From: Microbacterium sp. 1S1
GTDB taxonomy: Bacteria > Actinomycetota > Actinomycetes > Actinomycetales > Microbacteriaceae
NCBI RefSeq assembly: GCF_008271365.1
Contig: NZ_CP043430.1
Location: 806,001-870,000 of the forward strand
Reading direction: 5' to 3'
DNA: 64,000 nucleotides
Part shown: one piece after another, positions 1 to 64,000 of the stretch
How positions within the stretch are numbered: the stretch's first letter is position 1
Layout: the number at the start of each line of letters is the position of its first letter
Translations under genes and position numbers: made by a program
The notes under the pieces: model-generated
What the model was told of the DNA's origin: nothing
Database searches by the model: none
Seen by the model: only the letters and a program-made list of their open reading frames with translations

Positions 1-106
1 CCGGGATGGTATACCGGCGGACGTTGCACCCGGTTGCGTTCATGCGCGGGAATGCACTTTCCCGCGTGAACCCCAGCAGTCTCGAAGGCAAGTAGCAGCA
101 GACGAC

Positions 107-977
107 TTGGACGGGCTCATCGAAGCGATTGTGGATTCGCCCACCCCGGAAGTCGTGTTCTCCGCCGGAGATGAAACTCTCACACTCTCCGAGTCGACCG
201 CTTTTCCCGGAGCACCCTCGCTGCAATTCTCAGTCGCTGACGAGGCTGATGTCGAAGTCGACGGAGAATCAGCTTCGGCTACCCTATTGCTACCGCCGGA
301 GTCCACCTCGAAGGCGATCCAGATAGAGGCGGACGAAGAACTCGACTTCATCCTTCAAGAGGATGGAAGTGCTCTGATCATGCCAGCCGACGACGACAGC
401 TTGGTGAGCTACGGGCTACTCGAGCCTCCGTCGGCGACGGTCGACGGCGCCCCGGTTCCTGCGGAGTATCGCGTCGTGGACGATGGTCTGGAAATCTATA
501 CCCCGTCCGCCCGGGGCGCAGCGTTCGCTGCGACTGCCGGATGGACGTACTCAAATAATGTCAATTCCAAGACTCTCGCCCCTGGGGGATACGTATCGAA
601 GGCCGCTGCACTCAAAGAACTGAAGAGGTGCTTCAACTGCAGCTTCCCCGTTGGAGGGGGCTGGGGCAAAGTTCCCCGCTGTTGGAAACCTTTGGAACCT
701 CAAAGTTCCCACCCGGCCCCTCGCACCGGTGAAGGTGACTGCAGCCGACGCATCATATGGCTCGTGGACCTTCACCACTCTGGCGGGGCATTTCGACCAT
801 GCCGGTTCAACCATCACTTTCCGCATGAACGCCGGTAGAGACGGCGAGTATGTGCTCGCGGTCAACGCGAACGTGAAAGGCTCGAACGTTTGGGAGCCCT
901 TGAACACCTACATCGCGAAGAATACGTGGACCAATTTCGTTCTGCGCACATGCCAGAACGCGAAAAGCCACTCGTGA
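107..977 (+). pseudogene. Frameshifted gene of unknown function, left end unresolved
   Basis: Two consecutive reading frames together make one protein-like sequence. The first runs from a TTG at 107 and stays in frame to about 650. The second continues from about 651 to the TGA at 975-977. The switch falls in a G-rich stretch at 650-660: removing one G joins a segment ending NCSFPV to one starting EGAGAKFPAVG, after which the sequence stays protein-like (SYGSWTFTTLAGHFDHAGSTITF). The first frame is open to base 2, so the true start may lie outside the window; no signal peptide is visible. An 8-bp inverted repeat lies at 45-52/59-66. I do not recognise the family. The 3' end overlaps a GTG start for the next gene. 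Confidence 0.6.
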
Positions 978-1435
978 CCGGCAGAATTCGTCCCCGGGCC
1001 GCAATGTGGGCGTTGATCCTCTCGTGGGGAGCCGGCTCAGCAGTGCAGCTCGGAGTCCTCGTGCACGGAGCGCCCTTCGACCTCGCATCGACGCTCGGCC
1101 TGATGGGGTTGTACCAAGTGTTCAGCATCCCGCTCGCCGTGTGGTCCGTTGCCGCACCTCTCGTCGCGATGGCTGTAAGCGATCGATGGGGACGCACGTG
1201 GATGACCGTAGCCATCGGTTTCCTTGCGGCGCTGATCGGGTTGGGAGTCAGTGCCGCGATCATCGTGCAGCTCACACTTGCGAGCTCCGATACAACGACG
1301 TTCTCGACGCTCCCCGAGACGGTTGTCGCGTTGGGAGCGTTCCACTTCGTCGCGTGGGGGGTGCTCGCGGCCGTGCAGTCCGGAACGGCGCCGAGCCAAC
1401 GCACGGCACATAGGAGAGGCACTCGCCTCACCTGA
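974..1435 (+). CDS. Small four-helix membrane protein, unknown function
   Basis: About 153 residues with four hydrophobic stretches (near residues 11-33, 40-65, 74-100 and 110-135) and short basic loops, so an integral membrane protein is likely. I place the start at a GTG at 974 because it overlaps the TGA of the preceding gene as GTGA, suggesting translational coupling; an in-frame ATG at 950 is the alternative and has no better ribosome site. No catalytic motif is visible and I do not recognise the family. The pairing with the broken gene upstream suggests the two once formed a unit. It ends just before a strong bidirectional terminator. Confidence 0.6.
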   Translation: MTGRIRPRAAMWALILSWGAGSAVQLGVLVHGAPFDLASTLGLMGLYQVFSIPLAVWSVAAPLVAMAVSDRWGRTWMTVAIGFLAALIGLGVSAAIIVQLTLASSDTTTFSTLPETVVALGAFHFVAWGVLAAVQSGTAPSQRTAHRRGTRLT

Positions 1436-1442
1436 CCCACTC

Positions 1443-1480
1443 CTGTAAGGGGACCTGATGCATCGTCAGGTCCCCTACAG
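1443..1480. terminator. Bidirectional terminator hairpin
   Basis: Fifteen-base arms, CTGTA(A)GGGGACCTGA and TCAGGTCCCCTACAG, with one bulged A and a 7-base loop. It lies between the convergent membrane-protein gene and glycosyltransferase gene, so it can stop transcription from both sides. Confidence 0.8.
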
Positions 1481-1481
1481 T

Positions 1482-2801
1482 TCAGAAGACCGGCCCTGGG
1501 GCCTGCTCCACGGCAGGCCCCAGGGCCGTCGTCCCGGCCAGGACCGCGTCGAGCATCTGCCAGGCGTCCGCAGCGCGCATCGCCTCTCCGATCTGCCGTG
1601 CGCGGTCCCGGAACGTCGGCTCGGCCAGCACCCGGTGCACGGCCTCGGCCACCTGCCCCGGCTTCGGCGCATTCGTCCGCAGGTTGATGCCGACGCCGGT
1701 CCAACCGACCCGGGCGGAGACCTCGACCTTGTCCTCCGTCTGACCCGCGACCACCAGCGGGACGCCCTGGGCAAGGGCCTGCTGCACCCCGCCGTAACCG
1801 CCGTTCGTGACGAACACGTCGACCTCCGGCAGCAGCCGGTCGTAGGGCAGGTATTCAGCGACACGGACGTTGGCCGGCAGCTCCTTCGGCAGCACCTCCC
1901 GCGGACGCCCGCCCGTGGAGACCACCACGAGCACGTCGGCCTGGGCGAGCCCGGCGATGGTCGGCAGCACGAGCTGGCCGAAGTCGGCGTTGGCGATGGT
2001 GCCCTGACTGACGTGGATCACGGGCCGCCGTCCGTCCAGGTCGGACCACCACTCGGGCAGCGGCACGGTCGACGCCGCCGCGGGCAGGGGCCCGGCGAAG
2101 TGCACGGACGCCGGGAGGTCGGAGCGTGGGTACTCGAACGCGGATACCGAGAACTGCACGTACGCATCGGCGCGCCCCGCCCAGTCGAGCACGAATCCGC
2201 CGAGATCGCGGCCGACCGCCTCGCGCGCCATGGCGTCGGCCTCCTTCTGCACACCGCCGAAGATCACGCGCTCCGCCACGGTACGGAGGAAGGCGTTGCG
2301 CACCCGACCGAGCGGCCCGCGCATCGGCGTGACTCCGAGCCCGAACGGGGCCGTGTCGACGCTGCGGGCGCCGAGCGGGAAGATCCCGAGGACCACGACC
2401 GCGGGTCGTTCGGCCTTCGGCAGCCGCTGCAGGAGCGCCGCACCGACGAACAGTGGTTCGGTGAGGACGGCGTCGATGCGGTTCCGGGCCAGCTCGACGC
2501 GCACGGCCTCGAGCTGAGCCCGACCTGGGCGGATGAAGAGGGTGCTCATGTCGAAGCGGAGGGCGGCCACCCCGGTGAGGCCCTCGCGCTCGGGGAACGC
2601 GCCGTTCGCGTCATCGAGATCGACGTCGGCCTCCGCCGGCAGCGGACGGAACCGCGCGCCCGCCGCGGTCACCTGCTCCTCGTAACGGGTGCTCGTGAGA
2701 AAGAGGACGTCGTGCCCGCCGGCGACCAGGTGCCTGGCGACCTGCAGCAGCGGGAGCACGTGCCCGTGGGCGGGAGTGCAGGTGAGGAGGTAACGGGACA
2801 T
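1482..2801 (-). CDS. GT1-family (MGT-type) UDP-glycosyltransferase
   Basis: A 439-residue GT-B fold glycosyltransferase of the macrolide/flavonoid type, expected to move a sugar from a UDP-sugar to a small hydrophobic acceptor in the cytoplasm. The N-terminus has the usual TPAHGHVLPLLQVARHL acceptor-domain start. The C-terminal half holds the nucleotide-sugar region: VIHVSQGTIAN, YLPYDRLLPEVDVFVTNGGYGGVQQAL and GVPLVVAGQTEDK, with the family's conserved glycine-rich and Q/E-D residues. The ATG start has a GAGAG ribosome site. It is divergent from a TetR gene 63 bp away, which probably represses it. The acceptor cannot be read from sequence; detoxification of a macrolide-like compound is a reasonable guess only. 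Confidence 0.85.
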   Translation of the reverse strand: MSRYLLTCTPAHGHVLPLLQVARHLVAGGHDVLFLTSTRYEEQVTAAGARFRPLPAEADVDLDDANGAFPEREGLTGVAALRFDMSTLFIRPGRAQLEAVRVELARNRIDAVLTEPLFVGAALLQRLPKAERPAVVVLGIFPLGARSVDTAPFGLGVTPMRGPLGRVRNAFLRTVAERVIFGGVQKEADAMAREAVGRDLGGFVLDWAGRADAYVQFSVSAFEYPRSDLPASVHFAGPLPAAASTVPLPEWWSDLDGRRPVIHVSQGTIANADFGQLVLPTIAGLAQADVLVVVSTGGRPREVLPKELPANVRVAEYLPYDRLLPEVDVFVTNGGYGGVQQALAQGVPLVVAGQTEDKVEVSARVGWTGVGINLRTNAPKPGQVAEAVHRVLAEPTFRDRARQIGEAMRAADAWQMLDAVLAGTTALGPAVEQAPGPVF

Positions 2802-2864
2802 GGCGGCTCTCTCGATAGGGTTGGTTGTACCGTTGAAGTATTCATCACCCTCTGAGGAAAGTCA

Positions 2865-3503
2865 ATGAGTTCATCCGCACGCCCATACCGCTCCGCCCTG
2901 CGGACACGCCAAGCGGAAGAGACCCGCGCGCGCATCGTCACAGCGGCGGCCCGTCTGTTCGCCGCACAGGGATACCAGGCGACGACGATCTCCGCGATCG
3001 CCAGGGAAGCCGGCGTCTCCGCGGAGACGGTGAAGACCACGGCGGCGAAGGCGGAACTCCTCATCGCCGCGTTCGAGATCACCTTCTCCGGCTCGGAAGC
3101 CGCGGAGACCCTCGCCGACACCGAAGCCGGATCGGGGCTGACGTCCTTGCCCGACGATGTCTTCCTCGACGCGGTCATCACGCAGATCGGCGCCGCGAAC
3201 GAACGCGGGCATGCACTCTGGACGGTCCTCCTGGGCGCGGCGCTCTCCGACCCGATCGTCGATGCCGCCCTGCAGCGCATCCTCGCGAACCGGGCGGCGG
3301 ACTACCGCGGGTTCGCGTCGGAACTGCAGCGCCGCGGAATCGTCGCCTCCGAGCACGACAGCGACGCCCTCGCCGACGTGCTGTCGTTCCTGCTCTCACC
3401 GGAGAGCTACCAGCAGCTCGTCGTGCAGTCCCAGTGGTCGCCGGATCGGTACCGCAGCTGGCTGCGGACAGCGGTGCTCACCACGGCGTCCCCGACGGCG
3501 TGA
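2865..3503 (+). CDS. TetR-family transcriptional regulator
   Basis: A 212-residue TetR regulator. Residues about 17-63 form the DNA-binding domain (TRARIVTAAARLFAAQGY then TTISAIAREAGVSAETV), and the remainder is a helical ligand-binding and dimerisation domain with no recognisable pocket. It is divergent from the GT1 glycosyltransferase, and the 63-bp gap (2802-2864) must contain both promoters, so local repression of that gene and itself is the simplest reading. The start is an ATG behind TGAGGAAAG. It ends 4 bp before the convergent SDR gene, leaving no room for a separate terminator. Confidence 0.85.
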   Translation: MSSSARPYRSALRTRQAEETRARIVTAAARLFAAQGYQATTISAIAREAGVSAETVKTTAAKAELLIAAFEITFSGSEAAETLADTEAGSGLTSLPDDVFLDAVITQIGAANERGHALWTVLLGAALSDPIVDAALQRILANRAADYRGFASELQRRGIVASEHDSDALADVLSFLLSPESYQQLVVQSQWSPDRYRSWLRTAVLTTASPTA

Positions 3504-3507
3504 CGGC

Positions 3508-4254
3508 TCAGCGCGCGGACCAGCCGCCGTCCATCGTGTAGCTCGCGCCGGTCACCATCCCGGCGGCGTCGGCGGCGAGCCACACGGCGAGACCGGCGAC
3601 CTCCTCCGGCTCGACGAGGCGCTTGATCGCGGCTTCCGTGAGCAGCACCTTCTCCAGCACCTCGCTCTCCGGGATGCCGTGCACCCGCGCCTGGTCGGCG
3701 ATCTGACGCTCCACGAGAGGCGTCCGCACGTAGCCCGGATTGATGCAGTTGCTGGTGACGCCGTGCGCGGCACCCTCCAGCGCCGTCACCTTCGACAGGC
3801 CCTCGAGGCCGTGCTTGGCCGCCACGTAGGCCGCCTTGAACGGCGAGGCGCGAAGACCGTGGACGCTCGACATGTTGATGATCCGCCCGAAACCGCGCTC
3901 GTACATTCCCGGGAGCACGGCCCGCGTCAGCAGGAACGGCGCCTCCAGCATCAACTGCAGCAGGAGCGAGAAGCGGGCCGGGTCGAAGTCCTCGATCGGG
4001 CTGACGTGCTGCACGCCGGCGTTGTTGACGAGGATGTCGGTGTCGAAGCGGAGTGCGGCCAGTGCGTCCCGGTCGGTGAGGTCGACCTGCCACGCGTCCC
4101 CGCCGATCTCGTCCGCGAGCCTCCCGGCCGCGTCACCGTCGATGTCGGCGATGGTCACTCGGGCGCCCGCCTGCGCGAAGGCCCTCGCGCAGGCGGCGCC
4201 GATGCCGCTCGCTCCCCCGGTGACGAGAGCCCGGCGTCCGTGCAGCTCCCTCAT
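3508..4254 (-). CDS. Short-chain dehydrogenase, 3-hydroxybutyrate dehydrogenase type
   Basis: A 248-residue classical SDR, NAD-dependent, probably oxidising 3-hydroxybutyrate to acetoacetate. The cofactor motif TGGASGIG lies near residue 12, followed by the acidic ADIDGD, which favours NAD; NNAG is at about 80, the catalytic serine is in NMSSVHG, and the YVAAK pair (Tyr, Lys) sits near 155. The segment SPFKAAYVAAKHGLEGLSK and the GYVRTPLVERQI loop are typical of 3-hydroxybutyrate dehydrogenases. Its ATG overlaps the TGA of the upstream transporter by 4 bp, so the two are co-translated. Substrate assignment is by family resemblance and context. Confidence 0.8.
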   Translation of the reverse strand: MRELHGRRALVTGGASGIGAACARAFAQAGARVTIADIDGDAAGRLADEIGGDAWQVDLTDRDALAALRFDTDILVNNAGVQHVSPIEDFDPARFSLLLQLMLEAPFLLTRAVLPGMYERGFGRIINMSSVHGLRASPFKAAYVAAKHGLEGLSKVTALEGAAHGVTSNCINPGYVRTPLVERQIADQARVHGIPESEVLEKVLLTEAAIKRLVEPEEVAGLAVWLAADAAGMVTGASYTMDGGWSAR

Positions 4255-5633
4255 GCGGCACTTGCAGCGGCAGCACGGGCGTTCGTACGGGCGGCATCGG
4301 CGTCGTCGATGGCCTGGAGCGACGCCCCCTTCGTCTCGCGGAGAGAGAGGACGGCGACGGCGGTCACGATGCAGGCGAACACGATGTAGAGCGCGATCGG
4401 CAGCCAGGAGCCGAAGTCCCGGAGCCACTGGATGGCGAGGATCGGCGCCAGCGACCCGGCGAGGATCGCGGTGACCTGCGAGCCGAGCGAGACTCCGGAG
4501 TAGCGCATCCGTGTCGGGAACAGCTCGGCCATGACCGCCGGCTGCGGCGCGTACATGAAGGCGTGGAAGCACAGACCGATGGTGACGGCCAGCACGATCA
4601 GGACCGGGTTCAGCGTGTCGAAGAGCGGGAAGGCGAAGAATGCCCACGTGGCGCTGAAGATCGCGCCGGTGAGGTAGACCGGCTTGCGCCCCCAGCGGTC
4701 GGCGAGCCGCCCCGCCTGCGGGATGATCACGAAATGCACGACGTGCGCGATGAGCAGGGCGAGCAGCAGCTGACTGGTGTCGTACTCGTGCACGGTCTTG
4801 AGGTACACGATCGTGAAGCTGACGACGATGTAGTAGACGATGTTCTCGGCGAAGCGGAGCCCCATCGCCTGCACGATCCCGACGGGGTACCGGCGCAGCA
4901 CCTCGACCACGCCGTAGGACGTGGCCTTCTCCGCCTCGACCTGCGCCTTCGCCTCGAGGAAGATCGGAGCCTCCTCGACGTTGCGGCGGATGTAGTAGCC
5001 GACGAGCACGATCACCGCGGAGAGCCAGAACGCGATGCGCCAACCCCACTCGAGGAAGGCGGCCGAGCTCATCGCCCACGAGCTCACGAGGAGCACGAGC
5101 GTGGCGAACAGGTTGCCGACGGGGACCGCCGCCTGCGGCCAGCTCGACCAGAAGGCGCGCGAGCGGTCGGGGCTCTGCTCCGCGACCAGGAGGACGGCGC
5201 CACCCCACTCGCCGCCGACCGCGAAGCCCTGGATGAAGCGCAGCGCCACGAGCATCGCCGGTGCCCAGTAGCCGATGCTCTGGAAGCCGGGGAGGCATCC
5301 CATGAGGAAGGTCGCGGCGCCGACGATGATGATCGTCGCCTGGAGCGTGGGCTTGCGGCCGAAGCGGTCCCCGATCTGACCGAAGACGATGCCACCGAGC
5401 GGCCGCGCGACGAAGCCGACCGCATAGGTCACGAACGCGGCGATGATGCCGTCGAGCGGCGACCCCGTGGCCGGGAAGAAGTAGGTGCCGAAGACCAGGC
5501 TGGCGGCGGTGGCGTAGAGGAAGAACTCGTACCACTCCACCACGGTGCCGGCCATGGAGGCGACGACGACGCGCTTGAGCTTGGACGGGGAGGCGGCGGC
5601 GGGGTGACCGGAGGCGCGGGTGGGGGCGGTCAT
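4251..5633 (-). CDS. MHS-family MFS transporter
   Basis: A 460-residue, 12-helix major facilitator of the metabolite:H+ symporter group (shikimate, proline-betaine, carboxylate carriers). The N-terminus carries the group signature GTVVEWYEFFLYATAASL. The MFS loop motifs GQIGDRFGRKP and GRLADRWGRKP are present, one in each half. The start at 5633 is chosen because it follows AAGGAGAG at good spacing; longer upstream extensions in frame are not protein-like. It is the first gene of a two-gene operon with the SDR, so uptake of 3-hydroxybutyrate or a related hydroxy acid is inferred. The divergent LysR-type gene is the likely regulator. Confidence 0.85.
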   Translation of the reverse strand: MTAPTRASGHPAAASPSKLKRVVVASMAGTVVEWYEFFLYATAASLVFGTYFFPATGSPLDGIIAAFVTYAVGFVARPLGGIVFGQIGDRFGRKPTLQATIIIVGAATFLMGCLPGFQSIGYWAPAMLVALRFIQGFAVGGEWGGAVLLVAEQSPDRSRAFWSSWPQAAVPVGNLFATLVLLVSSWAMSSAAFLEWGWRIAFWLSAVIVLVGYYIRRNVEEAPIFLEAKAQVEAEKATSYGVVEVLRRYPVGIVQAMGLRFAENIVYYIVVSFTIVYLKTVHEYDTSQLLLALLIAHVVHFVIIPQAGRLADRWGRKPVYLTGAIFSATWAFFAFPLFDTLNPVLIVLAVTIGLCFHAFMYAPQPAVMAELFPTRMRYSGVSLGSQVTAILAGSLAPILAIQWLRDFGSWLPIALYIVFACIVTAVAVLSLRETKGASLQAIDDADAARTNARAAAASAA

Positions 5634-5689
5634 TTCTCTCCTTCGGTGTCGACGGTGACACATCCGTTCCAGTGTCGGCACCGGTCGGG

Positions 5690-5738
5690 ATTGCAGCAAT
5701 GCCCAGTGACGCGCAGTCGCTGTGCATAATTGCAGCAT
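5690..5738. promoter_or_regulatory. Repeated ATTGCAGCA motif between MHS and LysR genes
   Basis: ATTGCAGCAAT at 5690-5700, a near-palindrome, and ATTGCAGCAT at 5729-5738 share ATTGCAGCA and lie 39 bp apart, close to four helical turns. The second copy covers the ATG of the LysR-type gene, which would allow autorepression. This is a candidate operator pair, with no experimental support. Confidence 0.45.
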
Positions 5739-6648
5739 GGATGCGGCGAAGAGGCCCCGATCAGACGACCTGCTCGTGCTGCTCGCGGTCGCGCGCACCG
5801 GCCGGTACACGAGTGCCGCCACGCACCTGGGTCTCGACCACACGACCGTCGCGCGCCGCATCGCCGCCCTGGAGGACGCGCTCGGCGGACGGGTGGTCAC
5901 TCAGTCCGCCTCCGGGTGGGAGCTCACCGACCTCGGGCGCACCGCCGCCGAGACGGGAGGACGCATCGAGGCCGCGCTGTCGCAACTCGACTCCGCCCCC
6001 GGGGAGACCCCTGATCCGATCGCGGGCGTCGTGCGCATGTCCGCCACCGATGGATTCAGCGCCTACATCGCCGCCCCCGCGATCGCGGAGTTGCGTCGTG
6101 AGCACCCGCGACTGACCGTCGAGATCGTGGCCGCCACACGCCGAGCCGCCGAGCATCGTGCCGGTCTGGATCTGGAGGTGGTCGTGGGCACGCCGCAGAC
6201 CCGGCGAGCGCACGCGGTGAAGCTGGGGACGTACACGCTCGGCATGTACGCCTCGCGGGACTACCTCGACCGCACCGGCACCCCCGTCTCACGCGCGGAG
6301 ATCGAGCAGCATCGTCTCGTGTACTTCGTCGACTCGATGCTCCAGGTGGACGCGCTCGACCTTCCTCGCCGACTCGTCCCCGGCATGCAGGACGGTCTCA
6401 CCTCCACCAACGTCTTCGTGCACGTCGAGGCCACCCGAGCGGGGGCCGGGATCGGTCTGCTGCCGTGCTTCGCTGCCGACCGGCACGCGGATCTGGTGCG
6501 GCTGCTGCCGGAGACCTTCGCCGAGAAGCTGCCGTACTACATGGTCGCCCGGCCCGAGTCGCTGCGACTTCCCGCGGTCGCGGCCCTCGCCGGGGCGCTG
6601 CGTGCACGCACACGCGCCGCGAAGGCCATGCTCGACGGGGCCGACTGA
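5737..6648 (+). CDS. LysR-family transcriptional regulator
   Basis: A 303-residue LysR regulator. Residues about 8-66 form the winged helix-turn-helix (DDLLVLLAVARTGRYTSAA, then LDHTTVARRIAALEDALGG), and residues about 88-290 form the periplasmic-binding-like effector domain. It is transcribed away from the MHS transporter-SDR operon, the usual arrangement for a LysR activator of its neighbour. I take ATG 5737 as the start; an in-frame GTG at 5722 would add five residues. Its stop is 8 bp from the convergent arsC stop, and the sequence CTGACCG-T-CGGTCAG spans both stops. Confidence 0.85.
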   Translation: MDAAKRPRSDDLLVLLAVARTGRYTSAATHLGLDHTTVARRIAALEDALGGRVVTQSASGWELTDLGRTAAETGGRIEAALSQLDSAPGETPDPIAGVVRMSATDGFSAYIAAPAIAELRREHPRLTVEIVAATRRAAEHRAGLDLEVVVGTPQTRRAHAVKLGTYTLGMYASRDYLDRTGTPVSRAEIEQHRLVYFVDSMLQVDALDLPRRLVPGMQDGLTSTNVFVHVEATRAGAGIGLLPCFAADRHADLVRLLPETFAEKLPYYMVARPESLRLPAVAALAGALRARTRAAKAMLDGAD

Positions 6649-6655
6649 CCGTCGG

Positions 6656-7060
6656 TCAGAGCAGCTCGGCCACCAGGGCCTCGATGCGGCGGCGGATGTC
6701 GTCGCGGATCGGGCGGACGGCGTCGATCCCTTGGCCCGCCGGGTCGTCCAGGGCCCAGTCCTCGTAGCGCTTGCCGGGGAAGAACGGGCACGCGTCCCCG
6801 CACCCCATCGTGATCACGACGTCCGAGGCCTGCACGGCTTCCGTGGTCAGGACCTTGGGCTGCTCGGCGGTGATGTCGATACCCGCCTCCTCCATCGCGG
6901 CCACCGCGACGGGGTTGATCTGGGCGGCGGGCAGCGAGCCCGCGGAGCGCACCTCGATGCGGTCGCCGGCGATCTCTCGGAGGAACCCGGCGGCCATCTG
7001 GGAGCGCCCCGCGTTGTGTACGCAGACGAAGAGGACGGAGGGCTTGTGCGGTGCGGTCAT
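6656..7060 (-). CDS. arsC: Arsenate reductase, low-molecular-weight phosphatase type
   Basis: A 134-residue cytoplasmic reductase that turns arsenate into arsenite. The P-loop CVHNAGRS (Cys13, Arg19) is near the N-terminus. A second cysteine pair occurs in MGCGDACP (Cys87, Cys91), followed by DWALDDPAGQG with the general-acid aspartates; this is the layout of thioredoxin-coupled ArsC proteins, although some actinobacterial relatives use mycothiol instead. The start at 7060 follows GGAGAG. It lies 16 bp downstream of the flavoprotein gene and is surely in the same operon under the divergent ArsR. No arsenite efflux gene is present beside it. Confidence 0.9.
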   Translation of the reverse strand: MTAPHKPSVLFVCVHNAGRSQMAAGFLREIAGDRIEVRSAGSLPAAQINPVAVAAMEEAGIDITAEQPKVLTTEAVQASDVVITMGCGDACPFFPGKRYEDWALDDPAGQGIDAVRPIRDDIRRRIEALVAELL

Positions 7061-7076
7061 GGTCTCTCCAGGATGC

Positions 7077-8375
7077 TCAGCCGACCGGGACGGGTCGGGA
7101 CCCGATCTGCAGCGTAGTGGGCGCGGCGCAGCAACTGCCCGCGCCGTCGAAGCCTCCGGCTCCCCCGCAGACACCCGTCTCGGGCAGCACGAGCTCGTTG
7201 CGCGCGGCCGCCTCGTGGTCTCCCGCGAGATGTGCGGCGACGCTGCGCACCTGCTCGAACCCGGTCAGGGCCAGGAAGGTCGGGGCGCGTCCGTAGGACT
7301 TCGCGCCGACGATGAACACGCCGTGCTCCGGCTGGGCGAGTTGTCGGGCGCCCGTGGCCGCCACCGAACCGCACGAGTGGATGTTCGGGTCGATCTCGTC
7401 GGCGATTCCCGCCACCGCGTCCAAGGAGGGATGGAGGTCGATGCGAAGCTCGCGCAGGAAGCTCGTGTCCGGACGAAAGCCGGTGAGGGCGAAGACGTGA
7501 CCGACACCGGAGACCTCCCGACCATCCTCCGCGATCACGGACAGGGTGCCGGACTCGGAACGGAGTTCAGCGACGCGGAAGCCGGTGACCACCTCGACGA
7601 CGCCCGATTCGACGACCGCGCGCGCACGGGTGCCGAGAGCCGCGCGCTCCGGCAATTCGTCCGCTGCCCCGCCGCCGAACACGGTGGCCGCACTCCCTCG
7701 ACGCAGCAGCCACGTCACGCGGGTTCCGGGTTCACGACGCGCCAGTTCGCTGAGGCGGAGCACGGCGTGCGTCGCCGAGTGCCCGGCGCCGACGACCACC
7801 GCGTGCATACCGGCGAAGGCGGAGACGTCGTCCGGGATCCGATACGTGATTCGGGCACGTGCGGCGGTCTCGCCGACCGCCGGGAAGCCATCGGCCCCCG
7901 CGGGGTTCGGGAGGCTCCAGGTGCCGCTCGCATCGATGATCGCCCGCGCCAGCACCGTGCCCTCGGCACCGGCGCTGTCGCGCGTGTGCACGACGAACGG
8001 CTGATCGCGCCGCCCGGCATCGACGACTTTGTCGCGCCCCCTCCGGGAGACACCGGTGACCGTGGTCCCGGTACGGACCCTGTGCCCCAGGGCGTCCGCG
8101 AGGGGCAGGAGGTACTCCTGCAGCCACTCCTCCGCCCGGGGATACCCGCTGGCCGGTGCGGTCCAGCCGGTCGGTTCGAGAAGGCGGCGTGCGGCGGCAT
8201 CCGTGAGCTCCGGCCAGGAGGAGAACATCCGCACGTGCCCCCACTCCCGGACAGCGTCTCCGGCGTGCTCGCCCTGTTCCAGCACGAGGGCATCGAGACC
8301 GCGTTCCGTCAGGTGTGCCGCAGCCGCCAGACCCTGCGGGCCGGCGCCGATGATGGCCACGGGCAGGTCGGTCAT
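7077..8375 (-). CDS. FAD-dependent oxidoreductase of an arsenic operon
   Basis: A 432-residue flavoprotein with an N-terminal FAD-binding Rossmann motif (VAIIGAGPQGLAAAAHL) and a second dinucleotide motif near the middle (VVVGAGHSATHAVL), so an FAD plus NAD(P)H monooxygenase or reductase is likely. Proteins of this shape occur in actinobacterial ars operons and have been called ArsO; the true substrate is not settled. It has an AAGGAGAG ribosome site and starts at 8375. It is the first gene transcribed away from arsR and is followed by arsC. The C-terminus ends in a cysteine-bearing tail (GAGSCCAA) that could bind a thiophilic ligand. Confidence 0.75.
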   Translation of the reverse strand: MTDLPVAIIGAGPQGLAAAAHLTERGLDALVLEQGEHAGDAVREWGHVRMFSSWPELTDAAARRLLEPTGWTAPASGYPRAEEWLQEYLLPLADALGHRVRTGTTVTGVSRRGRDKVVDAGRRDQPFVVHTRDSAGAEGTVLARAIIDASGTWSLPNPAGADGFPAVGETAARARITYRIPDDVSAFAGMHAVVVGAGHSATHAVLRLSELARREPGTRVTWLLRRGSAATVFGGGAADELPERAALGTRARAVVESGVVEVVTGFRVAELRSESGTLSVIAEDGREVSGVGHVFALTGFRPDTSFLRELRIDLHPSLDAVAGIADEIDPNIHSCGSVAATGARQLAQPEHGVFIVGAKSYGRAPTFLALTGFEQVRSVAAHLAGDHEAAARNELVLPETGVCGGAGGFDGAGSCCAAPTTLQIGSRPVPVG

Positions 8376-8387
8376 GGCTCTCCTTAC

Positions 8388-8442
8388 ATCGATGAACATC
8401 AATACGGGCAGCATCACCCATCTATCGATGATTGTCAATACG
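8388..8442. promoter_or_regulatory. Twin ArsR-type operator boxes
   Basis: Two 19-bp boxes, ATCGATGAACATCAATACG at 8388-8406 and ATCGATGATTGTCAATACG at 8424-8442, match at 16 of 19 positions and start 36 bp apart. ATC-N-GAT style imperfect dyads of this kind are typical of ArsR/SmtB operators. One box sits before each divergent gene, so a single repressor could control both directions. Confidence 0.7.
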
Positions 8443-8457
8443 TGCAAGACTGAGAGC

Positions 8458-8820
8458 GTGACCCTTCCCGCGACCATCGACCAGAGCACGTGCTGCACGC
8501 CTCACGTCACCGCCACGCTCGGCCCCGACGACGCCGAGCGGATCGCGCGCGTCTTCAAAGCTCTGGGCGACCCCACTCGCGTGATGCTGCTGTCGCTGAT
8601 CTCCGGCAGCGAGGGCGGAGAAGCCTGCATCTGCGATCTCACCGGACCCGTGGGCCTCTCCCAGGGCACCGTCTCGCACCACATGAAGCTGCTCGCCGAC
8701 GCGGGACTCGTCACGCGCGAGCAGCGGGGCCGATGGGCGTACTTCTCGCTGAACGACGCGGCCCTTGGCGCTGCCGCCGACGCCTTGCGGTCGCCGGTGC
8801 TCGACGCTTCCGGTCGCTGA
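8458..8820 (+). CDS. arsR: ArsR-family metalloregulator
   Basis: A 120-residue ArsR/SmtB repressor. The winged helix spans about residues 30-105 and includes FKALGDPTRVMLLSLI and the recognition part GLSQGTVSHHMKLLADAGL. Metalloid-binding cysteines are visible in EACICDL, the ArsR alpha-3 site, and in an N-terminal pair, STCC. I use the GTG at 8458 because earlier in-frame ATGs would place the second operator box inside the coding sequence. It is divergent from the flavoprotein-arsC operon and expected to release DNA on binding arsenite. Confidence 0.85.
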   Translation: MTLPATIDQSTCCTPHVTATLGPDDAERIARVFKALGDPTRVMLLSLISGSEGGEACICDLTGPVGLSQGTVSHHMKLLADAGLVTREQRGRWAYFSLNDAALGAAADALRSPVLDASGR

Positions 8821-8912
8821 CCCGTGGTGCCCGTGGTCGCGCCGCGTTGCGCGCGCAAGGGGCTGCATCGCGGGTCGAAACCGGACCGCTCAGACGATTC
8901 GAGGACGTTCGG

Positions 8913-9305
8913 TCACGCCGTGACGCCGAGGCCCGCCAGCTCGGCCTCGTCGAGCATCCGCGAACGGATGAGGAACCGCATCCCCGTGGGACCCTCGACG
9001 CTGAAGCCGGCACCGCGTCCCGGCACGACGTCGATCGTCAGATGCGTGTACTTCCAGTACTCGAACTGCGAGGCCGACATGAAGACCTCGACCGGATCGT
9101 CGAGCCCCACGTCGAGGGCGCCGAGGAGCACGTCGCCCGGGCCGGTGAGGAACATCCCCACCGGATAGCACATGGGCGCGGAGCCGTCGCAGCAGCCGCC
9201 GGACTGGTGGAACATGAGCGGCCCGTGCTGCGCGGTGAGTTCGCGGACGAGCGCGGCGGCGGGGTCGGTCACCGCGACGCGCGCGGGCGGGGTCGGACTG
9301 GCCAT
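8913..9305 (-). CDS. DUF779 protein associated with acetaldehyde dehydrogenase
   Basis: A 130-residue DUF779 protein, a small cytoplasmic family routinely found next to acetaldehyde/ethanol-type aldehyde dehydrogenases but without a proven reaction. The cysteine-rich motif HQSGGCCDGSAPMCYP and the FEYWKYTHLTIDV segment are family hallmarks; the cysteines suggest metal or redox involvement. It follows the aldehyde dehydrogenase on the same strand after 71 bp that contain a palindrome and an 18-base C run, so its expression may depend on read-through of that structure. The start has a GGAAGGAAT ribosome site. Confidence 0.85.
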   Translation of the reverse strand: MASPTPPARVAVTDPAAALVRELTAQHGPLMFHQSGGCCDGSAPMCYPVGMFLTGPGDVLLGALDVGLDDPVEVFMSASQFEYWKYTHLTIDVVPGRGAGFSVEGPTGMRFLIRSRMLDEAELAGLGVTA

Positions 9306-9329
9306 GCGATTCCTTCCCGTATGCCGGGT

Positions 9330-9365
9330 GGGGGGCGGCGGCCGCCGCCCCCCCCCCCCCCCCCC
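9330..9365. repeat. Perfect GC palindrome with an 18-base C run
   Basis: A 12+12 bp loopless palindrome (G6-CGGCGG/CCGCCG-C6) at 9330-9353 merges into an uninterrupted run of 18 C at 9348-9365. It lies between the aldehyde dehydrogenase and DUF779 genes. It could be a terminator-like hairpin, a slippage-prone tract, or an inaccurately called homopolymer. Confidence 0.8.
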
Positions 9366-9376
9366 GGCGCCGACGA

Positions 9377-10927
<1,551 letters not shown>

Positions 10928-10995
10928 GGGGTCTCCTTCGACGGGGGGCGCCGCGCGGCGGTGCGCGGTGTTGCCTCGACGCTAGGCCGCTCCCC

Positions 10996-11045
10996 GTTGC
11001 ACTCCGGTGCGCACCGTTGCACAGGGTTGCATCCGGTTCGAGTCG
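10996..11045. promoter_or_regulatory. Helically phased 10-bp repeat array
   Basis: Five consecutive 10-mers start at 10996, 11006, 11016, 11026 and 11036. Three begin GTTGCA exactly and the other two begin GGTGCG and GTTCGA. The period equals about one helical turn, so all copies face the same side. It is upstream of the aldehyde dehydrogenase and probably binds the adjacent GAF-domain regulator. Confidence 0.6.
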
Positions 11046-11097
11046 GGCACCGCCCGTCATCCGCGGCCGACGGAGGCCGGGTCAGGCGAGGTTCGGA

Positions 11098-12420
11098 TCA
11101 GGCGAGCCGCTCGATCCGCGTCACGAGGCCGGCGCGACGCGGCGAGCGCGCGGGCAGCATCTCCAGCGCCAGCCGCAGCACCTCCGCATCCTCGCTCCCC
11201 TCCGGGGTGTCCGCGTAGGCGAGCAGCACATCGAGACTCGCTCCGGACAGCATCACCTCGCGGAGGGCCGCACGGACCGAGCCGCGGAACTCCTCGACAC
11301 CGGGCGACGTCGACTCCGGCAGCACGGCACCACGGTAGGCGGTGAGGGCGACCCGGTGGGCGCCGCGATCGAGGAGGGACAGCACGTCGTGCGCGTCGGT
11401 CTCCAGCGGCACGGGAAGGCGGTACGGACGGGACTCCGGCACGAGATCGGGGGCCGAGCGCTCCAGCACCTTCCGCAGCCGCACCATCTCCGGCCGCAGC
11501 GTGTCCGGGGACACGTCCGCACCGTAGACGAGCTCGGCGAGCCGGTCGGCCGAGAGCCCCTGGCGGTGCACGGCCAGCATCAGGAGGATCGCCGCGTGCC
11601 GAGCGCTGAGCTCGGCCACCGTCTCTCCGTGCCGTGACGCGGTCTCCAGGCGGGCGCGGTCGCGTCCCAGCACCTGCAGCCGGGCGCGGGCGGTGGGCTC
11701 CGGCGGTGTCTTCCCGGGCGAACGTCGAGCCGAGGACTCCGTGCGTCCCCGCAGCCGGGCGACGAGGAGTTCGGATTCGACCGCCCGCGCGGTGGCGTCG
11801 ACGAGCAGCCGGGCCTGCGGGGTCACGACCTCCGGCCCGCCGGTGATGTCGATCACCCCGAGGACCCGCCGCGTCTCCGGGTCGTGCACGGGAGCCGCGC
11901 TGCACGACCACGGATGCACGAGTCGGTTGTAGTGCTCGGCCCCACGGATCTGCACCGAGCGCTCCAGCGTGAGCGCCGTGCCGGGGGCGCTGGTGCCGAC
12001 CGCGTCCTCCGCCCAGTTCGCGCCCGCGACGAATCCCATGCCCTCGGTGAGGGACCGGAGCTGGGCATCGCCCTCGATCCACAGCAGGCGACCCGCCTGG
12101 TCTCCCACGGCGATGACCACCCCGGAGTCCTCGGAGTCGCCCGGCAGCAGCAGGGCGCGGATCATGTCCATCGCGGAGGCGAGTGGATGGGCGCGACGGT
12201 ACGCCTCGAGCTCGTGCTCCTGCAGGTCGAGCGGGGGCAGCCCCTCCGGTCCGACGCGATGGCGCCAGGACCGCTCCCAGGACTCCCGCACGAGCGGACG
12301 AACCTCACGGAGTCGGTGATCGTCCAGGTTCCCGGCGATGAGCTCCTCGTGGGCGCGCTCGACGAGGAGGCGAGACGCCGTCGGTGACGCCTCTCGCGGA
12401 TCGTGCCACGTCGCAGACAC
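11098..12420 (-). CDS. GAF-domain regulator (AcoR-like) without a sigma-54 domain
   Basis: A 440-residue cytoplasmic regulator. Residues about 85-215 form a GAF sensor (GVVIAVGDQAGRLLWIEGD through VLGVIDITGG) resembling the AcoR N-terminus (LVRESWERSWRHRV before it). There is no AAA+ ATPase; residues about 255-340 instead look like a winged-helix domain of SARP/OmpR flavour (LSARHAAILLMLAVHRQGLS, LAELVYG, MVRLRKVLE). Actinobacteria commonly use such proteins to control aldehyde and alcohol dehydrogenases. It starts with GTG behind CGGAG and lies just upstream of the aldehyde dehydrogenase on the same strand, so self-contained activation of that gene is likely. Confidence 0.75.
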   Translation of the reverse strand: MSATWHDPREASPTASRLLVERAHEELIAGNLDDHRLREVRPLVRESWERSWRHRVGPEGLPPLDLQEHELEAYRRAHPLASAMDMIRALLLPGDSEDSGVVIAVGDQAGRLLWIEGDAQLRSLTEGMGFVAGANWAEDAVGTSAPGTALTLERSVQIRGAEHYNRLVHPWSCSAAPVHDPETRRVLGVIDITGGPEVVTPQARLLVDATARAVESELLVARLRGRTESSARRSPGKTPPEPTARARLQVLGRDRARLETASRHGETVAELSARHAAILLMLAVHRQGLSADRLAELVYGADVSPDTLRPEMVRLRKVLERSAPDLVPESRPYRLPVPLETDAHDVLSLLDRGAHRVALTAYRGAVLPESTSPGVEEFRGSVRAALREVMLSGASLDVLLAYADTPEGSEDAEVLRLALEMLPARSPRRAGLVTRIERLA

Positions 12421-12503
12421 GCGTTCTCCGTTCCTGGAGCCGGGAGCGTGCCCTCAGTGTACGAGCAGCATCGGCTCGGCGGAACAGCGGCGCCGCGGCT
12501 CGG

Positions 12504-13070
12504 TCAGGGCAGGAGCCCGGCGACGAGATCGTCGATGACGTCGTCCGTCGAGGTGTCGGGGTCGATCGGCACGGTGAGCCGGTCGAGCAGCAGGCCGTCG
12601 ATCGCGTAATGGAACAGAGCGATCTCACGACGGCCGCCAGGGAGGCCGGCGGCGACGTTGAAGGCGACGTCCGCGTCGAACCCCGCCCGCTGCCAGGCGC
12701 CGAGCAGGGCGGCCAGTTCGGGCCGGCGGGCGCTCTCCAGGCGGAGTGCGAACAACGCGAGGGTGACGTCGCGGTCGGCGGTGAGGCGACGCACGATGTC
12801 GCGGATGTAGTCGGCGAACAGCGCGCGACTCGGAGTGACATCCGCCCGTCGCTCCAGGTCCTCCGGCGTGGGGGCCAGACGCTCTCCGATGCGGTCGACG
12901 AGCCCCTCGATCAGCGCATCCCTGCTGCGGAAGTAGTTGGAGGTCGTGCCGCCGGGAACCTGCGCCTCGGCGTCGACGGCGCGGTGTGTGAGTCCCCGCG
13001 ACCCTTCGCGCGCCAACACGGCCAGCCCGGCGTCCGCAAGCTGCCGCCGACGCGCCTCGTTCCTCACCAT
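12504..13070 (-). CDS. TetR-family transcriptional regulator
   Basis: A 188-residue TetR regulator. The DNA-binding domain occupies residues about 4-50, with GLTHRAVDAEAQVPGGTTSNYF as helix-turn-helix. The C-terminal domain contains a TetR_C pattern with LFALRLESARRPEL typical of regulators around small-molecule catabolism or efflux. No obvious target gene lies beside it, and a long inverted repeat immediately upstream suggests strong autoregulation. It is divergent from the small gene that leads the trehalose operon, but the intervening region has its own strong hairpin, so control of trehalose genes is only a possibility. Confidence 0.85.
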   Translation of the reverse strand: MVRNEARRRQLADAGLAVLAREGSRGLTHRAVDAEAQVPGGTTSNYFRSRDALIEGLVDRIGERLAPTPEDLERRADVTPSRALFADYIRDIVRRLTADRDVTLALFALRLESARRPELAALLGAWQRAGFDADVAFNVAAGLPGGRREIALFHYAIDGLLLDRLTVPIDPDTSTDDVIDDLVAGLLP

Positions 13071-13086
13071 GCCCCCACTCTAGCGC

Positions 13087-13132
13087 AATCACTACATCTG
13101 TTGTATCGTCAACCGCGACAGGTGTAGTGATT
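13087..13132. promoter_or_regulatory. Inverted repeat, candidate TetR operator
   Basis: AATCACTACATCTG (13087-13100) and CAGGTGTAGTGATT (13119-13132) are reverse complements at 13 of 14 positions with an 18-bp spacer. The site begins 17 bp upstream of the TetR gene start and probably covers its promoter. Confidence 0.6.
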
Positions 13133-13152
13133 CGAGAGGACCGACCCCGCGG

Positions 13153-13193
13153 CATCGGGGCCCTCCGGTGTATAGCCGGTCCGGGCCCCGATG
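13153..13193. other. GC-rich hairpin in a divergent intergenic region
   Basis: CATCGGGGCCC (13153-13163) and GGGCCCCGATG (13183-13193) form a perfect 11-bp stem with a 19-base loop. It lies between divergent genes, so it is not an ordinary gene-end terminator; it may insulate the two promoters or structure the leader of the next gene. Confidence 0.55.
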
Positions 13194-13257
13194 GCAATGC
13201 CGTTCTCGGATCGGGTCCTGATTCCTATCGTGGTCCCATCACGAGTCAGGAGGCGCC

Positions 13258-13542
13258 ATGAACGTCCACACCCCCACCAGCACTGGCTCCTCGCAGCGCG
13301 CCGACGCGGACCACCCCGCCGCGACCGAGCCGGCTTGCGAGCGGATCGACTTCGATCGTTACGTCGTCTCGCATGACGCTCCCGTCGGATACATCGAAGT
13401 CGTGCCGCCGCTCTATGTCTGCTACCTCGGACACCCCTATCCTCGGGCTGTGGAGATCGCTCAGGTGTACGACTACGACCATGCCGTCAGCATCGTCAGT
13501 GCCATGGCCGCGGGTTCGCGCGACCACGCCCTCGCCGGATGA
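13258..13542 (+). CDS. Small protein of unknown function leading the trehalose operon
   Basis: A 94-residue soluble protein behind a strong AGGAGG ribosome site. The first 30 residues are Ser/Thr/Ala/Pro rich and probably disordered; the rest has a compact, aromatic-rich segment (VVPPLYVCYLGHPYPRAVEIAQVYDYDHAVSIV, quoted in parts as PLYVCYLGHPYPRA and VYDYDHAVSIV). I do not recognise a family. Its TGA overlaps the ATG of glgX (ATGA), so translation of the debranching enzyme is coupled to it. A regulatory or accessory role in glycogen-to-trehalose conversion is inference from position alone. Confidence 0.75.
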   Translation: MNVHTPTSTGSSQRADADHPAATEPACERIDFDRYVVSHDAPVGYIEVVPPLYVCYLGHPYPRAVEIAQVYDYDHAVSIVSAMAAGSRDHALAG

Positions 13543-15713
13543 GCCGGGAGGTCTGGCCCGGGTCCGCGTACCCGCTGGGGGCCACCTTCGACGGTCAGGG
13601 GACCAACTTCGCCCTCTTCAGTGAGGGAGCGGAGCGCGTGGAGCTCTGCCTCTTCGACGACGACGGCACCGAGACGCGAGTGCCGCTCACCGAGGTCGAT
13701 GCGTTCGTCTGGCACGGCTACCTGCCCACGGTCCAGCCGGGGCAGCACTACGGCTACCGGGTACACGGCCCCTATGACCCCGCGCAGGGACAGCGGTTCA
13801 ATCCGAACAAGCTGCTCCTCGACCCCTACGCCAAGGCCGTCGCGGGCGAGATCGACTGGGGCCAGTCCCTGTTCGGCTACGACTTCGGCGACCCGGACTC
13901 CCGGAACGACGACGATTCCGCCGCCGCGATGGCGAAGGGCGTCGTCGTCAGTCCCTTCTTCGAATGGGGCGGCGACCGCCCCCTGAAGACCCCGTACGCC
14001 GAGACCGTCATCTACGAAGCCCACGTGAAGGGCCTCACCCAGCGCCACCCCGACATTCCGGAGGAGCTGCGGGGCACGTACGCGGGAATCGCGCATCCCG
14101 CGATCATCGAGCACCTGCAGCGGCTCGGGGTCACCGCGCTCGAACTCATGCCCGTGCATCAGTTCGTCAACGACTCGGTGCTGCAGGACAAGGGGCTGTC
14201 GAACTACTGGGGTTACAACACCCTCGGGTTCTTCGCCCCGCACAACGCCTATGCGGCCGGCGGTCAGGCCGGCCAGCAGGTGCAGGAATTCCGCGCCATG
14301 GTCCGCTCGCTCCACGAGGCCGGCATCGAGGTCATCCTCGACGTCGTCTACAACCACACCGCGGAGGGCAACCACCTCGGCCCGACGCTCTCGATGCGCG
14401 GCATCGACAACGAGGCGTACTACCGGCTCGAAGAGGACAAGCGGTACTACACCGACTACACGGGGACGGGCAACAGCCTCAACGCCGGCAACCCGCACGC
14501 CCTGCAGCTGCTCATGGACTCGCTGCGCTACTGGGTGACAGAGATGCACGTGGACGGCTTCCGCTTCGACCTCGCCGCGACGCTCGCCCGCGAGTTCTAC
14601 GACGTCGACCGCCTCGCCGCGTTCTTCGAGCTCGTGCAGCAGGATCCGATCGTCTCGCAGGTGAAGCTCATCGCCGAGCCGTGGGACATCGGCCCCGGCG
14701 GCTACCAGGTGGGCAACTTCCCACCGCAGTGGACGGAGTGGAACGGGAAGTACCGGGACACCGTGCGCGACTTCTGGCGCGGCGAACCGCAGGCGCTCGG
14801 GGAGTTCGCCTCCCGGCTCACCGGGTCCGCCGACCTGTACGAGCACTCCGGGCGGCGTCCCGTCGCCTCCATCAACTTCGTCACCGCGCACGACGGCTTC
14901 ACGCTGCGCGACCTCGTCTCGTACAACGAGAAGCACAACGAGGACAACGGCGAGGACAACAACGACGGCGAATCCCACAACCGCTCCGACAACATGGGGG
15001 CGGAGGGACCGACCGACGACATCGACATCAACCGGCGTCGCGCCCGCCAGCAGCGGAACTTCCTCGCGACGCTGCTGCTGTCGCAGGGCGTGCCGATGAT
15101 CTCCCACGGCGACGAGCTCGGTCGTACGCAGCACGGCAACAACAACGGCTACGCGCAGGACAACGAGCTCACCTGGATCGACTGGGAGGCTGCAGACCTG
15201 CCCCTCGTCGAGTTCACCGCCGCGGTCGCACGCCTCCGGCACGAGCATCCGACGTTCCGCCGCAGCCGCTTCTTCGACGGACGCCCCGTGGCCGACGAAG
15301 ACGGCGAGCGCATCCCCGACGTCGTGTGGTTGCGACCGGACGGCGGCCGCATGACACCGGAGGACTGGGACTCGGGCTTCGGTCGCTCGGTGGGCATGTT
15401 CCTGAACGGCCGCGGGATCCGTGAGATCGACCGCCGTGGTCGGCCCGTGGAGGACGTGAACTTCCTCGTCTACTTCAACAGCGGGGACGACCCCGTCGAC
15501 CTCGCTCTGCCGGACGACCGGCACGGCGCGCAGTGGTTCGTCGCCGTGGACACCGCCGGCGAGCTCGGCGACAGGAACCTGCGGGCGCGCGACACCGTGC
15601 CGCTCGAGGCGAAGGCACTGCTCGTGCTGCAGGAGATCGACGGCGAGCCCGTCGACACCGATGACTCCGTCGATGCCTCGCTCCGCGCGCAGAGCGAGCA
15701 GGCGGCCTCATGA
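13539..15713 (+). CDS. glgX: Glycogen debranching enzyme GlgX/TreX
   Basis: A 724-residue GH13 isoamylase-type enzyme that cuts alpha-1,6 branches of glycogen so that treY and treZ can use the linear chains. An N-terminal CBM48-like domain (PLGATFDGQGTNFALFSEGAERVEL) precedes the barrel. The catalytic residues are in VDGFRFDLA (nucleophile Asp), LIAEPWDIGPGGYQVG (acid Glu) and FVTAHDGFTLRDL (second Asp). Length fits the family (about 700). It is the first enzyme gene of a tight glgX-treY-treZ operon and overlaps treY by ATGA. Confidence 0.95.
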   Translation: MSREVWPGSAYPLGATFDGQGTNFALFSEGAERVELCLFDDDGTETRVPLTEVDAFVWHGYLPTVQPGQHYGYRVHGPYDPAQGQRFNPNKLLLDPYAKAVAGEIDWGQSLFGYDFGDPDSRNDDDSAAAMAKGVVVSPFFEWGGDRPLKTPYAETVIYEAHVKGLTQRHPDIPEELRGTYAGIAHPAIIEHLQRLGVTALELMPVHQFVNDSVLQDKGLSNYWGYNTLGFFAPHNAYAAGGQAGQQVQEFRAMVRSLHEAGIEVILDVVYNHTAEGNHLGPTLSMRGIDNEAYYRLEEDKRYYTDYTGTGNSLNAGNPHALQLLMDSLRYWVTEMHVDGFRFDLAATLAREFYDVDRLAAFFELVQQDPIVSQVKLIAEPWDIGPGGYQVGNFPPQWTEWNGKYRDTVRDFWRGEPQALGEFASRLTGSADLYEHSGRRPVASINFVTAHDGFTLRDLVSYNEKHNEDNGEDNNDGESHNRSDNMGAEGPTDDIDINRRRARQQRNFLATLLLSQGVPMISHGDELGRTQHGNNNGYAQDNELTWIDWEAADLPLVEFTAAVARLRHEHPTFRRSRFFDGRPVADEDGERIPDVVWLRPDGGRMTPEDWDSGFGRSVGMFLNGRGIREIDRRGRPVEDVNFLVYFNSGDDPVDLALPDDRHGAQWFVAVDTAGELGDRNLRARDTVPLEAKALLVLQEIDGEPVDTDDSVDASLRAQSEQAAS

Positions 15714-18058
15714 CCGACAGGCCGCTCTCCACGTATCGCCTGCAGATCAGTGCCGGCTTCCCGCTCGATGCCGCCGCGGACGTGACCGGCTACATCGCGG
15801 AGCTCGGCGCCTCGTGGGCCTACCTGTCGCCGTTGCTGGCGGCGACCCGGGGGTCGAATCACGGGTACGACGTCGTCGACCACGGGCGCGTCGATCCCGA
15901 TCGCGGCGGTGAGGACGGCCTGGTGCGCTTCGCCGCCGCCGCGCGGGCGGCCGGACTCGGCATCCTCGTCGACATCGTGCCCAACCACGTGGGCGTCGCC
16001 GCGCCCCGGCAGAACCGCTGGTGGTGGGAGGTGCTGCGTCTCGGGCGGAACACCCGGCACGCGGCCGCCTTCGACATCGATTGGACGTCCGGCGGCGGGC
16101 GGCTCCTGCTGCCTCTGCTCGGTGCGGCGCCGGACGAGGTGATCGCGGACGGCGAGATCGTGGTGGACGCCACCCCGGCCGAGGACGCCCCCGACGGCGT
16201 GCTGCGCTACTTCGAGCACGAGCTCCCCCTCGCTCCGGGATCCGCGGCGCTGGCCGACGACCTCCCCGCGCTCCTGGACGCTCAGAATTACGAGTTGCGG
16301 TTCTGGCAGGACCAGAACACTGACCTCACCTATCGCCGCTTCTTCGCTGTGTCGGAGCTCGCCGGTATCCGGGTGGAGCGGCCCGACGTCTTCAGCGAGT
16401 CGCATCGGGAGATCAGCCGCTGGATCCGGGAAGGGCTCGCGGACGGGCTGCGGGTGGATCATCCGGACGGACTCGTCGATCCAGGGGGATACCTGGAGCA
16501 GCTTGCCGACGCGACCGGACGGGCGTACACGCTCGTGGAGAAGATCCTGGAGCCGGGCGAGGCGCTGCCGGCCTGGTGGCGGACCGACGGCACGACCGGG
16601 TACGACGCGCTGGCCGAGCTCGACCGCCTCTTCGTCGACCGGGAGGGCGTAGCGGCACTGGACCGGCTGGATGCCCGACTCCGCGCCGAGACGGGCCTGC
16701 CGGACGCGCTGCCCTGGCACGACCTCATCCACGACACGAAGCGGATGATCGCCGACACGCTCCTGACCGCCGAGGTGCGACGGCTCGTGCGCACCCTCCC
16801 CCACGGGATCGTGGGCGCCGACGACGCACTGGCCGAGCTGCTCGCCTGCTTCCCCGTGTACCGGTCCTACCTGCCGGAGGGCCGTGAGCACCTGCGCGCC
16901 GCCTTCGGCGAGGCCCGGCGGCGACGCCCTGACCTGTCGTCCGCGTTCGCCGCACTCGAGCCCCTGCTGAACGATCGCCACCTCGAGGTCGCCCAGAGGT
17001 TCCCGCAGGTGAGCGGCGCCGTGATGGCGAAGGGTGTGGAGGACACCGCGTTCTATCGCTGCACCCGACTCGGGACGCTGACCGAGGTCGGCGCCGACCC
17101 GTCCGTCCCCGCGCTCTCCGTCGACGAGTTCCACGACGCACAGCGGGCGCGGCTCGCCGGGTGGCCGCACTCGATGACCACCCTGTCCACGCACGACACC
17201 AAGCGTTCGGAGGACGTGCGCGCGCGCCTGTCCGTGCTGTCCGAGATCCCGGAGCGCTGGGCCGAAGTGCTGAGCGAGCTGCGCGCCGTCGCGACTACGG
17301 GACACGGTCCCCTCGACGCGCTGATCTGGCAGGCCGCCGTCGGCGCCTGGCCGTTGCCCTCGGAGCGGCTCCTCGCCTACGCCACCAAGGCGGCGCGGGA
17401 GGCCGCGGAGCGGACGACCTGGCAGCGCCCGGATGCGGTGTTCGAGGAGGGACTTGCCGCCATCGCACGCTCCGTCGAGGGCGAGGCCGCTCCGATCCTC
17501 GATGCGTTCGTCGCCGAGATCGTCGGTCCTGGTCGCTCCAACTCCCTCTCCGCCAAGCTGCTGCAGCTCACGGGACCCGGCGTGCCGGACGTGTACCAGG
17601 GCACCGAGCTGTGGGACCTCTCACTCGTCGATCCCGACAACCGGCGACCCGTCGACTTCGCTCTCCGCGCGGAGATGCTGCGGGAGCTGGACGAGAATCA
17701 TGCCCGCGGCATCGTGCCCCCGATCGATGACACCGGTGCCGCGAAGCTGCTGCTGACCTCGCGGGCGCTGCGGCTCCGGCGCGACAACCCCGAGCTGTTC
17801 CGCTTCTACCGACCGGCTGTGGTCGAGGGCGAAGCCGCGGACCACGCCGTCGCCGTGCACCGCGGCGGCGCGACGGCGGTGGCCACCCGGCTTCCGGTGG
17901 GGCTCGCGCGGCGCGGGGGCTGGGGCGACACGGTCATGATGCGGCCCGAGCTGCCGGGGACCGACCTCCTCACGGGACGACGGATCCCCCCGGGACCCGT
18001 GCGCCTGGCGGAGCTGCTCGACACATACCCCGTCGCCCTGATCGAACTCGCCCGATGA
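15710..18058 (+). CDS. treY: Maltooligosyl trehalose synthase
   Basis: A 782-residue GH13 enzyme that isomerises the reducing-end alpha-1,4 bond of a maltodextrin to an alpha-1,1 bond, giving maltooligosyl trehalose. Signature segments include [11 protein letters not shown] at the N-terminus, [24 protein letters not shown] with the nucleophile aspartate, [10 protein letters not shown], and the late [20 protein letters not shown]. Length matches TreY proteins. The ATG overlaps the glgX stop by 4 bp and treZ follows after 13 bp, so all three are one transcript and act in sequence in the cytoplasm. Confidence 0.95.
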
Positions 18059-18071
18059 GAGGAACCTGCCG

Positions 18072-19808
18072 ATGATCGAGGTGTGGGCACCGCGCGCGAC
18101 GCGTGTGCGGTTGCGGAGGCTGGACCCCGCGGGCTCGATCGTGGACGAGCAGGAGCTCACGGCGTCGGCGGACGGGATGTGGACGACGGACCTCATCCTC
18201 GCCGATGGTGAGCGTTACGGCTTCGTGCTCGACGATGGCGATGACCTGCGCCCTGATCCGCGCTCGCGCCGCCAGCCGGACGGCGTGCACGCGGCCTCGG
18301 CGGCGTTCGACCCTGCAGCGTTCGCATGGACCGACACCGCATGGACGGGGCGACAGCTCGCGGGCGGCCTGATCTACGAGCTGCACATCGGCACGTTCAC
18401 GCCGGAGGGCACACTCGACGCAGCCGTGGGTCGCTTGGACCACCTCGTCGACATCGGCGTCACGCACGTCGAGGTACTCCCGGTGAACGCCTTCAACGGC
18501 CGCTGGAACTGGGGATACGACGGCGTGCTCTGGTACGCGGTGCAGGAGGAGTACGGCGGTCCCGCGGCCTACCAGCGTTTCGTCGACGCCGCCCACGCGC
18601 GCGGCCTCGCGGTCGTGCAGGACGTCGTGTACAACCACCTCGGCCCGAGCGGCAACTACCTCCCCCTCTTCGGCCCGTACCTACGCGAAGGCGAATCCAA
18701 CACGTGGGGCGACTCGCTGAACCTGGACGAGGCCGCGGTGCGGGAGTACATCCTCGAGAACGCCCTGATGTGGCTGCGCGACTTCCACGTGGACGGGCTG
18801 CGGCTCGACGCCGTGCACGCCCTGCACGACCGGCAACCCGTGCACCTGCTGCGCCAGCTCTCCGAACGCGTGGACGCTCTGTCCGCGCAGCAGAACCGGC
18901 CGCTGACCCTCATCGCGGAATCCGACCTCAACGACCCGACGCTGATCCTGCCGCGGGAGGCCGGCGGCTACGGGCTCACGGCCCAGTGGTCGGACGACTG
19001 GCATCACGCCGTGCACGTCGCACTCACCGGAGAGACCACCGGGTACTACGCCGACTTCGCCGCGGAGGAGGCGGTGGCCAAGGTGACGGAGCGGGGCTTC
19101 TTCCACGACGGAACCTACTCGTCCTTCCGCGACCGTCCGCACGGGGCCCCGATCCCGGCCGAGGTGCCGAGTTGGCGACTGGTGACCTTCGCGCAGGACC
19201 ACGACCAGATCGGGAACCGCGCCGCCGGGGACCGGATGTCCGCCACCCTCTCCCCCGACCGGCTCGCGGTGGCCGCCGTGCTCACCCTCACCGCGCCGGG
19301 CACCCCGATGCTCTTCATGGGCGAGGAGTGGGGCGCGACGACGCCGTGGCAGTTCTTCACCTCGCACCCCGAGCCCGAGCTCGGACGCGCCGTCGTCGAG
19401 GGCCGCACGGCCGAGTTCGCCCGTATGGGGTGGGATCCGGCCGCGGTGCCCGATCCGCAGGACCCCGAGACCTTCCACCGCTCGCACCTCGACTGGGCCG
19501 ACGCCGAGGCCCCCGAGCACGCCCGGCTCCTGGCGCTGTACCGCGACCTCGCACGACTGCGGCGAGCGCGGCCGGAACTCACCGACCCGGACCCCGCACA
19601 CACGGCCGTCGAGGTCGGCGAGACCGACGGCCGACCCGATCACCGCGTCTACCGCATCGACCGCGGCGGGGTGTCGGTGCTGGTGAACCTCTCCCCCACG
19701 CCCGCGTCCTTCGCGGTGCCCTCCACGTCGGAGCTCCTCCTCGCAACGGCCGCCCTGACGCGGACTCCCACGTCCCTGACCCTCCCCCAGACGCCGCCGC
19801 CATCGTGA
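18072..19808 (+). CDS. treZ: Malto-oligosyltrehalose trehalohydrolase
   Basis: A 578-residue GH13 hydrolase that releases free trehalose from the TreY product. The N-terminal carbohydrate-binding domain starts at [11 protein letters not shown]. Catalytic residues lie in [12 protein letters not shown] (Asp), [12 protein letters not shown] (Glu) and [11 protein letters not shown] (Asp), the last being characteristic of TreZ. A GAGGAACC ribosome site precedes the ATG. It completes the glycogen-to-trehalose route; trehalose is the common actinobacterial osmo- and desiccation protectant. A convoluted bidirectional terminator follows. Confidence 0.95.
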
Positions 19809-19816
19809 GCTGAGGT

Positions 19817-19894
19817 CGACCCACCCCTCTGCGGCCGACCCGGCCCTTTTCGTGCGGCCGCAGGGGGCCGGGAGGCACGAAAAGGGGTGGGTCG
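19817..19894. terminator. Compound bidirectional terminator
   Basis: The right arm at 19875-19894 (GCACGAAAAGGGGTGGGTCG) pairs with two left segments, CGACCCACCCCT at 19817-19828 and CCTTTTCGTGC at 19845-19855. The gap between them holds CTGCGGCC, which can instead pair with GGCCGCAG at 19855-19862, so alternative folds exist. It separates convergent treZ and the nucleotidyltransferase gene. Confidence 0.7.
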
Positions 19895-19901
19895 GCGGAG
19901 G

Positions 19902-21329
19902 TCAGCCGCGCGAAGCCCACCAGTCGCGGAGGCGCTGCTCCGCGACGGCCTCGCCCAGTACGCCCTCATCGAGACGGAGGTCGAGCAGGAACCTGTACGC
20001 CTCGCCGACCTCCCGTCCCGGCTTGATGCCGAGGACCTGCTGGATCCGGTTGCCGTCCAGCTCCGGACGGATCGCGTCGAGCTCCTCCTGCTCACGGAGC
20101 GCCGTGATCCGAGCCTCGATGTCGTCGTAGGCGGCCGCGAGCCGAGCGGCCTTGCGCTTGTTCCGCGTGGTGACATCGGCGCGGGTGAGGATGTGCAGGC
20201 GCTCCAGCAAGTCACCGGCATCGCGGACGTAGCGGCGCACGGCGGCATCCGTCCATGCCCCCTCCGCATAGCCGAAGAACCGCAGATGCAGCTCGATCAG
20301 CGTGGCCACGGCCTCCGTCGTCGCGGTGTCGAAGCGCAGGGCCTGCAGGCGTTTGCGAGCCATGCGGGCGCCGACGATGTCGTGGTGGTGGAAGGTGACC
20401 GCTCCGCCCGGCTCGAGCCGGCGCGTCCGCGGCTTGCCGATGTCGTGGAGCAGGGCCGCGATCCGCAACGGGACGTCCGGCGCTGCTCCGGGGTGTCTCG
20501 CATGCTCGAGCGCGATGGCCTGGCTGAGCACGGTGAGCGAGTGCTCGTAGACGTCCTTGTGGTGGTGGTGCTCGTCGACCTCGAGCTTGAGGGCGTTGAC
20601 CTCCGGAAGGAATTCGTCGATGAGCCCGGTCTCGACCAGCACGCGGATGCCGCGAACAGGGTCGTCGGTCTGCATGAGGCGCACGAGTTCGGACTGCACG
20701 CGCTCCGGACTCACGATCTTCAGGGTCTCGCGGAGCTCGGTGACCGCCCGGGCCGTGTCGTCATCCACCGTGAAACCGAGCTGGGCGCTGAACCGGGCCG
20801 CCCGCAGCATCCGCAGCGGGTCGTCGCCGAACGACACCCGGGGATCCGTCGGGGTCCGCAGCACGCCGGCCACGAGGTCCTCCACACCCCCGGTGGGGTC
20901 GACCAGTCTCACGGCGGGCACCTGGAGGGCCATCGCGTTGACCGTGAGGTCGCGGCGGATCAGGTCGCCGTCGATGGTGTCGCCGAACTCGACGGTCGGC
21001 TTGCGGGTCACACCGTCGTAGCTGTCGGCGCGGTAGGTCGTGATCTCGACCTGTTCGCCCCGCACGCGGGCACCGATCGTTCCGAACGCGCGGCCGATGT
21101 CCCAGTGCGCGGAGGCCACCGGCTTCACGATCGCGAGGATCTCGTCGGGCGAAGCGCTCGTGGTGAAGTCCAGGTCGTGCGTCTCCCGACCGAGGAGCGC
21201 ATCGCGGACGGGACCGCCGACGACGGCGAGCTCGTAACCGGCGGCGTCGAAGGCCTCAGCGAGGGTACGGACGACGGGATTCTCGGCGAGCGCGCCGAGA
21301 CGGGCGAGGCCGTCGGCCATGTTGAGCAT
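19902..21329 (-). CDS. cca: CCA tRNA nucleotidyltransferase
   Basis: A 475-residue class II nucleotidyltransferase that adds or repairs the CCA end of tRNA. The N-terminal head has VGGPVRDALLGR and HDLDFTT with the catalytic aspartates; the RRDLTVNAMAL motif binds the primer end and EDLVAGVLRTP and RMLRAARFSAQLGF mark the neck. The C-terminal half has an HD domain (IAALLHDIGKPRTR, HHHDIVGA) typical of actinobacterial members. I choose the ATG at 21329 behind CTGGAAC; an ATG nine bases later is the alternative. No operon partner. Confidence 0.92.
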   Translation of the reverse strand: MLNMADGLARLGALAENPVVRTLAEAFDAAGYELAVVGGPVRDALLGRETHDLDFTTSASPDEILAIVKPVASAHWDIGRAFGTIGARVRGEQVEITTYRADSYDGVTRKPTVEFGDTIDGDLIRRDLTVNAMALQVPAVRLVDPTGGVEDLVAGVLRTPTDPRVSFGDDPLRMLRAARFSAQLGFTVDDDTARAVTELRETLKIVSPERVQSELVRLMQTDDPVRGIRVLVETGLIDEFLPEVNALKLEVDEHHHHKDVYEHSLTVLSQAIALEHARHPGAAPDVPLRIAALLHDIGKPRTRRLEPGGAVTFHHHDIVGARMARKRLQALRFDTATTEAVATLIELHLRFFGYAEGAWTDAAVRRYVRDAGDLLERLHILTRADVTTRNKRKAARLAAAYDDIEARITALREQEELDAIRPELDGNRIQQVLGIKPGREVGEAYRFLLDLRLDEGVLGEAVAEQRLRDWWASRG

Positions 21330-21487
21330 GGGTTCCAGCGTACCGGCCCGGCTTTCCACCCCTCCCGGACCGCCCGCGACCCCGTTCACCTGCCCGTCGC
21401 CTCGATGTCAGCCCTCCGTCATCCGGCTCCGCTGGGCTGAGGACGCCCCGTGCGGCTGAGCACGGACACCCACCATGAAGGACAGAC

Positions 21488-24049
21488 ATGACCTCCCTCA
21501 CCCCTGCGGTGCGGTGGCGGCGTCGCGGACTGACGTCCGTCGCGCTGCTCGCCGTGCTCGGCGGCGCCGTCGTCGCGCCCGCGGCCACTGCCGCACCCGA
21601 CCCCGACGTGCCGACGGGATCCCTGATCACCGGCGACACCACGTGGCACTACCTCGATGACGGTTCCGACCCGTCCCCCGCCCCGGCCGCCCTGCGCGAC
21701 TGGACCCTGCCCGCCTTCGACGACAGCGCATGGAAGACGGCGCCCGGCTCGTTCGGGGCGAAGAACGGCGCCCTCGCCCCGGTCGGGCCGCAGACACCGA
21801 AGACGCTCCTCACCCACTACCTCGACGGGGTGAAGGCGCCGACGGTACCGACCTACTTCTTCCGCACGACGTTCGAGCTGGAGGCCGGCGTCGCCGAGCA
21901 GGTCGCCGCCCTGCAGAGCACCGTCACCTTCGACGACGCGCTCATCGTGTGGATCAACGGCGAGGAGGTCGCCCGGTACGTCGACGGCCGTATCACCGAC
22001 ACGACCAACGTCGAGTACGCCGGCGACTCCAACGGCGACCCCCTGACGAGCACGTTCAGCGCCGAGGGCGACCTTCTCCACGACGGCACCAACACCATCG
22101 CCGTGTCGCTGTTCCAGGACCGCGCGACGAGCTCCGACATCTACTTCGACATGTCGTCGCTCACGCTCGTCGAGGCCGCAGACCCCGGTACGCCGGTCGT
22201 CGCACCGCCCACGCGCGTCATCCTGACCCCGACCGAGAAGCCCGAGGTCTCGCAGTCGTTCTCCTGGCTCGCCGGCGACCCTTCGCACACGGTCGGGCAG
22301 GTCGAGATCGGCCCCGCGGCCGGTGGCGTCACCCGCACGGTCGACGCCTACGACGCGGGAGTGGTGAACGGCAATCCGAACAAGCACTTCTCGGCGACGG
22401 TCACCGACCTCGCCCCCGCGACGGCCTACCGCTACCGCGTGGGTCTCCCCGGCAGCTGGAGCGACTGGTACGAGTTCCGCACGGCGGACCCGGCGGCGAG
22501 CGACTTCCAGTTCATCTACTACGGCGACGCCCAGATCGGCCTCGACACGACCTGGCCGAGCGTCGTTAAGCAGGCCGAGGCGAACGCGCCGCGATCCATC
22601 GGCTCCGTCCACGCCGGAGACCTCATTAACACGTCCAGCAACGAGAACGAGTGGCTGAACTGGTTCAAGGGCATGAAGGATTCCGCCGTGCGCACCAACG
22701 TCATGGCGGCCCCCGGCAACCACGAGTACTCGGGCGACAAGCTCCTCACCGCGTGGAAGGCTGCGTTCGAGTACCCGCACAACAACCCGTCCACGAGCTC
22801 GATCGGAGAACTGGCCGACCTGGCGAAGGGCGACTCCGAGGTCGCGCAGCAGTACCGCGCGTTCTTCGACCACTGGAGCTCGTTCGCTGCGGAGACGGCC
22901 TACTACACCGACTACCAGGGCGTCCGTTTCGTCACCCTGAACGCCACCCGCGACACGACCTTCCTCACGCCGGCCGGCCTCCCGTCCTGCACGGGTGCGG
23001 AGTGCCCGTCGTCGCAGATCGGCACGCTGTGGACGCGGTTCCAGGGGGCCTGGCTCGACCTGCTGCTGCAGAACAGCCCGTCGAAGTGGAACGTCGTCAC
23101 GTTCCACCAGCCGGTGTTCTCCGCGTCGGCCGGTCGTGACGAGCCGGTGCTCCGCGCCGAGTGGCTGCCCGTGTTCCAGCGCAACGACATCGACCTCGTG
23201 CTCATGGGACACGACCACACGTACGCCCGCGGCTACGTGAACACGGACGCCACCGAGACCCCGGGCCTCACCTCCGGCCCGGTCTACGTCGTGTCGAACT
23301 CCGGGGCGAAGCACTACGACCTGGAGACCCCGGAGAAGAACGTCTGGACCAACAACGGCGCCACCCAGGTGCTGCGCGGTCAGGGCGTGACGACGTACCA
23401 GGTGATCGACGTCTCGAAGGACCAGCTCGTCTACCGGTCGTACCTGGCCGAGAAGCAGCCGGACGCCACGACAGACCTCCCCGTCGGCGCCGTCTACGAC
23501 ACCTTCACGGTGACGAAGTCCGATGCGGGCGAGAAGTGGGTCACCGAGGCCGGCGTCACTCCGCCGGTCACGGAGGAGCCGGAGCCGGAGAAGCCGGCGA
23601 CCGTCGAGCTCGGCGCGTCCACGGTCGCGGCGGGCGGCACGCTCGAGGTGTCGGGCAGCGGCTTCGCGGCCGGCGCCGAGCTGGCGCTCGAGCTCCGCTC
23701 GGACCCGGTCTCGCTGGGCACGGTCACGACGGCGGCGGATGGGACGTTCTCCCGCACGGTCACCATCCCCGCCGGCACCCCGGCCGGCACGCACACGCTC
23801 GCCGTGATCCGTCCCGACGGCACCGAGGTCACCGCGGCGCTCACCGTCACCGCGGCGGCGGGTGGCGGAGCGGTCGTCCCCGGCGAGAGCGGCTCCGGGG
23901 GCGCAACCGACGGCGACCTCGCGACGACGGGCGCCGACAGCATGCCGTTCGTCATCGGGGCCATCGTGCTGCTCGCCGCCGGCCTCGGCCTGTTCGCCCT
24001 GCGTCGCCGCCGTGCGACCGCGGTCGTCGAGTCGACGGACGCCGAGTAA
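21488..24049 (+). CDS. Cell-wall-anchored purple acid phosphatase-like metallophosphoesterase
   Basis: An 853-residue exported enzyme. Residues 1-36 are a signal peptide ending near ATAAPD. A beta-rich N-terminal region (about 40-230) is followed by a purple-acid-phosphatase-type fibronectin domain (about 235-335). The metallophosphoesterase domain spans about 340-620 with FIYYGDAQIG, HAGDLIN, GNHEY, FHQPVF and GHDHTYARG supplying the metal ligands. An Ig-like repeat lies near 697-786. The tail has an LATTG sorting signal (about 813-817), a hydrophobic helix and RRRR, the pattern recognised by class E sortases. It probably scavenges phosphate from esters at the cell surface. It is followed by a terminator. 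Confidence 0.88.
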   Translation: MTSLTPAVRWRRRGLTSVALLAVLGGAVVAPAATAAPDPDVPTGSLITGDTTWHYLDDGSDPSPAPAALRDWTLPAFDDSAWKTAPGSFGAKNGALAPVGPQTPKTLLTHYLDGVKAPTVPTYFFRTTFELEAGVAEQVAALQSTVTFDDALIVWINGEEVARYVDGRITDTTNVEYAGDSNGDPLTSTFSAEGDLLHDGTNTIAVSLFQDRATSSDIYFDMSSLTLVEAADPGTPVVAPPTRVILTPTEKPEVSQSFSWLAGDPSHTVGQVEIGPAAGGVTRTVDAYDAGVVNGNPNKHFSATVTDLAPATAYRYRVGLPGSWSDWYEFRTADPAASDFQFIYYGDAQIGLDTTWPSVVKQAEANAPRSIGSVHAGDLINTSSNENEWLNWFKGMKDSAVRTNVMAAPGNHEYSGDKLLTAWKAAFEYPHNNPSTSSIGELADLAKGDSEVAQQYRAFFDHWSSFAAETAYYTDYQGVRFVTLNATRDTTFLTPAGLPSCTGAECPSSQIGTLWTRFQGAWLDLLLQNSPSKWNVVTFHQPVFSASAGRDEPVLRAEWLPVFQRNDIDLVLMGHDHTYARGYVNTDATETPGLTSGPVYVVSNSGAKHYDLETPEKNVWTNNGATQVLRGQGVTTYQVIDVSKDQLVYRSYLAEKQPDATTDLPVGAVYDTFTVTKSDAGEKWVTEAGVTPPVTEEPEPEKPATVELGASTVAAGGTLEVSGSGFAAGAELALELRSDPVSLGTVTTAADGTFSRTVTIPAGTPAGTHTLAVIRPDGTEVTAALTVTAAAGGGAVVPGESGSGGATDGDLATTGADSMPFVIGAIVLLAAGLGLFALRRRRATAVVESTDAE

Positions 24050-24064
24050 CCCATCCCCCCTCCG

Positions 24065-24095
24065 CGGGCGCCGTCGGTCCTCCCGGCGGCGCCCG
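24065..24095 (+). terminator. Terminator hairpin after the phosphoesterase gene
   Basis: Perfect 9-bp arms CGGGCGCCG (24065-24073) and CGGCGCCCG (24087-24095) with a 13-base loop, 15 bp after the stop codon. There is no T run, as is common in high-GC genomes. Confidence 0.65.
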
Positions 24096-24110
24096 TGCCG
24101 TCCCTCCCGT

Positions 24111-24193
24111 GCACAACTCCGGAGATCTCAGCCGACACGCCGCGCCCGGGAGGGCGGCCCCGGCGTGTCGACACGAATCTCCGGAGATGTGCG
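24111..24193. repeat. Long imperfect inverted repeat with CTCCGGAG cores
   Basis: The left arm (24111-24146) and the reverse complement of the right arm (24157-24193) align over about 36 bases with roughly three quarters identity. Each contains CTCCGGAGAT, itself palindromic at its core, and CGACACGCCG. It sits between the phosphoesterase terminator and a lipoprotein promoter, and may be a dispersed palindromic element or a large protein-binding site. Confidence 0.6.
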
Positions 24194-24225
24194 CGGCGCG
24201 GCCGCCCCCGGCCTAGGCTCGCACC

Positions 24226-24870
24226 ATGCACCGGTCTCTCGGTCGCGCCGCCATCGCGGGCGTCGTCACTATTCTCGCCGTGGCGCTGACGGCCTGCGCC
24301 CCGGAGGACTCCACCGTCGATCCGGCACCGACGCCGGCGTCCCCGACCCCGGATGCGTCCGTCGCGCCCGAGCCCGCGGATGAGATCGTGGTGATCTCGG
24401 TGGACGGGATCGCCGTCGACGGCGGTCCGCTCGTGCCCTTCGAGGAGAGGGAGCTCGTCATCGACGCCCTGTCCGACGCGATCGGCGTCGCCCCGGAGGA
24501 GGAGCCGCTCGAGGGCCCGTACGGCGGCGAATACACCGCCTACGTCTGGGAGGGCCTGCGCGCGACCGACGACAACTCGCGGATCGCCGTCTCGGTGACG
24601 GCGGATGCCCCGTCCGTCACGTTCACGACCCCGGAAGGGATCGGTCTCGGCGCCACCCGCGACGAGGCCCGGTCCGCCGGCGCGGAGGATGAGTGGGATG
24701 AGGACGGCGACGGCATCGCGGACTACCTGAAGATCGGAATGCGCGAAGTGGCCGGCACGCGATCGCTGGCCCATCCGGAAGAGGTCGGCGTGGAGTACGT
24801 GCTCCTGGTCCTCACGGAGGACGTGGTGACCGGCATCCAGAGCGGCGCCAATGACTACTCCGACATCTGA
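24226..24870 (+). CDS. Putative lipoprotein of unknown function
   Basis: A 214-residue secreted lipoprotein. The signal peptide ends in the lipobox LTAC (Cys25 would carry the lipid), followed by a Pro/Ala/Thr-rich linker to about residue 50 and then a mixed acidic domain containing a calcium-loop-like DEDGDGIADY near residue 162. No family is recognised. It is monocistronic: a large inverted repeat lies upstream and the Lrp-type gene starts 54 bp downstream with its own ribosome site. Confidence 0.75.
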   Translation: MHRSLGRAAIAGVVTILAVALTACAPEDSTVDPAPTPASPTPDASVAPEPADEIVVISVDGIAVDGGPLVPFEERELVIDALSDAIGVAPEEEPLEGPYGGEYTAYVWEGLRATDDNSRIAVSVTADAPSVTFTTPEGIGLGATRDEARSAGAEDEWDEDGDGIADYLKIGMREVAGTRSLAHPEEVGVEYVLLVLTEDVVTGIQSGANDYSDI

Positions 24871-24923
24871 CGCGCCGCGGGACTGGGATAACCTTCACGT
24901 GCCCGACCCGCGAAGGAGAACCC

Positions 24924-25949
24924 GTGCCCGCGAACGATGCCTTGGCCGATGAGACCGATCGGATCGTCGCGGCGGCCCTGCAGGTGAACGGCCGCGCGTC
25001 CTGGGGGGAGATCGCCCGCGCGGTCGATCTCCCCGAGCGGACCGTCGCCCGCCGCGGGCAACGCCTGCTCGACCGGGGACTGGTGCGCGTCTCGACCTAC
25101 GTCGACCCGGCCCGCGTGCTCCACGCGCGGGCGGTGCTGTTCCGCATCACGACCGAACCGCATGCGCTGTGGCATGTCGCCCGCACCCTCGCCCGGCGTG
25201 CCGACGCGTCGTCCGTATCGGTCCTCGAGGGCAGCAGCGACATCGCCGGGATGCTCCTCCCCCACGACGACGCGTCGATCCGCGAGCTGCTGTTCACGGA
25301 CTTCCCCGAGGTCGAGGGCATCGCGTCGATCAACGTCACCACGGTGCTGAAGTTCTTCCGCTCCGGGCACGACTGGCGGGTGGGGGTGCTGTCGGACGAG
25401 CAGGTGCGGATGCTGGACGAGTCGTCGGGTTCCGAGGTCGATCCGGCGGATGCCCTGAGCGCGGACGAGGAGGCACTGATCCGCCTGCTGCTGAAGGACG
25501 GGCGGATGCCCGTCGCGCAGCTCGCCCGGGCGCTCGGCCTGAACGTCACCACGACGCGCCGCCGGATGGAGTCGCTCAACCGCCGCGGACTCATGCACCC
25601 GCGCACCGAGATCGTGCCGAGCCTCTTCGGCCTCGGACTGGAGGCCCTCGTGTGGCTGCGGGTGCCGATGGACCGGCTGGAGAAGGTCGGCACCGCTCTC
25701 GCGGCGGCCCCCGAGGTGAAGTTCGTCGTCGCGACGACCGGCACGTCACAGCTGCTCATGAACGTGCTCGTGCGCGACGCGGACGAGTTCTACGACTTCC
25801 TCACCGGCCCCTCGGTCGCCGGTCATGACGGGCTGGAGGTCGTGGAGTCGCTCGTGGTGATCACGCCGGTGCTGCGCGGCTCGCTGATCGTCGACGAGGC
25901 CCCGGAGGCGCTGGCGCAGGACATGCCGACGGGAGCCATTCGCCTATAG
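24924..25949 (+). CDS. Lrp/AsnC-family regulator with two tandem domains
   Basis: A 341-residue regulator made of two Lrp-type halves: helix-turn-helix 1 at about 10-60 (SWGEIARAVDLPERTVARRG) followed by a RAM-like sensor, and helix-turn-helix 2 at about 180-235 (PVAQLARALGLNVTTTRRRM) followed by a second RAM domain. Such double Lrp proteins are common in Actinobacteria. The GTG start follows GAAGGAGAA. It precedes, on the same strand, the aldehyde dehydrogenase and ABC operon, with repeated TGGCGA half-sites in the 115-bp gap, so it is the likely regulator of amine or amino-acid catabolism there. Confidence 0.85.
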   Translation: MPANDALADETDRIVAAALQVNGRASWGEIARAVDLPERTVARRGQRLLDRGLVRVSTYVDPARVLHARAVLFRITTEPHALWHVARTLARRADASSVSVLEGSSDIAGMLLPHDDASIRELLFTDFPEVEGIASINVTTVLKFFRSGHDWRVGVLSDEQVRMLDESSGSEVDPADALSADEEALIRLLLKDGRMPVAQLARALGLNVTTTRRRMESLNRRGLMHPRTEIVPSLFGLGLEALVWLRVPMDRLEKVGTALAAAPEVKFVVATTGTSQLLMNVLVRDADEFYDFLTGPSVAGHDGLEVVESLVVITPVLRGSLIVDEAPEALAQDMPTGAIRL

Positions 25950-25977
25950 GCCGATTCTGTTACGGACGTGTAAAGAA

Positions 25978-26029
25978 GTGGCGAGATCGTTCGCCACACC
26001 TTGACCTATTGGCGAAATAGGGCGAGTAT
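25978..26029 (+). promoter_or_regulatory. Promoter with overlapping TGGCGA half-sites
   Basis: GTGGCGA (25978-25984) and TCGCCAC (25991-25997) form a perfect 7-bp dyad with a 6-bp spacer, and a third half-site TGGCGA follows at 26010-26015. Between them lies a -35-like TTGACC at 26001-26006, with GAGTAT 17 bp downstream as -10. The half-sites flank and enter the promoter, fitting an Lrp-type operator. Confidence 0.6.
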
Positions 26030-26064
26030 CCTCTCCAGGGCCAACACCCCGGGAGAGGATGATC

Positions 26065-27555
26065 GTGTTCACGGCTACAGGAGACGACTGGGCGGATCGC
26101 GCGACTGCGCTGTCCCTGCGCACCGGGATGTTCATCGACGGCGCCTGGCAGGACGGCACCGCCGAGCCCCTAGCGCCGGTCAGCCCCCGTGACGGCCGTT
26201 CCCTGCCGCCGGTCGCCGCCGCCTCGCCCGCCGACGTGGACCGCGCCGTCCGCTCCGCCCGCGCAGCCTTCGACTCCGGCGTCTGGTCGCGCATCGCCCC
26301 GCGCGAGCGCGGACAGCGCCTGATCGCCTTCGCGCAGGCGATCCACGACAACGCCGAGGAGCTCGCTCTCACGATCTCTCTCGAGATGGGCAAGCCGGTC
26401 CGCGAAGCCCTGCAGACCGAGCTGCGGGCGGTCGTCACCTGCTTCCGCTGGTACGGCGAGGCGGCCGACAAGGTGCTCGACGAGCTCCCGGTCACCGCGC
26501 CCGGCAGTCTCGCCCTCGTCACCCGGGAACCCGCCGGCGTCGTCGCCGCCGTCGTGCCGTGGAACTTCCCGCTCACGATGACCGCCTGGAAGCTCGCGCC
26601 CGCACTCGCGGTCGGCAACAGCGTCGTCCTCAAGCCCGCCGAGCACACCACATTCTCCGCCCTGCGCCTGGCCGAGCTCGCCCACGAGGCCGGCATCCCG
26701 GCCGGTGTGCTGAACGTCACCCCGGGCGCCGGCCACATCGCCGGCCGTGCACTCGGCGAGCACCCCGACGTCGACGTCGTCACGTTCACCGGCTCGCCCG
26801 AGGTCGGCCGACGGTTCCTCGGATACTCGGCCGCGTCGAACGGCAAGCGCGTGTGGCCGGAGCTCGGCGGGAAGACCGCGAGCCTCGTGCTGCCCGACGC
26901 CGATCTGGAGCGGGCCGTCCGTGCGACCGCCGACGGCTGCTTCTACAACCAGGGGCAGATGTGCACCGCGTCGTCCCGGCTGCTCGTCCCCCGGGCGCAG
27001 CGGGACCGCGCCCTGGAGATCGCCGCGGAGGTGGCGCACACCACTCTCCCGGCCGACCCGTTCGACGTGTCCACGTCGATGGGCGCGATCGTCAGTGAGA
27101 AGCAGCTCGCCGGGATCGCCGGATTCGTCGCCCGCGCGCAGGCCGATGGCGCCGAACTCGCGGCCGGCACCGCCGAGCGGTTCGCGGCCGTCGACGGCGG
27201 CAGCTACTTCGCCCCGGTCGTGCTCGGTGTGACCCCGGAGCACGAGGTCGCGCGTCGCGAGGTCTTCGGCCCCGTTCTGTCGGTCATCGCGTACGACGAC
27301 GTGGAGGACGCCCTCACGATCGCCAACGGCACCGAGTACGGTCTCGCCGCCGCGCTGTGGAGCACCGACCTCAACGCGGTGCACACACTCTCCCGGCGTC
27401 TGAAGGCGGGAGTCGTCTGGGTCAACTGCTTCGAGGAGGGCGACATGACCATCCCCTTCGGCGGAGTCAAGGGCTCCGGCTTCGGGCGGGACAAAAGCCT
27501 GCACGCGATGGAGAAGTTCACCGACCTGAAGACCACCTGGATAGAGCTGTCGTGA
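26065..27555 (+). CDS. Aldehyde dehydrogenase, gamma-aminobutyraldehyde/PuuC type
   Basis: A 496-residue NAD(P)-dependent aldehyde dehydrogenase. The Rossmann segment [20 protein letters not shown], the catalytic Glu in PELGGKTASLV and the catalytic Cys in NQGQMCTASSR are all present, and the C-terminal GGVKGSGFGRDKSLHAMEKFTDLKTTW resembles gamma-glutamyl-gamma-aminobutyraldehyde dehydrogenases. I start at GTG 26065, six bases after GGAGAGG; an ATG at 26059 abuts that site and is less likely. It opens a seven-gene operon with a C26 hydrolase, DUF3830 and a polyamine-type ABC transporter, pointing to oxidation of an aminoaldehyde from an imported amine. Confidence 0.88.
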   Translation: MFTATGDDWADRATALSLRTGMFIDGAWQDGTAEPLAPVSPRDGRSLPPVAAASPADVDRAVRSARAAFDSGVWSRIAPRERGQRLIAFAQAIHDNAEELALTISLEMGKPVREALQTELRAVVTCFRWYGEAADKVLDELPVTAPGSLALVTREPAGVVAAVVPWNFPLTMTAWKLAPALAVGNSVVLKPAEHTTFSALRLAELAHEAGIPAGVLNVTPGAGHIAGRALGEHPDVDVVTFTGSPEVGRRFLGYSAASNGKRVWPELGGKTASLVLPDADLERAVRATADGCFYNQGQMCTASSRLLVPRAQRDRALEIAAEVAHTTLPADPFDVSTSMGAIVSEKQLAGIAGFVARAQADGAELAAGTAERFAAVDGGSYFAPVVLGVTPEHEVARREVFGPVLSVIAYDDVEDALTIANGTEYGLAAALWSTDLNAVHTLSRRLKAGVVWVNCFEEGDMTIPFGGVKGSGFGRDKSLHAMEKFTDLKTTWIELS

Positions 27556-28310
27556 CCCGCCCGCTCATCGGCATCACCACTTGGCGCCGCTCCATCGACA
27601 CCGACCTCGGCACGGGCCGGCCCGCGCACAGTCTCGGCACCGAGTACGCCGCGCCGATCGAAGCCGCGGGCGGCGCCGTCGTCCTGCTGCCCCCGACTGG
27701 CGGCGTGGACGAGGTCCTCGACCGGCTCGACGGCCTGGTGCTCTCCGGCGGGGTGGACGTGCATCCGTCCCACTACGGCGCCGAACCGCAGGACGGGAAG
27801 TCCTACGACTCGGCCCGCGACGGTTACGAGATCGCACTGGCCATCGGGGCCCGCGAGCGCGGTCTCCCGGTGCTCGCGATCTGTCGCGGCCTCCAGGTCT
27901 GCACCGTCGCCTTCGGCGGTTCCCTGATCGTCGACGTCCCCGCCACCGAGCACCACCATCCGGTGCGCGGCGCCGACGAGCAGCTCTCCGCCCGACACCC
28001 CGTCACGTTCGCGGAGGGCAGTCGCCTCGCCGCGCTCTACGGGACGGGGTCCCGCGTCGTGAACACCATCCACCACCAGGCCGTCGATGCTCCCGCTCCC
28101 GGTCTGCGCCCCGTCGCCTGGGCGCCCGACGGCATCATCGAGGCCGTCGAAGCCGACGACGACTGGGCCTTCTGGGCGGTGCAGTGGCACCCCGAGAAGA
28201 TGATCGCCCCCGAAGAGGCCGCCGAGGAGCGCCCGCTGTTCGCGGCGTTCGTCGCGGCCGCCCGTGAACGCGCAGCGGAACCGTCCGCTGCCCAGAAAGG
28301 AACACGATGA
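27552..28310 (+). CDS. Gamma-glutamyl-gamma-aminobutyrate hydrolase-like (peptidase C26)
   Basis: A 252-residue class I glutamine-amidotransferase-like hydrolase. The nucleophile elbow AICRGLQVC carries the catalytic cysteine, and VQWHPEK gives the His and Glu of the triad. LVLSGGVDVHPSHYG and the N-terminal RPLIGITTW are typical of the PuuD/C26 group, which splits gamma-glutamyl-GABA into glutamate and GABA. GTG overlaps the stop of the aldehyde dehydrogenase (GTGA) and its own stop overlaps the DUF3830 start (ATGA), so the three are coupled. PuuA and PuuB partners are not in the window, so the natural substrate could differ. Confidence 0.85.
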   Translation: MTRPLIGITTWRRSIDTDLGTGRPAHSLGTEYAAPIEAAGGAVVLLPPTGGVDEVLDRLDGLVLSGGVDVHPSHYGAEPQDGKSYDSARDGYEIALAIGARERGLPVLAICRGLQVCTVAFGGSLIVDVPATEHHHPVRGADEQLSARHPVTFAEGSRLAALYGTGSRVVNTIHHQAVDAPAPGLRPVAWAPDGIIEAVEADDDWAFWAVQWHPEKMIAPEEAAEERPLFAAFVAAARERAAEPSAAQKGTR

Positions 28311-28777
28311 CCAAGCAGGTCTTCCTCGAGTACGACAATGGCGTCCGCGCCGTGGCCACCCTGTTCGAGGACCTCGCCCCTCGCACGTGCGAGGCGATGT
28401 GGGGTGCGCTGGAGAAGCCGGTCACCATGCAGGCCATGCACGCCATGTACGCCGGGCCCGAGGTCATGGTCGGCCTCCCCGAGGAGGCGCAGAACTTCGA
28501 CCCGGAGGCCGTGCCCGCGGAGAACCAGCAGGTCGTGCCCGCTCCGGGCGATCTTCAGTGGTACTGGCAGCGTCCCATGCAGATGGGCGGCCTGCCGTTC
28601 GAGTGGTACGAGATCGGGGTCTTCTACGATCGTGGTGCCCGTACTCTCGGCCCCCTCGGATGGACACCCGTCAACATCTGGGCCGGCATCACCGAAGGAC
28701 TCGCGGAATTCGCTCAGGAGAGCGCCGCGATCCGTATCGACGGAGCGAAGCAGCTCACCATCGGACGCCTGGTCTAG
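28307..28777 (+). CDS. DUF3830 (cyclophilin-like) family protein
   Basis: A 156-residue soluble protein with the DUF3830 look: an N-terminal strand pair with LAPRTCEAMWGALEKP, a central MQAMHAMYAGPEVMVGLP, and a late LGPLGWTPVNIWAGITEGL. The family has a cyclophilin-like fold and no established reaction; it recurs in operons for amide or amino-acid derivative catabolism. It is translationally coupled to the C26 hydrolase and followed after 44 bp by the ABC solute-binding protein, which places it firmly in the uptake and breakdown pathway. It could be a lyase, isomerase or binding partner. Confidence 0.75.
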   Translation: MTKQVFLEYDNGVRAVATLFEDLAPRTCEAMWGALEKPVTMQAMHAMYAGPEVMVGLPEEAQNFDPEAVPAENQQVVPAPGDLQWYWQRPMQMGGLPFEWYEIGVFYDRGARTLGPLGWTPVNIWAGITEGLAEFAQESAAIRIDGAKQLTIGRLV

Positions 28778-28821
28778 GCGTCCACCCCCCCCGTGCTGGA
28801 CCCATCCCGAAGGAGCAGTGC

Positions 28822-29904
28822 ATGAACACCCGTAGAATCCTCACCGCCGGAGCGCTCGTCGCCACCGGCGCCCTCGTCCTCGCCGGCTGCGCGTCCGGCG
28901 ACGGCGAGTCCTCGTCCGGTGGTGACAAGGAGTTCGCCGGCGAGACCCTGGTCGTCACGTCGTTCGGCGGCGACTGGGAGAAGGCCTTCATCGAGGCCGT
29001 CGTCGACCCGTTCGAGGAGGAGACCGGCGCGAAGGTCGAACTGATCACCCTGTACAGCGCCGACGCCCTCGCCCAGGTCACCGCCCAGAAGGCGAGCCCC
29101 CAGATCGACGTCGTGCACTTCTCCGGCGGGCAGGAGTTCACCGCCGCGGAGCAGGGCCTCATCGCCCCGATCGCCGCCGACGACCTGTCCGAGTCGGGTG
29201 ACCTCATCGACATCGCGACCGCCGGGCTCGAGCGTGGCGAGGGTCCGGTGATCCAGCTGGCCCCGATCGGTCTCGTCTACAACACCGACGCGGACGCCCC
29301 GGCGCCCACCTCGTGGGAGGACCTGTTCGACGACGCCTACGCCGGGCACATCGCCCTGACGGACTTCTCGAACACGTACGGCGTGCTGTCGATGCTCCGC
29401 GTGGCCGACACGCTCGGGGGTGGCATCGACGACCCGTCCGCGGCCATCGAAGACCTCGGCGCGCTGGCGTCGTCGGGTGACGCGATCGTCGTCCCGACGT
29501 CGCCCGACCTGCAGACCGCGTTCGCCCAGCGCGGCACCTGGCTCGCGCCGTACGCGATGGACTACGCGGGAACCCTGCAGGACGCCGGTCTGCCCGTCGA
29601 GTTCATCGTCCCGGAGGAGGGCGCCACCGCGTCGCTCATCACGGCGAACGTCGTCGAGGGCCGGGACAACCCCGAGCTGGCGACGCTCTTCATCGACTAC
29701 GAGCTGCGCCCCGAAGCGCAGGCCGTCTTCGCGGAGAACATGCGCTACTCCCCCGTCAACACGAAGGCCGAGCTGTCGGACGAGGCGGCCGAGTCCGTGC
29801 TCACCGGCGACGAGCTCGACGACGTCGTGGTCTACGCCCCGGGCGACATCGCCGCGTCGCGTCAGGCCTGGACCGATGAGTGGAATGCGCTGATCACCAA
29901 ATGA
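28822..29904 (+). CDS. Polyamine-type ABC transporter substrate-binding lipoprotein
   Basis: A 360-residue extracellular binding protein of the PotD/PotF fold. The signal peptide ends in the lipobox LAGC, with a Ser/Gly-rich linker after the lipidated Cys. The mature start ETLVVTSFGGDWEKAF and the core motifs APIGLVYNTD, TSWEDLFDDAYAGHIAL, YAMDYAG and DNPELATLFIDYEL fit spermidine/putrescine-family proteins. AAGGAG precedes the ATG. It is followed directly by two permeases and an ATPase. The ligand is probably an organic amine or amino-acid derivative, but the acidic pocket residues cannot be mapped with confidence here. Confidence 0.88.
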   Translation: MNTRRILTAGALVATGALVLAGCASGDGESSSGGDKEFAGETLVVTSFGGDWEKAFIEAVVDPFEEETGAKVELITLYSADALAQVTAQKASPQIDVVHFSGGQEFTAAEQGLIAPIAADDLSESGDLIDIATAGLERGEGPVIQLAPIGLVYNTDADAPAPTSWEDLFDDAYAGHIALTDFSNTYGVLSMLRVADTLGGGIDDPSAAIEDLGALASSGDAIVVPTSPDLQTAFAQRGTWLAPYAMDYAGTLQDAGLPVEFIVPEEGATASLITANVVEGRDNPELATLFIDYELRPEAQAVFAENMRYSPVNTKAELSDEAAESVLTGDELDDVVVYAPGDIAASRQAWTDEWNALITK

Positions 29905-30728
29905 GCGTCCGAACCCGTAAGGAGCCCTGGCTCCTGCTCCTGCCGGCGATCGTGCTGCTCGCGCTCGCCTTCCTCACCCCGGTGGCCGGCATGCTTCTCA
30001 TGAGCGTGCAATCGCCGGCAGGCGGGTTCACCCTCGACAACTTCACCCGCTTGTTCGCGAGTGAGTACCACCTCCAGGCGGCGCTGCGCTCGCTCCGCCT
30101 GGGGGTGATCCAGACGGTGATCACCCTGGTCATCGCCATCCCGCTGTCGTACATCATGGCGCGTGCCGGATCGAAGGTGCGCTCGTTCCTCCTCATTGTC
30201 GTCATCCTGCCGCTGATGACGAGCGTCGTCGTCCGCACGTTCGGATGGGTGGTGCTCATGGGACCGGCCGGTCTGATGATGCAGATCCCCGGCGCGGAGT
30301 TCCTCGTCGGCGGCACGCAGGGCTTCCTCGGCACCGAGACCGGTGTGGTGATCGCGATGGTGCAGGTCCTCCTGCCGTTCGCGGTGCTCAGCATCCTCGG
30401 TGTGATCTCCGGCATCAAGCCGCAGCTGGAGGAGGCCTCCCGGACGCTCGGCGCCGGGTTCTGGCGCACGCTGCGCCACGTCGTGCTGCCCCTGTCCGTG
30501 CCCGGCATCGTCGCGGGCGCCTCCCTGGTGTTCGTCCTCTCCGTGAGCTCGTTCATCACGCCGCGCTTCATCGGCGGCTCGCAGATCCCTGTGTTCGCGC
30601 AGACCATCTACGTCGACGCGACCACCAACCTCGACTGGGCGTTCGCGGCGGCACAGGCCGTGCTGCTGTTCGCGGGTGTCATGCTCGTGCTCGCCGGCAC
30701 GTCCCGTCTCGGGAAGCAGAAGGTGTGA
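29901..30728 (+). CDS. ABC transporter permease (PotB-like)
   Basis: A 275-residue inner-membrane permease with about six helices. The EAA-type cytoplasmic loop that meets the ATPase is EEASRTLGAGFWRTLRHVVLP near residues 180-205. ATG overlaps the binding-protein stop (ATGA). Together with the next gene it should form the heterodimeric channel for the amine-type substrate. Start preference is clear because upstream in-frame codons belong to the end of the previous gene. Confidence 0.9.
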   Translation: MSVRTRKEPWLLLLPAIVLLALAFLTPVAGMLLMSVQSPAGGFTLDNFTRLFASEYHLQAALRSLRLGVIQTVITLVIAIPLSYIMARAGSKVRSFLLIVVILPLMTSVVVRTFGWVVLMGPAGLMMQIPGAEFLVGGTQGFLGTETGVVIAMVQVLLPFAVLSILGVISGIKPQLEEASRTLGAGFWRTLRHVVLPLSVPGIVAGASLVFVLSVSSFITPRFIGGSQIPVFAQTIYVDATTNLDWAFAAAQAVLLFAGVMLVLAGTSRLGKQKV

Positions 30729-30730
30729 CC

Positions 30731-31531
30731 ATGGTCCGTTCCGTCCCGATCCTCGGCCGCATCCTGGCGATCCTCCTGGGCGTCGTCGTGACGCTGTACA
30801 TGCTCGTCCCGCTGCTGGTCGTCGCCGGCGCGTCCGTCAGCGAGAACCGGTTCCTCACCTTCCCCGGTCAGGGCTTCACGCTCGACTGGTACGTGGACGC
30901 CCTCACGTCCGACACCTATCTCGAGCCGTTCCGCCTGAGCCTGGTCGTGGGGGTGACGGTCGCGATCCTCGCGGCGGCCGTCGGCACCGCGGCCGCGCTC
31001 GCGCTCACCCGCTTCCGCATCCCGGGCGGCGCGGCGATCCAGGCGCTGCTGATGTCGCCGCTGACGATCCCGACGATCATCCTGGCGATCGGCGCGCTGT
31101 CGATCGCCTCGCTCACGATCGGCTCGCCGAACGTCGGTGTGCTCATCGCCATCCACGTCGTCATCGCGATCCCCTACGTCATGCGGACCGTGACCGGGGT
31201 GATGACGCGCGCCGACCACTTCACGGAGGAGGCCGCCCGCACCCTGGGCGCCAGCACGTGGAACCGCTACCGTCTCGTGGTGCTGCCCATCGCCCGTCCG
31301 GGCATCGCCGCCGGTGCCTTCTTCGCCTTCAACATCTCGTTCGACGATGCTGTCATCGCCCTCTTCCTGCGCACCCCGCAGCTGGAGACGCTGCCCATCG
31401 CCATCTACGGCCAGCTGGAGTTCAGCACGTCGCCCACCGTGGCGGCCGTCTCGACCCTCATGGTCCTGCTCACCGTCGTCCTCATGATCGTCCTCGAACG
31501 CATCATCGGCCTGGGAAGGTTGTTCGTCTGA
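30731..31531 (+). CDS. ABC transporter permease (PotC-like)
   Basis: A 266-residue second permease with six predicted helices; the coupling loop EEAARTLGASTWNRYRLVVLP is near residues 165-187. It starts 2 bp after the previous stop and its own TGA shares one base with the ATG of the ATPase gene (TGATG). Its N-terminal helix (ILAILLGVVVTLYMLVPLLVV) is followed by an extracellular loop ending in GFTLDWYVDAL, as in PotC relatives. Confidence 0.9.
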   Translation: MVRSVPILGRILAILLGVVVTLYMLVPLLVVAGASVSENRFLTFPGQGFTLDWYVDALTSDTYLEPFRLSLVVGVTVAILAAAVGTAAALALTRFRIPGGAAIQALLMSPLTIPTIILAIGALSIASLTIGSPNVGVLIAIHVVIAIPYVMRTVTGVMTRADHFTEEAARTLGASTWNRYRLVVLPIARPGIAAGAFFAFNISFDDAVIALFLRTPQLETLPIAIYGQLEFSTSPTVAAVSTLMVLLTVVLMIVLERIIGLGRLFV

Positions 31532-32574
31532 TGACAACGCTCACCATCACTGCTCTCACCAAGGACTTCAAGGGGACGAAGGTGCTCAAGGGCATCGACC
31601 TCTCTATGCGGTCCGGCGAGTTCGTCTCGCTCCTGGGCCCTTCGGGCTGCGGGAAAACGACGCTGCTGCGCTGCATCGCCGGTCTCGAGTCGCCCACGAG
31701 CGGCACGATCGAGATCGCGGGGCAGGATGTCACGAAGCTGCCGCCGGAGAAGCGTCATCTCGGCATGATGTTCCAGAGCTACGCCCTCTTCCCGCACATG
31801 AGCGTGGTCGAGAACGTGCGCTTCGGTCTGCGCATGTCCGGCGAGAAGCCGAAGGCGGAGCAGAAGGAGCTCGCCGTCCGGGCGCTGGAGCGCGTGCAGA
31901 TGGGCCATCTCGCCGACCGGATGCCGGCGCAGCTGTCGGGTGGCCAGCAGCAGCGTGTGGCCCTGGCGCGGGCGATCGCGTTCGAGCCGCGTGTGCTCCT
32001 CCTCGACGAGCCGCTGTCGAACCTCGATGCCCGCCTCCGCGAGGACATGCAGGTCGAGCTGAAGGAGCTGCACCGCACGCTCGGCCTCACCACCGTCTTC
32101 GTCACCCACGACCAGGAGGAGGCGATGAGCCTCTCCGACCGCATCGTGCTCATGAACGGCGGGGTGATCGAGCAGGAGGGCGCCCCGGCGGAGCTCTACA
32201 GTGCGCCGCGCACCCCGTTCGCCGCCGACTTCATCGGGGCAGCGAACCTCCTCCCCGCGACGCGGTCCGGTGCGGTCGCGACCATCGACGGCACGGGCGT
32301 GCAGGTGCCCCTGACGGGCGCCGGCCCGGACGGTTCGGGTGAGGTCGTGCTGCGGCAGGAGGATCTGCACCTGTCGGCCGTCGCCGGCCCGGATGCGCCG
32401 GTTCCGGTCGAGGTCATCGCGCACGTGTACCGGGGCGCGGACGTGGTCTACATCGTCGAACTCGCCGGGCGCCGGCTCCGGGTGGTGCGCCCTCGGCACG
32501 AGGATGCCCTGCCGGAAGGGACCGCCGGGCTCGGCTGGCGCGACGGCGCCGTCCTCTGGATCTCGGCCGCGTGA
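31531..32574 (+). CDS. Polyamine-type ABC transporter ATP-binding protein
   Basis: A 347-residue ATPase. Walker A is GPSGCGKTT (about residues 37-45), the Q-loop lies in MMFQSYALFPHM, the signature is LSGGQQQR, Walker B is VLLLDEP and the H-loop is VTHDQEEA. The C-terminal 100 residues form the TOBE/regulatory domain seen in PotA and related importers (EVVLRQEDLHL near 272). It is the last gene of the operon and is followed within 6 bp by a strong hairpin terminator. Confidence 0.93.
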   Translation: MTTLTITALTKDFKGTKVLKGIDLSMRSGEFVSLLGPSGCGKTTLLRCIAGLESPTSGTIEIAGQDVTKLPPEKRHLGMMFQSYALFPHMSVVENVRFGLRMSGEKPKAEQKELAVRALERVQMGHLADRMPAQLSGGQQQRVALARAIAFEPRVLLLDEPLSNLDARLREDMQVELKELHRTLGLTTVFVTHDQEEAMSLSDRIVLMNGGVIEQEGAPAELYSAPRTPFAADFIGAANLLPATRSGAVATIDGTGVQVPLTGAGPDGSGEVVLRQEDLHLSAVAGPDAPVPVEVIAHVYRGADVVYIVELAGRRLRVVRPRHEDALPEGTAGLGWRDGAVLWISAA

Positions 32575-32579
32575 ACACC

Positions 32580-32614
32580 GGAGGGCCCGGTCGGCAGTGC
32601 CGGCCGGGCCCTCC
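32580..32614 (+). terminator. Terminator of the amine-uptake operon
   Basis: GGAGGGCCCGG (32580-32590) pairs perfectly with CCGGGCCCTCC (32604-32614); the inner bases can extend the stem. It lies between the ATPase gene and the convergent secreted-protein gene. Confidence 0.75.
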
Positions 32615-32624
32615 CCTGTCGGGA

Positions 32625-33083
32625 TCAGCCCGCGGTGATGACGTTCGCGTCCCACGCGAGCCAGCTGCGGCCGCCCTCGGTCGGCTGCACGGTCACCGAG
32701 TTGTTGAGGTTGCCGAGGGTCGACCTGATCTTCGCCTCCACGGGGATCGTGACCGTCTCCCCGGCGGGCACGACGACCGTTCCCGTCGCGCCCGTGGCGG
32801 TGGCGGTGAGGCCACCCGCGTCGACGACCGTGGCACGGTCGGACTGCAGGAAGGCCTGCTTCACCGCGACCGTCTCGGCCTGCGCGCCGTCGTTGCGGAC
32901 CACGATCGAGAACTCGTACGAGGAGCCGGATGGCACCGTGACGGTGCCGTCGACGATGCGCGCCGACACCTGGTGCGCGACGGTGGTGGAGGCCGTCTCG
33001 GCGGCCTGGGCAGCCGGCGCGAGGGCGACGACAGCGGTGGCGGCGAGGCCGGCGGCAGCAATGGACAGGAACTTCTTCTTCAT
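32625..33083 (-). CDS. Secreted beta-rich protein of unknown function
   Basis: A 152-residue exported protein: a signal peptide (MKKKFLSIAAAGLAATAVVAL, cleaved near AQAAE) followed by a single Ig/CARDB-like beta domain with alternating Val/Thr strands (GSSYEFSIVVRNDG, ATGTVVVPAGETVTIPVEAKI). It has no anchor, so release to the outside or the wall is expected. Two ATG codons are adjacent; I use the second at 33083, five bases after GTGGGA. A CRP-like site lies 63-78 bp upstream and the Crp/Fnr gene follows divergence-free on the same strand upstream, so catabolite- or stress-type control is likely. Confidence 0.75.
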   Translation of the reverse strand: MKKKFLSIAAAGLAATAVVALAPAAQAAETASTTVAHQVSARIVDGTVTVPSGSSYEFSIVVRNDGAQAETVAVKQAFLQSDRATVVDAGGLTATATGATGTVVVPAGETVTIPVEAKIRSTLGNLNNSVTVQPTEGGRSWLAWDANVITAG

Positions 33084-33145
33084 CATTTCCCACTTTCTTT
33101 GGATGGTGCGGACGGCCACGGTACGTCCGGCGTGCGGCGTCCGTC

Positions 33146-33161
33146 CGTGATCTGGCTCACA
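33146..33161. promoter_or_regulatory. CRP-like box
   Basis: CGTGATCTGGCTCACA matches the classic CRP site (TGTGA-N6-TCACA) at 9 of 10 informative positions. It lies between the Crp/Fnr gene and the secreted-protein gene, in the promoter position of the latter, and the adjacent regulator carries the matching R-E-x-x-x-R recognition residues. Confidence 0.65.
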
Positions 33162-33182
33162 CGGGACGAGATCGTCCGGCCG

Positions 33183-33896
33183 TCAGGCGACGAGGCCGGT
33201 GCTGCGGTGGTCGGCCGCCCGCTCGAGCTCGCGGGCGTGGGCGGCCAGCAGACGCCGGTCGAGCACGATGACGCTTCCCCGCCGGATGAGGAGCCCGGAT
33301 GAGGCGAACTGAGCCAGGATCCGGCTCACGCTCTCCCTCGTCGCCCCGAGCAGATCGGCGAGCTGCGACTGGGTGAGGCGGACCAACGTCCTGTCGCCGC
33401 GCCGGTGATCGCCCGCCTCGATGAGCGCGTCCGCGATCCGCGCGGCGAGGGGTCGGAAGGAGACGTCGGCTAACCGGGTCTCGAGTCCCTCGATCCGCTG
33501 GCTCAGGAGCGTGACGATCCGGAGGGCGATCCGTCCGTCCGACAGCAGGAGTCTGCGCACATGGGCGGTGTCGAGCACGCAGACTTCCGCCGCCTCCAGG
33601 GTCTCGGCCCCACTTCCGCCCATGTGCTGCCCGAGCAGCGACATGTCGCCGAAGATCGCCCCCGCCCCGAGAATCGCGATGGTGAGTTCTCGTCCGTGCT
33701 CCGACCGTCGGAAGATGCGTACGCGCCCGCTCCGGACGATGAAGAGGGCCTGCATCACCTGCCCTTGACCGGTCACCGTCTCCTGGGGCAGGTACTTCCG
33801 CGCGTGGAGTCGCCGGTGGAGGTCGGCGAGTTCCGTTCCGGACAGCTCCGCAAAGAGGTCCACATCCTGGAGACAGTCGAATCCACAATCGCTCAT
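33183..33896 (-). CDS. Crp/Fnr-family transcriptional regulator
   Basis: A 237-residue regulator with a cyclic-nucleotide-binding-like beta barrel (about 15-130; GRVRIFRRSEHGRELTIAIL and GAIFGDMSLLG) and a C-terminal winged helix (LTQSQLADLLGATRESVSRIL). The recognition helix has R-E-S-V-S-R, the same Arg/Glu/Arg spacing that reads GTGA in E. coli CRP. Two N-terminal cysteines (Cys4, Cys8) recall FNR but four are not present, so an iron-sulfur cluster is doubtful. The FGDMSLLG segment lacks the full cAMP-phosphate signature, so the effector is uncertain. It has a GGAGAGATC ribosome site. Confidence 0.87.
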   Translation of the reverse strand: MSDCGFDCLQDVDLFAELSGTELADLHRRLHARKYLPQETVTGQGQVMQALFIVRSGRVRIFRRSEHGRELTIAILGAGAIFGDMSLLGQHMGGSGAETLEAAEVCVLDTAHVRRLLLSDGRIALRIVTLLSQRIEGLETRLADVSFRPLAARIADALIEAGDHRRGDRTLVRLTQSQLADLLGATRESVSRILAQFASSGLLIRRGSVIVLDRRLLAAHARELERAADHRSTGLVA

Positions 33897-33957
33897 GATC
33901 TCTCCCTCTGGGCGCCGCGGAAGATGCGGTCACCACCGTGAGAGACGCGGAGATTGT

Positions 33958-34095
33958 GGCATCTCTGACTGGGACCTCTTCACTCACAACACTGCGTACG
34001 CGATGGCCTACGCATCCGAAGAGCTGATCGAGCACTGGGCGCGCCACCCGCGGCCGACGTTCGCCGCGTACGAGAGGCAGATGCTCGACTGCTAG
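33958..34095 (+). pseudogene. Short coding remnant at the edge of an accessory island
   Basis: About 45 codons read SDWDLFTHNTAYAMAY followed by ASEELIEHWARHPRPTFAAY and stop at 34095. The composition is protein-like but no start codon or ribosome site is in a sensible place, and the preceding in-frame codons look random. It is probably the 3' end of a gene lost by insertion or deletion next to the Crp gene. Family not recognised. Its stop shares bases with the stop of the convergent gene. Confidence 0.35.
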
Positions 34096-34715
34096 CCCTT
34101 GCCCCGGTTGCTCTGTCGTCTGATCTCTCGGCGGCGCTTGAGCTTCCGATACTTCCAACGCACGAAGTCCCACGGCGGGATATGTCGTCGCAAGTAGTGC
34201 GCTCCAAGGAAGTACCCCGCGCGTTCGTCGCGGTCCACCCGTAGATACTTTCGTTGGTTCGACGGATCGTCGAACTGCCCCTCGACGCGATACCAGAACT
34301 TAATGCGCCGTTTGCGTCCGTCTGGCTCCATCCAGGAGATCCGAATGAAGCGCCACTCGCGGCAATCGCTGACGAGCTGCTGGGTCAGTTCTACCGTGGC
34401 CCCGGGCGCAAGCGGCATAGGGATACTGTCCCCGAGGTGATGGTCGAAGTCGTAGGTTGCCACCAGCGGCGAGGCTGGGCCGCGATTGTATGCGTAGAGA
34501 TGGATCATCGGCCGGTAGTCATCATCGCCACCAAACGCCGACACTGACGTGTTCACGATCGCATCCATGTTGCAGCGCTCTCGGCGTCGGGAGTGCCTGA
34601 TGCTGACGAATGCTGCAAGAGCGGCAGCCGCGGTGAAGACCGCGCTGAGGATGGCAGCCAACGCACCTATCGCCCCACTGTTGGCGTTGAGCCACGCGAT
34701 CACTTCCGAGAGCAT
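34092..34715 (-). CDS. Membrane-anchored protein of unknown function
   Basis: A 207-residue protein with one N-terminal helix (about 14-38: SGAIGALAAILSAVFTAAA) and a basic RHSRRRER stop-transfer, so the bulk probably faces the cytoplasm. The soluble part has aromatic/charged strands (IHLYAYNRGPASPLVATYDF, REWRFIRISWMEPDGRKRRI) and ends in a very basic tail with two R/K clusters. No family is recognised; similar single-helix proteins occur as cargo in phage and integrative-element accessory regions. Base composition is clearly lower in GC than the flanking genes. Confidence 0.65.
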   Translation of the reverse strand: MLSEVIAWLNANSGAIGALAAILSAVFTAAAALAAFVSIRHSRRRERCNMDAIVNTSVSAFGGDDDYRPMIHLYAYNRGPASPLVATYDFDHHLGDSIPMPLAPGATVELTQQLVSDCREWRFIRISWMEPDGRKRRIKFWYRVEGQFDDPSNQRKYLRVDRDERAGYFLGAHYLRRHIPPWDFVRWKYRKLKRRREIRRQSNRGKG

Positions 34716-34896
34716 GCTGTCACTGTAGCGAGGGCGATCGATGAAAGCTGTCGCCCGTCAGTCGCGCGTAATGGCGATCCGGCCGGATTCGATTCCGAGG
34801 GCGAGGCTGCGGTGGTGGACGCTCATGCGGTTCTCGCGGAAGGCTCGCTGATTGGCAATCTTCGACCGGGCGGGGGCGGCGCGGCGCATCGGCTAA

Positions 34897-35034
34897 GACC
34901 TACGAACGATCTATCAATGGGAGCAGCGCGGCGAGTTGCGGTTCGTGCTCGATCGGATCCGCGAGGCCGATCTGCTCGAAGCCGATAAGCGCATGCGCTC
35001 GCGTCGCGGGCGTCCGCGGAAAGTCATCGAGTGA
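34897..35034 (+). pseudogene. Decayed DNA-binding gene remnant
   Basis: The frame ending at 35034 encodes TIYQWEQRGELRFVLDRIRE and then a basic tail RMRSRRGRPRKVIE, which looks like the wing and C-terminus of a small helix-turn-helix (XRE- or MerR-like) protein. It is cut off upstream by an in-frame TAA at 34894 and no start is available. The rest of the 350-bp gap (34716-35065) shows only scattered protein-like fragments in other frames, so I read it as a decayed gene rather than functional intergenic DNA. Confidence 0.4.
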
Positions 35035-35065
35035 TGTCAGCCGGGGTGGCCGATATGGTTACCTC

Positions 35066-35809
35066 GTGCTGCATCGTCGCGTAGAGAGAATCCGCCTTCG
35101 TCGAACATCGACGCCTGACATGGTGCTGCTGCCGTCGCTGGTCACTGATCTTGAAACGCTCTTGGACGTGTTGGATGTCACCGGCAAGCGGTGGCAGGGG
35201 TCGCAGCCGTTCGGCGGCACCAACCTGTTGCCGATCGACTACTCCTTCCAGGTAACAAGCGGGGAGGTGACGCGGGAAGAGCTCTCCGCGTTGAGCGTGC
35301 ACGAGCGCAACTCGCTGAGCGCGTCCGTTCGGGTAGCCGACAGAAGCCTCAACTTGTACTGCCCCGCAGGACACCTGAGCGTCTCACCGGAGAACACGCC
35401 CGACGTTGCGGTAACTGAATCCGAGGCGATTCGCATTCTGTTGCAGGGCAGTGCGTGGCGGCCAACGTGGCATCGGTGGCGTGCCAAGCTCCCGCTGGCA
35501 CCCGCGCTGCTCGTCCTCATCGGTAGTGTCTGGCTGATCGCGAGTTCGTACCTGCCGGCGGCGGCGGTTGTCGCGTTGGTCGGAGGCTGCGCCCTGCTGG
35601 TGGCCTTTGCTGTCCAATGGAGCCGAGAGCTGAGCCGAGCCAGCCGATTCCGCGGAGGTGCAGTCAAATTCCGTGCGCAGTCCCGGCAAGAGTTGTACGC
35701 CTCGAGGGCGGATCGGTGGGCGAACCTCAAAGTTGCCTTGATCACCGCTCCGGTGTCGATCTTGGCGGCTCTCTTCATTGCCTGGGCGACGGGGTTCATC
35801 TCGCCTTGA
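35066..35809 (+). CDS. Three-helix membrane protein of unknown function
   Basis: A 247-residue protein with a 140-residue N-terminal soluble domain and three predicted helices (about 144-160, 163-184 and 223-243). The soluble part has a conserved-looking SLVTDLETLLDVLDVTGKRW and a small STSTP-like basic start. No family is recognised. The GTG start is supported by a -10-like TATGGT ending 6 bp upstream, so the mRNA is probably leaderless. It stands alone inside the accessory island, and its lower GC content and unusual codons set it apart from the flanking core genes. Confidence 0.65.
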   Translation: MLHRRVERIRLRRTSTPDMVLLPSLVTDLETLLDVLDVTGKRWQGSQPFGGTNLLPIDYSFQVTSGEVTREELSALSVHERNSLSASVRVADRSLNLYCPAGHLSVSPENTPDVAVTESEAIRILLQGSAWRPTWHRWRAKLPLAPALLVLIGSVWLIASSYLPAAAVVALVGGCALLVAFAVQWSRELSRASRFRGGAVKFRAQSRQELYASRADRWANLKVALITAPVSILAALFIAWATGFISP

Positions 35810-35853
35810 TGGCTCGACGCTCAAAATGTGTCAAATGTGTCATGGGAATGTGT

Positions 35854-35859
35854 TAGGCT
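35854..35859 (+). promoter_or_regulatory. Candidate -10 element of a short transcript
   Basis: TAGGCT at 35854-35859 with TGTCAA 19 bp upstream makes a plausible promoter about 7 bp before a short region that ends in a clear intrinsic terminator. The rest of the 329-bp gap (35810-36138) holds no convincing gene. Confidence 0.4.
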
Positions 35860-35876
35860 AGCGCAAGCGCGATCAG

Positions 35877-35912
35877 ACTCGGAAGACCTCACGGAGGTTC
35901 CGGGTCTTTTTT
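35877..35912 (+). terminator. Intrinsic terminator with T6, framed by an inverted repeat
   Basis: ACTCGGA (35877-35883) pairs with TCCGGGT (35899-35905), ACCT with AGGT inside, loop CACGG, followed by C and six T. Outside it, GCGCAAG (35861-35867) and CTTGCGC (35913-35919) form a second, larger 7-bp stem. With the promoter just upstream it defines an RNA of about 47 bases, either a small RNA or an attenuator for the phage-like genes downstream. Confidence 0.75.
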
Positions 35913-36138
35913 CTTGCGCTCATGCGGCGGGGCGTTGCCCCCGTCCCGCCGCTCTCATCTCTTCCCCGCCGCAGCTCGCCCTCACTATAGGCGCGCACTG
36001 CATCGGACTGACCGCGAGTACCGCGGCGACCATGAGCACGGACTGCAAGGCAGCGTGCCGGGTGCCGCCCGAAACCGGCGACTCGATCTCGTGACCGACT
36101 GGCGCATGGGCGGCGGGGCAATCGTGAAAGGACGATCC

Positions 36139-36369
36139 ATGTCTCTGAAGGATCAGCTACTCACCGGCCCGACGCCGCGTGAGTACCCCGACAAGGTGCG
36201 CTCGTGGCGCTCCACCCTCGATGACGAAACGCGCGAGGCGTTCGACGCCGCCGTGAACGATCCGCGCTGGTCGGATTCCGCGCTCGCCCGGATGCTCACG
36301 GGTTCCGGGTTCAAGGTGTCCGAGCCGACGATCAAGCGCTACCGCGACAACCAGCGGGTGACGCCTTGA
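36139..36369 (+). CDS. Small phage-like protein, probable helix-turn-helix
   Basis: A 76-residue protein behind GAAAGGAC. Its second half (RWSDSALARMLTGSGFKVSEP then TIKRYRDNQ) has the spacing of a helix-turn-helix whose recognition helix is TIKRYR. Proteins of this kind occur in actinobacteriophages and prophage remnants next to a phosphoesterase gene; that association is from memory and not verified here. Its TGA overlaps the TTG start of the next frame (TTGA). A promoter-terminator unit lies 230 bp upstream. Confidence 0.6.
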   Translation: MSLKDQLLTGPTPREYPDKVRSWRSTLDDETREAFDAAVNDPRWSDSALARMLTGSGFKVSEPTIKRYRDNQRVTP

Positions 36370-36701
36370 CGCTGGCTGAAGACCTCGGCAATCCGCCGGA
36401 GCCGGAGAGCACGCCCACTGAGTCGGCGGATATCCACTACGGTGACGACGGCGCTCCCGATGGTGGCACGTTCGAAGGCATCCGCTCCGACGAGCCGCTG
36501 ACCGACTGGACGCACGTCTTCAAGCAGTTCAAGCTCAACCCCAGCGATTATGACGCGAAGGGCGGTATTCCGCAGCCGCCGCGGCACTCGGCCCCCGCCA
36601 GGACGGGGCACTTCCCCACGAGATCGCAGGGATTCCGGGAACCCGTGCGGCCCCGGTGCGAATCTGCGACCGCGCGCCGGGGCCTCAGTCCTCGCGGGTG
36701 A
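36366..36701 (+). pseudogene. Truncated phage-like gene
   Basis: A TTG-initiated frame of 111 codons. Residues 1 to about 65 look genuine (acidic start, then SDEPLTDWTHVFKQFKLNP), resembling the N-terminus of actinophage phosphoesterase-type proteins. After about 36560 the frame becomes Pro/Arg-rich and random, and it runs into the 3' end of the convergent DHFR-like gene. The catalytic domain expected of the full protein is missing, so the gene was cut at the right border of the accessory island. It is coupled by TTGA to the small gene before it. Confidence 0.5.
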
Positions 36702-37335
36702 ACGTGACGTGGGTGACGCCGGACTCCGCGACCTCGCTGGTCACGCGATAGCCGGCCTCGAGGCCGCGGAGGTCGTCCCAGAGCCGGATGCCGCTGCCGG
36801 TGAGGATCGGGGTGATGCCCACGTGCAGGTCGTCGACGAGCCCCGCGCGCAGGAATTCCCGGACCGTGGTCGCACCGCCGCCGACGCGGACGTCACGCCC
36901 TCCGGCCGCGGCCACGGCTTCCCGCAGCGCCTCCTCCGCGGTCGCGGAGAGGAAGCGGAAGCTCGTACCGTTCGCGAACTCGATCGGCGGGCGTGGCGTG
37001 TGGGTGAGGACGAACACCGGAACCTCGAACGGCGGCTCCTCGCCCCACCAGCCGCGCCACTCCGGGTCGTCGGGGTTCGCGTGCAGCCCGAACATCCCGG
37101 CACCCATGATCTCCGCGCCGACGCCCTGGAAGTACCGGGCCGCGTACTTCTCGTCGACTCCTGCCGTACCCGCGCCGCTCGTGTCGTGGAGGACGCGCTC
37201 CTGGAACGTCCGGGTCGCGGTGTAGGCCGCGGTCAGCCGCCCCCAGTCCTCGCCGAAGGGGTTCTCCGGGGTCTGATCGGTCGTCGTGGCGAAGCCGTCG
37301 AGAGTGATGTTGAGGTCGACGCGCACGCGGGTCAT
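36685..37335 (-). CDS. Dihydrofolate-reductase-family protein (RibD C-terminal type)
   Basis: A 216-residue member of the RibD_C/DHFR-like reductase family, NADPH-dependent, substrate unknown. RVDLNITLDGFATT at the N-terminus, FVLTHTPRPP, GGRDVRVGGGATTVREFL and VDDLHVGITPILTGSGIRL are the family landmarks. The start follows ATCGGAGGCACC. It is not folate-specific DHFR (no typical folA motifs); many paralogues of this family occur in Actinobacteria. It marks the right border of the accessory island. Confidence 0.88.
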   Translation of the reverse strand: MTRVRVDLNITLDGFATTTDQTPENPFGEDWGRLTAAYTATRTFQERVLHDTSGAGTAGVDEKYAARYFQGVGAEIMGAGMFGLHANPDDPEWRGWWGEEPPFEVPVFVLTHTPRPPIEFANGTSFRFLSATAEEALREAVAAAGGRDVRVGGGATTVREFLRAGLVDDLHVGITPILTGSGIRLWDDLRGLEAGYRVTSEVAESGVTHVTFTRED

Positions 37336-37439
37336 GGTGCCTCCGATGCGGTGGGGACGGGCGCCGGTCGGCGCACCGTCCCCAGAGTCGAGGGTGCCGG
37401 AGCCGCTGTCAAGAGCGGAGCACGGCGTCGGAAGCCGAC

Positions 37440-38498
37440 TCAGGCCACGGGGTCGCCCTGGACGGGACCCTCCGTGTTCGGCTTCCACCCCAGCGCCGGG
37501 GCGACGTGTTCCGCGAACGCCTCGAGCACGTGCAGGTTGTACTCCGGTCCGAGCTGGTTCGGAATCGTCAGCATGAGGGTGTCCGCGGCCATGACGGCCT
37601 CGTCCTGGCGGAGCTGCTCGATGAGCACATCGGGCTCCGCGGCGTAGGTCTTGCCGAACGTGGAGCGGAAGCCGTCGATGATGCCGATCTGGTCGGCGTT
37701 CTCCTCGCTGCGCAGTCCGAAGTAGGCGCGGTCCATGTCCGACACGAGCGGGAACACGCTCCGGCTGACCGACACCCGCGGCGACCCGGTGTGGCCGGCG
37801 TCACGGTAGGCGGAGCGGAACAGCTCGATCTGCTCGCGCTGCAGCTCGTGGAACGGCTGGCCGGTGGCCTCCGTCACGAGCGTGGAGCTCATCATGTTGA
37901 GCCCCTTGCGACCGGTCTCCTCGGCCGTGGCGCGCGAACCTGAGCCCCACCAGATGTGGTCGCGCAGCGTGGGCGACTGCGGTTCGATGGCGAGATACTG
38001 TCCCGCACCCACCATCCGGGGGTCGCCGGGAGCCAGGCGCTCCCCGTCGATGGCGCGGAGGAAGATGTCGAACTTCTCCCGCGCGAGCACGCTCCCGCGC
38101 TCCGGGTCCTCCTCGTCACGGAAGCCGAACGTCTCGTAACCACGCAGTGCGGTCTCGGGTGACCCACGGCTGACGCCGAGCGCGACGCGGCCGTCGGCGA
38201 TGAGGTCGAGGGCGGCCGCCTCCTCCGCGAACTGGAACGGGTTCTCGTAGCGCATGTCGATCACGCCGGTCCCCACCTCGATGCGCTCGGTCCGCGCGGC
38301 CATGGCGGTCAGCAGCGGCATCGGGGAGGCGGCCTGGCGTGCCCAATGGTGGACACGGACGTACGCCCCGTTGACACCGAGTTCGTCCGCACCTTCCGCG
38401 ATCTCGATGGTCTGCTTCAGCATGTCACCGGCCGTGCGGGTGGCCGACCCTGGCACGTCGGCGTAGTGCCCGAACGAGAGGAATCCGAAAGCCTTCAT
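37440..38498 (-). CDS. LLM-class flavin-dependent oxidoreductase
   Basis: A 352-residue luciferase-like TIM-barrel monooxygenase or dehydrogenase using FMN or F420. Landmarks are MKAFGFLSFGHY at the start, RVHHWARQAASPMPLLTAMAA, VEVGTGV-like IEVGTGVIDMRYENPF, and ALDLIADGRVALGVSRGSPE near residues 100-120. The start at 38498 has no Shine-Dalgarno sequence. It is unlinked to an obvious pathway; the substrate cannot be inferred. The next gene upstream lies 28 bp away on the same strand, so they may share a transcript. Confidence 0.88.
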   Translation of the reverse strand: MKAFGFLSFGHYADVPGSATRTAGDMLKQTIEIAEGADELGVNGAYVRVHHWARQAASPMPLLTAMAARTERIEVGTGVIDMRYENPFQFAEEAAALDLIADGRVALGVSRGSPETALRGYETFGFRDEEDPERGSVLAREKFDIFLRAIDGERLAPGDPRMVGAGQYLAIEPQSPTLRDHIWWGSGSRATAEETGRKGLNMMSSTLVTEATGQPFHELQREQIELFRSAYRDAGHTGSPRVSVSRSVFPLVSDMDRAYFGLRSEENADQIGIIDGFRSTFGKTYAAEPDVLIEQLRQDEAVMAADTLMLTIPNQLGPEYNLHVLEAFAEHVAPALGWKPNTEGPVQGDPVA

Positions 38499-38526
38499 GG
38501 TGTATTCGAACGCATAGAAGCGTCCA

Positions 38527-40036
38527 CTATTCCCCCGGCAGCAGGAAGCCGTCGAGCACGAGCCCCCGGATCCGCGGCTCGAGCTCCGCCCACAGCTGCG
38601 GGAAGGGCACCTCGAAAAGGTCGGCGAGGGCGGGGGCGATCTGCAGCACCTGCAGTTCACCGTCGCACGCGCCCACGAATCCGGCCAGCGCCGGATCCAC
38701 CGCGACCGTCCGCGCGAACCCGCCGCCCTGCCGCAGCTCGATCACGCTCGGGTCATCGTTGCCCGGAAGGAGATGACGGGCCTCCGTCACATCGGCCGCG
38801 ACGACAAGCGTGTCCGGCAGTCCCGCGGCGAGCGCATCGTGGGCGGCGAGTCCGAGCCCGAGCGCCGCACCCACGTTCGCCACCGGCTGCGACACCCGCT
38901 CCGACCGCCTGAGCGGCTCTCCCTGGCCGCGACGCAGCAGCACATACCCGAAGCCGACCGCGGTCACGCCGCGCGCCGCGAAATCGTCGAGCCAGGCGGT
39001 GAGCAGCGGCGTGAAGGCCGGGTCGCGCGGTGTGATGCCGCCGTCCCTGATCCACAGCTCCGCGTAGGCGAGGGGCGAGAGCTCCTCGCGCTCCACCACC
39101 CAGAGGTCGAGGTCGGAGGGAACCCACGCGTCGAGGCGCGCCAGGCCCGTGACCCCCGTGCGCGACTCCCAGTTGCCGAGCAGCTGGGCGATGCCGCCCG
39201 GGGTGAGGTGCGACGGCACGGTGCGTACGAACTGCTCGACGAGCGCGTCGCCGACCAGTCCCCCGTCGCGGTACTCGTAGGCCGGGACGCCCTCGGTGCG
39301 CGGGGTGATGACGAACGGCGGGTTCGAGACGATCAGGTCGAAGGCCTCCCCCGCGACCGGGTCGAACATGCTCCCGTGCCGGAGGTCGATGTTGGTGACC
39401 CCGTTGAGCCGCGCGTTCAGTTCCGCGTAGGCCAGAGCCCGGCGGGAGATGTCGGTGGCCACGACGGTACCGGCCCGCCGCGCCACGAGCAGGGCCTGGA
39501 TGCCGCAGCCGGTGCCGAGGTCGAGGGCGCGGTCCACCGCGAGCGGCACCACCGTCTCGGCGAGCGTGCGGGAGGCCCCACCCACTCCGAGGACGTGGTC
39601 GGCGGGCAACGGTCCGTCGAGGGCGACCTCGTCGAGATCGCTGGCGATCCACCACTCCCCGACTCCGTCCTCGTCGACGAAGGACTGCGGGCGCAGCAGC
39701 GCCACCGGGGTCACGGTGTCGTCGTCGACCGTCGCCAGGCCCAGGTCCGCCAGGCCCTCGACGCCCAGAGCCGGGAGCGCACGCTCGACCGCCGCTCGAG
39801 GTTGCGGAAGGCCGAGCACCAGGAGACGTCCGAGTGTGGCGAGCACCCCCTCGTCCCCCGCGATCGCCCGGAGGATGGGCTCGCGGAGGCCGCGGCCCAG
39901 GGCGTCGTCTGCCTCTTCGCCCCAGAGGCGCCGCAGCGGCTCGGATCGGAGGTCTGCGGCATCGAGGTCCGCGGCGAGCGCGGCACTGCGGAGGGGATCG
40001 GGGCGGGGGGGCGGGGGTGGCGGACACGGCCGTCAC
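38527..40036 (-). CDS. Class I SAM methyltransferase, frameshifted near its start
   Basis: The intact part (GTG at 39846 to 38527, 439 residues) contains SAM motif I (LDLGTGCGIQALLVA) and the NPPF active-site motif (VSNPPFVITP) of the N5-glutamine/N6-adenine methyltransferase type, with a C-terminal extra domain common in Actinobacteria. Upstream in the same frame the sequence remains protein-like (DPLRSAALAADLDAADLRSE) back to a C-rich run (plus-strand G7 at 40005-40011), but no start codon exists there. Deleting one base from that run joins it to a GTG at 40036 and gives a normal length of about 500. Target could be protein or rRNA. Confidence 0.75.
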
Positions 40037-40133
40037 TCTACGCGTCTTCAGGGTTCTCCTCCCTCCGGCCTCCTAGAATCACAGGGTCAGTACTCACGAT
40101 CCGCCTCCTCCCCGGCGTTCGAGGAAGACCTTC

Positions 40134-42329
40134 ATGACCGCGACCACTCCCGACACGGGCCTCCGCGCGCGCGTGCGCCGGCTCGCGGCGTTCGCGGTCG
40201 CCGCGGGCGTCTGCGCCCTGGGCGTGCCCGGTCCCGCGATGGCGGCGGGCCAGACCGCGGCGGACGACGATCAGCGCGTCGAGCTGCACGTGTCGGCCGG
40301 GCTTCGTGGCACGGTCGCCCCCGGCACGTCGACGTCGGCCGTGGTCACGATCGACAACGACACCGACACCGAGCTCTCCCCCGGCCGGGTCGAGATCGAG
40401 CTGGGGAGCACACCGCTCGCCGACGACGATGCCGTCACCGACTGGCTCGACGACGCCCGCGCCGCCGGGTCCTTCCTCCCGCTCGGCGATGAGACGACGA
40501 AGACGGCCGAGGCGGGCGGAACGGCCACCACCACGGTGTTCGTGCCGCAGGAGACGCTGGCCGGCCTCACGCCGGGTGTGTACCCCCTGCGGGCCGCTCT
40601 GAGCGACGCCAGCACGGCGGACACGGAGGGGCAGCGCGCAACCACCTGGGACACGACCGCCACGAGCGTCCTCGTCGTCACGTCCAGCCCGACGAGCCCC
40701 GTCGGCGTCCTCGTACCGATCACCGCCACCCCCGCCGGCGGCGCCTTGCTGAGTGCCGAGGAGCTCACCGAGCTCACCGCCCCGGACGGCGACCTCACCG
40801 CGCAGCTCGACGGAGTGGCCGGGACGACCGCGGTGCTCGCGATCGACCCCGCCATCCTCGCCTCCATCCGTGCTCTGGGCACCGCGGCGCCGTCCTCGGC
40901 GACGGACTGGATCGCGCGGCTCGACGAGCTCCCCAACGCCCGCTTCGCTCTGCAGTTCGGAGACGCCGACCTCACCGTGCAGGCGCAGGCCGGTCTCACC
41001 GAGGCACTGGCGCCGCTGCCCCTGTCATCCCTGCTCGATCCCGCGGCCTTCCCGCAGCAGCGCGCCGTCACGCCGACGACGGCACCGAACGCCACGGCTC
41101 TTCCCTCGCCGACGCCGACCGACGGTCCGGCCCTGCCGACGGACGACGAGCTGGCGGAGATCGATGGCGCGCTCCCCGGCATCGTGTGGCCCGAGAGCGA
41201 CCTGTCGCAGGCCGACCTCACGGCGTTCTCGGGCTACCTCGGGCGGAACGCCACGACGGTGGTGTCCTCCGAGACGGTCGGCGGACAGAGTGCCGCCCAT
41301 GCGACGGCCGGGGGTCAGGATCTGCTGGTCACCGATGCCGCGACCTCCGCGGCGCTGACCGCCGCAGCGGCCGAATCCAGGTCCGCCGCCCGCCAAGGGC
41401 TCCTGGCGGAAGCGTCGGCGCGCCTCTTCCTCGCCGGCGCGCGGGCACCCGGTGCGCCGCTGCTCATCGGCCTGGACCGTGATGAGAACCGCTCCGCCGA
41501 GGCCCTCCGCGATGCGATCTCGGCGGCGGACTCGGTCGGGTTCGAACTCTCCACCGTCCGCGCCACGAAGGCCGTCTCGGTCACGGTGCCGGAGACGGCC
41601 GCCGCGACGCGCGCGCCCGACCTCGCCAACCTCCTCACGGACGAGCGCTCCCTCACCGCGTTCTCGACCATCCTCAGCGAGCCTCTCGTGCTGCTGAGCC
41701 CGGAGCGGATCCGGATCCTGCGCACCGTCGCGGTCGGCTCGTCCGCGACAGCGTTCACCGAGAAGGTGGCGAACCACCGCGCACGGACCACCGAGACCCT
41801 GAACGCCGTCAGCATCCCGGCGTCGAGCACCATCCAACTGCTCACCGCCAACGCCGACCTGCCCATCGGGGTGCGCAACGACCTCCCCTGGCCGGTGACC
41901 GTCCGTCTGTTCGCCTCCCCCAGCGATCCTCGTCTCGAGGTCACCCCCGTCATCGATGTGGCCGTGCAGGCGAACTCGACCACGAGGGCCAAGGTGCCGG
42001 TATCGGCGCGCGTCGGCAGCGGTGAGCTCGACCTTCGACTCAGCCTGACCAGCCCGACCGGGGTGCCTATCCAGTCGGAGCAGACCGTCCGAGTCGCGGT
42101 GCGGGCGGAGTGGGAGACCATCGGCCTCGTCGTCTTCGGCGGTCTCGCCGTCCTCCTCATCGCTCTCGGGGTCGTCCGCACCGTGCGCCGGAAGCGTCGG
42201 GAGGCGATCGAGGAGCACGCCGTGGAAGCCGCGGTCGAGGAGCTGATCGAGGAGAAGGAGGCGGAGGCCGCCGTGCAGGAGCACCTCGAAGGCCCGGACG
42301 CCCCGTCGACGAAGGAGTCGCGTGAGTAG
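40134..42329 (+). CDS. DUF6049-family secreted/membrane protein
   Basis: A 731-residue protein with an N-terminal signal (RLAAFAVAAGVCALGVPGPAMA), a large extracellular part and one C-terminal helix (about 662-684: GLVVFGGLAVLLIALGVV) followed by a basic, then Glu-rich coiled cytoplasmic tail. This is the DUF6049 arrangement found immediately before murJ in many Actinobacteria; the function is unknown but the conserved link with MurJ suggests cell-wall export. It overlaps the murJ GTG by 8 bp, so translation is coupled. Confidence 0.85.
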   Translation: MTATTPDTGLRARVRRLAAFAVAAGVCALGVPGPAMAAGQTAADDDQRVELHVSAGLRGTVAPGTSTSAVVTIDNDTDTELSPGRVEIELGSTPLADDDAVTDWLDDARAAGSFLPLGDETTKTAEAGGTATTTVFVPQETLAGLTPGVYPLRAALSDASTADTEGQRATTWDTTATSVLVVTSSPTSPVGVLVPITATPAGGALLSAEELTELTAPDGDLTAQLDGVAGTTAVLAIDPAILASIRALGTAAPSSATDWIARLDELPNARFALQFGDADLTVQAQAGLTEALAPLPLSSLLDPAAFPQQRAVTPTTAPNATALPSPTPTDGPALPTDDELAEIDGALPGIVWPESDLSQADLTAFSGYLGRNATTVVSSETVGGQSAAHATAGGQDLLVTDAATSAALTAAAAESRSAARQGLLAEASARLFLAGARAPGAPLLIGLDRDENRSAEALRDAISAADSVGFELSTVRATKAVSVTVPETAAATRAPDLANLLTDERSLTAFSTILSEPLVLLSPERIRILRTVAVGSSATAFTEKVANHRARTTETLNAVSIPASSTIQLLTANADLPIGVRNDLPWPVTVRLFASPSDPRLEVTPVIDVAVQANSTTRAKVPVSARVGSGELDLRLSLTSPTGVPIQSEQTVRVAVRAEWETIGLVVFGGLAVLLIALGVVRTVRRKRREAIEEHAVEAAVEELIEEKEAEAAVQEHLEGPDAPSTKESRE

Positions 42330-43938
42330 TCTCGGGCGCGCCAGCGCGATCATCGGCGCCGGCACCATGGTGTCTCGCGTGACCGGGCTGCTGCGCAGCA
42401 TCGTCCTCGTCGGCGTCCTCGGTGCCGTCGGCTCCGAGGCCGCGGATGCCTTCACATTCGCCAACACGCTGCCGAACAGCGTGTTCTCACTCATCTCGGT
42501 GGGAGTGCTGACGGCCGTGATCGTGCCGCAGATCGTCAAGGCGACGGCCGATGCCGACGGCGGCAACGCGTTCATCTCCAAGCTCTTCACCCTGGGCACG
42601 GTGGTCCTCGTCGCCACCACCGCCGTGGCGACGCTGGCCGCGCCGTGGCTCGTCGTGCTGGTCGCCGGACGTGCTCCTCTCGAAGCGCAGGCCCTGGCGA
42701 CGGCCCTCGCCTACTGGTGCCTCCCCCAGATCCTGTTCTACGGTCTGTACGCCCTGCTCGGCGAGGCTCTGAACGCCCGGCGCATCTTCGGGCCGTTCAC
42801 CTGGGCGCCCGTGGTCAACAACATCGTGTCGATCATCGGCTTCCTCGTCCTGGGGGCCGTGTTCGCGCCGGTTCCGACCCAGGCGGAGGAATGGACGCCG
42901 GCCATGATCGCGACGCTGGGCGGCACCGCGACTCTCGGCATCGCGTTGCAGGCCCTCGTGCTGCTCGTCTTCTGGCGCCGTACCGGGCTTGCTCTGAAGC
43001 CGGACTTCCGGTGGCGCGGCGTCGGTCTCGGTGCCGTGGGCAAGCTCGCGGGGTGGACGTTCCTGATGGCCTTCGCCAGCCTGGCGGCGGGAGTGCTGCA
43101 GGGCAACATCGTCAGCGCGGCCTCGGGTTCCGGCGCCTCCGCGACGGTCACGGCCAACGCCTGGCTGATCTTCATGCTCCCGTACTCGGTCATCGTGCTG
43201 TCGATCGGCACCCCGTACTTCACCCAGATCAGCGAGCACGCGGCCGCAGGGCGCGACGACGAGGTGCGCGGCGACATCTCCCGGAGCATCCGCACGCTGC
43301 TGTTCTTCATCGTCGCCGCGGTCGCCGCGGTCGCCGCCGCCGCGATCCCCGCCTCGCGCGTGTTCACCAGCTCGGCGGAGGACGCCGAGGCCGCCGCACT
43401 GGTGCTCCTCTGCTACCTGCTCAGCCTCATCCCCCTCACGATCCTGTTCATCGTCCAGCGCACCTTCTACGCCTACGACGACACACGCACCCCGTTCTGG
43501 TTCACGATCTTCCAGTGCGTCCTGATCGTCGCCACCGCGCTCCTCGCCGGCGGGCTGCTGCAGGCGGAGGTGATCCCGATCACCGGCCTCGCGGCCGCCG
43601 TCGCCCTGGGCCAGTCGGTCGCCAGCACGCTCCAGACGATCGTGGCGACCTGGCTGCTGCACCGCCGCCTCGGAGGTCTCGGACTGCGGTCCTGGGCGAG
43701 CGCGACCGGGCGGTTCCTCGTCGCCGCCGTCCCCGCCGGTCTAGCGGGCTGGGGCGTCTTCCTCCTCTTCGGCGGTACCGAGGGCTGGGCCGCGTCGGAC
43801 AAGATCCAGGGCGCACTCGGCACCGCTGTCATCGGCGCCGTCGTGGTCCTCGTCTACGTCGCGATCCTCGCGCTGTTCCGCGCCCCGGAGCTCAGGGCCG
43901 CGAGCGGGCTCGTCCGCCGCTTCCTGCCAGGCCGCTGA
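42322..43938 (+). CDS. murJ: Lipid II flippase MurJ
   Basis: A 538-residue polytopic membrane protein with about 14 helices that flips lipid II across the membrane for peptidoglycan synthesis. The N-terminal pattern GAGTMVSRVTGLLRSIVLV and the APWLVVLVAG, FYGLYALLGEALNARRIFGPF and GNIVSAASGSG segments are typical of MurJ/MviN. Unlike mycobacterial MurJ it has no kinase-like C-terminal extension. GTG overlaps the end of the DUF6049 gene; trxB follows after 80 bp with its own ribosome site. Confidence 0.93.
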   Translation: MSSLGRASAIIGAGTMVSRVTGLLRSIVLVGVLGAVGSEAADAFTFANTLPNSVFSLISVGVLTAVIVPQIVKATADADGGNAFISKLFTLGTVVLVATTAVATLAAPWLVVLVAGRAPLEAQALATALAYWCLPQILFYGLYALLGEALNARRIFGPFTWAPVVNNIVSIIGFLVLGAVFAPVPTQAEEWTPAMIATLGGTATLGIALQALVLLVFWRRTGLALKPDFRWRGVGLGAVGKLAGWTFLMAFASLAAGVLQGNIVSAASGSGASATVTANAWLIFMLPYSVIVLSIGTPYFTQISEHAAAGRDDEVRGDISRSIRTLLFFIVAAVAAVAAAAIPASRVFTSSAEDAEAAALVLLCYLLSLIPLTILFIVQRTFYAYDDTRTPFWFTIFQCVLIVATALLAGGLLQAEVIPITGLAAAVALGQSVASTLQTIVATWLLHRRLGGLGLRSWASATGRFLVAAVPAGLAGWGVFLLFGGTEGWAASDKIQGALGTAVIGAVVVLVYVAILALFRAPELRAASGLVRRFLPGR

Positions 43939-44018
43939 CCCCGGGAATGCCCCGCGGTTACCATGGGTTGAAGCAGTCGGACGTCTTTCGACGGCACCGC
44001 CTTTCTAACGGAGATCAC

Positions 44019-44993
44019 ATGCGTCAGGTCATCATCATCGGCTCCGGCCCCGCCGGATTCACGGCTGCCATCTACGCGGCGCGCGCGAACCTCGAGCCGC
44101 TGCTCATCGCCAGCTCGGTCGAGGTCGGCGGAGAGCTCATGAACACGACCGAGGTGGAGAACTACCCCGGCTTCCCGGAGGGCATCCAGGGCCCGGAGCT
44201 CATGGCGAAGTTCCAGGAGCAGGCCGAGAAGTTCGGCACCGAGGTGCTGTACGACGACGTGACCGAGCTCGACGTCGCCGGCCCGGTCAAGAAGGTCACG
44301 CTCGGCTCGGGCGCGAGCCACGAGGCGAAGACGATCATCTACGCCACCGGTTCCGCCTACCGGAAGCTCGGCATCGAGGGCGAAGAGCGCCTCTCCGGCT
44401 TCGGTGTCTCGTGGTGCGCCACCTGTGACGGCTTCTTCTTCCGTCAGAAGACCATTGCGGTGGTCGGCGGCGGCGACTCGGCGATGGAGGAGGCGACCTT
44501 CCTCACGCGCTTCGCGGACAAGGTCTACGTGATCCACCGCAAGGACACGCTGCGAGCCTCCAAGATCATGCAGGAGCGCGCGTTCGCGAACGAGAAGATC
44601 GAGTTCGTCTGGAACAGCGAGGTCGTCGAGATCCTCGGCGACAACGCCGTCTCCGGCGTGCAGCTGCGCTCCACCGAGGACGGCTCACTGCGTGACCTCC
44701 CGCTCGACGGCCTGTTCATCGCCATCGGCAACGACCCGCGCACGCACCTCGTGCACGAGAAGCTCGAGCTCACGCCCGAGGGCACCATCTGGGTGGATGG
44801 CCGCTCCTCGCGCACGTCCGTCCCCGGTGTCTTCGCGGCCGGCGACGTGATCGACCCGACCTACCGGCAGGCCATCACGGCGGCGGGGACGGGCACGATC
44901 GCCGCCCTCGACGCCGAGCACTTCCTCGCCGACCTCGAAGACCAGTCGGTCGAGGTCCCCGCGGCCGAGGCCGCCGAGGTCATCACGGCCTGA
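44019..44993 (+). CDS. trxB: Thioredoxin-disulfide reductase
   Basis: A 324-residue FAD and NADPH enzyme that keeps thioredoxin reduced. FAD motif IIIGSGPAGFTAAIYAARA at the start, redox pair CATC (Cys133, Cys136), NADPH motif VVGGGDSAMEEATFL and the closing GVFAAGDVIDPTYRQAITAAG are all present. ATG follows ACGGAG. trxA lies 66 bp downstream, the standard actinobacterial trxB-trxA pair next to parA/parB and the origin. Confidence 0.96.
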   Translation: MRQVIIIGSGPAGFTAAIYAARANLEPLLIASSVEVGGELMNTTEVENYPGFPEGIQGPELMAKFQEQAEKFGTEVLYDDVTELDVAGPVKKVTLGSGASHEAKTIIYATGSAYRKLGIEGEERLSGFGVSWCATCDGFFFRQKTIAVVGGGDSAMEEATFLTRFADKVYVIHRKDTLRASKIMQERAFANEKIEFVWNSEVVEILGDNAVSGVQLRSTEDGSLRDLPLDGLFIAIGNDPRTHLVHEKLELTPEGTIWVDGRSSRTSVPGVFAAGDVIDPTYRQAITAAGTGTIAALDAEHFLADLEDQSVEVPAAEAAEVITA

Positions 44994-45059
44994 CCGGCCG
45001 GGAACACTTTCCCCTCGCCCGTTGTTGCAACAGGCGAACCTCGAACAAGGAGAACTCTG

Positions 45060-45383
45060 ATGAGTGCAAAGGCAACGAGCCAGGCGACCTGGGAGCAGGA
45101 CGTGCTGCAGGCCGACGGTCCCGTGCTGGTGGACTTCTGGGCCGAGTGGTGCGGTCCGTGTCGTATGGTCGCGCCGGTGCTGGACGAGATCCAGTCCGAC
45201 AACCCCGACAAGATCACCATCCTCAAGCTCAACGTGGACGAGAACCCGGAGCTGGCCATGAAGTACCAGATCACGTCGATTCCGGCGATGAAGGTCTTCC
45301 AGGGCGGAGAGGTCAAGACGACGATCATCGGCGCCAAGCCGAAGTTCGCCCTCGAGCAGGATCTCGCCGCTTTCCTCGGCTGA
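45060..45383 (+). CDS. trxA: Thioredoxin
   Basis: A 107-residue thioredoxin with active site WCGPC (Cys31, Cys34), the preceding PVLVDFWAEW and the cis-proline loop TSIPAMKVFQ. It reduces cytoplasmic disulfides and may also serve ArsC in this cell. AAGGAGAA precedes the ATG. It is followed by a strong intrinsic terminator, so it ends the murJ-trxB-trxA stretch. Confidence 0.96.
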   Translation: MSAKATSQATWEQDVLQADGPVLVDFWAEWCGPCRMVAPVLDEIQSDNPDKITILKLNVDENPELAMKYQITSIPAMKVFQGGEVKTTIIGAKPKFALEQDLAAFLG

Positions 45384-45398
45384 TCCCCCACGACGACC

Positions 45399-45426
45399 AA
45401 GGGCCGCACCTCCGGGTGCGGCCCTT
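45399..45426 (+). terminator. Intrinsic terminator after trxA
   Basis: AAGGGCCGCACC (45399-45410), loop TCC, then GGGTGCGGCCCTT with two further T: a 12-bp perfect stem 16 bp after the stop codon. Confidence 0.85.
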
Positions 45427-45455
45427 TTCGCATGCCCCGGCCCGCCTGCGCCGGG

Positions 45456-45977
45456 TCAGCGCTTGTCGTACACGTCCGAGGGCTCAGGCCGCGCGCTGCC
45501 CGCGCTCTGTCGACGATCTCCTGGATGACCGCGGTCTTTCCCGCGTTGTAGGCTACGCCGCCGGTCGCCGCCGCGCGCGGCGTCGTGCTTGGCGTGTTCG
45601 TACCGCTCCACATCGGCCGGATGCGCGCGCAACCAGTCACGCAGCAGGCGTTGCGGGGCGAGGTCCCACTCCGCGGCACCGAAGAAGTGCGCGATGGCGA
45701 GGCGCTCCCCCGCCGATTCCCAGAGCATCACCGGATGCGTGCGAATCCCGCTGCCGACGTGCCATCCTGCGGCCTCCAGTCCGGCTCGGTGCGCGTCGAA
45801 CTGCTGATGTTCCTCGATACGCACCGCGAGGTCGATGATCGGTTTCGCGCTGATCCCGGGAACGGCCGTCGAGCCGATGTGCTCGACGATCCAGCCCTCC
45901 GCCCCCGCCGTCCGGATGGATGCAGCGAACTCCTCGAATCGTTGCGGCCATGACGGGTCGTACGGGACGAGGATCAT
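45456..45977 (-). CDS. GrpB-family nucleotidyltransferase-like protein, doubly frameshifted
   Basis: A 173-codon frame. The first 120 or so residues are good GrpB (VPYDPSWPQRFEEFAASI, VEHIGSTAVPGISAKPIIDLA, HVGSGIRTHPVMLWESAGER), a nucleotidyltransferase-superfamily protein of unknown substrate. The C-terminal segment between about 45563 and 45486 then reads as nonsense in this frame, while another frame encodes the expected GGVAYNAGKTAVIQEIVDRA; the final EPSDVYDKR is back in the original frame. One extra and one missing base therefore compensate each other. Either the sequence has two errors or the protein has a scrambled 25-residue segment. Confidence 0.7.
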   Translation of the reverse strand: MILVPYDPSWPQRFEEFAASIRTAGAEGWIVEHIGSTAVPGISAKPIIDLAVRIEEHQQFDAHRAGLEAAGWHVGSGIRTHPVMLWESAGERLAIAHFFGAAEWDLAPQRLLRDWLRAHPADVERYEHAKHDAARGGDRRRSLQRGKDRGHPGDRRQSAGSARPEPSDVYDKR

Positions 45978-45982
45978 CGGCG

Positions 45983-46318
45983 TCAGGAGGCGTCGGCGAT
46001 GCGCGGGTCCCAACGACGGTGGCGCTGCTTCTCGTCCAGAAGCCCCCACACCGCGGGCGTGAGCTCCGGGTACTCGAGTGCGATCTGCCGCAGCACGCGA
46101 TAGTGCCGTGCAGCGTTGGGACGCACGCCGTCGTTCGCAGCGATGTTGTCCGCGCGAAGCAGGTAGACGACGAGTTCGTCGACGCTGGGGAGCTCCTCCA
46201 TGAACTCCCACGGATCCTCGCCGCCGAGGAGACGCTCCTGCACGAGGACGGCGAGTTCGTCCGACGCCTCGGCGCGCAGCACTTCCAGGCTGGCACGGCG
46301 GGGCACGGACTCGGTCAT
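45983..46318 (-). CDS. Small protein of unknown function next to GrpB gene
   Basis: A 111-residue acidic, helical protein (SLEVLRAEASDELAVLVQER, EDPWEFMEELPSVDELVVYL, RHYRVLRQIALEYPELTPAV). No signal peptide or membrane segment. Family not recognised. GGAGGG lies directly before the ATG. It ends 5 bp before the GrpB gene and begins 10 bp after the sugar-porter gene, all on one strand, so the three may be transcribed together. Confidence 0.65.
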   Translation of the reverse strand: MTESVPRRASLEVLRAEASDELAVLVQERLLGGEDPWEFMEELPSVDELVVYLLRADNIAANDGVRPNAARHYRVLRQIALEYPELTPAVWGLLDEKQRHRRWDPRIADAS

Positions 46319-46327
46319 CCCTCCAGC

Positions 46328-47776
46328 CTACGCGCGTGCGCGGCGGGGTCGGCGCTCCACCTTTGCGTCCTCGCTCATGTCCTCGAGCTCGCGTCCCTTG
46401 GTCTCCGGCACCTTGAAGAACACGAAGAAGAACGACAGCAGTGCGAAGAAGGCGTAGAAGCCGTACGCGAAGGTGAGTCCGATCTCCGCGAAAGCGGGGA
46501 ACGTCGTGGAGATGAAGAAGTTCGCCACCCACTGCGCGGCGGCCGCGACGGCGAGGGCGCCGGCACGGATGGAGTTCGGGAAGATCTCGCCGAGGAGGAC
46601 CCACACGAGCGGTCCCCAGCTCGCCCCGAAGAACACGACGAAGCCGTTGGCGCAGATGAGCGCCACGGTCGCCCAGGGGTCGGGGAGCGTGGCCGTCCCC
46701 GAGGAGTCGAGGGTGCCGAACGAGAAGGCGAGGGCCATGAGGCCGAGCGTCACCGTCATGCCGACGGAGCCGACGAGCAACATGATCCGGCGGCCCACCC
46801 GGTCGACGAGCAGGATCGCGACGATCGTGACGACGATGTTCGTCACCGACGTGATGACCGAGGTGAGGAGAGCGCTGGACTCGTCGAAGCCCACGGACTG
46901 CCACAGCGTCGTCGAGTAGTAGAAGATCACGTTGATTCCGACGAACTGCTGGAAGACCGACAGCAGGATGCCCACCCACACGATCGGCTTGAGGCCCAGG
47001 CGGCTCCCGCGGAGGTCGCGCAGCGACTCAGAGCGCTCCGTATCGATCGTGCCGGTGATCTCCTTGATCTTGGCTTCGGTGTCGATCGTCCCCGTGACGG
47101 TCTCCAACACCTCTGCGGCGCGTTTCATCTCGCCCTTGCGGACCAGATAGCGCGGAGACTCCGGGAGCCGCAGCGAGACGAGGCCGTAGACGAGCGCCGG
47201 GATCGCCGCGACCATGAACATCCACCGCCAGGCCGTCAGGCCCCAGAGTGGCTGGTCGGCCTCCCCCGCGATACCCGCGAGGAGGGCGTCGGACAGGAGG
47301 GCGGCGAAGATGCCGAGCACGATGGCGAGCTGCTGGAGTGATCCCAGACGGCCACGGATCGCGGCGGGCGAGACCTCCGCGATATAGGCCGGTGCGATGA
47401 CCGAGGCCGCGCCGACGCCGAGGCCGCCGATGACACGCCAGATGATGAGGTCCACGACACTGAAGGCGAGGCCCGAGCCGATCGCGGAGGCGAAGAACAT
47501 GGCCGCAGCGGCCACCATGACCGGGATGCGGCCGAACTTGTTGGACACCGGACCCGCGAACCAGGCGCCCACCGCGCACCCGATGAGTGCGGACGAGACG
47601 GCGAAGCCTTTGAGCCCGGTACCGAGGTCGAAGCCGGAGACGTCTCCTGCCAGCGCGTCGACCGCTCCGTTGATCACCGCGGTGTCGAACCCGAAGAGGA
47701 ATCCGCCCAGAGCCGCCGCGATACTGACGGCGATCACGCGACGCTTGATACTCGCTGGATCAGCTGTTCTGGACAT
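46328..47776 (-). CDS. Sugar porter (MFS), xylose/galactose:H+ symporter type
   Basis: A 482-residue, 12-helix major facilitator of the sugar porter family. Landmarks: GGFLFGFDTAVINGA in helix 1, the loop motif GRIPVMVAAAA with NKFGRIP, PESPRYLVRKG before the central loop, DRVGRRIMLL in the second half, and PETKGRELEDM at the C-terminus. These fit XylE/GalP/IolT relatives, importing a hexose, pentose or inositol with protons. I start at the ATG behind GAGGGGATGTC rather than an upstream TTG. No catabolic genes are adjacent. Confidence 0.88.
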   Translation of the reverse strand: MSRTADPASIKRRVIAVSIAAALGGFLFGFDTAVINGAVDALAGDVSGFDLGTGLKGFAVSSALIGCAVGAWFAGPVSNKFGRIPVMVAAAAMFFASAIGSGLAFSVVDLIIWRVIGGLGVGAASVIAPAYIAEVSPAAIRGRLGSLQQLAIVLGIFAALLSDALLAGIAGEADQPLWGLTAWRWMFMVAAIPALVYGLVSLRLPESPRYLVRKGEMKRAAEVLETVTGTIDTEAKIKEITGTIDTERSESLRDLRGSRLGLKPIVWVGILLSVFQQFVGINVIFYYSTTLWQSVGFDESSALLTSVITSVTNIVVTIVAILLVDRVGRRIMLLVGSVGMTVTLGLMALAFSFGTLDSSGTATLPDPWATVALICANGFVVFFGASWGPLVWVLLGEIFPNSIRAGALAVAAAAQWVANFFISTTFPAFAEIGLTFAYGFYAFFALLSFFFVFFKVPETKGRELEDMSEDAKVERRPRRARA

Positions 47777-47834
47777 GACATCCCCTCGCATCGTCAAGAT
47801 GACGAGTCTATGTCACCCCCGCCTGGCGGCGGCG

Positions 47835-48809
47835 TCACCGCGCGGAGCCGTACCCTTCTTCGCCGAGCTCCTCGAGAATGCGGTTGAGGTCCTGAATGGA
47901 CGCGAAATCAATCGTGACCTGGCCTTTTCGAGCTCCGAGCGAGATACGGACACGAGTGTTGAGCCGGTCGCCGAGCTTTCCGGCCACCTCGTCCAGGTAG
48001 GCCCGGCGGGCGCCAGGGGTCGGCTTCGGCGTCTTCCCCGCGGAGGGCTGCGACTTGGCGGCCTCCTCCGTGGCGCGGACCGAGAGATCTTCGTTCACCA
48101 CCTTGTCCGCCAGCCGCTGCATCGACTCCGGAGAGTCGAGGCTGAGGATCGCACGCGCGTGGCCCGCGGTGAGGACACCCGCGGCCACACGCTGCTGCAC
48201 CGGAACCGGGAGCTTCAGCAGGCGGATGGTGTTGCTGATCTGCGGCCGGGAACGGCCGATGCGCACGGCCAGCTCCTCCTGCGTGATGCCGAAGTCATCC
48301 AGAAGTTGCTGATACGCGGACGCCTCCTCCAAGGGGTTCAGCTCCGAGCGATGGAGGTTCTCCAGCAGCGCATCGCGCAGCAGGTCCTCGTCGGCCGTGT
48401 CACGGACGATCGCGGGGATCGATTCGAGTCCGGCCTCTCGAGCGGCCCTCGTGCGTCGCTCGCCCATGATGAGTTCGTAGTCGCCGTCGCCGTTCTTCCG
48501 CACGACGACGGGCTGCAGCACGCCGAACTCCCGGACGCTGTGCACCAACTCCGCCAGATCCTCTGGGTTGAAGTGCGTCCGGGGCTGACGGGGGTTGGGG
48601 ACGATCGCGTGCGGGTCGACCTGGATCAGCTGGATCCCGGGCACCGCCTCGAGTTCGGCCACCGGGGTCCCCGCGGCCTCGTCCGGTGCCGCATCGGAGG
48701 TCGGCGCGATCTTCGCGCCGGGGAAGAACACATCGACGGGGCGTTCGGTCTGTTCGGCGGTCGGGATGAGGGCTCCGATGCCCCGGCCGAGTCCGGTGCG
48801 CTTCGCCAT
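47835..48809 (-). CDS. parB: Chromosome-partitioning protein ParB
   Basis: A 324-residue ParB CTPase clamp. The N-terminal domain (about 60-155) contains PNPRQPRTHF and the CTP motif GERRTRAA (about 116-123). The central helix-turn-helix (TQEELAVRIGRSRPQISN) binds parS, and the C-terminal region (about 270-324) dimerises. Its start shares bases with the parA stop (TAATG), a classic parAB operon. It should load at the eight parS sites found at 49.7-52.1 kb and spread to build the partition complex, also recruiting SMC. Confidence 0.96.
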   Translation of the reverse strand: MAKRTGLGRGIGALIPTAEQTERPVDVFFPGAKIAPTSDAAPDEAAGTPVAELEAVPGIQLIQVDPHAIVPNPRQPRTHFNPEDLAELVHSVREFGVLQPVVVRKNGDGDYELIMGERRTRAAREAGLESIPAIVRDTADEDLLRDALLENLHRSELNPLEEASAYQQLLDDFGITQEELAVRIGRSRPQISNTIRLLKLPVPVQQRVAAGVLTAGHARAILSLDSPESMQRLADKVVNEDLSVRATEEAAKSQPSAGKTPKPTPGARRAYLDEVAGKLGDRLNTRVRISLGARKGQVTIDFASIQDLNRILEELGEEGYGSAR

Positions 48810-49732
48810 TATTTCTCCTTGCTCTGCGTCTGACGGGACGCGATCTCGACGGCGGCCTCACGGTAGGCGATCGCCCCGGCCGACTGGCCGTCGTAGGCGA
48901 TGACCGTCTGGCCGAAACTGGGGGCTTCCGACACACGGACGGACCGCGGGATCACGGTATCGAGCACTTGTGACGGGAAATGAGAACGCACTTCCTCCGC
49001 CACCTGCTGCGCGAGGCGTGTTCGTCCGTCGAACATGGTCAAGAGGATCGTGGACAGGTGGAGTGCAGGGTTCAGATGCTTCTGGATCATCTGAATGCTC
49101 CCGAGCAGCTGGCTGAGGCCCTCCAGTGCGTAGTACTCGCACTGGATCGGGATGAAGACCTCATTCGCCGCGGTGAAGGCGTTGATCGTCAGAAGCCCGA
49201 GAGACGGCGGGCAGTCGATGATGACGAAATCGACCGGATTCTCCGCAAGGTAATCCTCCAGCGCACGCCGGAGGCGATGTTCGCGGGCCACTTGGGCGAC
49301 GAGTTCGATCTCGGCGCCCGCGAGATGGATGGTGCTCGGTGCGCAGAAGAGGTTCGGGTTCTCCGGGCTCGGCTGGATGATCTCGGCGAGGGGGAATTCG
49401 TCGATGAGAACGTCGTAGACGCTGGGTGTATCCGCGTTGTGCGGAACCCCGAGGGCGGTGGACGCGTTCCCCTGCGGATCCAGGTCGATGACGAGGACCT
49501 TGGCGCCCAGTCCCGCGAGAGCGGAAGCGATGTTCACAGCGCTGGTGGTCTTCCCGACGCCGCCCTTCTGGTTCGACACCGTCAGGATGCGCGTGTCCCC
49601 GCTGAACTCCACGCTCACCTTGTCGAGCGCGCGCCGCCGAACGGAGAGATCCGCGAGTTCTCGCGCGAGGGGGGTATCCATTCCGAACGAATCGTTCGAC
49701 GATGCCTTCTCGGACTGTTTCACGTGAAACAT
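48809..49732 (-). CDS. parA: Chromosome-partitioning ATPase ParA
   Basis: A 307-residue Walker ATPase that moves the ParB-parS complex after replication. The deviant Walker A QKGGVGKTT (signature Lys56 and Lys61), the DLDPQGN switch and FVIIDCPPSLGLL Walker B are all present. The ATG at 49732 overlaps a perfect parS site, so the first residues MFHVK are written by parS itself; an in-frame ATG at residue 18 would avoid this but has no better ribosome site. Binding of ParB there could repress the operon. Confidence 0.95.
   Translation of the reverse strand: MFHVKQSEKASSNDSFGMDTPLARELADLSVRRRALDKVSVEFSGDTRILTVSNQKGGVGKTTSAVNIASALAGLGAKVLVIDLDPQGNASTALGVPHNADTPSVYDVLIDEFPLAEIIQPSPENPNLFCAPSTIHLAGAEIELVAQVAREHRLRRALEDYLAENPVDFVIIDCPPSLGLLTINAFTAANEVFIPIQCEYYALEGLSQLLGSIQMIQKHLNPALHLSTILLTMFDGRTRLAQQVAEEVRSHFPSQVLDTVIPRSVRVSEAPSFGQTVIAYDGQSAGAIAYREAAVEIASRQTQSKEK
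49716..49731. promoter_or_regulatory. parS site 1 (perfect palindrome, overlaps the parA start)
   Basis: TGTTTCACGTGAAACA, the canonical 16-bp parS with both outer bases paired. It covers the parA initiation codon and so could serve both partition and autoregulation. Confidence 0.95.
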
Positions 49733-49880
49733 CCACTCCTTTCGGGGCCGCGTTCCACTCTAATCGCAGGGACCGACCTCGGCTTGCCAGCACCGCGATT
49801 CGCGCAGGATTGGACCCCTCGACATCGCGTACCACGCGTGCCCACGCCGATCGCTGCTGGAGCAGCGACGGCGCGACGAC

Positions 49881-49896
49881 CGTTTCACGTGAAACC
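49881..49896. promoter_or_regulatory. parS site 2
   Basis: CGTTTCACGTGAAACC: intact 14-bp core, outer bases unpaired. It begins a 194-bp unit whose flanks resemble those of site 3. Confidence 0.93.
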
Positions 49897-50074
49897 TGGG
49901 GCTCTGTGACTGCGCTCGACCGGCACGAGATGCCCGCTTTTCTCCACCCCCATCACCACGTCGAGCCGGCGCCGCGCCTACCTCGGCACAGCTCATGCAG
50001 AATCGGCCTCTTGGACCTCGCCCACCAAGCCCCGAACGCCGACCCCTGCGGGAGTGAAAGACGACGCGGCCGGC

Positions 50075-50090
50075 CGTTTCACGTGAAACG
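50075..50090. promoter_or_regulatory. parS site 3
   Basis: CGTTTCACGTGAAACG: intact core with paired outer bases (C/G instead of T/A). Flanks are similar to those of site 2. Confidence 0.93.
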
Positions 50091-51139
50091 TGGACCTCCA
50101 GGACTGCGCCCAGCGAGCACGGTCTGCCCGCTCTTCTCCACCCATTGCGACGTGGGCCGGGCCCGTGCTTTCGCCAAGCTGACAGGTCTCTTCCCTTGCG
50201 ATTCCCCGTCCCTTCGGGAGGGGCTGACCGGCCGGCAGAGGCGACGCTCACGCAAGCCACGTTGGCACCGCTCTCCCCCGTCCGCGGCGGCGCTCCAGGC
50301 CGTGCGCCCGACGGGGGCTCCGCTGCTCCCCGGTCGCCGCCGAGCGAACGGCGCTCCGTCCGGGCCGTCCGTTCTCCGCGCGCTGCATCGCACCCCTCGC
50401 CGCATTCGTCTCCGGTGACCGTCCCCGCACCCGCGCGTGCCGAGGACAATTGTTCCGCGCGTCCTTCCGTGTGACAGAACGGCCGGACACCACCGGGATC
50501 GGATCCCGGAGAGCCGCCAGCTCGACCGCTCATCGAGCCCGGCTCCGAGCGCCTGCCCACCCCGCGAGGAGCGTGAGCGGCGTTGACCTCACGGCTGTCG
50601 CCTCCCCTCCACTCGGAACTGCGTCCAGGGGGCCTCCAGCGCCGGCGATGCTCGGCCCGTCTCACAGGCCTCGGTGGGTGCGCGTCCGCATCCGGAGTCG
50701 AGCGCCCTCAGGTCGATGGCGCGCTCACCCTCCGACCGACTCCTGTCGGGGCGATGCTCGGCGCCTCGACGGCACGCACAGGTCGCCGCGTGTCCGTTCA
50801 CCCCTGCCCCTTCGCATCCTCCGCCGTCTCGTCGAGCGGCGTCGATCTCGGACAGCGATCTCGCCCCCGTCGAATACCACCTCTCGGCCGACCGCGTCGA
50901 TCACAGCAGGGAGGGACGACGGCCAAGCGGTCATTTTCCTGCGGACGCCACTGCTCTCCAGCGGTGCCCTCTCCACCGCACGAGAACGCCCGCAGCGACC
51001 GGGACGGGTGGGCGCAACGGGAAGATCTGGCCCCTCCGTCCGCTACGCCGGACCGGAGCCCGATGCGCAGACCCGCCCTCCCTCGGAGAGGTCTGTGTTC
51101 GTGTCGGAGGCTCGTCCTCGCGTCGAGAGCTGGCTCTGA

Positions 51140-51155
51140 CGTTTCACGTGAAACC
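51140..51155. promoter_or_regulatory. parS site 4
   Basis: CGTTTCACGTGAAACC: intact 14-bp core. It is separated from site 3 by 1,065 bp, the longest gap in the cluster. Confidence 0.93.
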
Positions 51156-51411
51156 ACCGGTCACCAGAGCGGCGGTGCCGGAGAGTGAACGGATCGTAGC
51201 CTTCGTCGCGAGGAGGCGAGCCGTCGTCCTCTTGGTGCCTTCGCGCCGCGTACAGCGTGGTCACCCCCTAGCCGGCCCCGACCCCGTGCCCGCGCGCCCG
51301 CATTCACATCCGGGTCGAGTACGCGGCCGCGCACCCCGGAGCCCTCCTGCTCCCTGACACGCGGTAGGACTGCCTCCGCGACGGTTGACGCCAATCTGGG
51401 GAGAGCGGCAC

Positions 51412-51427
51412 TGTTTCACGTGAAACG
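51412..51427. promoter_or_regulatory. parS site 5
   Basis: TGTTTCACGTGAAACG: intact 14-bp core, outer bases mispaired (T/G). Site 6 begins 95 bp downstream. Confidence 0.93.
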
Positions 51428-51506
51428 GCCACCTTCAGCACCACCGCACGGCGGAACGGACCCAGCCGCCGCTCTGAGCCGGACACCACCGCGCGCGAAG
51501 CGCTCA

Positions 51507-51522
51507 CGTTTCACGTGAAACG
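51507..51522. promoter_or_regulatory. parS site 6
   Basis: CGTTTCACGTGAAACG: intact core with paired outer bases, 95 bp from site 5, the tightest spacing in the cluster. Confidence 0.93.
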
Positions 51523-51741
51523 CTGGTCAAATCGGGACCATGATCGGTTACTTCTTCTGCAGCACCCACCAGCCGAGCACGGTAGTCCCCCTCGTCAACC
51601 GGCCCGTCGACGCCTGCCACAGCATGGATAGTACGGGCACCCGTTCGTTGATGTTCCCCAGGCCATCTCCCCGCAGCGCTGGCCCTATCCGCCCGTTGGA
51701 AACGATGGGCAAAGGTCAGGAGTGGATTCCAGCGTCGGACG

Positions 51742-51762
51742 TCGCATCGCATCGCATCGCAT
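51742..51762. repeat. Pentanucleotide microsatellite (TCGCA)n
   Basis: Just over four tandem copies of TCGCA between parS sites 6 and 7. It is short but unusual in this genome and marks non-coding, slippage-tolerant DNA. Confidence 0.8.
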
Positions 51763-51971
51763 GGGCATCGCCGAGATGCTGCCGCCTCGATCACTGATCC
51801 GATCGGGAACGTCGACGACAACCCCACGACCGATGGACGGCAGGGCCGCGAACTCGTTGGTGGCCGTTGCCGGCTTATCAGCTTCTTGACCTCGCCCACA
51901 GCCCTATGAGGCCGCGTGTGGGTCTTGGGGAGACACAGGTGGCCTACGGTCGAGCGGACCCGAGCTGTCAC

Positions 51972-51987
51972 CGTTTCACGTGAAACA
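51972..51987. promoter_or_regulatory. parS site 7
   Basis: CGTTTCACGTGAAACA: intact 14-bp core, outer bases mispaired (C/A). It is 465 bp from site 6. Confidence 0.93.
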
Positions 51988-52097
51988 CACAAACCAGGCA
52001 GAGGGGCGCCACCCGTACGACCTCGAGCTCGCACCCAAGAACCGGCGCATCGCGGGGATAGGCGCTCATCCTGCGCCCCCGGCGCGCATGAGAGGCA

Positions 52098-52113
52098 TGT
52101 TTCACGTGAAACA
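52098..52113. promoter_or_regulatory. parS site 8 (perfect palindrome)
   Basis: TGTTTCACGTGAAACA, identical to site 1. It lies 17 bp after the end of rsmG, closing the cluster. Confidence 0.95.
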
Positions 52114-52129
52114 CACGTGACGGGCCGGG

Positions 52130-52777
52130 TTAGCGGACGCGTGCCCGGACGACACGCGTCGTCTCGGGGAGGACTCCCTCTCCAAGAATCTCAACCCGCA
52201 CGTCTGAAAGACGGAACTTTGCTATCTGCTTACGCGCCGCCTCGATCTCATTCGCCGCGTTCGCGCCCTTGAGGAGCGTCAGCTCTCCCCCATCCCGGAC
52301 CAGGGGTGCGGTGAGAGGGATCAACGTCCGTAGCGCACTCACGGCGCGCGCCGTCACCACATCGAACGCACCTCGCGCCCGCACATCCTCCGCGCGCGAG
52401 CGGAGGATGGTGACGTTCGAGAGCCTTAGGTCAGCGACCTGCTCCGTCAGCCAGATGATGCGTCGCTCCATCGGCTCGATGAGAGTCCACGACACATCCG
52501 GCCGCGCGATCGCGAGAACCAGGCCAGGGAGTCCGGCACCGGACCCGATGTCCGCCACCGATCCATGGAAGAGCGGTGCGGCGATCGCGCTGTTGAGGAT
52601 ATGACGGGTCCACAGGCGCGGAAGCTCGAGCGGTCCGATCAGGCCCCGCTCCTCCCCCTCTCTCGCGAGGGAATCCGTGAATCGACGAGCGAGGTCGATG
52701 CGCTCCCCGAAAAGCTGGGCGGCGACAGCCGGTTCCTGCTCTACGGCCTTGTCACCCGAATCCATCGTTTGGGACAC
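52130..52777 (-). CDS. rsmG: 16S rRNA (guanine-N7) methyltransferase RsmG
   Basis: A 215-residue SAM-dependent enzyme that methylates G527 (E. coli numbering) of 16S rRNA. The SAM pocket VADIGSGAGLPGLVLAI (about 74-90), TLIEPMERRIIWL and DVVTARAVSALRTLIPL are standard. Loss-of-function in this enzyme gives low-level streptomycin resistance in other bacteria. GTG at 52777 is the longest start; an ATG five codons in is possible. It sits between jag and the parS zone as in most actinobacterial origins. Confidence 0.94.
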   Translation of the reverse strand: MSQTMDSGDKAVEQEPAVAAQLFGERIDLARRFTDSLAREGEERGLIGPLELPRLWTRHILNSAIAAPLFHGSVADIGSGAGLPGLVLAIARPDVSWTLIEPMERRIIWLTEQVADLRLSNVTILRSRAEDVRARGAFDVVTARAVSALRTLIPLTAPLVRDGGELTLLKGANAANEIEAARKQIAKFRLSDVRVEILGEGVLPETTRVVRARVR

Positions 52778-52798
52778 GCGCCGGCACCCGACTGCGGG

Positions 52799-53290
52799 TC
52801 AGTGACGACGCAGAACCGTGTGACGGTCCGCGCCCTCGCCATACGACTCGGAGACCAGGCCACGCTCGGCCGCGATGTCGTGCACCAGCTTGCGCTCGTA
52901 GCTCGACATGGCAGGAAGCGACGCCTGCGACGACCCCTCATCGAGCTTGGCGGCCGCGGCTTCGACGAGCGTCTCGAGCTGCCGACGACGCGCGTCACGG
53001 GAGCCGCCGATATCGAGGATCAGGCGCGAGAACGAGCCGGTCTTGTTCTGGACGGCAAGACGGGTGAGCTCCTGCAGTGCCTGCACGGTGTCGGGCGCCG
53101 ACAGGAGCGCGAGGCCGTCTCCCTCGGCCTCCACCGAGACGTATGCCCTCCCCTGACGGACGTCGAGGTTCAGGTCGCCATCGATGTCGGCGATGTCGAG
53201 CAGCTCTTCGAGGTAGTCGGCGGCCACGTCACCCTCGTGCTCGAGATCCGCCACGGTCGGCTCGGTGTTTCCGGTCACGACCTCGCTCAT
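52799..53290 (-). CDS. jag: RNA-binding protein Jag/KhpB (R3H domain)
   Basis: A 163-residue KH-R3H protein. The KH-like part covers about 25-95 (AADYLEELLDIADIDGDLNL) and the R3H motif is SYERKLVHDIAAERGL with HTVLRR at the end. The N-terminal Jag-N domain of Firmicutes is absent, which is normal for Actinobacteria. It binds RNA and affects cell division and envelope in other species. ATG overlaps the yidC stop by 4 bp. Confidence 0.92.
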   Translation of the reverse strand: MSEVVTGNTEPTVADLEHEGDVAADYLEELLDIADIDGDLNLDVRQGRAYVSVEAEGDGLALLSAPDTVQALQELTRLAVQNKTGSFSRLILDIGGSRDARRRQLETLVEAAAAKLDEGSSQASLPAMSSYERKLVHDIAAERGLVSESYGEGADRHTVLRRH

Positions 53291-54357
53291 GACGCGTTCC
53301 CCTTCTTCTTCGCGCGCTTCTTGCCGACCGGCTGCTGCCGCTTCGGCGCTTCGGCCTTGGCCTTCTCGGCCTGCTCCAGCAGACGCTGCTGCTCGGCCTC
53401 GTACACGGAGATCGGGACGACCTTGCCGGAGGAGTCGATCGCCTTGCCCTTGCGCGCCAGGCGCTCCTCACGGGCCTTGGCCGCCTCGGAGCCCGGCGTC
53501 GGCATCTCGCGGATGACGAGGAACTGCTGCCCCATGGTCCAGAGGTTCGAGATGAACCAGTAGACGACCACGCCGAGCGGGAAGAAGATGCCCGAGAAGA
53601 TGAAGCCCAGCGGCAGCACGTAGAGCATGATCTTCTGCATCTGGTACGCCTGACCGGTCTTGGCTTCCGGCGACAGGTTCTTCGAGATGATCTGCAGCTG
53701 CGTGATGAACTGCGACGCGATCATGAGCACGACGAGAGTGATCAGGATGATGATCGCCGTGACGTTCTGCGCGTCGATGGCGTTGCCGAGCGTCTCGTGC
53801 AGGGACGCCACTCCGAAGAGCTTCGCGTCGTAGAACTCCTTCGTGAGCTCCGGGCTCAACAGTCCGACGCCACCCACGTTGTCCCGGGCGTGCTTGCTGA
53901 CGTCGCTCAGCACGCTGTAGAGGGAGAAGAAGATCGGCATCTGCACGAGCAGCGGCAGACAGCTCGACATCGGCGTGGTGCCGTGCTTCTTGTACAGCGC
54001 CATCGTCTCGCGGCTCATCGCCTCACGAGAGAGCTGGTCCTTCTTGCCGCGGTACTTCTCCTGAACTTTTCGCAGTTCAGGCGCGATTTCCATCATCTTT
54101 CGCTGGCTCTTGATCTGCTTCACGAACAGCGGGATGAGCGCCGCGCGAACCACGATGACCAGACCCACGATCGAGAGGACCCAGGTGATGCCGGAGGCCG
54201 CGGGAAGCCCCACGGCGGTGAGCAGCCAGTGCCAGGCGACGAGGATGAGCTCGACGACCCACTTCAGCGGCCAGAGGATCGTGCCGAGCAGGTCGAATCC
54301 GCCGGATGCCGGTTCCGGGCTGGGGGTGGCACTGGCGAACAGAAGGTCAAGACCCAC
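53287..54357 (-). CDS. yidC: Membrane protein insertase YidC
   Basis: A 356-residue insertase with the five-helix 60KD_IMP core: WVVELILVAWHWLLTAVG, then VRAALIPLFVKQIKSQRKM with the coiled-coil hairpin, MSSCLPLLVQMPIFFSLYSVL, IILITLVVLMIASQFITQL and MLYVLPLGFIFSGIFFPLGV. The C-terminal tail is strongly basic (KRQQPVGKKRAKKK), which helps ribosome contact. GTG start; yidD ends 3 bp upstream and jag overlaps downstream, the conserved origin-proximal operon. Confidence 0.95.
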   Translation of the reverse strand: MGLDLLFASATPSPEPASGGFDLLGTILWPLKWVVELILVAWHWLLTAVGLPAASGITWVLSIVGLVIVVRAALIPLFVKQIKSQRKMMEIAPELRKVQEKYRGKKDQLSREAMSRETMALYKKHGTTPMSSCLPLLVQMPIFFSLYSVLSDVSKHARDNVGGVGLLSPELTKEFYDAKLFGVASLHETLGNAIDAQNVTAIIILITLVVLMIASQFITQLQIISKNLSPEAKTGQAYQMQKIMLYVLPLGFIFSGIFFPLGVVVYWFISNLWTMGQQFLVIREMPTPGSEAAKAREERLARKGKAIDSSGKVVPISVYEAEQQRLLEQAEKAKAEAPKRQQPVGKKRAKKKGNAS

Positions 54358-54360
54358 CGA

Positions 54361-54711
54361 TCAGTCCTTTCGGGAGGGGACGACGAAACCGTGTGCGGTC
54401 AGGTCGTAGCGGAAGTGTCGATGCGGTGTGACGTCGTCGACGCCTCCGCGAGACCAGGGATTGCAGCGGAGGATGCGCCAGGCGGAGAGCAGAGTCCCCC
54501 GCACGGCGCCGTGCTGCTGCACCGCACCTACAGCGTAGGCGGAACAAGAGGGGTAGTACGCGCACACGTCTCCGTACATCGGAGAGATGACCTTGCGGTA
54601 TCCCGCCAGAAACGCGAGGACGGCATTGCGCGGGAGGAGCGGGATGCTCCGGAGCGCATCGCGGCCGTGCCACGACCCCGTACCCACCGACGAAGCCGGC
54701 AACGCGGTCAT
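54361..54711 (-). CDS. yidD: Membrane protein insertion efficiency factor YidD
   Basis: A 116-residue YidD protein. LAFLAGYRKVISPMYGDVCAYYPSCSAYAVGAVQQHGAV is the family core (in pieces RKVISPMYG, CAYYPSCSAYA), with the conserved cysteines, then GVDDVTPH at the end. It aids insertion by YidC. The start at 54711 overlaps the rnpA stop (ATGA); an N-terminal extension upstream in frame belongs to rnpA sequence. Confidence 0.92.
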   Translation of the reverse strand: MTALPASSVGTGSWHGRDALRSIPLLPRNAVLAFLAGYRKVISPMYGDVCAYYPSCSAYAVGAVQQHGAVRGTLLSAWRILRCNPWSRGGVDDVTPHRHFRYDLTAHGFVVPSRKD

Positions 54712-55058
54712 GATGCGGCCTCGACCGGCGTGAGCCGTCCCAGGCAACGGTGCACGTCATTGCGGAGTTCCGCATACGACGCTGCCGCGGACGCAGGAAG
54801 GGCACGGATGACGACATCCGTGCCCTGTGGAACACCGGGAAGCGCCTCCGCACAGACGGCCTTGAGTCGCCGACGCACGGTGTTGCGCACCACAGCGGTA
54901 CCCACCTGCTTGCTGATGATGAAACCGAACCTCGCGGCCCTGCTCTCGCCCGTCGACAGCATCGAGGTGACGACGCGCGCCCCGCCACAACGCGATCCGC
55001 GTCGAACGACCAGTCGGTAGTCGCTCCCGCGGGTCAGACGGAACGGGCGGGCGAGCAC
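54708..55058 (-). CDS. rnpA: Ribonuclease P protein component
   Basis: A 116-residue basic protein that helps the RNase P RNA cut tRNA 5' leaders. RLTRGSDYRLVVRRG at the start, RFGFIISKQVGTAVVRNTVRRRLKAV (the RNR motif, quoted partly as VVRNTVRRRLK) and the C-terminal helix are standard. GTG start 6 bp after the rpmH stop. It overlaps yidD. Confidence 0.94.
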   Translation of the reverse strand: MLARPFRLTRGSDYRLVVRRGSRCGGARVVTSMLSTGESRAARFGFIISKQVGTAVVRNTVRRRLKAVCAEALPGVPQGTDVVIRALPASAAASYAELRNDVHRCLGRLTPVEAAS

Positions 55059-55064
55059 AGCTAC

Positions 55065-55202
55065 TTACGCGGAGAGCTCGGTACGGCCCTTCGCGCGGCG
55101 TGCCGAGAGGATGGCACGGCCGGCGCGGGTGCGCATGCGGGCACGGAAACCGTGCTTCTTGGCGCGACGACGGTTGTTGGGCTGGAAGGTGCGCTTGCTC
55201 AT
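55065..55202 (-). CDS. rpmH: 50S ribosomal protein L34
   Basis: A 45-residue, very basic ribosomal protein starting [20 protein letters not shown] and ending GRTELSA, an exact fit to bacterial L34. ATG at 55202 follows GGAGTGATCTC. It is the first gene of the rpmH-rnpA-yidD-yidC-jag-rsmG operon reading away from dnaA. Confidence 0.97.
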
Positions 55203-55480
55203 GAGATCACTCCGGGAATGCTGCCACCGGATTCACTTCGACCGGAGACATGGGGAACTGCCATACAGGCATAAGTCAACCGACTAAGGGTACGTCCTGG
55301 CGGCGCACAGGGCAAATCTGCCACCTGTAGCGCTGCTCATCCCTCGCGTACCGCACAGCCATTATCCACAACCGGGAAGAGCCCGACAGTTTCGACACGC
55401 GCGCGTGTTTCCAAGGGCAGGTTGCCGTTCGGACGGCGTGTGACTACCGTGGCATCCGAAGTTATCCACAGGGGATCAGC
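55203..55480. promoter_or_regulatory. Divergent rpmH-dnaA promoter region with DnaA boxes
   Basis: The 278-bp gap contains the consensus DnaA box TTATCCACA at 55362-55370 and again at 55462-55470, the second only 10 bp before the dnaA start codon. These positions allow DnaA to repress its own gene. No small gene is evident. Confidence 0.75.
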
Positions 55481-56908
55481 ATGTCGACCCCGACCCGATC
55501 CGTCGTCCGGAGCACCATGTCCTCACCTGCCCAGCCCGACGTCCCCATCTGGACCACGGTGCAGGAGCTGCTGGAAGCCGACGACCGGGTCACTCCGCAG
55601 CTCCAGGGCTTCCTGAGCCTCGCAGTGCCGGCGGGCGTGATGTCGGCGACCCTCTACCTCGAGGTGCCCAATGACCTCACCGCGGCGCAGATCAACAAGC
55701 GCCTCCGCCTGCCCATCATGGAGGCCCTGGCCCACGTCGGGGAAGAGGTCACCTCGTACCGTGTGGTCGTGAACCACGAGCTGGCCGAACAGCCCACCGC
55801 ACCGATCGCCGTCGCGGACTTCGGTCGGCAGGAGCCGGTCCGCGCCGAATCGCCGATGGAGCAGCCGACCCCGCTGCGGCACGAATCGCGTCTCAACCCC
55901 AAATACACCTTCGACAACTTCGTCATCGGTCAGTCCAACCGGTTCGCCCATGCGGCGGCGGTGGCCGTGGCCGAAGCGCCGGCGAAGGCCTACAACCCGC
56001 TCTTCATCTACGGCGACTCCGGACTGGGCAAGACCCACCTCCTCCACGCCATCGGCGACTATGCCCAGTCGCTCTACGCCGGGGTGAAGGTGCGTTACGT
56101 GTCGAGTGAGGAGTTCACGAACGACTTCATCAACTCGATCGCCAACAACCGGGGTGCCGCCTTCCAGGCCCGGTACCGCGACGTGGACATCCTCCTCATC
56201 GACGACATCCAGTTCCTGCAAGGACGCGCGGAGACGCAGGAGGCGTTCTTCCACACGTTCAACACTCTGCACGACCACAACAAGCAGGTCGTCATCACCA
56301 GTGATGTCGCGCCGAAGCACCTGACCGGCTTCGAAGACCGTATGCGCAGCCGGTTCGAGTGGGGCCTCATCACCGACGTGCAGGCACCCGACCTCGAGAC
56401 CCGGATCGCGATCCTCCGCAAGAAGGCGCAGAGCGAAGCGCTCCACATCCCCGACGAGGTGCTCGAGTACATCGCCACCGTCGTGTCCTCGAACATCCGC
56501 GAGCTGGAGGGGGCGCTCATCCGCGTCTCGGCGTTCGCGAGCCTGAACCGGTCGGCCCTCGACATCTCTCTCGCGCAGACCGTGCTGCGGGACATCATCG
56601 ACACGGCCGAGGACAACATCATCTCGCCGACCGACATCATCACGGCGACCGCGCAGTACTTCAAACTCACCGTCGACGATCTCTACGGCTCGAGCCGTTC
56701 GCAGCAGATCGCGACCGCTCGCCAGATCGCCATGTATCTCTGCCGCGAGCGGACGAGTCTCTCCCTGCCCAAGATCGGGCAGCTCTTCGGCAACCGCGAC
56801 CACACCACGGTGATGTACGCCTACAAGAAGATCAGCGAGCTCATGAAGGAGCGGCGCTCGATCTACAACCAGGTGACCGAGATCACCACTCAGCTCGGCC
56901 GTCGCTGA
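55481..56908 (+). CDS. dnaA: Chromosomal replication initiator DnaA
   Basis: A 475-residue AAA+ initiator. Domain I spans about 15-90, a short linker follows, and the ATPase starts near 137. Walker A is GDSGLGKTH (about 177), Walker B LLIDDIQFLQG (about 238), and the C-terminal DNA-binding domain ends with the DnaA signature GNRDHTTVMYAYKKI. ATG 55481 follows CAGGGGATCAGC; a second in-frame ATG lies 36 bases later. It binds the boxes on both sides of the gene and opens the origin. Confidence 0.97.
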   Translation: MSTPTRSVVRSTMSSPAQPDVPIWTTVQELLEADDRVTPQLQGFLSLAVPAGVMSATLYLEVPNDLTAAQINKRLRLPIMEALAHVGEEVTSYRVVVNHELAEQPTAPIAVADFGRQEPVRAESPMEQPTPLRHESRLNPKYTFDNFVIGQSNRFAHAAAVAVAEAPAKAYNPLFIYGDSGLGKTHLLHAIGDYAQSLYAGVKVRYVSSEEFTNDFINSIANNRGAAFQARYRDVDILLIDDIQFLQGRAETQEAFFHTFNTLHDHNKQVVITSDVAPKHLTGFEDRMRSRFEWGLITDVQAPDLETRIAILRKKAQSEALHIPDEVLEYIATVVSSNIRELEGALIRVSAFASLNRSALDISLAQTVLRDIIDTAEDNIISPTDIITATAQYFKLTVDDLYGSSRSQQIATARQIAMYLCRERTSLSLPKIGQLFGNRDHTTVMYAYKKISELMKERRSIYNQVTEITTQLGRR

Positions 56909-56924
56909 CCGCCACGACGCCCGG

Positions 56925-56958
56925 AGGGACGCCGCATCCGACACCGGACGGCGTCCCT
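56925..56958 (+). terminator. Terminator of dnaA
   Basis: AGGGACGCCG (56925-56934) and CGGCGTCCCT (56949-56958) pair perfectly with a 14-base loop, followed by TCTGGGTTT, 17 bp after the dnaA stop. It isolates dnaA from the origin and dnaN. Confidence 0.8.
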
Positions 56959-56979
56959 TCTGGGTTTGACAGGCGCATG

Positions 56980-57392
56980 ACGCGTCCGATAGATGCGTCT
57001 ATGCACATGTGGATAACTTGTGGATGACCGTGGAACTCGCCGTCGCGGATGTGTGCCAATCGGGGAAACCTGTGGATAACCCGGGGAGGGCGAAACGGTG
57101 GGCGACCCTCGTCCACCCGCGGATTCCTCAGGGTCTCCACAAGTGACAAGTGTGTAGTTCCCTACTCACGCTTGCTTTCCACCGACTTATCCACAGTATC
57201 CACAGGTGTTAACACCGTTAAGGAGTTAAGTCATTCAAGGTGCGATCCGATCACCAGACGGTGGGGAGAGCCGGCCGGAGCACGACACCTCCTCCGGCGT
57301 AGGGAACCGCAGGACTGTGGGGCTAGCATGGGAAGCCCTGCAGTGGCAGGACCCGACGACGACCCGTCATGTTCGACGACAAGGGAGCACCC
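56980..57392. other. oriC: Replication origin oriC (dnaA-dnaN region)
   Basis: DnaA boxes cluster here: TGTGGATAA at 57008-57016 and 57071-57079, TTATCCACA at 57187-57195, and one-mismatch copies at 57019-57027 (TGTGGATGA) and 57196-57204 (GTATCCACA). The boxes point in both directions. An AT-richer stretch with GTTAACACCGTTAAGGAG at about 57208-57235 is the best candidate for the unwinding element. The 484-bp gap has no gene. Confidence 0.85.
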
Positions 57393-58535
57393 GTGAGGTT
57401 TCAGGTCAACCGCGATGTCTTCAGCGAGGCTGTGTCCTTCGTCGTCAAGCTCCTCCCCCAGCGCAATCCTCAGCCGATCCTCGCGGGCGTCCTGATCGAA
57501 GCCGACGGTGCCGGGCTCACGCTCTCCGCGTTCGACTACGAGGCGTCCGCACGCACGACGATCGAGGCGACCGTCGAGACACCCGGCACGATCCTCGTCC
57601 ACGGTCGTCTGCTGTCCGACATCGCGAGCCGTCTTCCCAACGCGCCGATCGAGATCGCCGTCGAGGATGACGGCGGCATCGCCGTGACCTGCGGCTCGGC
57701 CCGCTTCACGCTCGCGGCCATGCCGGTCGAGGAATACCCGTCGATCCCCGAGGTGTCCGGGTCTTCAGGCGTCGTCCCGGCCGACGAATTCGGCACCGCG
57801 ATCGCACAGGTCGGATTCGCGGCGTCCCGCGACGACGTCACCCCCGTGCTCACCGGCGTTCAGCTCGAGGTCACGGGCCAGACCCTCAGCCTCGTGGCGA
57901 CCGACCGGTACCGCGTGTCCCTCCGTGACGTGCCGTGGGACGGCGAGGCCGTCGAGGCCACCGCCCTGGTCCCGGCGCGCACGCTCGTCGAGGTCGGCAA
58001 GACGTTCGGTCACGCCGGCACGATCCAGATCGCGTTCTCCGGCGCGGGAGACCGAGAGATCATCGCCTTCACGGCGGGCAACAAGACCGTGACGTCGCTG
58101 CTCATCAAGGGCAACTTCCCGCCGGTCCGCCGCCTGTTCCCGGAGCAGACCGACCACTACGCGGTCGTCAACACGGCCGACCTCATCGAGGCCGTCCGGC
58201 GTGTGTCCCTCGTCCTGGACCGCGCGGCGCCGCTGCGCTTCACGTTCTCGACCGACAGCGTCACCATGGACGCGTCCGGCAGCGAGCACGCCCGCGCCTC
58301 CGAGTCGGTCGACGCGATCCTCTCCGGTGGCGACGACGTCACGCTGGGCCTCAACCCGCAGTACCTGATCGAAGCCCTCGGCGCCGTGAAGAGCGAGTTC
58401 GTGCGGGTCACCTTCACATCCAGCGACAACGCCAACAAGCTGAGCCCGGTCCTCATCACGAGCCAGACCTCGGTCGACCAGGCCGGCCTGGACTCGTTCA
58501 AGTACCTCCTCCAGCCCAACCTCCTCCTGCGCTGA
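57393..58535 (+). CDS. dnaN: DNA polymerase III beta subunit (sliding clamp)
   Basis: A 380-residue clamp of three similar domains that encircles DNA and tethers the polymerase. VRFQVNRDVFSEAV at the start, RNPQPILAGVLIEA, LVATDRYRVSLRD and the C-terminal FKYLLQPNLLLR are standard. I use GTG 57393, six bases after AAGGGAG, which gives the usual length; an ATG 24 bases earlier lacks a site. It is the first gene after oriC. Confidence 0.97.
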   Translation: MRFQVNRDVFSEAVSFVVKLLPQRNPQPILAGVLIEADGAGLTLSAFDYEASARTTIEATVETPGTILVHGRLLSDIASRLPNAPIEIAVEDDGGIAVTCGSARFTLAAMPVEEYPSIPEVSGSSGVVPADEFGTAIAQVGFAASRDDVTPVLTGVQLEVTGQTLSLVATDRYRVSLRDVPWDGEAVEATALVPARTLVEVGKTFGHAGTIQIAFSGAGDREIIAFTAGNKTVTSLLIKGNFPPVRRLFPEQTDHYAVVNTADLIEAVRRVSLVLDRAAPLRFTFSTDSVTMDASGSEHARASESVDAILSGGDDVTLGLNPQYLIEALGAVKSEFVRVTFTSSDNANKLSPVLITSQTSVDQAGLDSFKYLLQPNLLLR

Positions 58536-58587
58536 GCATCGCTTCTCGCCCCGAAGGAGTGTCCGAGCCGACGGGTAGGCTGACTCC

Positions 58588-59802
58588 GTGATTGTGGAGC
58601 ACCTCAGCCTGGTCGATTTCCGCAATTACGCGACCGCAGAACTCGCGCTGCATCGCGGGCCGAACGTGCTCGTGGGGCGGAACGGACAGGGAAAGACGAA
58701 CCTCGCCGAGGCCGTCGTGTTCCTCGCGACCCTCGGCTCGCATCGGGTCTCCTCCGACGCACCGATGGTGCGCGACGGCCAGGAGTTCGCCGTCATCCGC
58801 GCCCGGCTGTCGCACGGTGAGCGGCGTGTGCTCGTCGAGGTCCAGCTCAACCGACAGGGATCGAACAAGGCGAGGATCAACGGCTCCCCGTCGAAGACCA
58901 ATGAGCTCCCCCGCTACGCGCACGTGGTGTTGTTCGCCCCGGAAGACCTTCAGATCGTCCGCGGGGATCCCGCCGCCCGCCGCCGATTCGCCGATCAGCT
59001 CCTCATCCAGCGCACTCCGCGACTGGCCGCCGTGCTGGGCGACTACGACCGGGTGCTCAAACAGCGCAACGCGCTCCTCAAGTCGGCGAGGGCACGCGGC
59101 ATCCGCGGCGAAGCGCTGAGTACCCTCGACGTCTGGGACGACAAGCTCGTCTCCCTCGGCTCGGAGATCATCACCGCGCGCCAGCGGCTGGCCGCCGATC
59201 TGCAGCAACCGGTGGCCGATGCGTACGCGGCGATCGCCGGAGCCGACCACCGTCCCCGTCTGGACTGGGCGCTGTCGGTGGCGGGCAGCGACCCGGAGGA
59301 CGATGAGGACCGCGACGGCGCAGACGGCGCGACCGCGGCGGATGACCTGCGCGGGGATGCCCGGCGCATCGCGGAGATGTTCCGGGCTTCCCTCGCTGCG
59401 AAGAGGTCGAACGAACTCGACCGGGGCCTCACCCTCACCGGACCTCACCGCGACGATCTGGTCCTGCGTGTCCGCGACCTCCCGGTGAAGGGTTACGCCT
59501 CGCACGGCGAGTCGTGGTCCGTCGCGCTCGCTCTGCGGCTGGCGTCGGCCGAGCTGCTCCGCAGCGAATCACCGGCCGGCGACCCGGTGCTGATCCTCGA
59601 CGACGTCTTCGCCGAACTCGATGCGGATCGGCGACAGAGGCTGGCGGCGCTCACCGCCGGCTACGAGCAGGTGGTGGTCACGGCGGCGGTGGAGGAGGAT
59701 ATCCCGGACGTGCTCCATGCCCATGTCGTCCGGATCGCCGCGGGCACGATCACCGACGAGCGGGACGGTCCGCAGGGAGAGAAGGGTGCGCAGGATGACT
59801 GA
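58588..59802 (+). CDS. recF: DNA replication and repair protein RecF
   Basis: A 404-residue ABC/SMC-type ATPase for gap repair. VEHLSLVDFRNYATAEL at the start, Walker A GRNGQGKTNLAEAV (about 30-44), signature-containing SHGESWSVALALRLA and Walker B LILDDVFAELDADRRQRL are present. GTG 58588 is preceded by TAGGCT with a 6-bp gap, so a leaderless transcript from its own promoter is possible. It overlaps the DUF721 gene by 8 bp. Confidence 0.95.
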   Translation: MIVEHLSLVDFRNYATAELALHRGPNVLVGRNGQGKTNLAEAVVFLATLGSHRVSSDAPMVRDGQEFAVIRARLSHGERRVLVEVQLNRQGSNKARINGSPSKTNELPRYAHVVLFAPEDLQIVRGDPAARRRFADQLLIQRTPRLAAVLGDYDRVLKQRNALLKSARARGIRGEALSTLDVWDDKLVSLGSEIITARQRLAADLQQPVADAYAAIAGADHRPRLDWALSVAGSDPEDDEDRDGADGATAADDLRGDARRIAEMFRASLAAKRSNELDRGLTLTGPHRDDLVLRVRDLPVKGYASHGESWSVALALRLASAELLRSESPAGDPVLILDDVFAELDADRRQRLAALTAGYEQVVVTAAVEEDIPDVLHAHVVRIAAGTITDERDGPQGEKGAQDD

Positions 59803-60304
59803 TGTCGTCGCCGAGAGCGCGGCCCCGACGGAGGCGCCGGAGACGGTCGCCACGTACCTGCGGCTGCGTGGGCTCAAGCCGAGCGCCAAGAACTGGAAGC
59901 GCAAGCGACGGATCTCGGTCGATGACGACAACGCTCCGTTCACGCCCGGGCGCGACCCGGGAACGCTCGGCGCGGTCCTCGACACCCTGAGCCGCGAGGC
60001 CGGGTGGGAGACGACACTCGCCCGCGAGGACCTCGTCCGGCAATGGGCGGATCTCGCCGGTGCCGACACCGCGAGGCACTCGGAACCGGTGTCGCTCGAG
60101 CGCGGTCTGCTCACCGTGAAGTGCGATTCCACGGCGTGGGCGAAGAACCTCCAGTTCATGCGAGCGACCATCCTCACAGAGATCGGGCGCCGGTATCCGG
60201 AGGCGGGGGTGGAGAACCTTCGCTTCATCGGACCGGACGTCCCCTCGTGGAAATGGGGCCCCAGAGCCGTTCCAGGGCGGGGCCCGCGCGATACCTACGG
60301 GTAG
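59795..60304 (+). CDS. DUF721 / DciA-like protein
   Basis: A 169-residue protein of the DUF721 family, which includes DciA, the ancestral loader of the replicative helicase in bacteria without DnaC. The core lies at about 55-145 (LDTLSREAGWETTLAREDLV, RHSEPVSLERGLLTVKCDST, AWAKNLQFMRATILTEIGRR). The N-terminus is basic and probably disordered. It is fixed between recF and gyrB in Actinobacteria. ATG lies inside the end of recF behind GAAGGGTGCGCAGG. Confidence 0.9.
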   Translation: MTDVVAESAAPTEAPETVATYLRLRGLKPSAKNWKRKRRISVDDDNAPFTPGRDPGTLGAVLDTLSREAGWETTLAREDLVRQWADLAGADTARHSEPVSLERGLLTVKCDSTAWAKNLQFMRATILTEIGRRYPEAGVENLRFIGPDVPSWKWGPRAVPGRGPRDTYG

Positions 60305-60380
60305 GGCACCACGCAAGGGGTCAGAAACGCTCAGAGGCCCACACGCGGCCGTTGAGCGGCATTTCGCCTCGAAACCCGGC

Positions 60381-62504
<2,124 letters not shown>

Positions 62505-62511
62505 TGACCAC

Positions 62512-62565
62512 GGGTCCCTTCGCTCGTCGTCGGGAACCCGGATGCTTCGACAAGCTCAGCCAACC
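62512..62565. repeat. Intergenic palindromic repeat between gyrB and gyrA
   Basis: GGGTCCC (62512-62518) and GGGAACCC (62532-62539) can pair imperfectly around TTCGCTCGTCGTC, followed by GCTTCGACAAGCTCAGCC. The last segment resembles a widespread actinobacterial intergenic repeat containing CTTCGACAAGCTCAG. It may be a mobile palindromic unit. Confidence 0.5.
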
Positions 62566-62576
62566 AGGAAAGACAC

Positions 62577-64000
62577 ATGACTGACGAAGAACGCCCCGAC
62601 ATCACCGAGGGCCACGAGCACGGCAAGATCGACCAGGTCGATCTGCAGTCGGAGATGCAGCGCAGCTATCTCGACTACGCCATGGCGGTCATCGTCGGCC
62701 GCGCGCTTCCCGACGTCCGCGACGGTCTCAAGCCGGTGCACCGCCGCGTGATCTACGGCATGTACGACGGCGGCTTCCGTCCCGACAAGTCGTTCTCGAA
62801 GTGCGCCCGCGTCGTCGGCGAGGTGATGGGTCAGTATCACCCCCACGGCGACTCCGCGATCTACGATGCCCTCGTCCGGCTCGTGCAGCCGTGGTCGCTG
62901 CGCTACCCGCTCGCGCTAGGTCAGGGCAACTTCGGCTCCCCCGGCAACATGGGCGCGGCTGCACCGCGGTACACCGAGACGAAGATGGCCCCGCTCGCGC
63001 TCGAGATGGTGCGCGACATCGAAGAGGACACGGTCGACTTCGCCGACAACTACGACGGCCAGACCCAGGAGCCGACGGTACTCCCGTCGCGATTCCCGAA
63101 CCTCCTCGTCAACGGCTCCGTCGGCATCGCGGTCGGCATGGCGACGAACATCCCCCCGCACAACCTGCGTGAGATCTCCGACGCCGCGCTCTGGGCGCTG
63201 GACAATCCGGATCTCCCCCGCGAGCAGCTGCTCGACGGCCTGATCCAGCGCATCCCCGGCCCCGACTTCCCGACCGGCGCGCAGATCCTCGGCACCAAGG
63301 GGATCCACGAGGCGTACCGGACGGGCCGCGGCTCCATCACGATGCGCGCGGTCGTCAACGTCGAGGAGATCCAGGGCCGCACGTGCCTGGTCATCACCGA
63401 GCTTCCGTACCAGGTGAACCCGGACAACGTCGCGGTCAAGATCGGCGACCTCGCGCGCGACGGCAAGATCACCGGCATCGCCGACATCCGTGACGAGTCC
63501 TCCGACCGCACGGGTCAGCGTCTCGTCGTCGTGCTCAAGCGCGACGCCGTGGCGAAGGTCGTGCTGAACAACCTGTACAAGCACACGCAGCTGCAGGAGA
63601 ACTTCGGCGCGAACATGCTCGCGATCGTCGACGGCGTTCCGCGCACCCTGGCGATCGACGGCTTCATCACGAACTGGATCGCACACCAGATCGACGTCAT
63701 CGTGCGACGGACGCAGTTCCGCCTGAACGAGGCCGAGAAGCGGATGCACATCCTCCGCGGCTATCTGAAGGCGCTCGACGCGCTCGACGAGGTCATCGCG
63801 CTCATCCGTCGGTCCCAGACGACCCAGGATGCGAACGAGGGTCTGCAGAAGCTGCTCGACATCGACGAGATCCAGGCCGACGCGATCCTGCAGATGCAGC
63901 TCCGTCGCCTCGCCGCCCTCGAGCGTCAGAAGATCATCGACCAGGCGAACGAGCTCGAAGCGCTCATCGCGGACTACAAGGCGATCCTCGCCGACGAGGG
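62577..64000 (+). CDS. gyrA: DNA gyrase subunit A, 3' end outside the window
   Basis: The first 474 codons of the breakage-reunion subunit. The catalytic tyrosine is Tyr132 in APRYTE. The quinolone-resistance region [10 protein letters not shown] has Ser93 and Asp97 (E. coli 83 and 87), so no classic fluoroquinolone mutation is seen. [21 protein letters not shown] and [12 protein letters not shown] belong to the tower and coiled-coil. ATG follows CAGGAAAG. The C-terminal DNA-wrapping domain would lie beyond base 64000. Confidence 0.97.

What the first reader, a model, noticed from the sequence alone, without database searches (positions are those of the whole stretch)
49716..52113. Eight parS sites packed into a 2.4-kb gene-free zone
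All eight sites keep the identical 14-bp core GTTTCACGTGAAAC, while the outer base pair varies (T/A twice, C/G twice, C/C twice, T/G and C/A once each). Seven lie in DNA with no convincing gene between parA and rsmG. parS sites are more often scattered in or near genes; here they form a discrete, centromere-like array about 5-8 kb from oriC. The graded outer bases could tune ParB affinity.
Basis: partly seen in the sequence, partly recalled or inferred. Interest (0 to 1): 0.8.

Follow-up and report, generated by a model that had tools for sequence, protein, structure and literature searches.

The report
Gene-free, duplication-grown bacterial centromere array
All eight perfect copies of this bacterium's centromere word lie in one 2.4-kb stretch without recognisable genes, and in related species such stretches appear to grow by tandem duplication while the centromere words are kept.

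Summary
Eight perfect GTTTCACGTGAAAC cores lie at 49717-52112, and the 3.40-Mb genome has no other perfect core; the next best has 2 mismatches. The 2,397 bp between rsmG and parA show no coding-like ORF, no Rfam match, and no Pfam match for six ORFs submitted.

Relatives extend it. In 89 Microbacterium loci (window included) the rsmG-parA gap has median 2,047 bp (37-11,388) and holds 516 of the 584 parS seen. In 60 loci from 60 other genera of the family the median is 106 bp. The window's gap aligns to relatives only over 35-80 bp before parA.

New here: duplications occur in 35 of 78 genus gaps against 0 of 74 genic controls. In two long arrays ~290-bp units keep the parS core (91-93% identity) while flanks drift to ~70%. 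The window failed that blastn test, but a finer test finds one old ~194-bp duplication around sites 49882 and 50076 (0 of 400 resamplings).

Best reading: an ordinary ParABS centromere by mechanism, of an unusual kind: dedicated, gene-free, expanded by tandem duplication. Function is inferred; nothing was assayed.

The parts
49733..52129 (.). rsmG-parA gap, 2,397 bp, the gene-free zone
   Evidence: No coding-like ORF, no Pfam match for six ORFs, no Rfam match
49717..49730 (.). parS core, outer bases T/A, overlaps the parA start codon
49882..49895 (.). parS core, outer bases C/C
50076..50089 (.). parS core, outer bases C/G
51141..51154 (.). parS core, outer bases C/C
51413..51426 (.). parS core, outer bases T/G
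51508..51521 (.). parS core, outer bases C/G
51973..51986 (.). parS core, outer bases C/A
52099..52112 (.). parS core, outer bases T/A, 18 bp from the rsmG stop
49804..49977 (+). copy 1 of an old ~194-bp tandem duplication carrying parS 49882
   Evidence: Flank alignment scores 45 and 32; 0 of 400 resampled gaps reach 45 in any pair; 73-nt core of it at 78%
49997..50168 (+). copy 2 of that duplication carrying parS 50076
49733..49792 (-). parA leader, the only gap DNA besides parS that aligns to relatives (35-60 bp with 17 of 88 genus loci; 51-80 bp with 6 of 6 nearest). Start of conservation varies
48809..49732 (-). parA (307 aa)
   Evidence: Pfam AAA_31 4.6e-59
47835..48809 (-). parB (324 aa)
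   Evidence: Pfam HTH_ParB 1.1e-35, ParB_N 6.7e-34, ParB_C 2.1e-07
52130..52777 (-). rsmG (gidB), far border of the gap
   Evidence: Pfam GidB 1.2e-45

Best explanation
This is the chromosome's centromere: a ParABS parS array in a dedicated gene-free gap between rsmG and parA. Each parS loads ParB. By analogy with studied ParB proteins, ParB-CTP clamps then slide into flanking DNA, here DNA without genes and so probably with few bound proteins in the way; the dense complex is what ParA moves and where SMC is loaded. The parS over the parA start probably lets ParB damp parAB. Over evolution the gap lengthens by tandem duplication of stretches that often carry a parS; afterwards the DNA drifts except for parS (core plus a T or C outer base) and the parA leader. 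Shown here: the sites, their uniqueness, the lack of recognisable genes, the duplications in relatives and one in the window, the retention of cores. Inferred: ParB binding and sliding, repression of parAB, selection for emptiness.
For: 8 perfect sites, none elsewhere in the genome; intact ParA and ParB by Pfam; a 1,191-aa SMC-like frame in the genome; gap without coding-like ORF; 516 of 584 cores of 89 genus loci in this gap; direct duplications in 35 of 78 genus gaps, 0 of 74 genic controls; 15 of 29 tandem-type genus gaps carry 2 or more parS; core kept in L139 and L176 satellites, 0.91 and 0.93 against 0.70 and 0.71; 5 of 7 sites kept perfectly in the alignable pair L246/L247 at 74% background identity; window duplication, 0 of 400; outer-base bias.
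Against: Nothing was assayed. The window itself is not among the loci with duplications by blastn, has one detectable duplication among 8 sites, and is not evenly spaced. 14 of 29 tandem-type genus gaps have fewer than two parS in the repeated span, and L146 and the other-genus L222 have satellites without any, so duplication is not aimed at parS. Of nine arrays tested, five show core retention only weakly, i.e. 10-49% of flank windows are as well kept. Genus members with gaps of 85-116 bp and 3-4 sites exist, so a long array is not needed. The genic control is a weak one, since coding DNA resists duplication.
Confidence: 0.8

Rival explanations
1. The array is an ordinary origin-proximal parS cluster; the empty DNA between sites is neutral filler that deletes slowly, and nothing selects for emptiness, length or spacing.
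For: Gap length varies 37-11,388 bp and flips between long and short at least 21 times on the tree; 12 of 15 pairs compared align over under 11% of the gap, while their 4-fold sites are 47-71% identical, so no constraint beyond neutral is needed; satellites without parS exist; single genes sit in some relatives' gaps.
Against: Genus-wide concentration of parS in this gap; even spacing in 49 of 65 loci, though regular duplication could produce that and strong thinning leaves 9 of 14.
Confidence: 0.4
2. The gap grows mainly through REP-like palindromes and other selfish repeats, and parS units are copied along as passengers.
For: 17 of 89 genus gaps have the palindrome words, 15 of them with a GIY-YIG gene or remnant; in G069 all 8 genome copies of one palindrome lie in the gap; TRF unit of L119 contains palindrome and parS together.
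Against: The window has none of these words in the gap and none of the long palindrome in the genome; L139 and L176 satellites belong to loci without these words; even spacing persists in 40 of 51 loci without them.
Confidence: 0.15
3. An unrecognised small gene or RNA lies in the gap and the parS sites are incidental.
For: The gap is long, and the codon score misses atypical genes (small GIY-YIG genes of relatives).
Against: No Rfam match, no Pfam match for six ORFs, and nothing but the parA leader aligns to six relatives whose parA-parB DNA is 86-87% identical.
Confidence: 0.04

Closest known systems
parS cluster of Corynebacterium glutamicum (PMC7083940, passages)
   Same: Actinobacterial ParABS; ten sites near oriC, nine of them intergenic; ParB and SMC recruited there
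   Different: Ten sites over 35 kb at 73 kb from oriC, among genes; here eight in 2.4 kb of one gap beside parA
parS cluster of Caulobacter crescentus (PMC5815017, passages)
   Same: Tight cluster about 8 kb from the origin; five strongest sites within 5 kb; sites of different strength
   Different: Those sites lie in essential or costly genes; here seven of eight lie in gene-free DNA
parS of plasmid F, sopC (PMC6238139, passage)
   Same: Tandem repeats each bearing a ParB site
   Different: Twelve 43-bp repeats on a plasmid; here long, diverged units (about 88-480 bp in relatives) on chromosomes
Satellite DNA of eukaryotic regional centromeres (recalled, no call)
   Same: Tandem arrays that change while a short protein-binding word is kept
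   Different: No homology; sequence-specific ParB loading, kilobases not megabases. An analogy, not membership

Membership tests
Chromosomal ParABS centromere | parA and parB adjacent, with ParB_N, HTH_ParB and AAA_31 domains | tested here: met
Chromosomal ParABS centromere | parS core near the origin and not all over the chromosome | tested here: met
   8 sites 3-8 kb from dnaA-dnaN, none perfect elsewhere
Chromosomal ParABS centromere | 16-bp consensus with outer T/A (consensus recalled) | tested here: inconclusive
   Core 8 of 8; outer T/A only 2 of 8; genus allows T or C
Chromosomal ParABS centromere | ParB binds and spreads there | not testable with these tools
   needs ChIP-seq
Satellite-like (tandem-unit) centromere | head-to-tail units each with a binding site | tested here: inconclusive
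   Met in relatives such as L139, L176, L119, L134; in the window only one decayed pair of units and TRF finds no long-period array
Satellite-like (tandem-unit) centromere | binding word kept while the unit diverges | tested here: inconclusive
   Clear in L139 and L176, also L107 (0.5% of flank windows equal the core) and L123, whose core value of 1.0 is too high since one of its five copies has a mismatch; weak in L119, L134, L143, L161, L169
Plasmid F sopC type | 43-bp tandem repeats on a plasmid replicon | tested here: not met
   One 3.4-Mb contig with rsmG, dnaA, dnaN nearby; no such repeat in the window gap

The most novel reading that the evidence does not exclude
Microbacterium carries a bacterial regional centromere: a selected, gene-free domain of up to about 11 kb next to parAB whose DNA turns over satellite-like by tandem duplication, in which only the parS word, its T/C outer base and a roughly even spacing are maintained, much as in eukaryotic centromeres.
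Probability: 0.4. Interest if true: 0.78.

Novelty: new variant of a known kind. Interest (0 to 1): 0.57.

Why it matters
[quoted passage not shown] This genus offers a natural series of 37-11,388-bp gaps with 0-13 gap sites in which growth by duplication, decay and retention of the core can be read directly, and in which the effect of bare DNA on ParB spreading could be tested. If emptiness and spacing prove to be selected, bacteria have evolved a dedicated centromeric domain and not just scattered binding sites.

Tried and rejected
Coding gene in the gap: rejected for the window, but true of some relatives. RNA family: none. Helical phasing of sites: no signal at 10.4, 10.5, 10.6 or 21 bp. 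Fixed spacing between species: not found. parS number against genome size: weak (Spearman 0.24, p 0.02) over 90 genomes; for this I dropped 9 of 99 (eight under 90% complete, and G041, 96% complete with 0 sites and no rsmG match). GIY-YIG remnant in the window: I suspected one by eye near 51540; tblastn gave no window match at E up to 10. Faster-than-neutral change of the gap: not claimed, because 4-fold sites are only 47-78% identical in the 15 pairs compared; in 3 of the 15 (L117/L128, L121/L123, L174/L149) 51-98% of the gap still aligns. Footprinting by pairs: of six pairs only L246/L247 is well aligned; in the other five most sites fall in unreliable alignment. Promoter and terminator scan: 0 and 1 sites, not above shuffles. 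One search had a strand-coordinate error in my script; one search replaces it. My note says 22 loci with homologous parS in their duplications; one search lists 17 (of 42 with self-hits).

Loci left out: of 94 genus loci fetched, 6 lacked parA on the contig, leaving 88 plus the window; 4 of the 99 genus genomes had no rsmG match. For other genera I fetched 60, one per genus, of the 117 family matches outside the genus.

Full report
The observation. The outer bases are as listed. The genome, one contig of 3,400,248 bp, has no other perfect core. The genus is Microbacterium: among named contigs the nearest ParA, 90% identical, is from Microbacterium sp. MYb54.

Surroundings. The gap is bordered by rsmG and parA, both on the minus strand, with parB beyond parA. 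The site at 49717 overlaps the parA start. No gap ORF looks coding, six that I submitted match no Pfam family, and no Rfam family matches 47000-57500. GC of the gap is 68.7%, of the window 68.9%. By the codon score one stretch of the window, 33897-36684, is a longer non-coding-like one, but it contains open frames of 207 and 247 aa, so this is probably a limit of the score. An SMC-like frame of 1,191 aa is in the genome.

Relatives. Of 99 genomes of the genus, 96 have the perfect core; over the 90 kept the count is 3-14, median 6, and 29 of 90 have eight or more. rsmG was found in 95 of 99. In 89 loci with rsmG and parA together (window included) the gap is 37-11,388 bp, median 2,047, and holds 516 of the 584 cores in the stretches fetched; 56 lie at the rsmG start and 12 elsewhere. 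In 60 loci of 60 other genera of the family the median is 106 bp, with 89, 35 and 82 cores in the same classes, and 13 of the 60 exceed 1 kb. On a FastTree tree of RsmG, ParA and ParB the 89 form one side of a branch, and long against short gaps (cut at 600 bp) need at least 21 changes over 149 rows, so length changes often.

The gap DNA. With parS masked, the window's gap aligns to 17 of the 88 other genus gaps, in each only over 35-60 bp before parA. Six closer relatives (parA-parB DNA 86-87% identical) share only 51-80 bp before parA with it. Some other species pairs share more: in 3 of 15 pairs compared 51-98% of the gap aligns, in 12 under 11%. Across genus gaps 4,653 of 222,757 bp look coding. 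Different species carry different single genes there (by eye an acetyltransferase, a methyltransferase, a TetR-like protein and others, not searched), and 15 of 89 a small GIY-YIG gene or remnant that the codon score mostly misses. So 'gene-free' holds for the window and most relatives, not for all.

How it grows. With parS masked, direct duplications of 60 bp or more occur in 35 of 78 genus gaps of at least 400 bp and 3 of 23 in other genera, and in 0 of 74 and 0 of 23 genic stretches of equal length; inverted ones in 15 and 3 against 1 and 0. The window is one of the 78 and not among the 35 with hits. Twenty-nine genus gaps have tandem-type repeats; 15 of these hold two or more parS, and in several the parS spacing matches the period (L093, L107, L119, L126, L133, L134, L139), while in L117, L118 and L121 it does not. 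TRF confirms 293 bp x 5.5 in L139 and 155 bp x 5.3 in L119. In L139 about 8 copies have 8 core-like words (0-3 mismatches); L176 has 10 (0-4 mismatches; the 9 best were aligned). Core identity there is 0.91 and 0.93 against 0.70 and 0.71 in flanks, and no 14-column flank window equals the core. Of nine arrays tested, L107 is nearly as clear, L123 looks so but its core value is inflated by the alignment, and L119, L134, L143, L161 and L169 are weak. L146 and L222 have satellites without parS.

In the window both sides of sites 49882 and 50076 align (49804-49977 with 49997-50168; scores 45 and 32); 0 of 400 resampled gaps reach 45 in any pair, the highest being 37. So sites 2 and 3 are an old tandem copy of each other. 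No other pair in the window exceeds the highest null score.

Selection on sites. Perfect, one-, two- and three-mismatch words number 516, 79, 19 and 12 in genus gaps; a Markov null gives 0, 0.05, 0.65 and 6.3. Of the 79, 36 have C at core position 4 or G at position 11, recalled as the free position of the B. subtilis consensus. In 426 gap sites away from the ends the outer base is T 58.5% and C 34.0%, the next A 46%, the next G 47%, so the favoured word is longer than 14 bp. In the pair L246/L247 five of seven sites each are kept perfectly in DNA of 74% identity (one of the five is the parA-start site in a well-kept leader; 120 of 2,146 other 14-mers, 5.6%, are also kept); of the remaining two in each genome, one is paired with a one-mismatch word and one with no such word. 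I read this as sites being gained and lost.

Spacing. Over 65 genus loci with 5 or more sites the coefficient of variation is 0.52 against 0.72 expected, 49 below the null median; without palindrome-bearing loci 40 of 51; thinned to distant relatives 20 of 27, and more strictly 9 of 14. With a 100-bp exclusion zone 34 of 51 remain (p 0.02). The window is not even (80th percentile). Six loci of other genera (4 or more sites) show no effect, 3 of 6. Regular duplication alone could give this.

Mechanism. CTP-dependent ParB spreading (abstracts in the listing) and SMC loading at parS (passages) are established in other species. [quoted passage not shown] From this I infer that DNA without promoters helps a dense ParB complex; I did not show that the gap lacks promoters (one search found none, with 0.5 expected). 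Repression beside intergenic parS is reported for Pseudomonas aeruginosa in a review (PMC7022226, passage); that the parA-start site here damps parAB is inference. A single parS can suffice in C. glutamicum (PMC7083940, passage), so a long array is more likely a matter of robustness than of need.

Known or new. Clusters of parS near oriC are known and tandem ParB sites are known in plasmid F. In the listings I saw no title on parS arrays of Microbacterium or on satellite-like growth of chromosomal parS arrays; I looked into four of those papers by passages only. The library lacks most subscription papers, and the 2007 survey of parS sites was not read. I rate it a new variant of a known kind.

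Noticed in passing
L118 gap and 16 other genus gaps; G069, G071, G078, G081 genome-wide: REP-like palindromes (two word types) with a ~100-aa GIY-YIG nuclease gene or remnant: 15 of 89 genus gaps have both, 2 have palindromes alone. Of 8 genomes searched the longer palindrome has 74 copies in G081, 55 in G078, 23 in G071, 8 in G069 (all 8 in the parS gap), 0 in the window's genome; in G081 a GIY-YIG gene elsewhere is also flanked by palindromes. It resembles a REP/RAYT pair with GIY-YIG as partner; the searches listed no paper on that.
   Followed up: partly
L210 (another genus): A 6,786-bp gap with 2 perfect cores and 12 words of one or two mismatches, ten of them the single C4 or G11 form and one the double form: an array built mainly of a variant word.
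   Followed up: no
L222 (another genus): A satellite of 187-bp period over about 1.5 kb of the rsmG-parA gap that contains no core-like word.
   Followed up: no
L187, L196, L198, L211, L220 (other genera): The parS zone sits elsewhere: beyond parB in the first four, upstream of rsmG in L220 (11 sites in one 4.5-kb non-coding-like stretch), as if the zone could move around parAB.
   Followed up: partly
G112, G187, G122, G126, G193, G127: Six of 120 family genomes have no perfect core; in the fetched L214 (G126) a one-mismatch word lies in the gap, in L239 (G112) none.
   Followed up: no
window 51742-51771: Short tandem repeat TCGCA, 5.8 copies, inside the gap.
   Followed up: no
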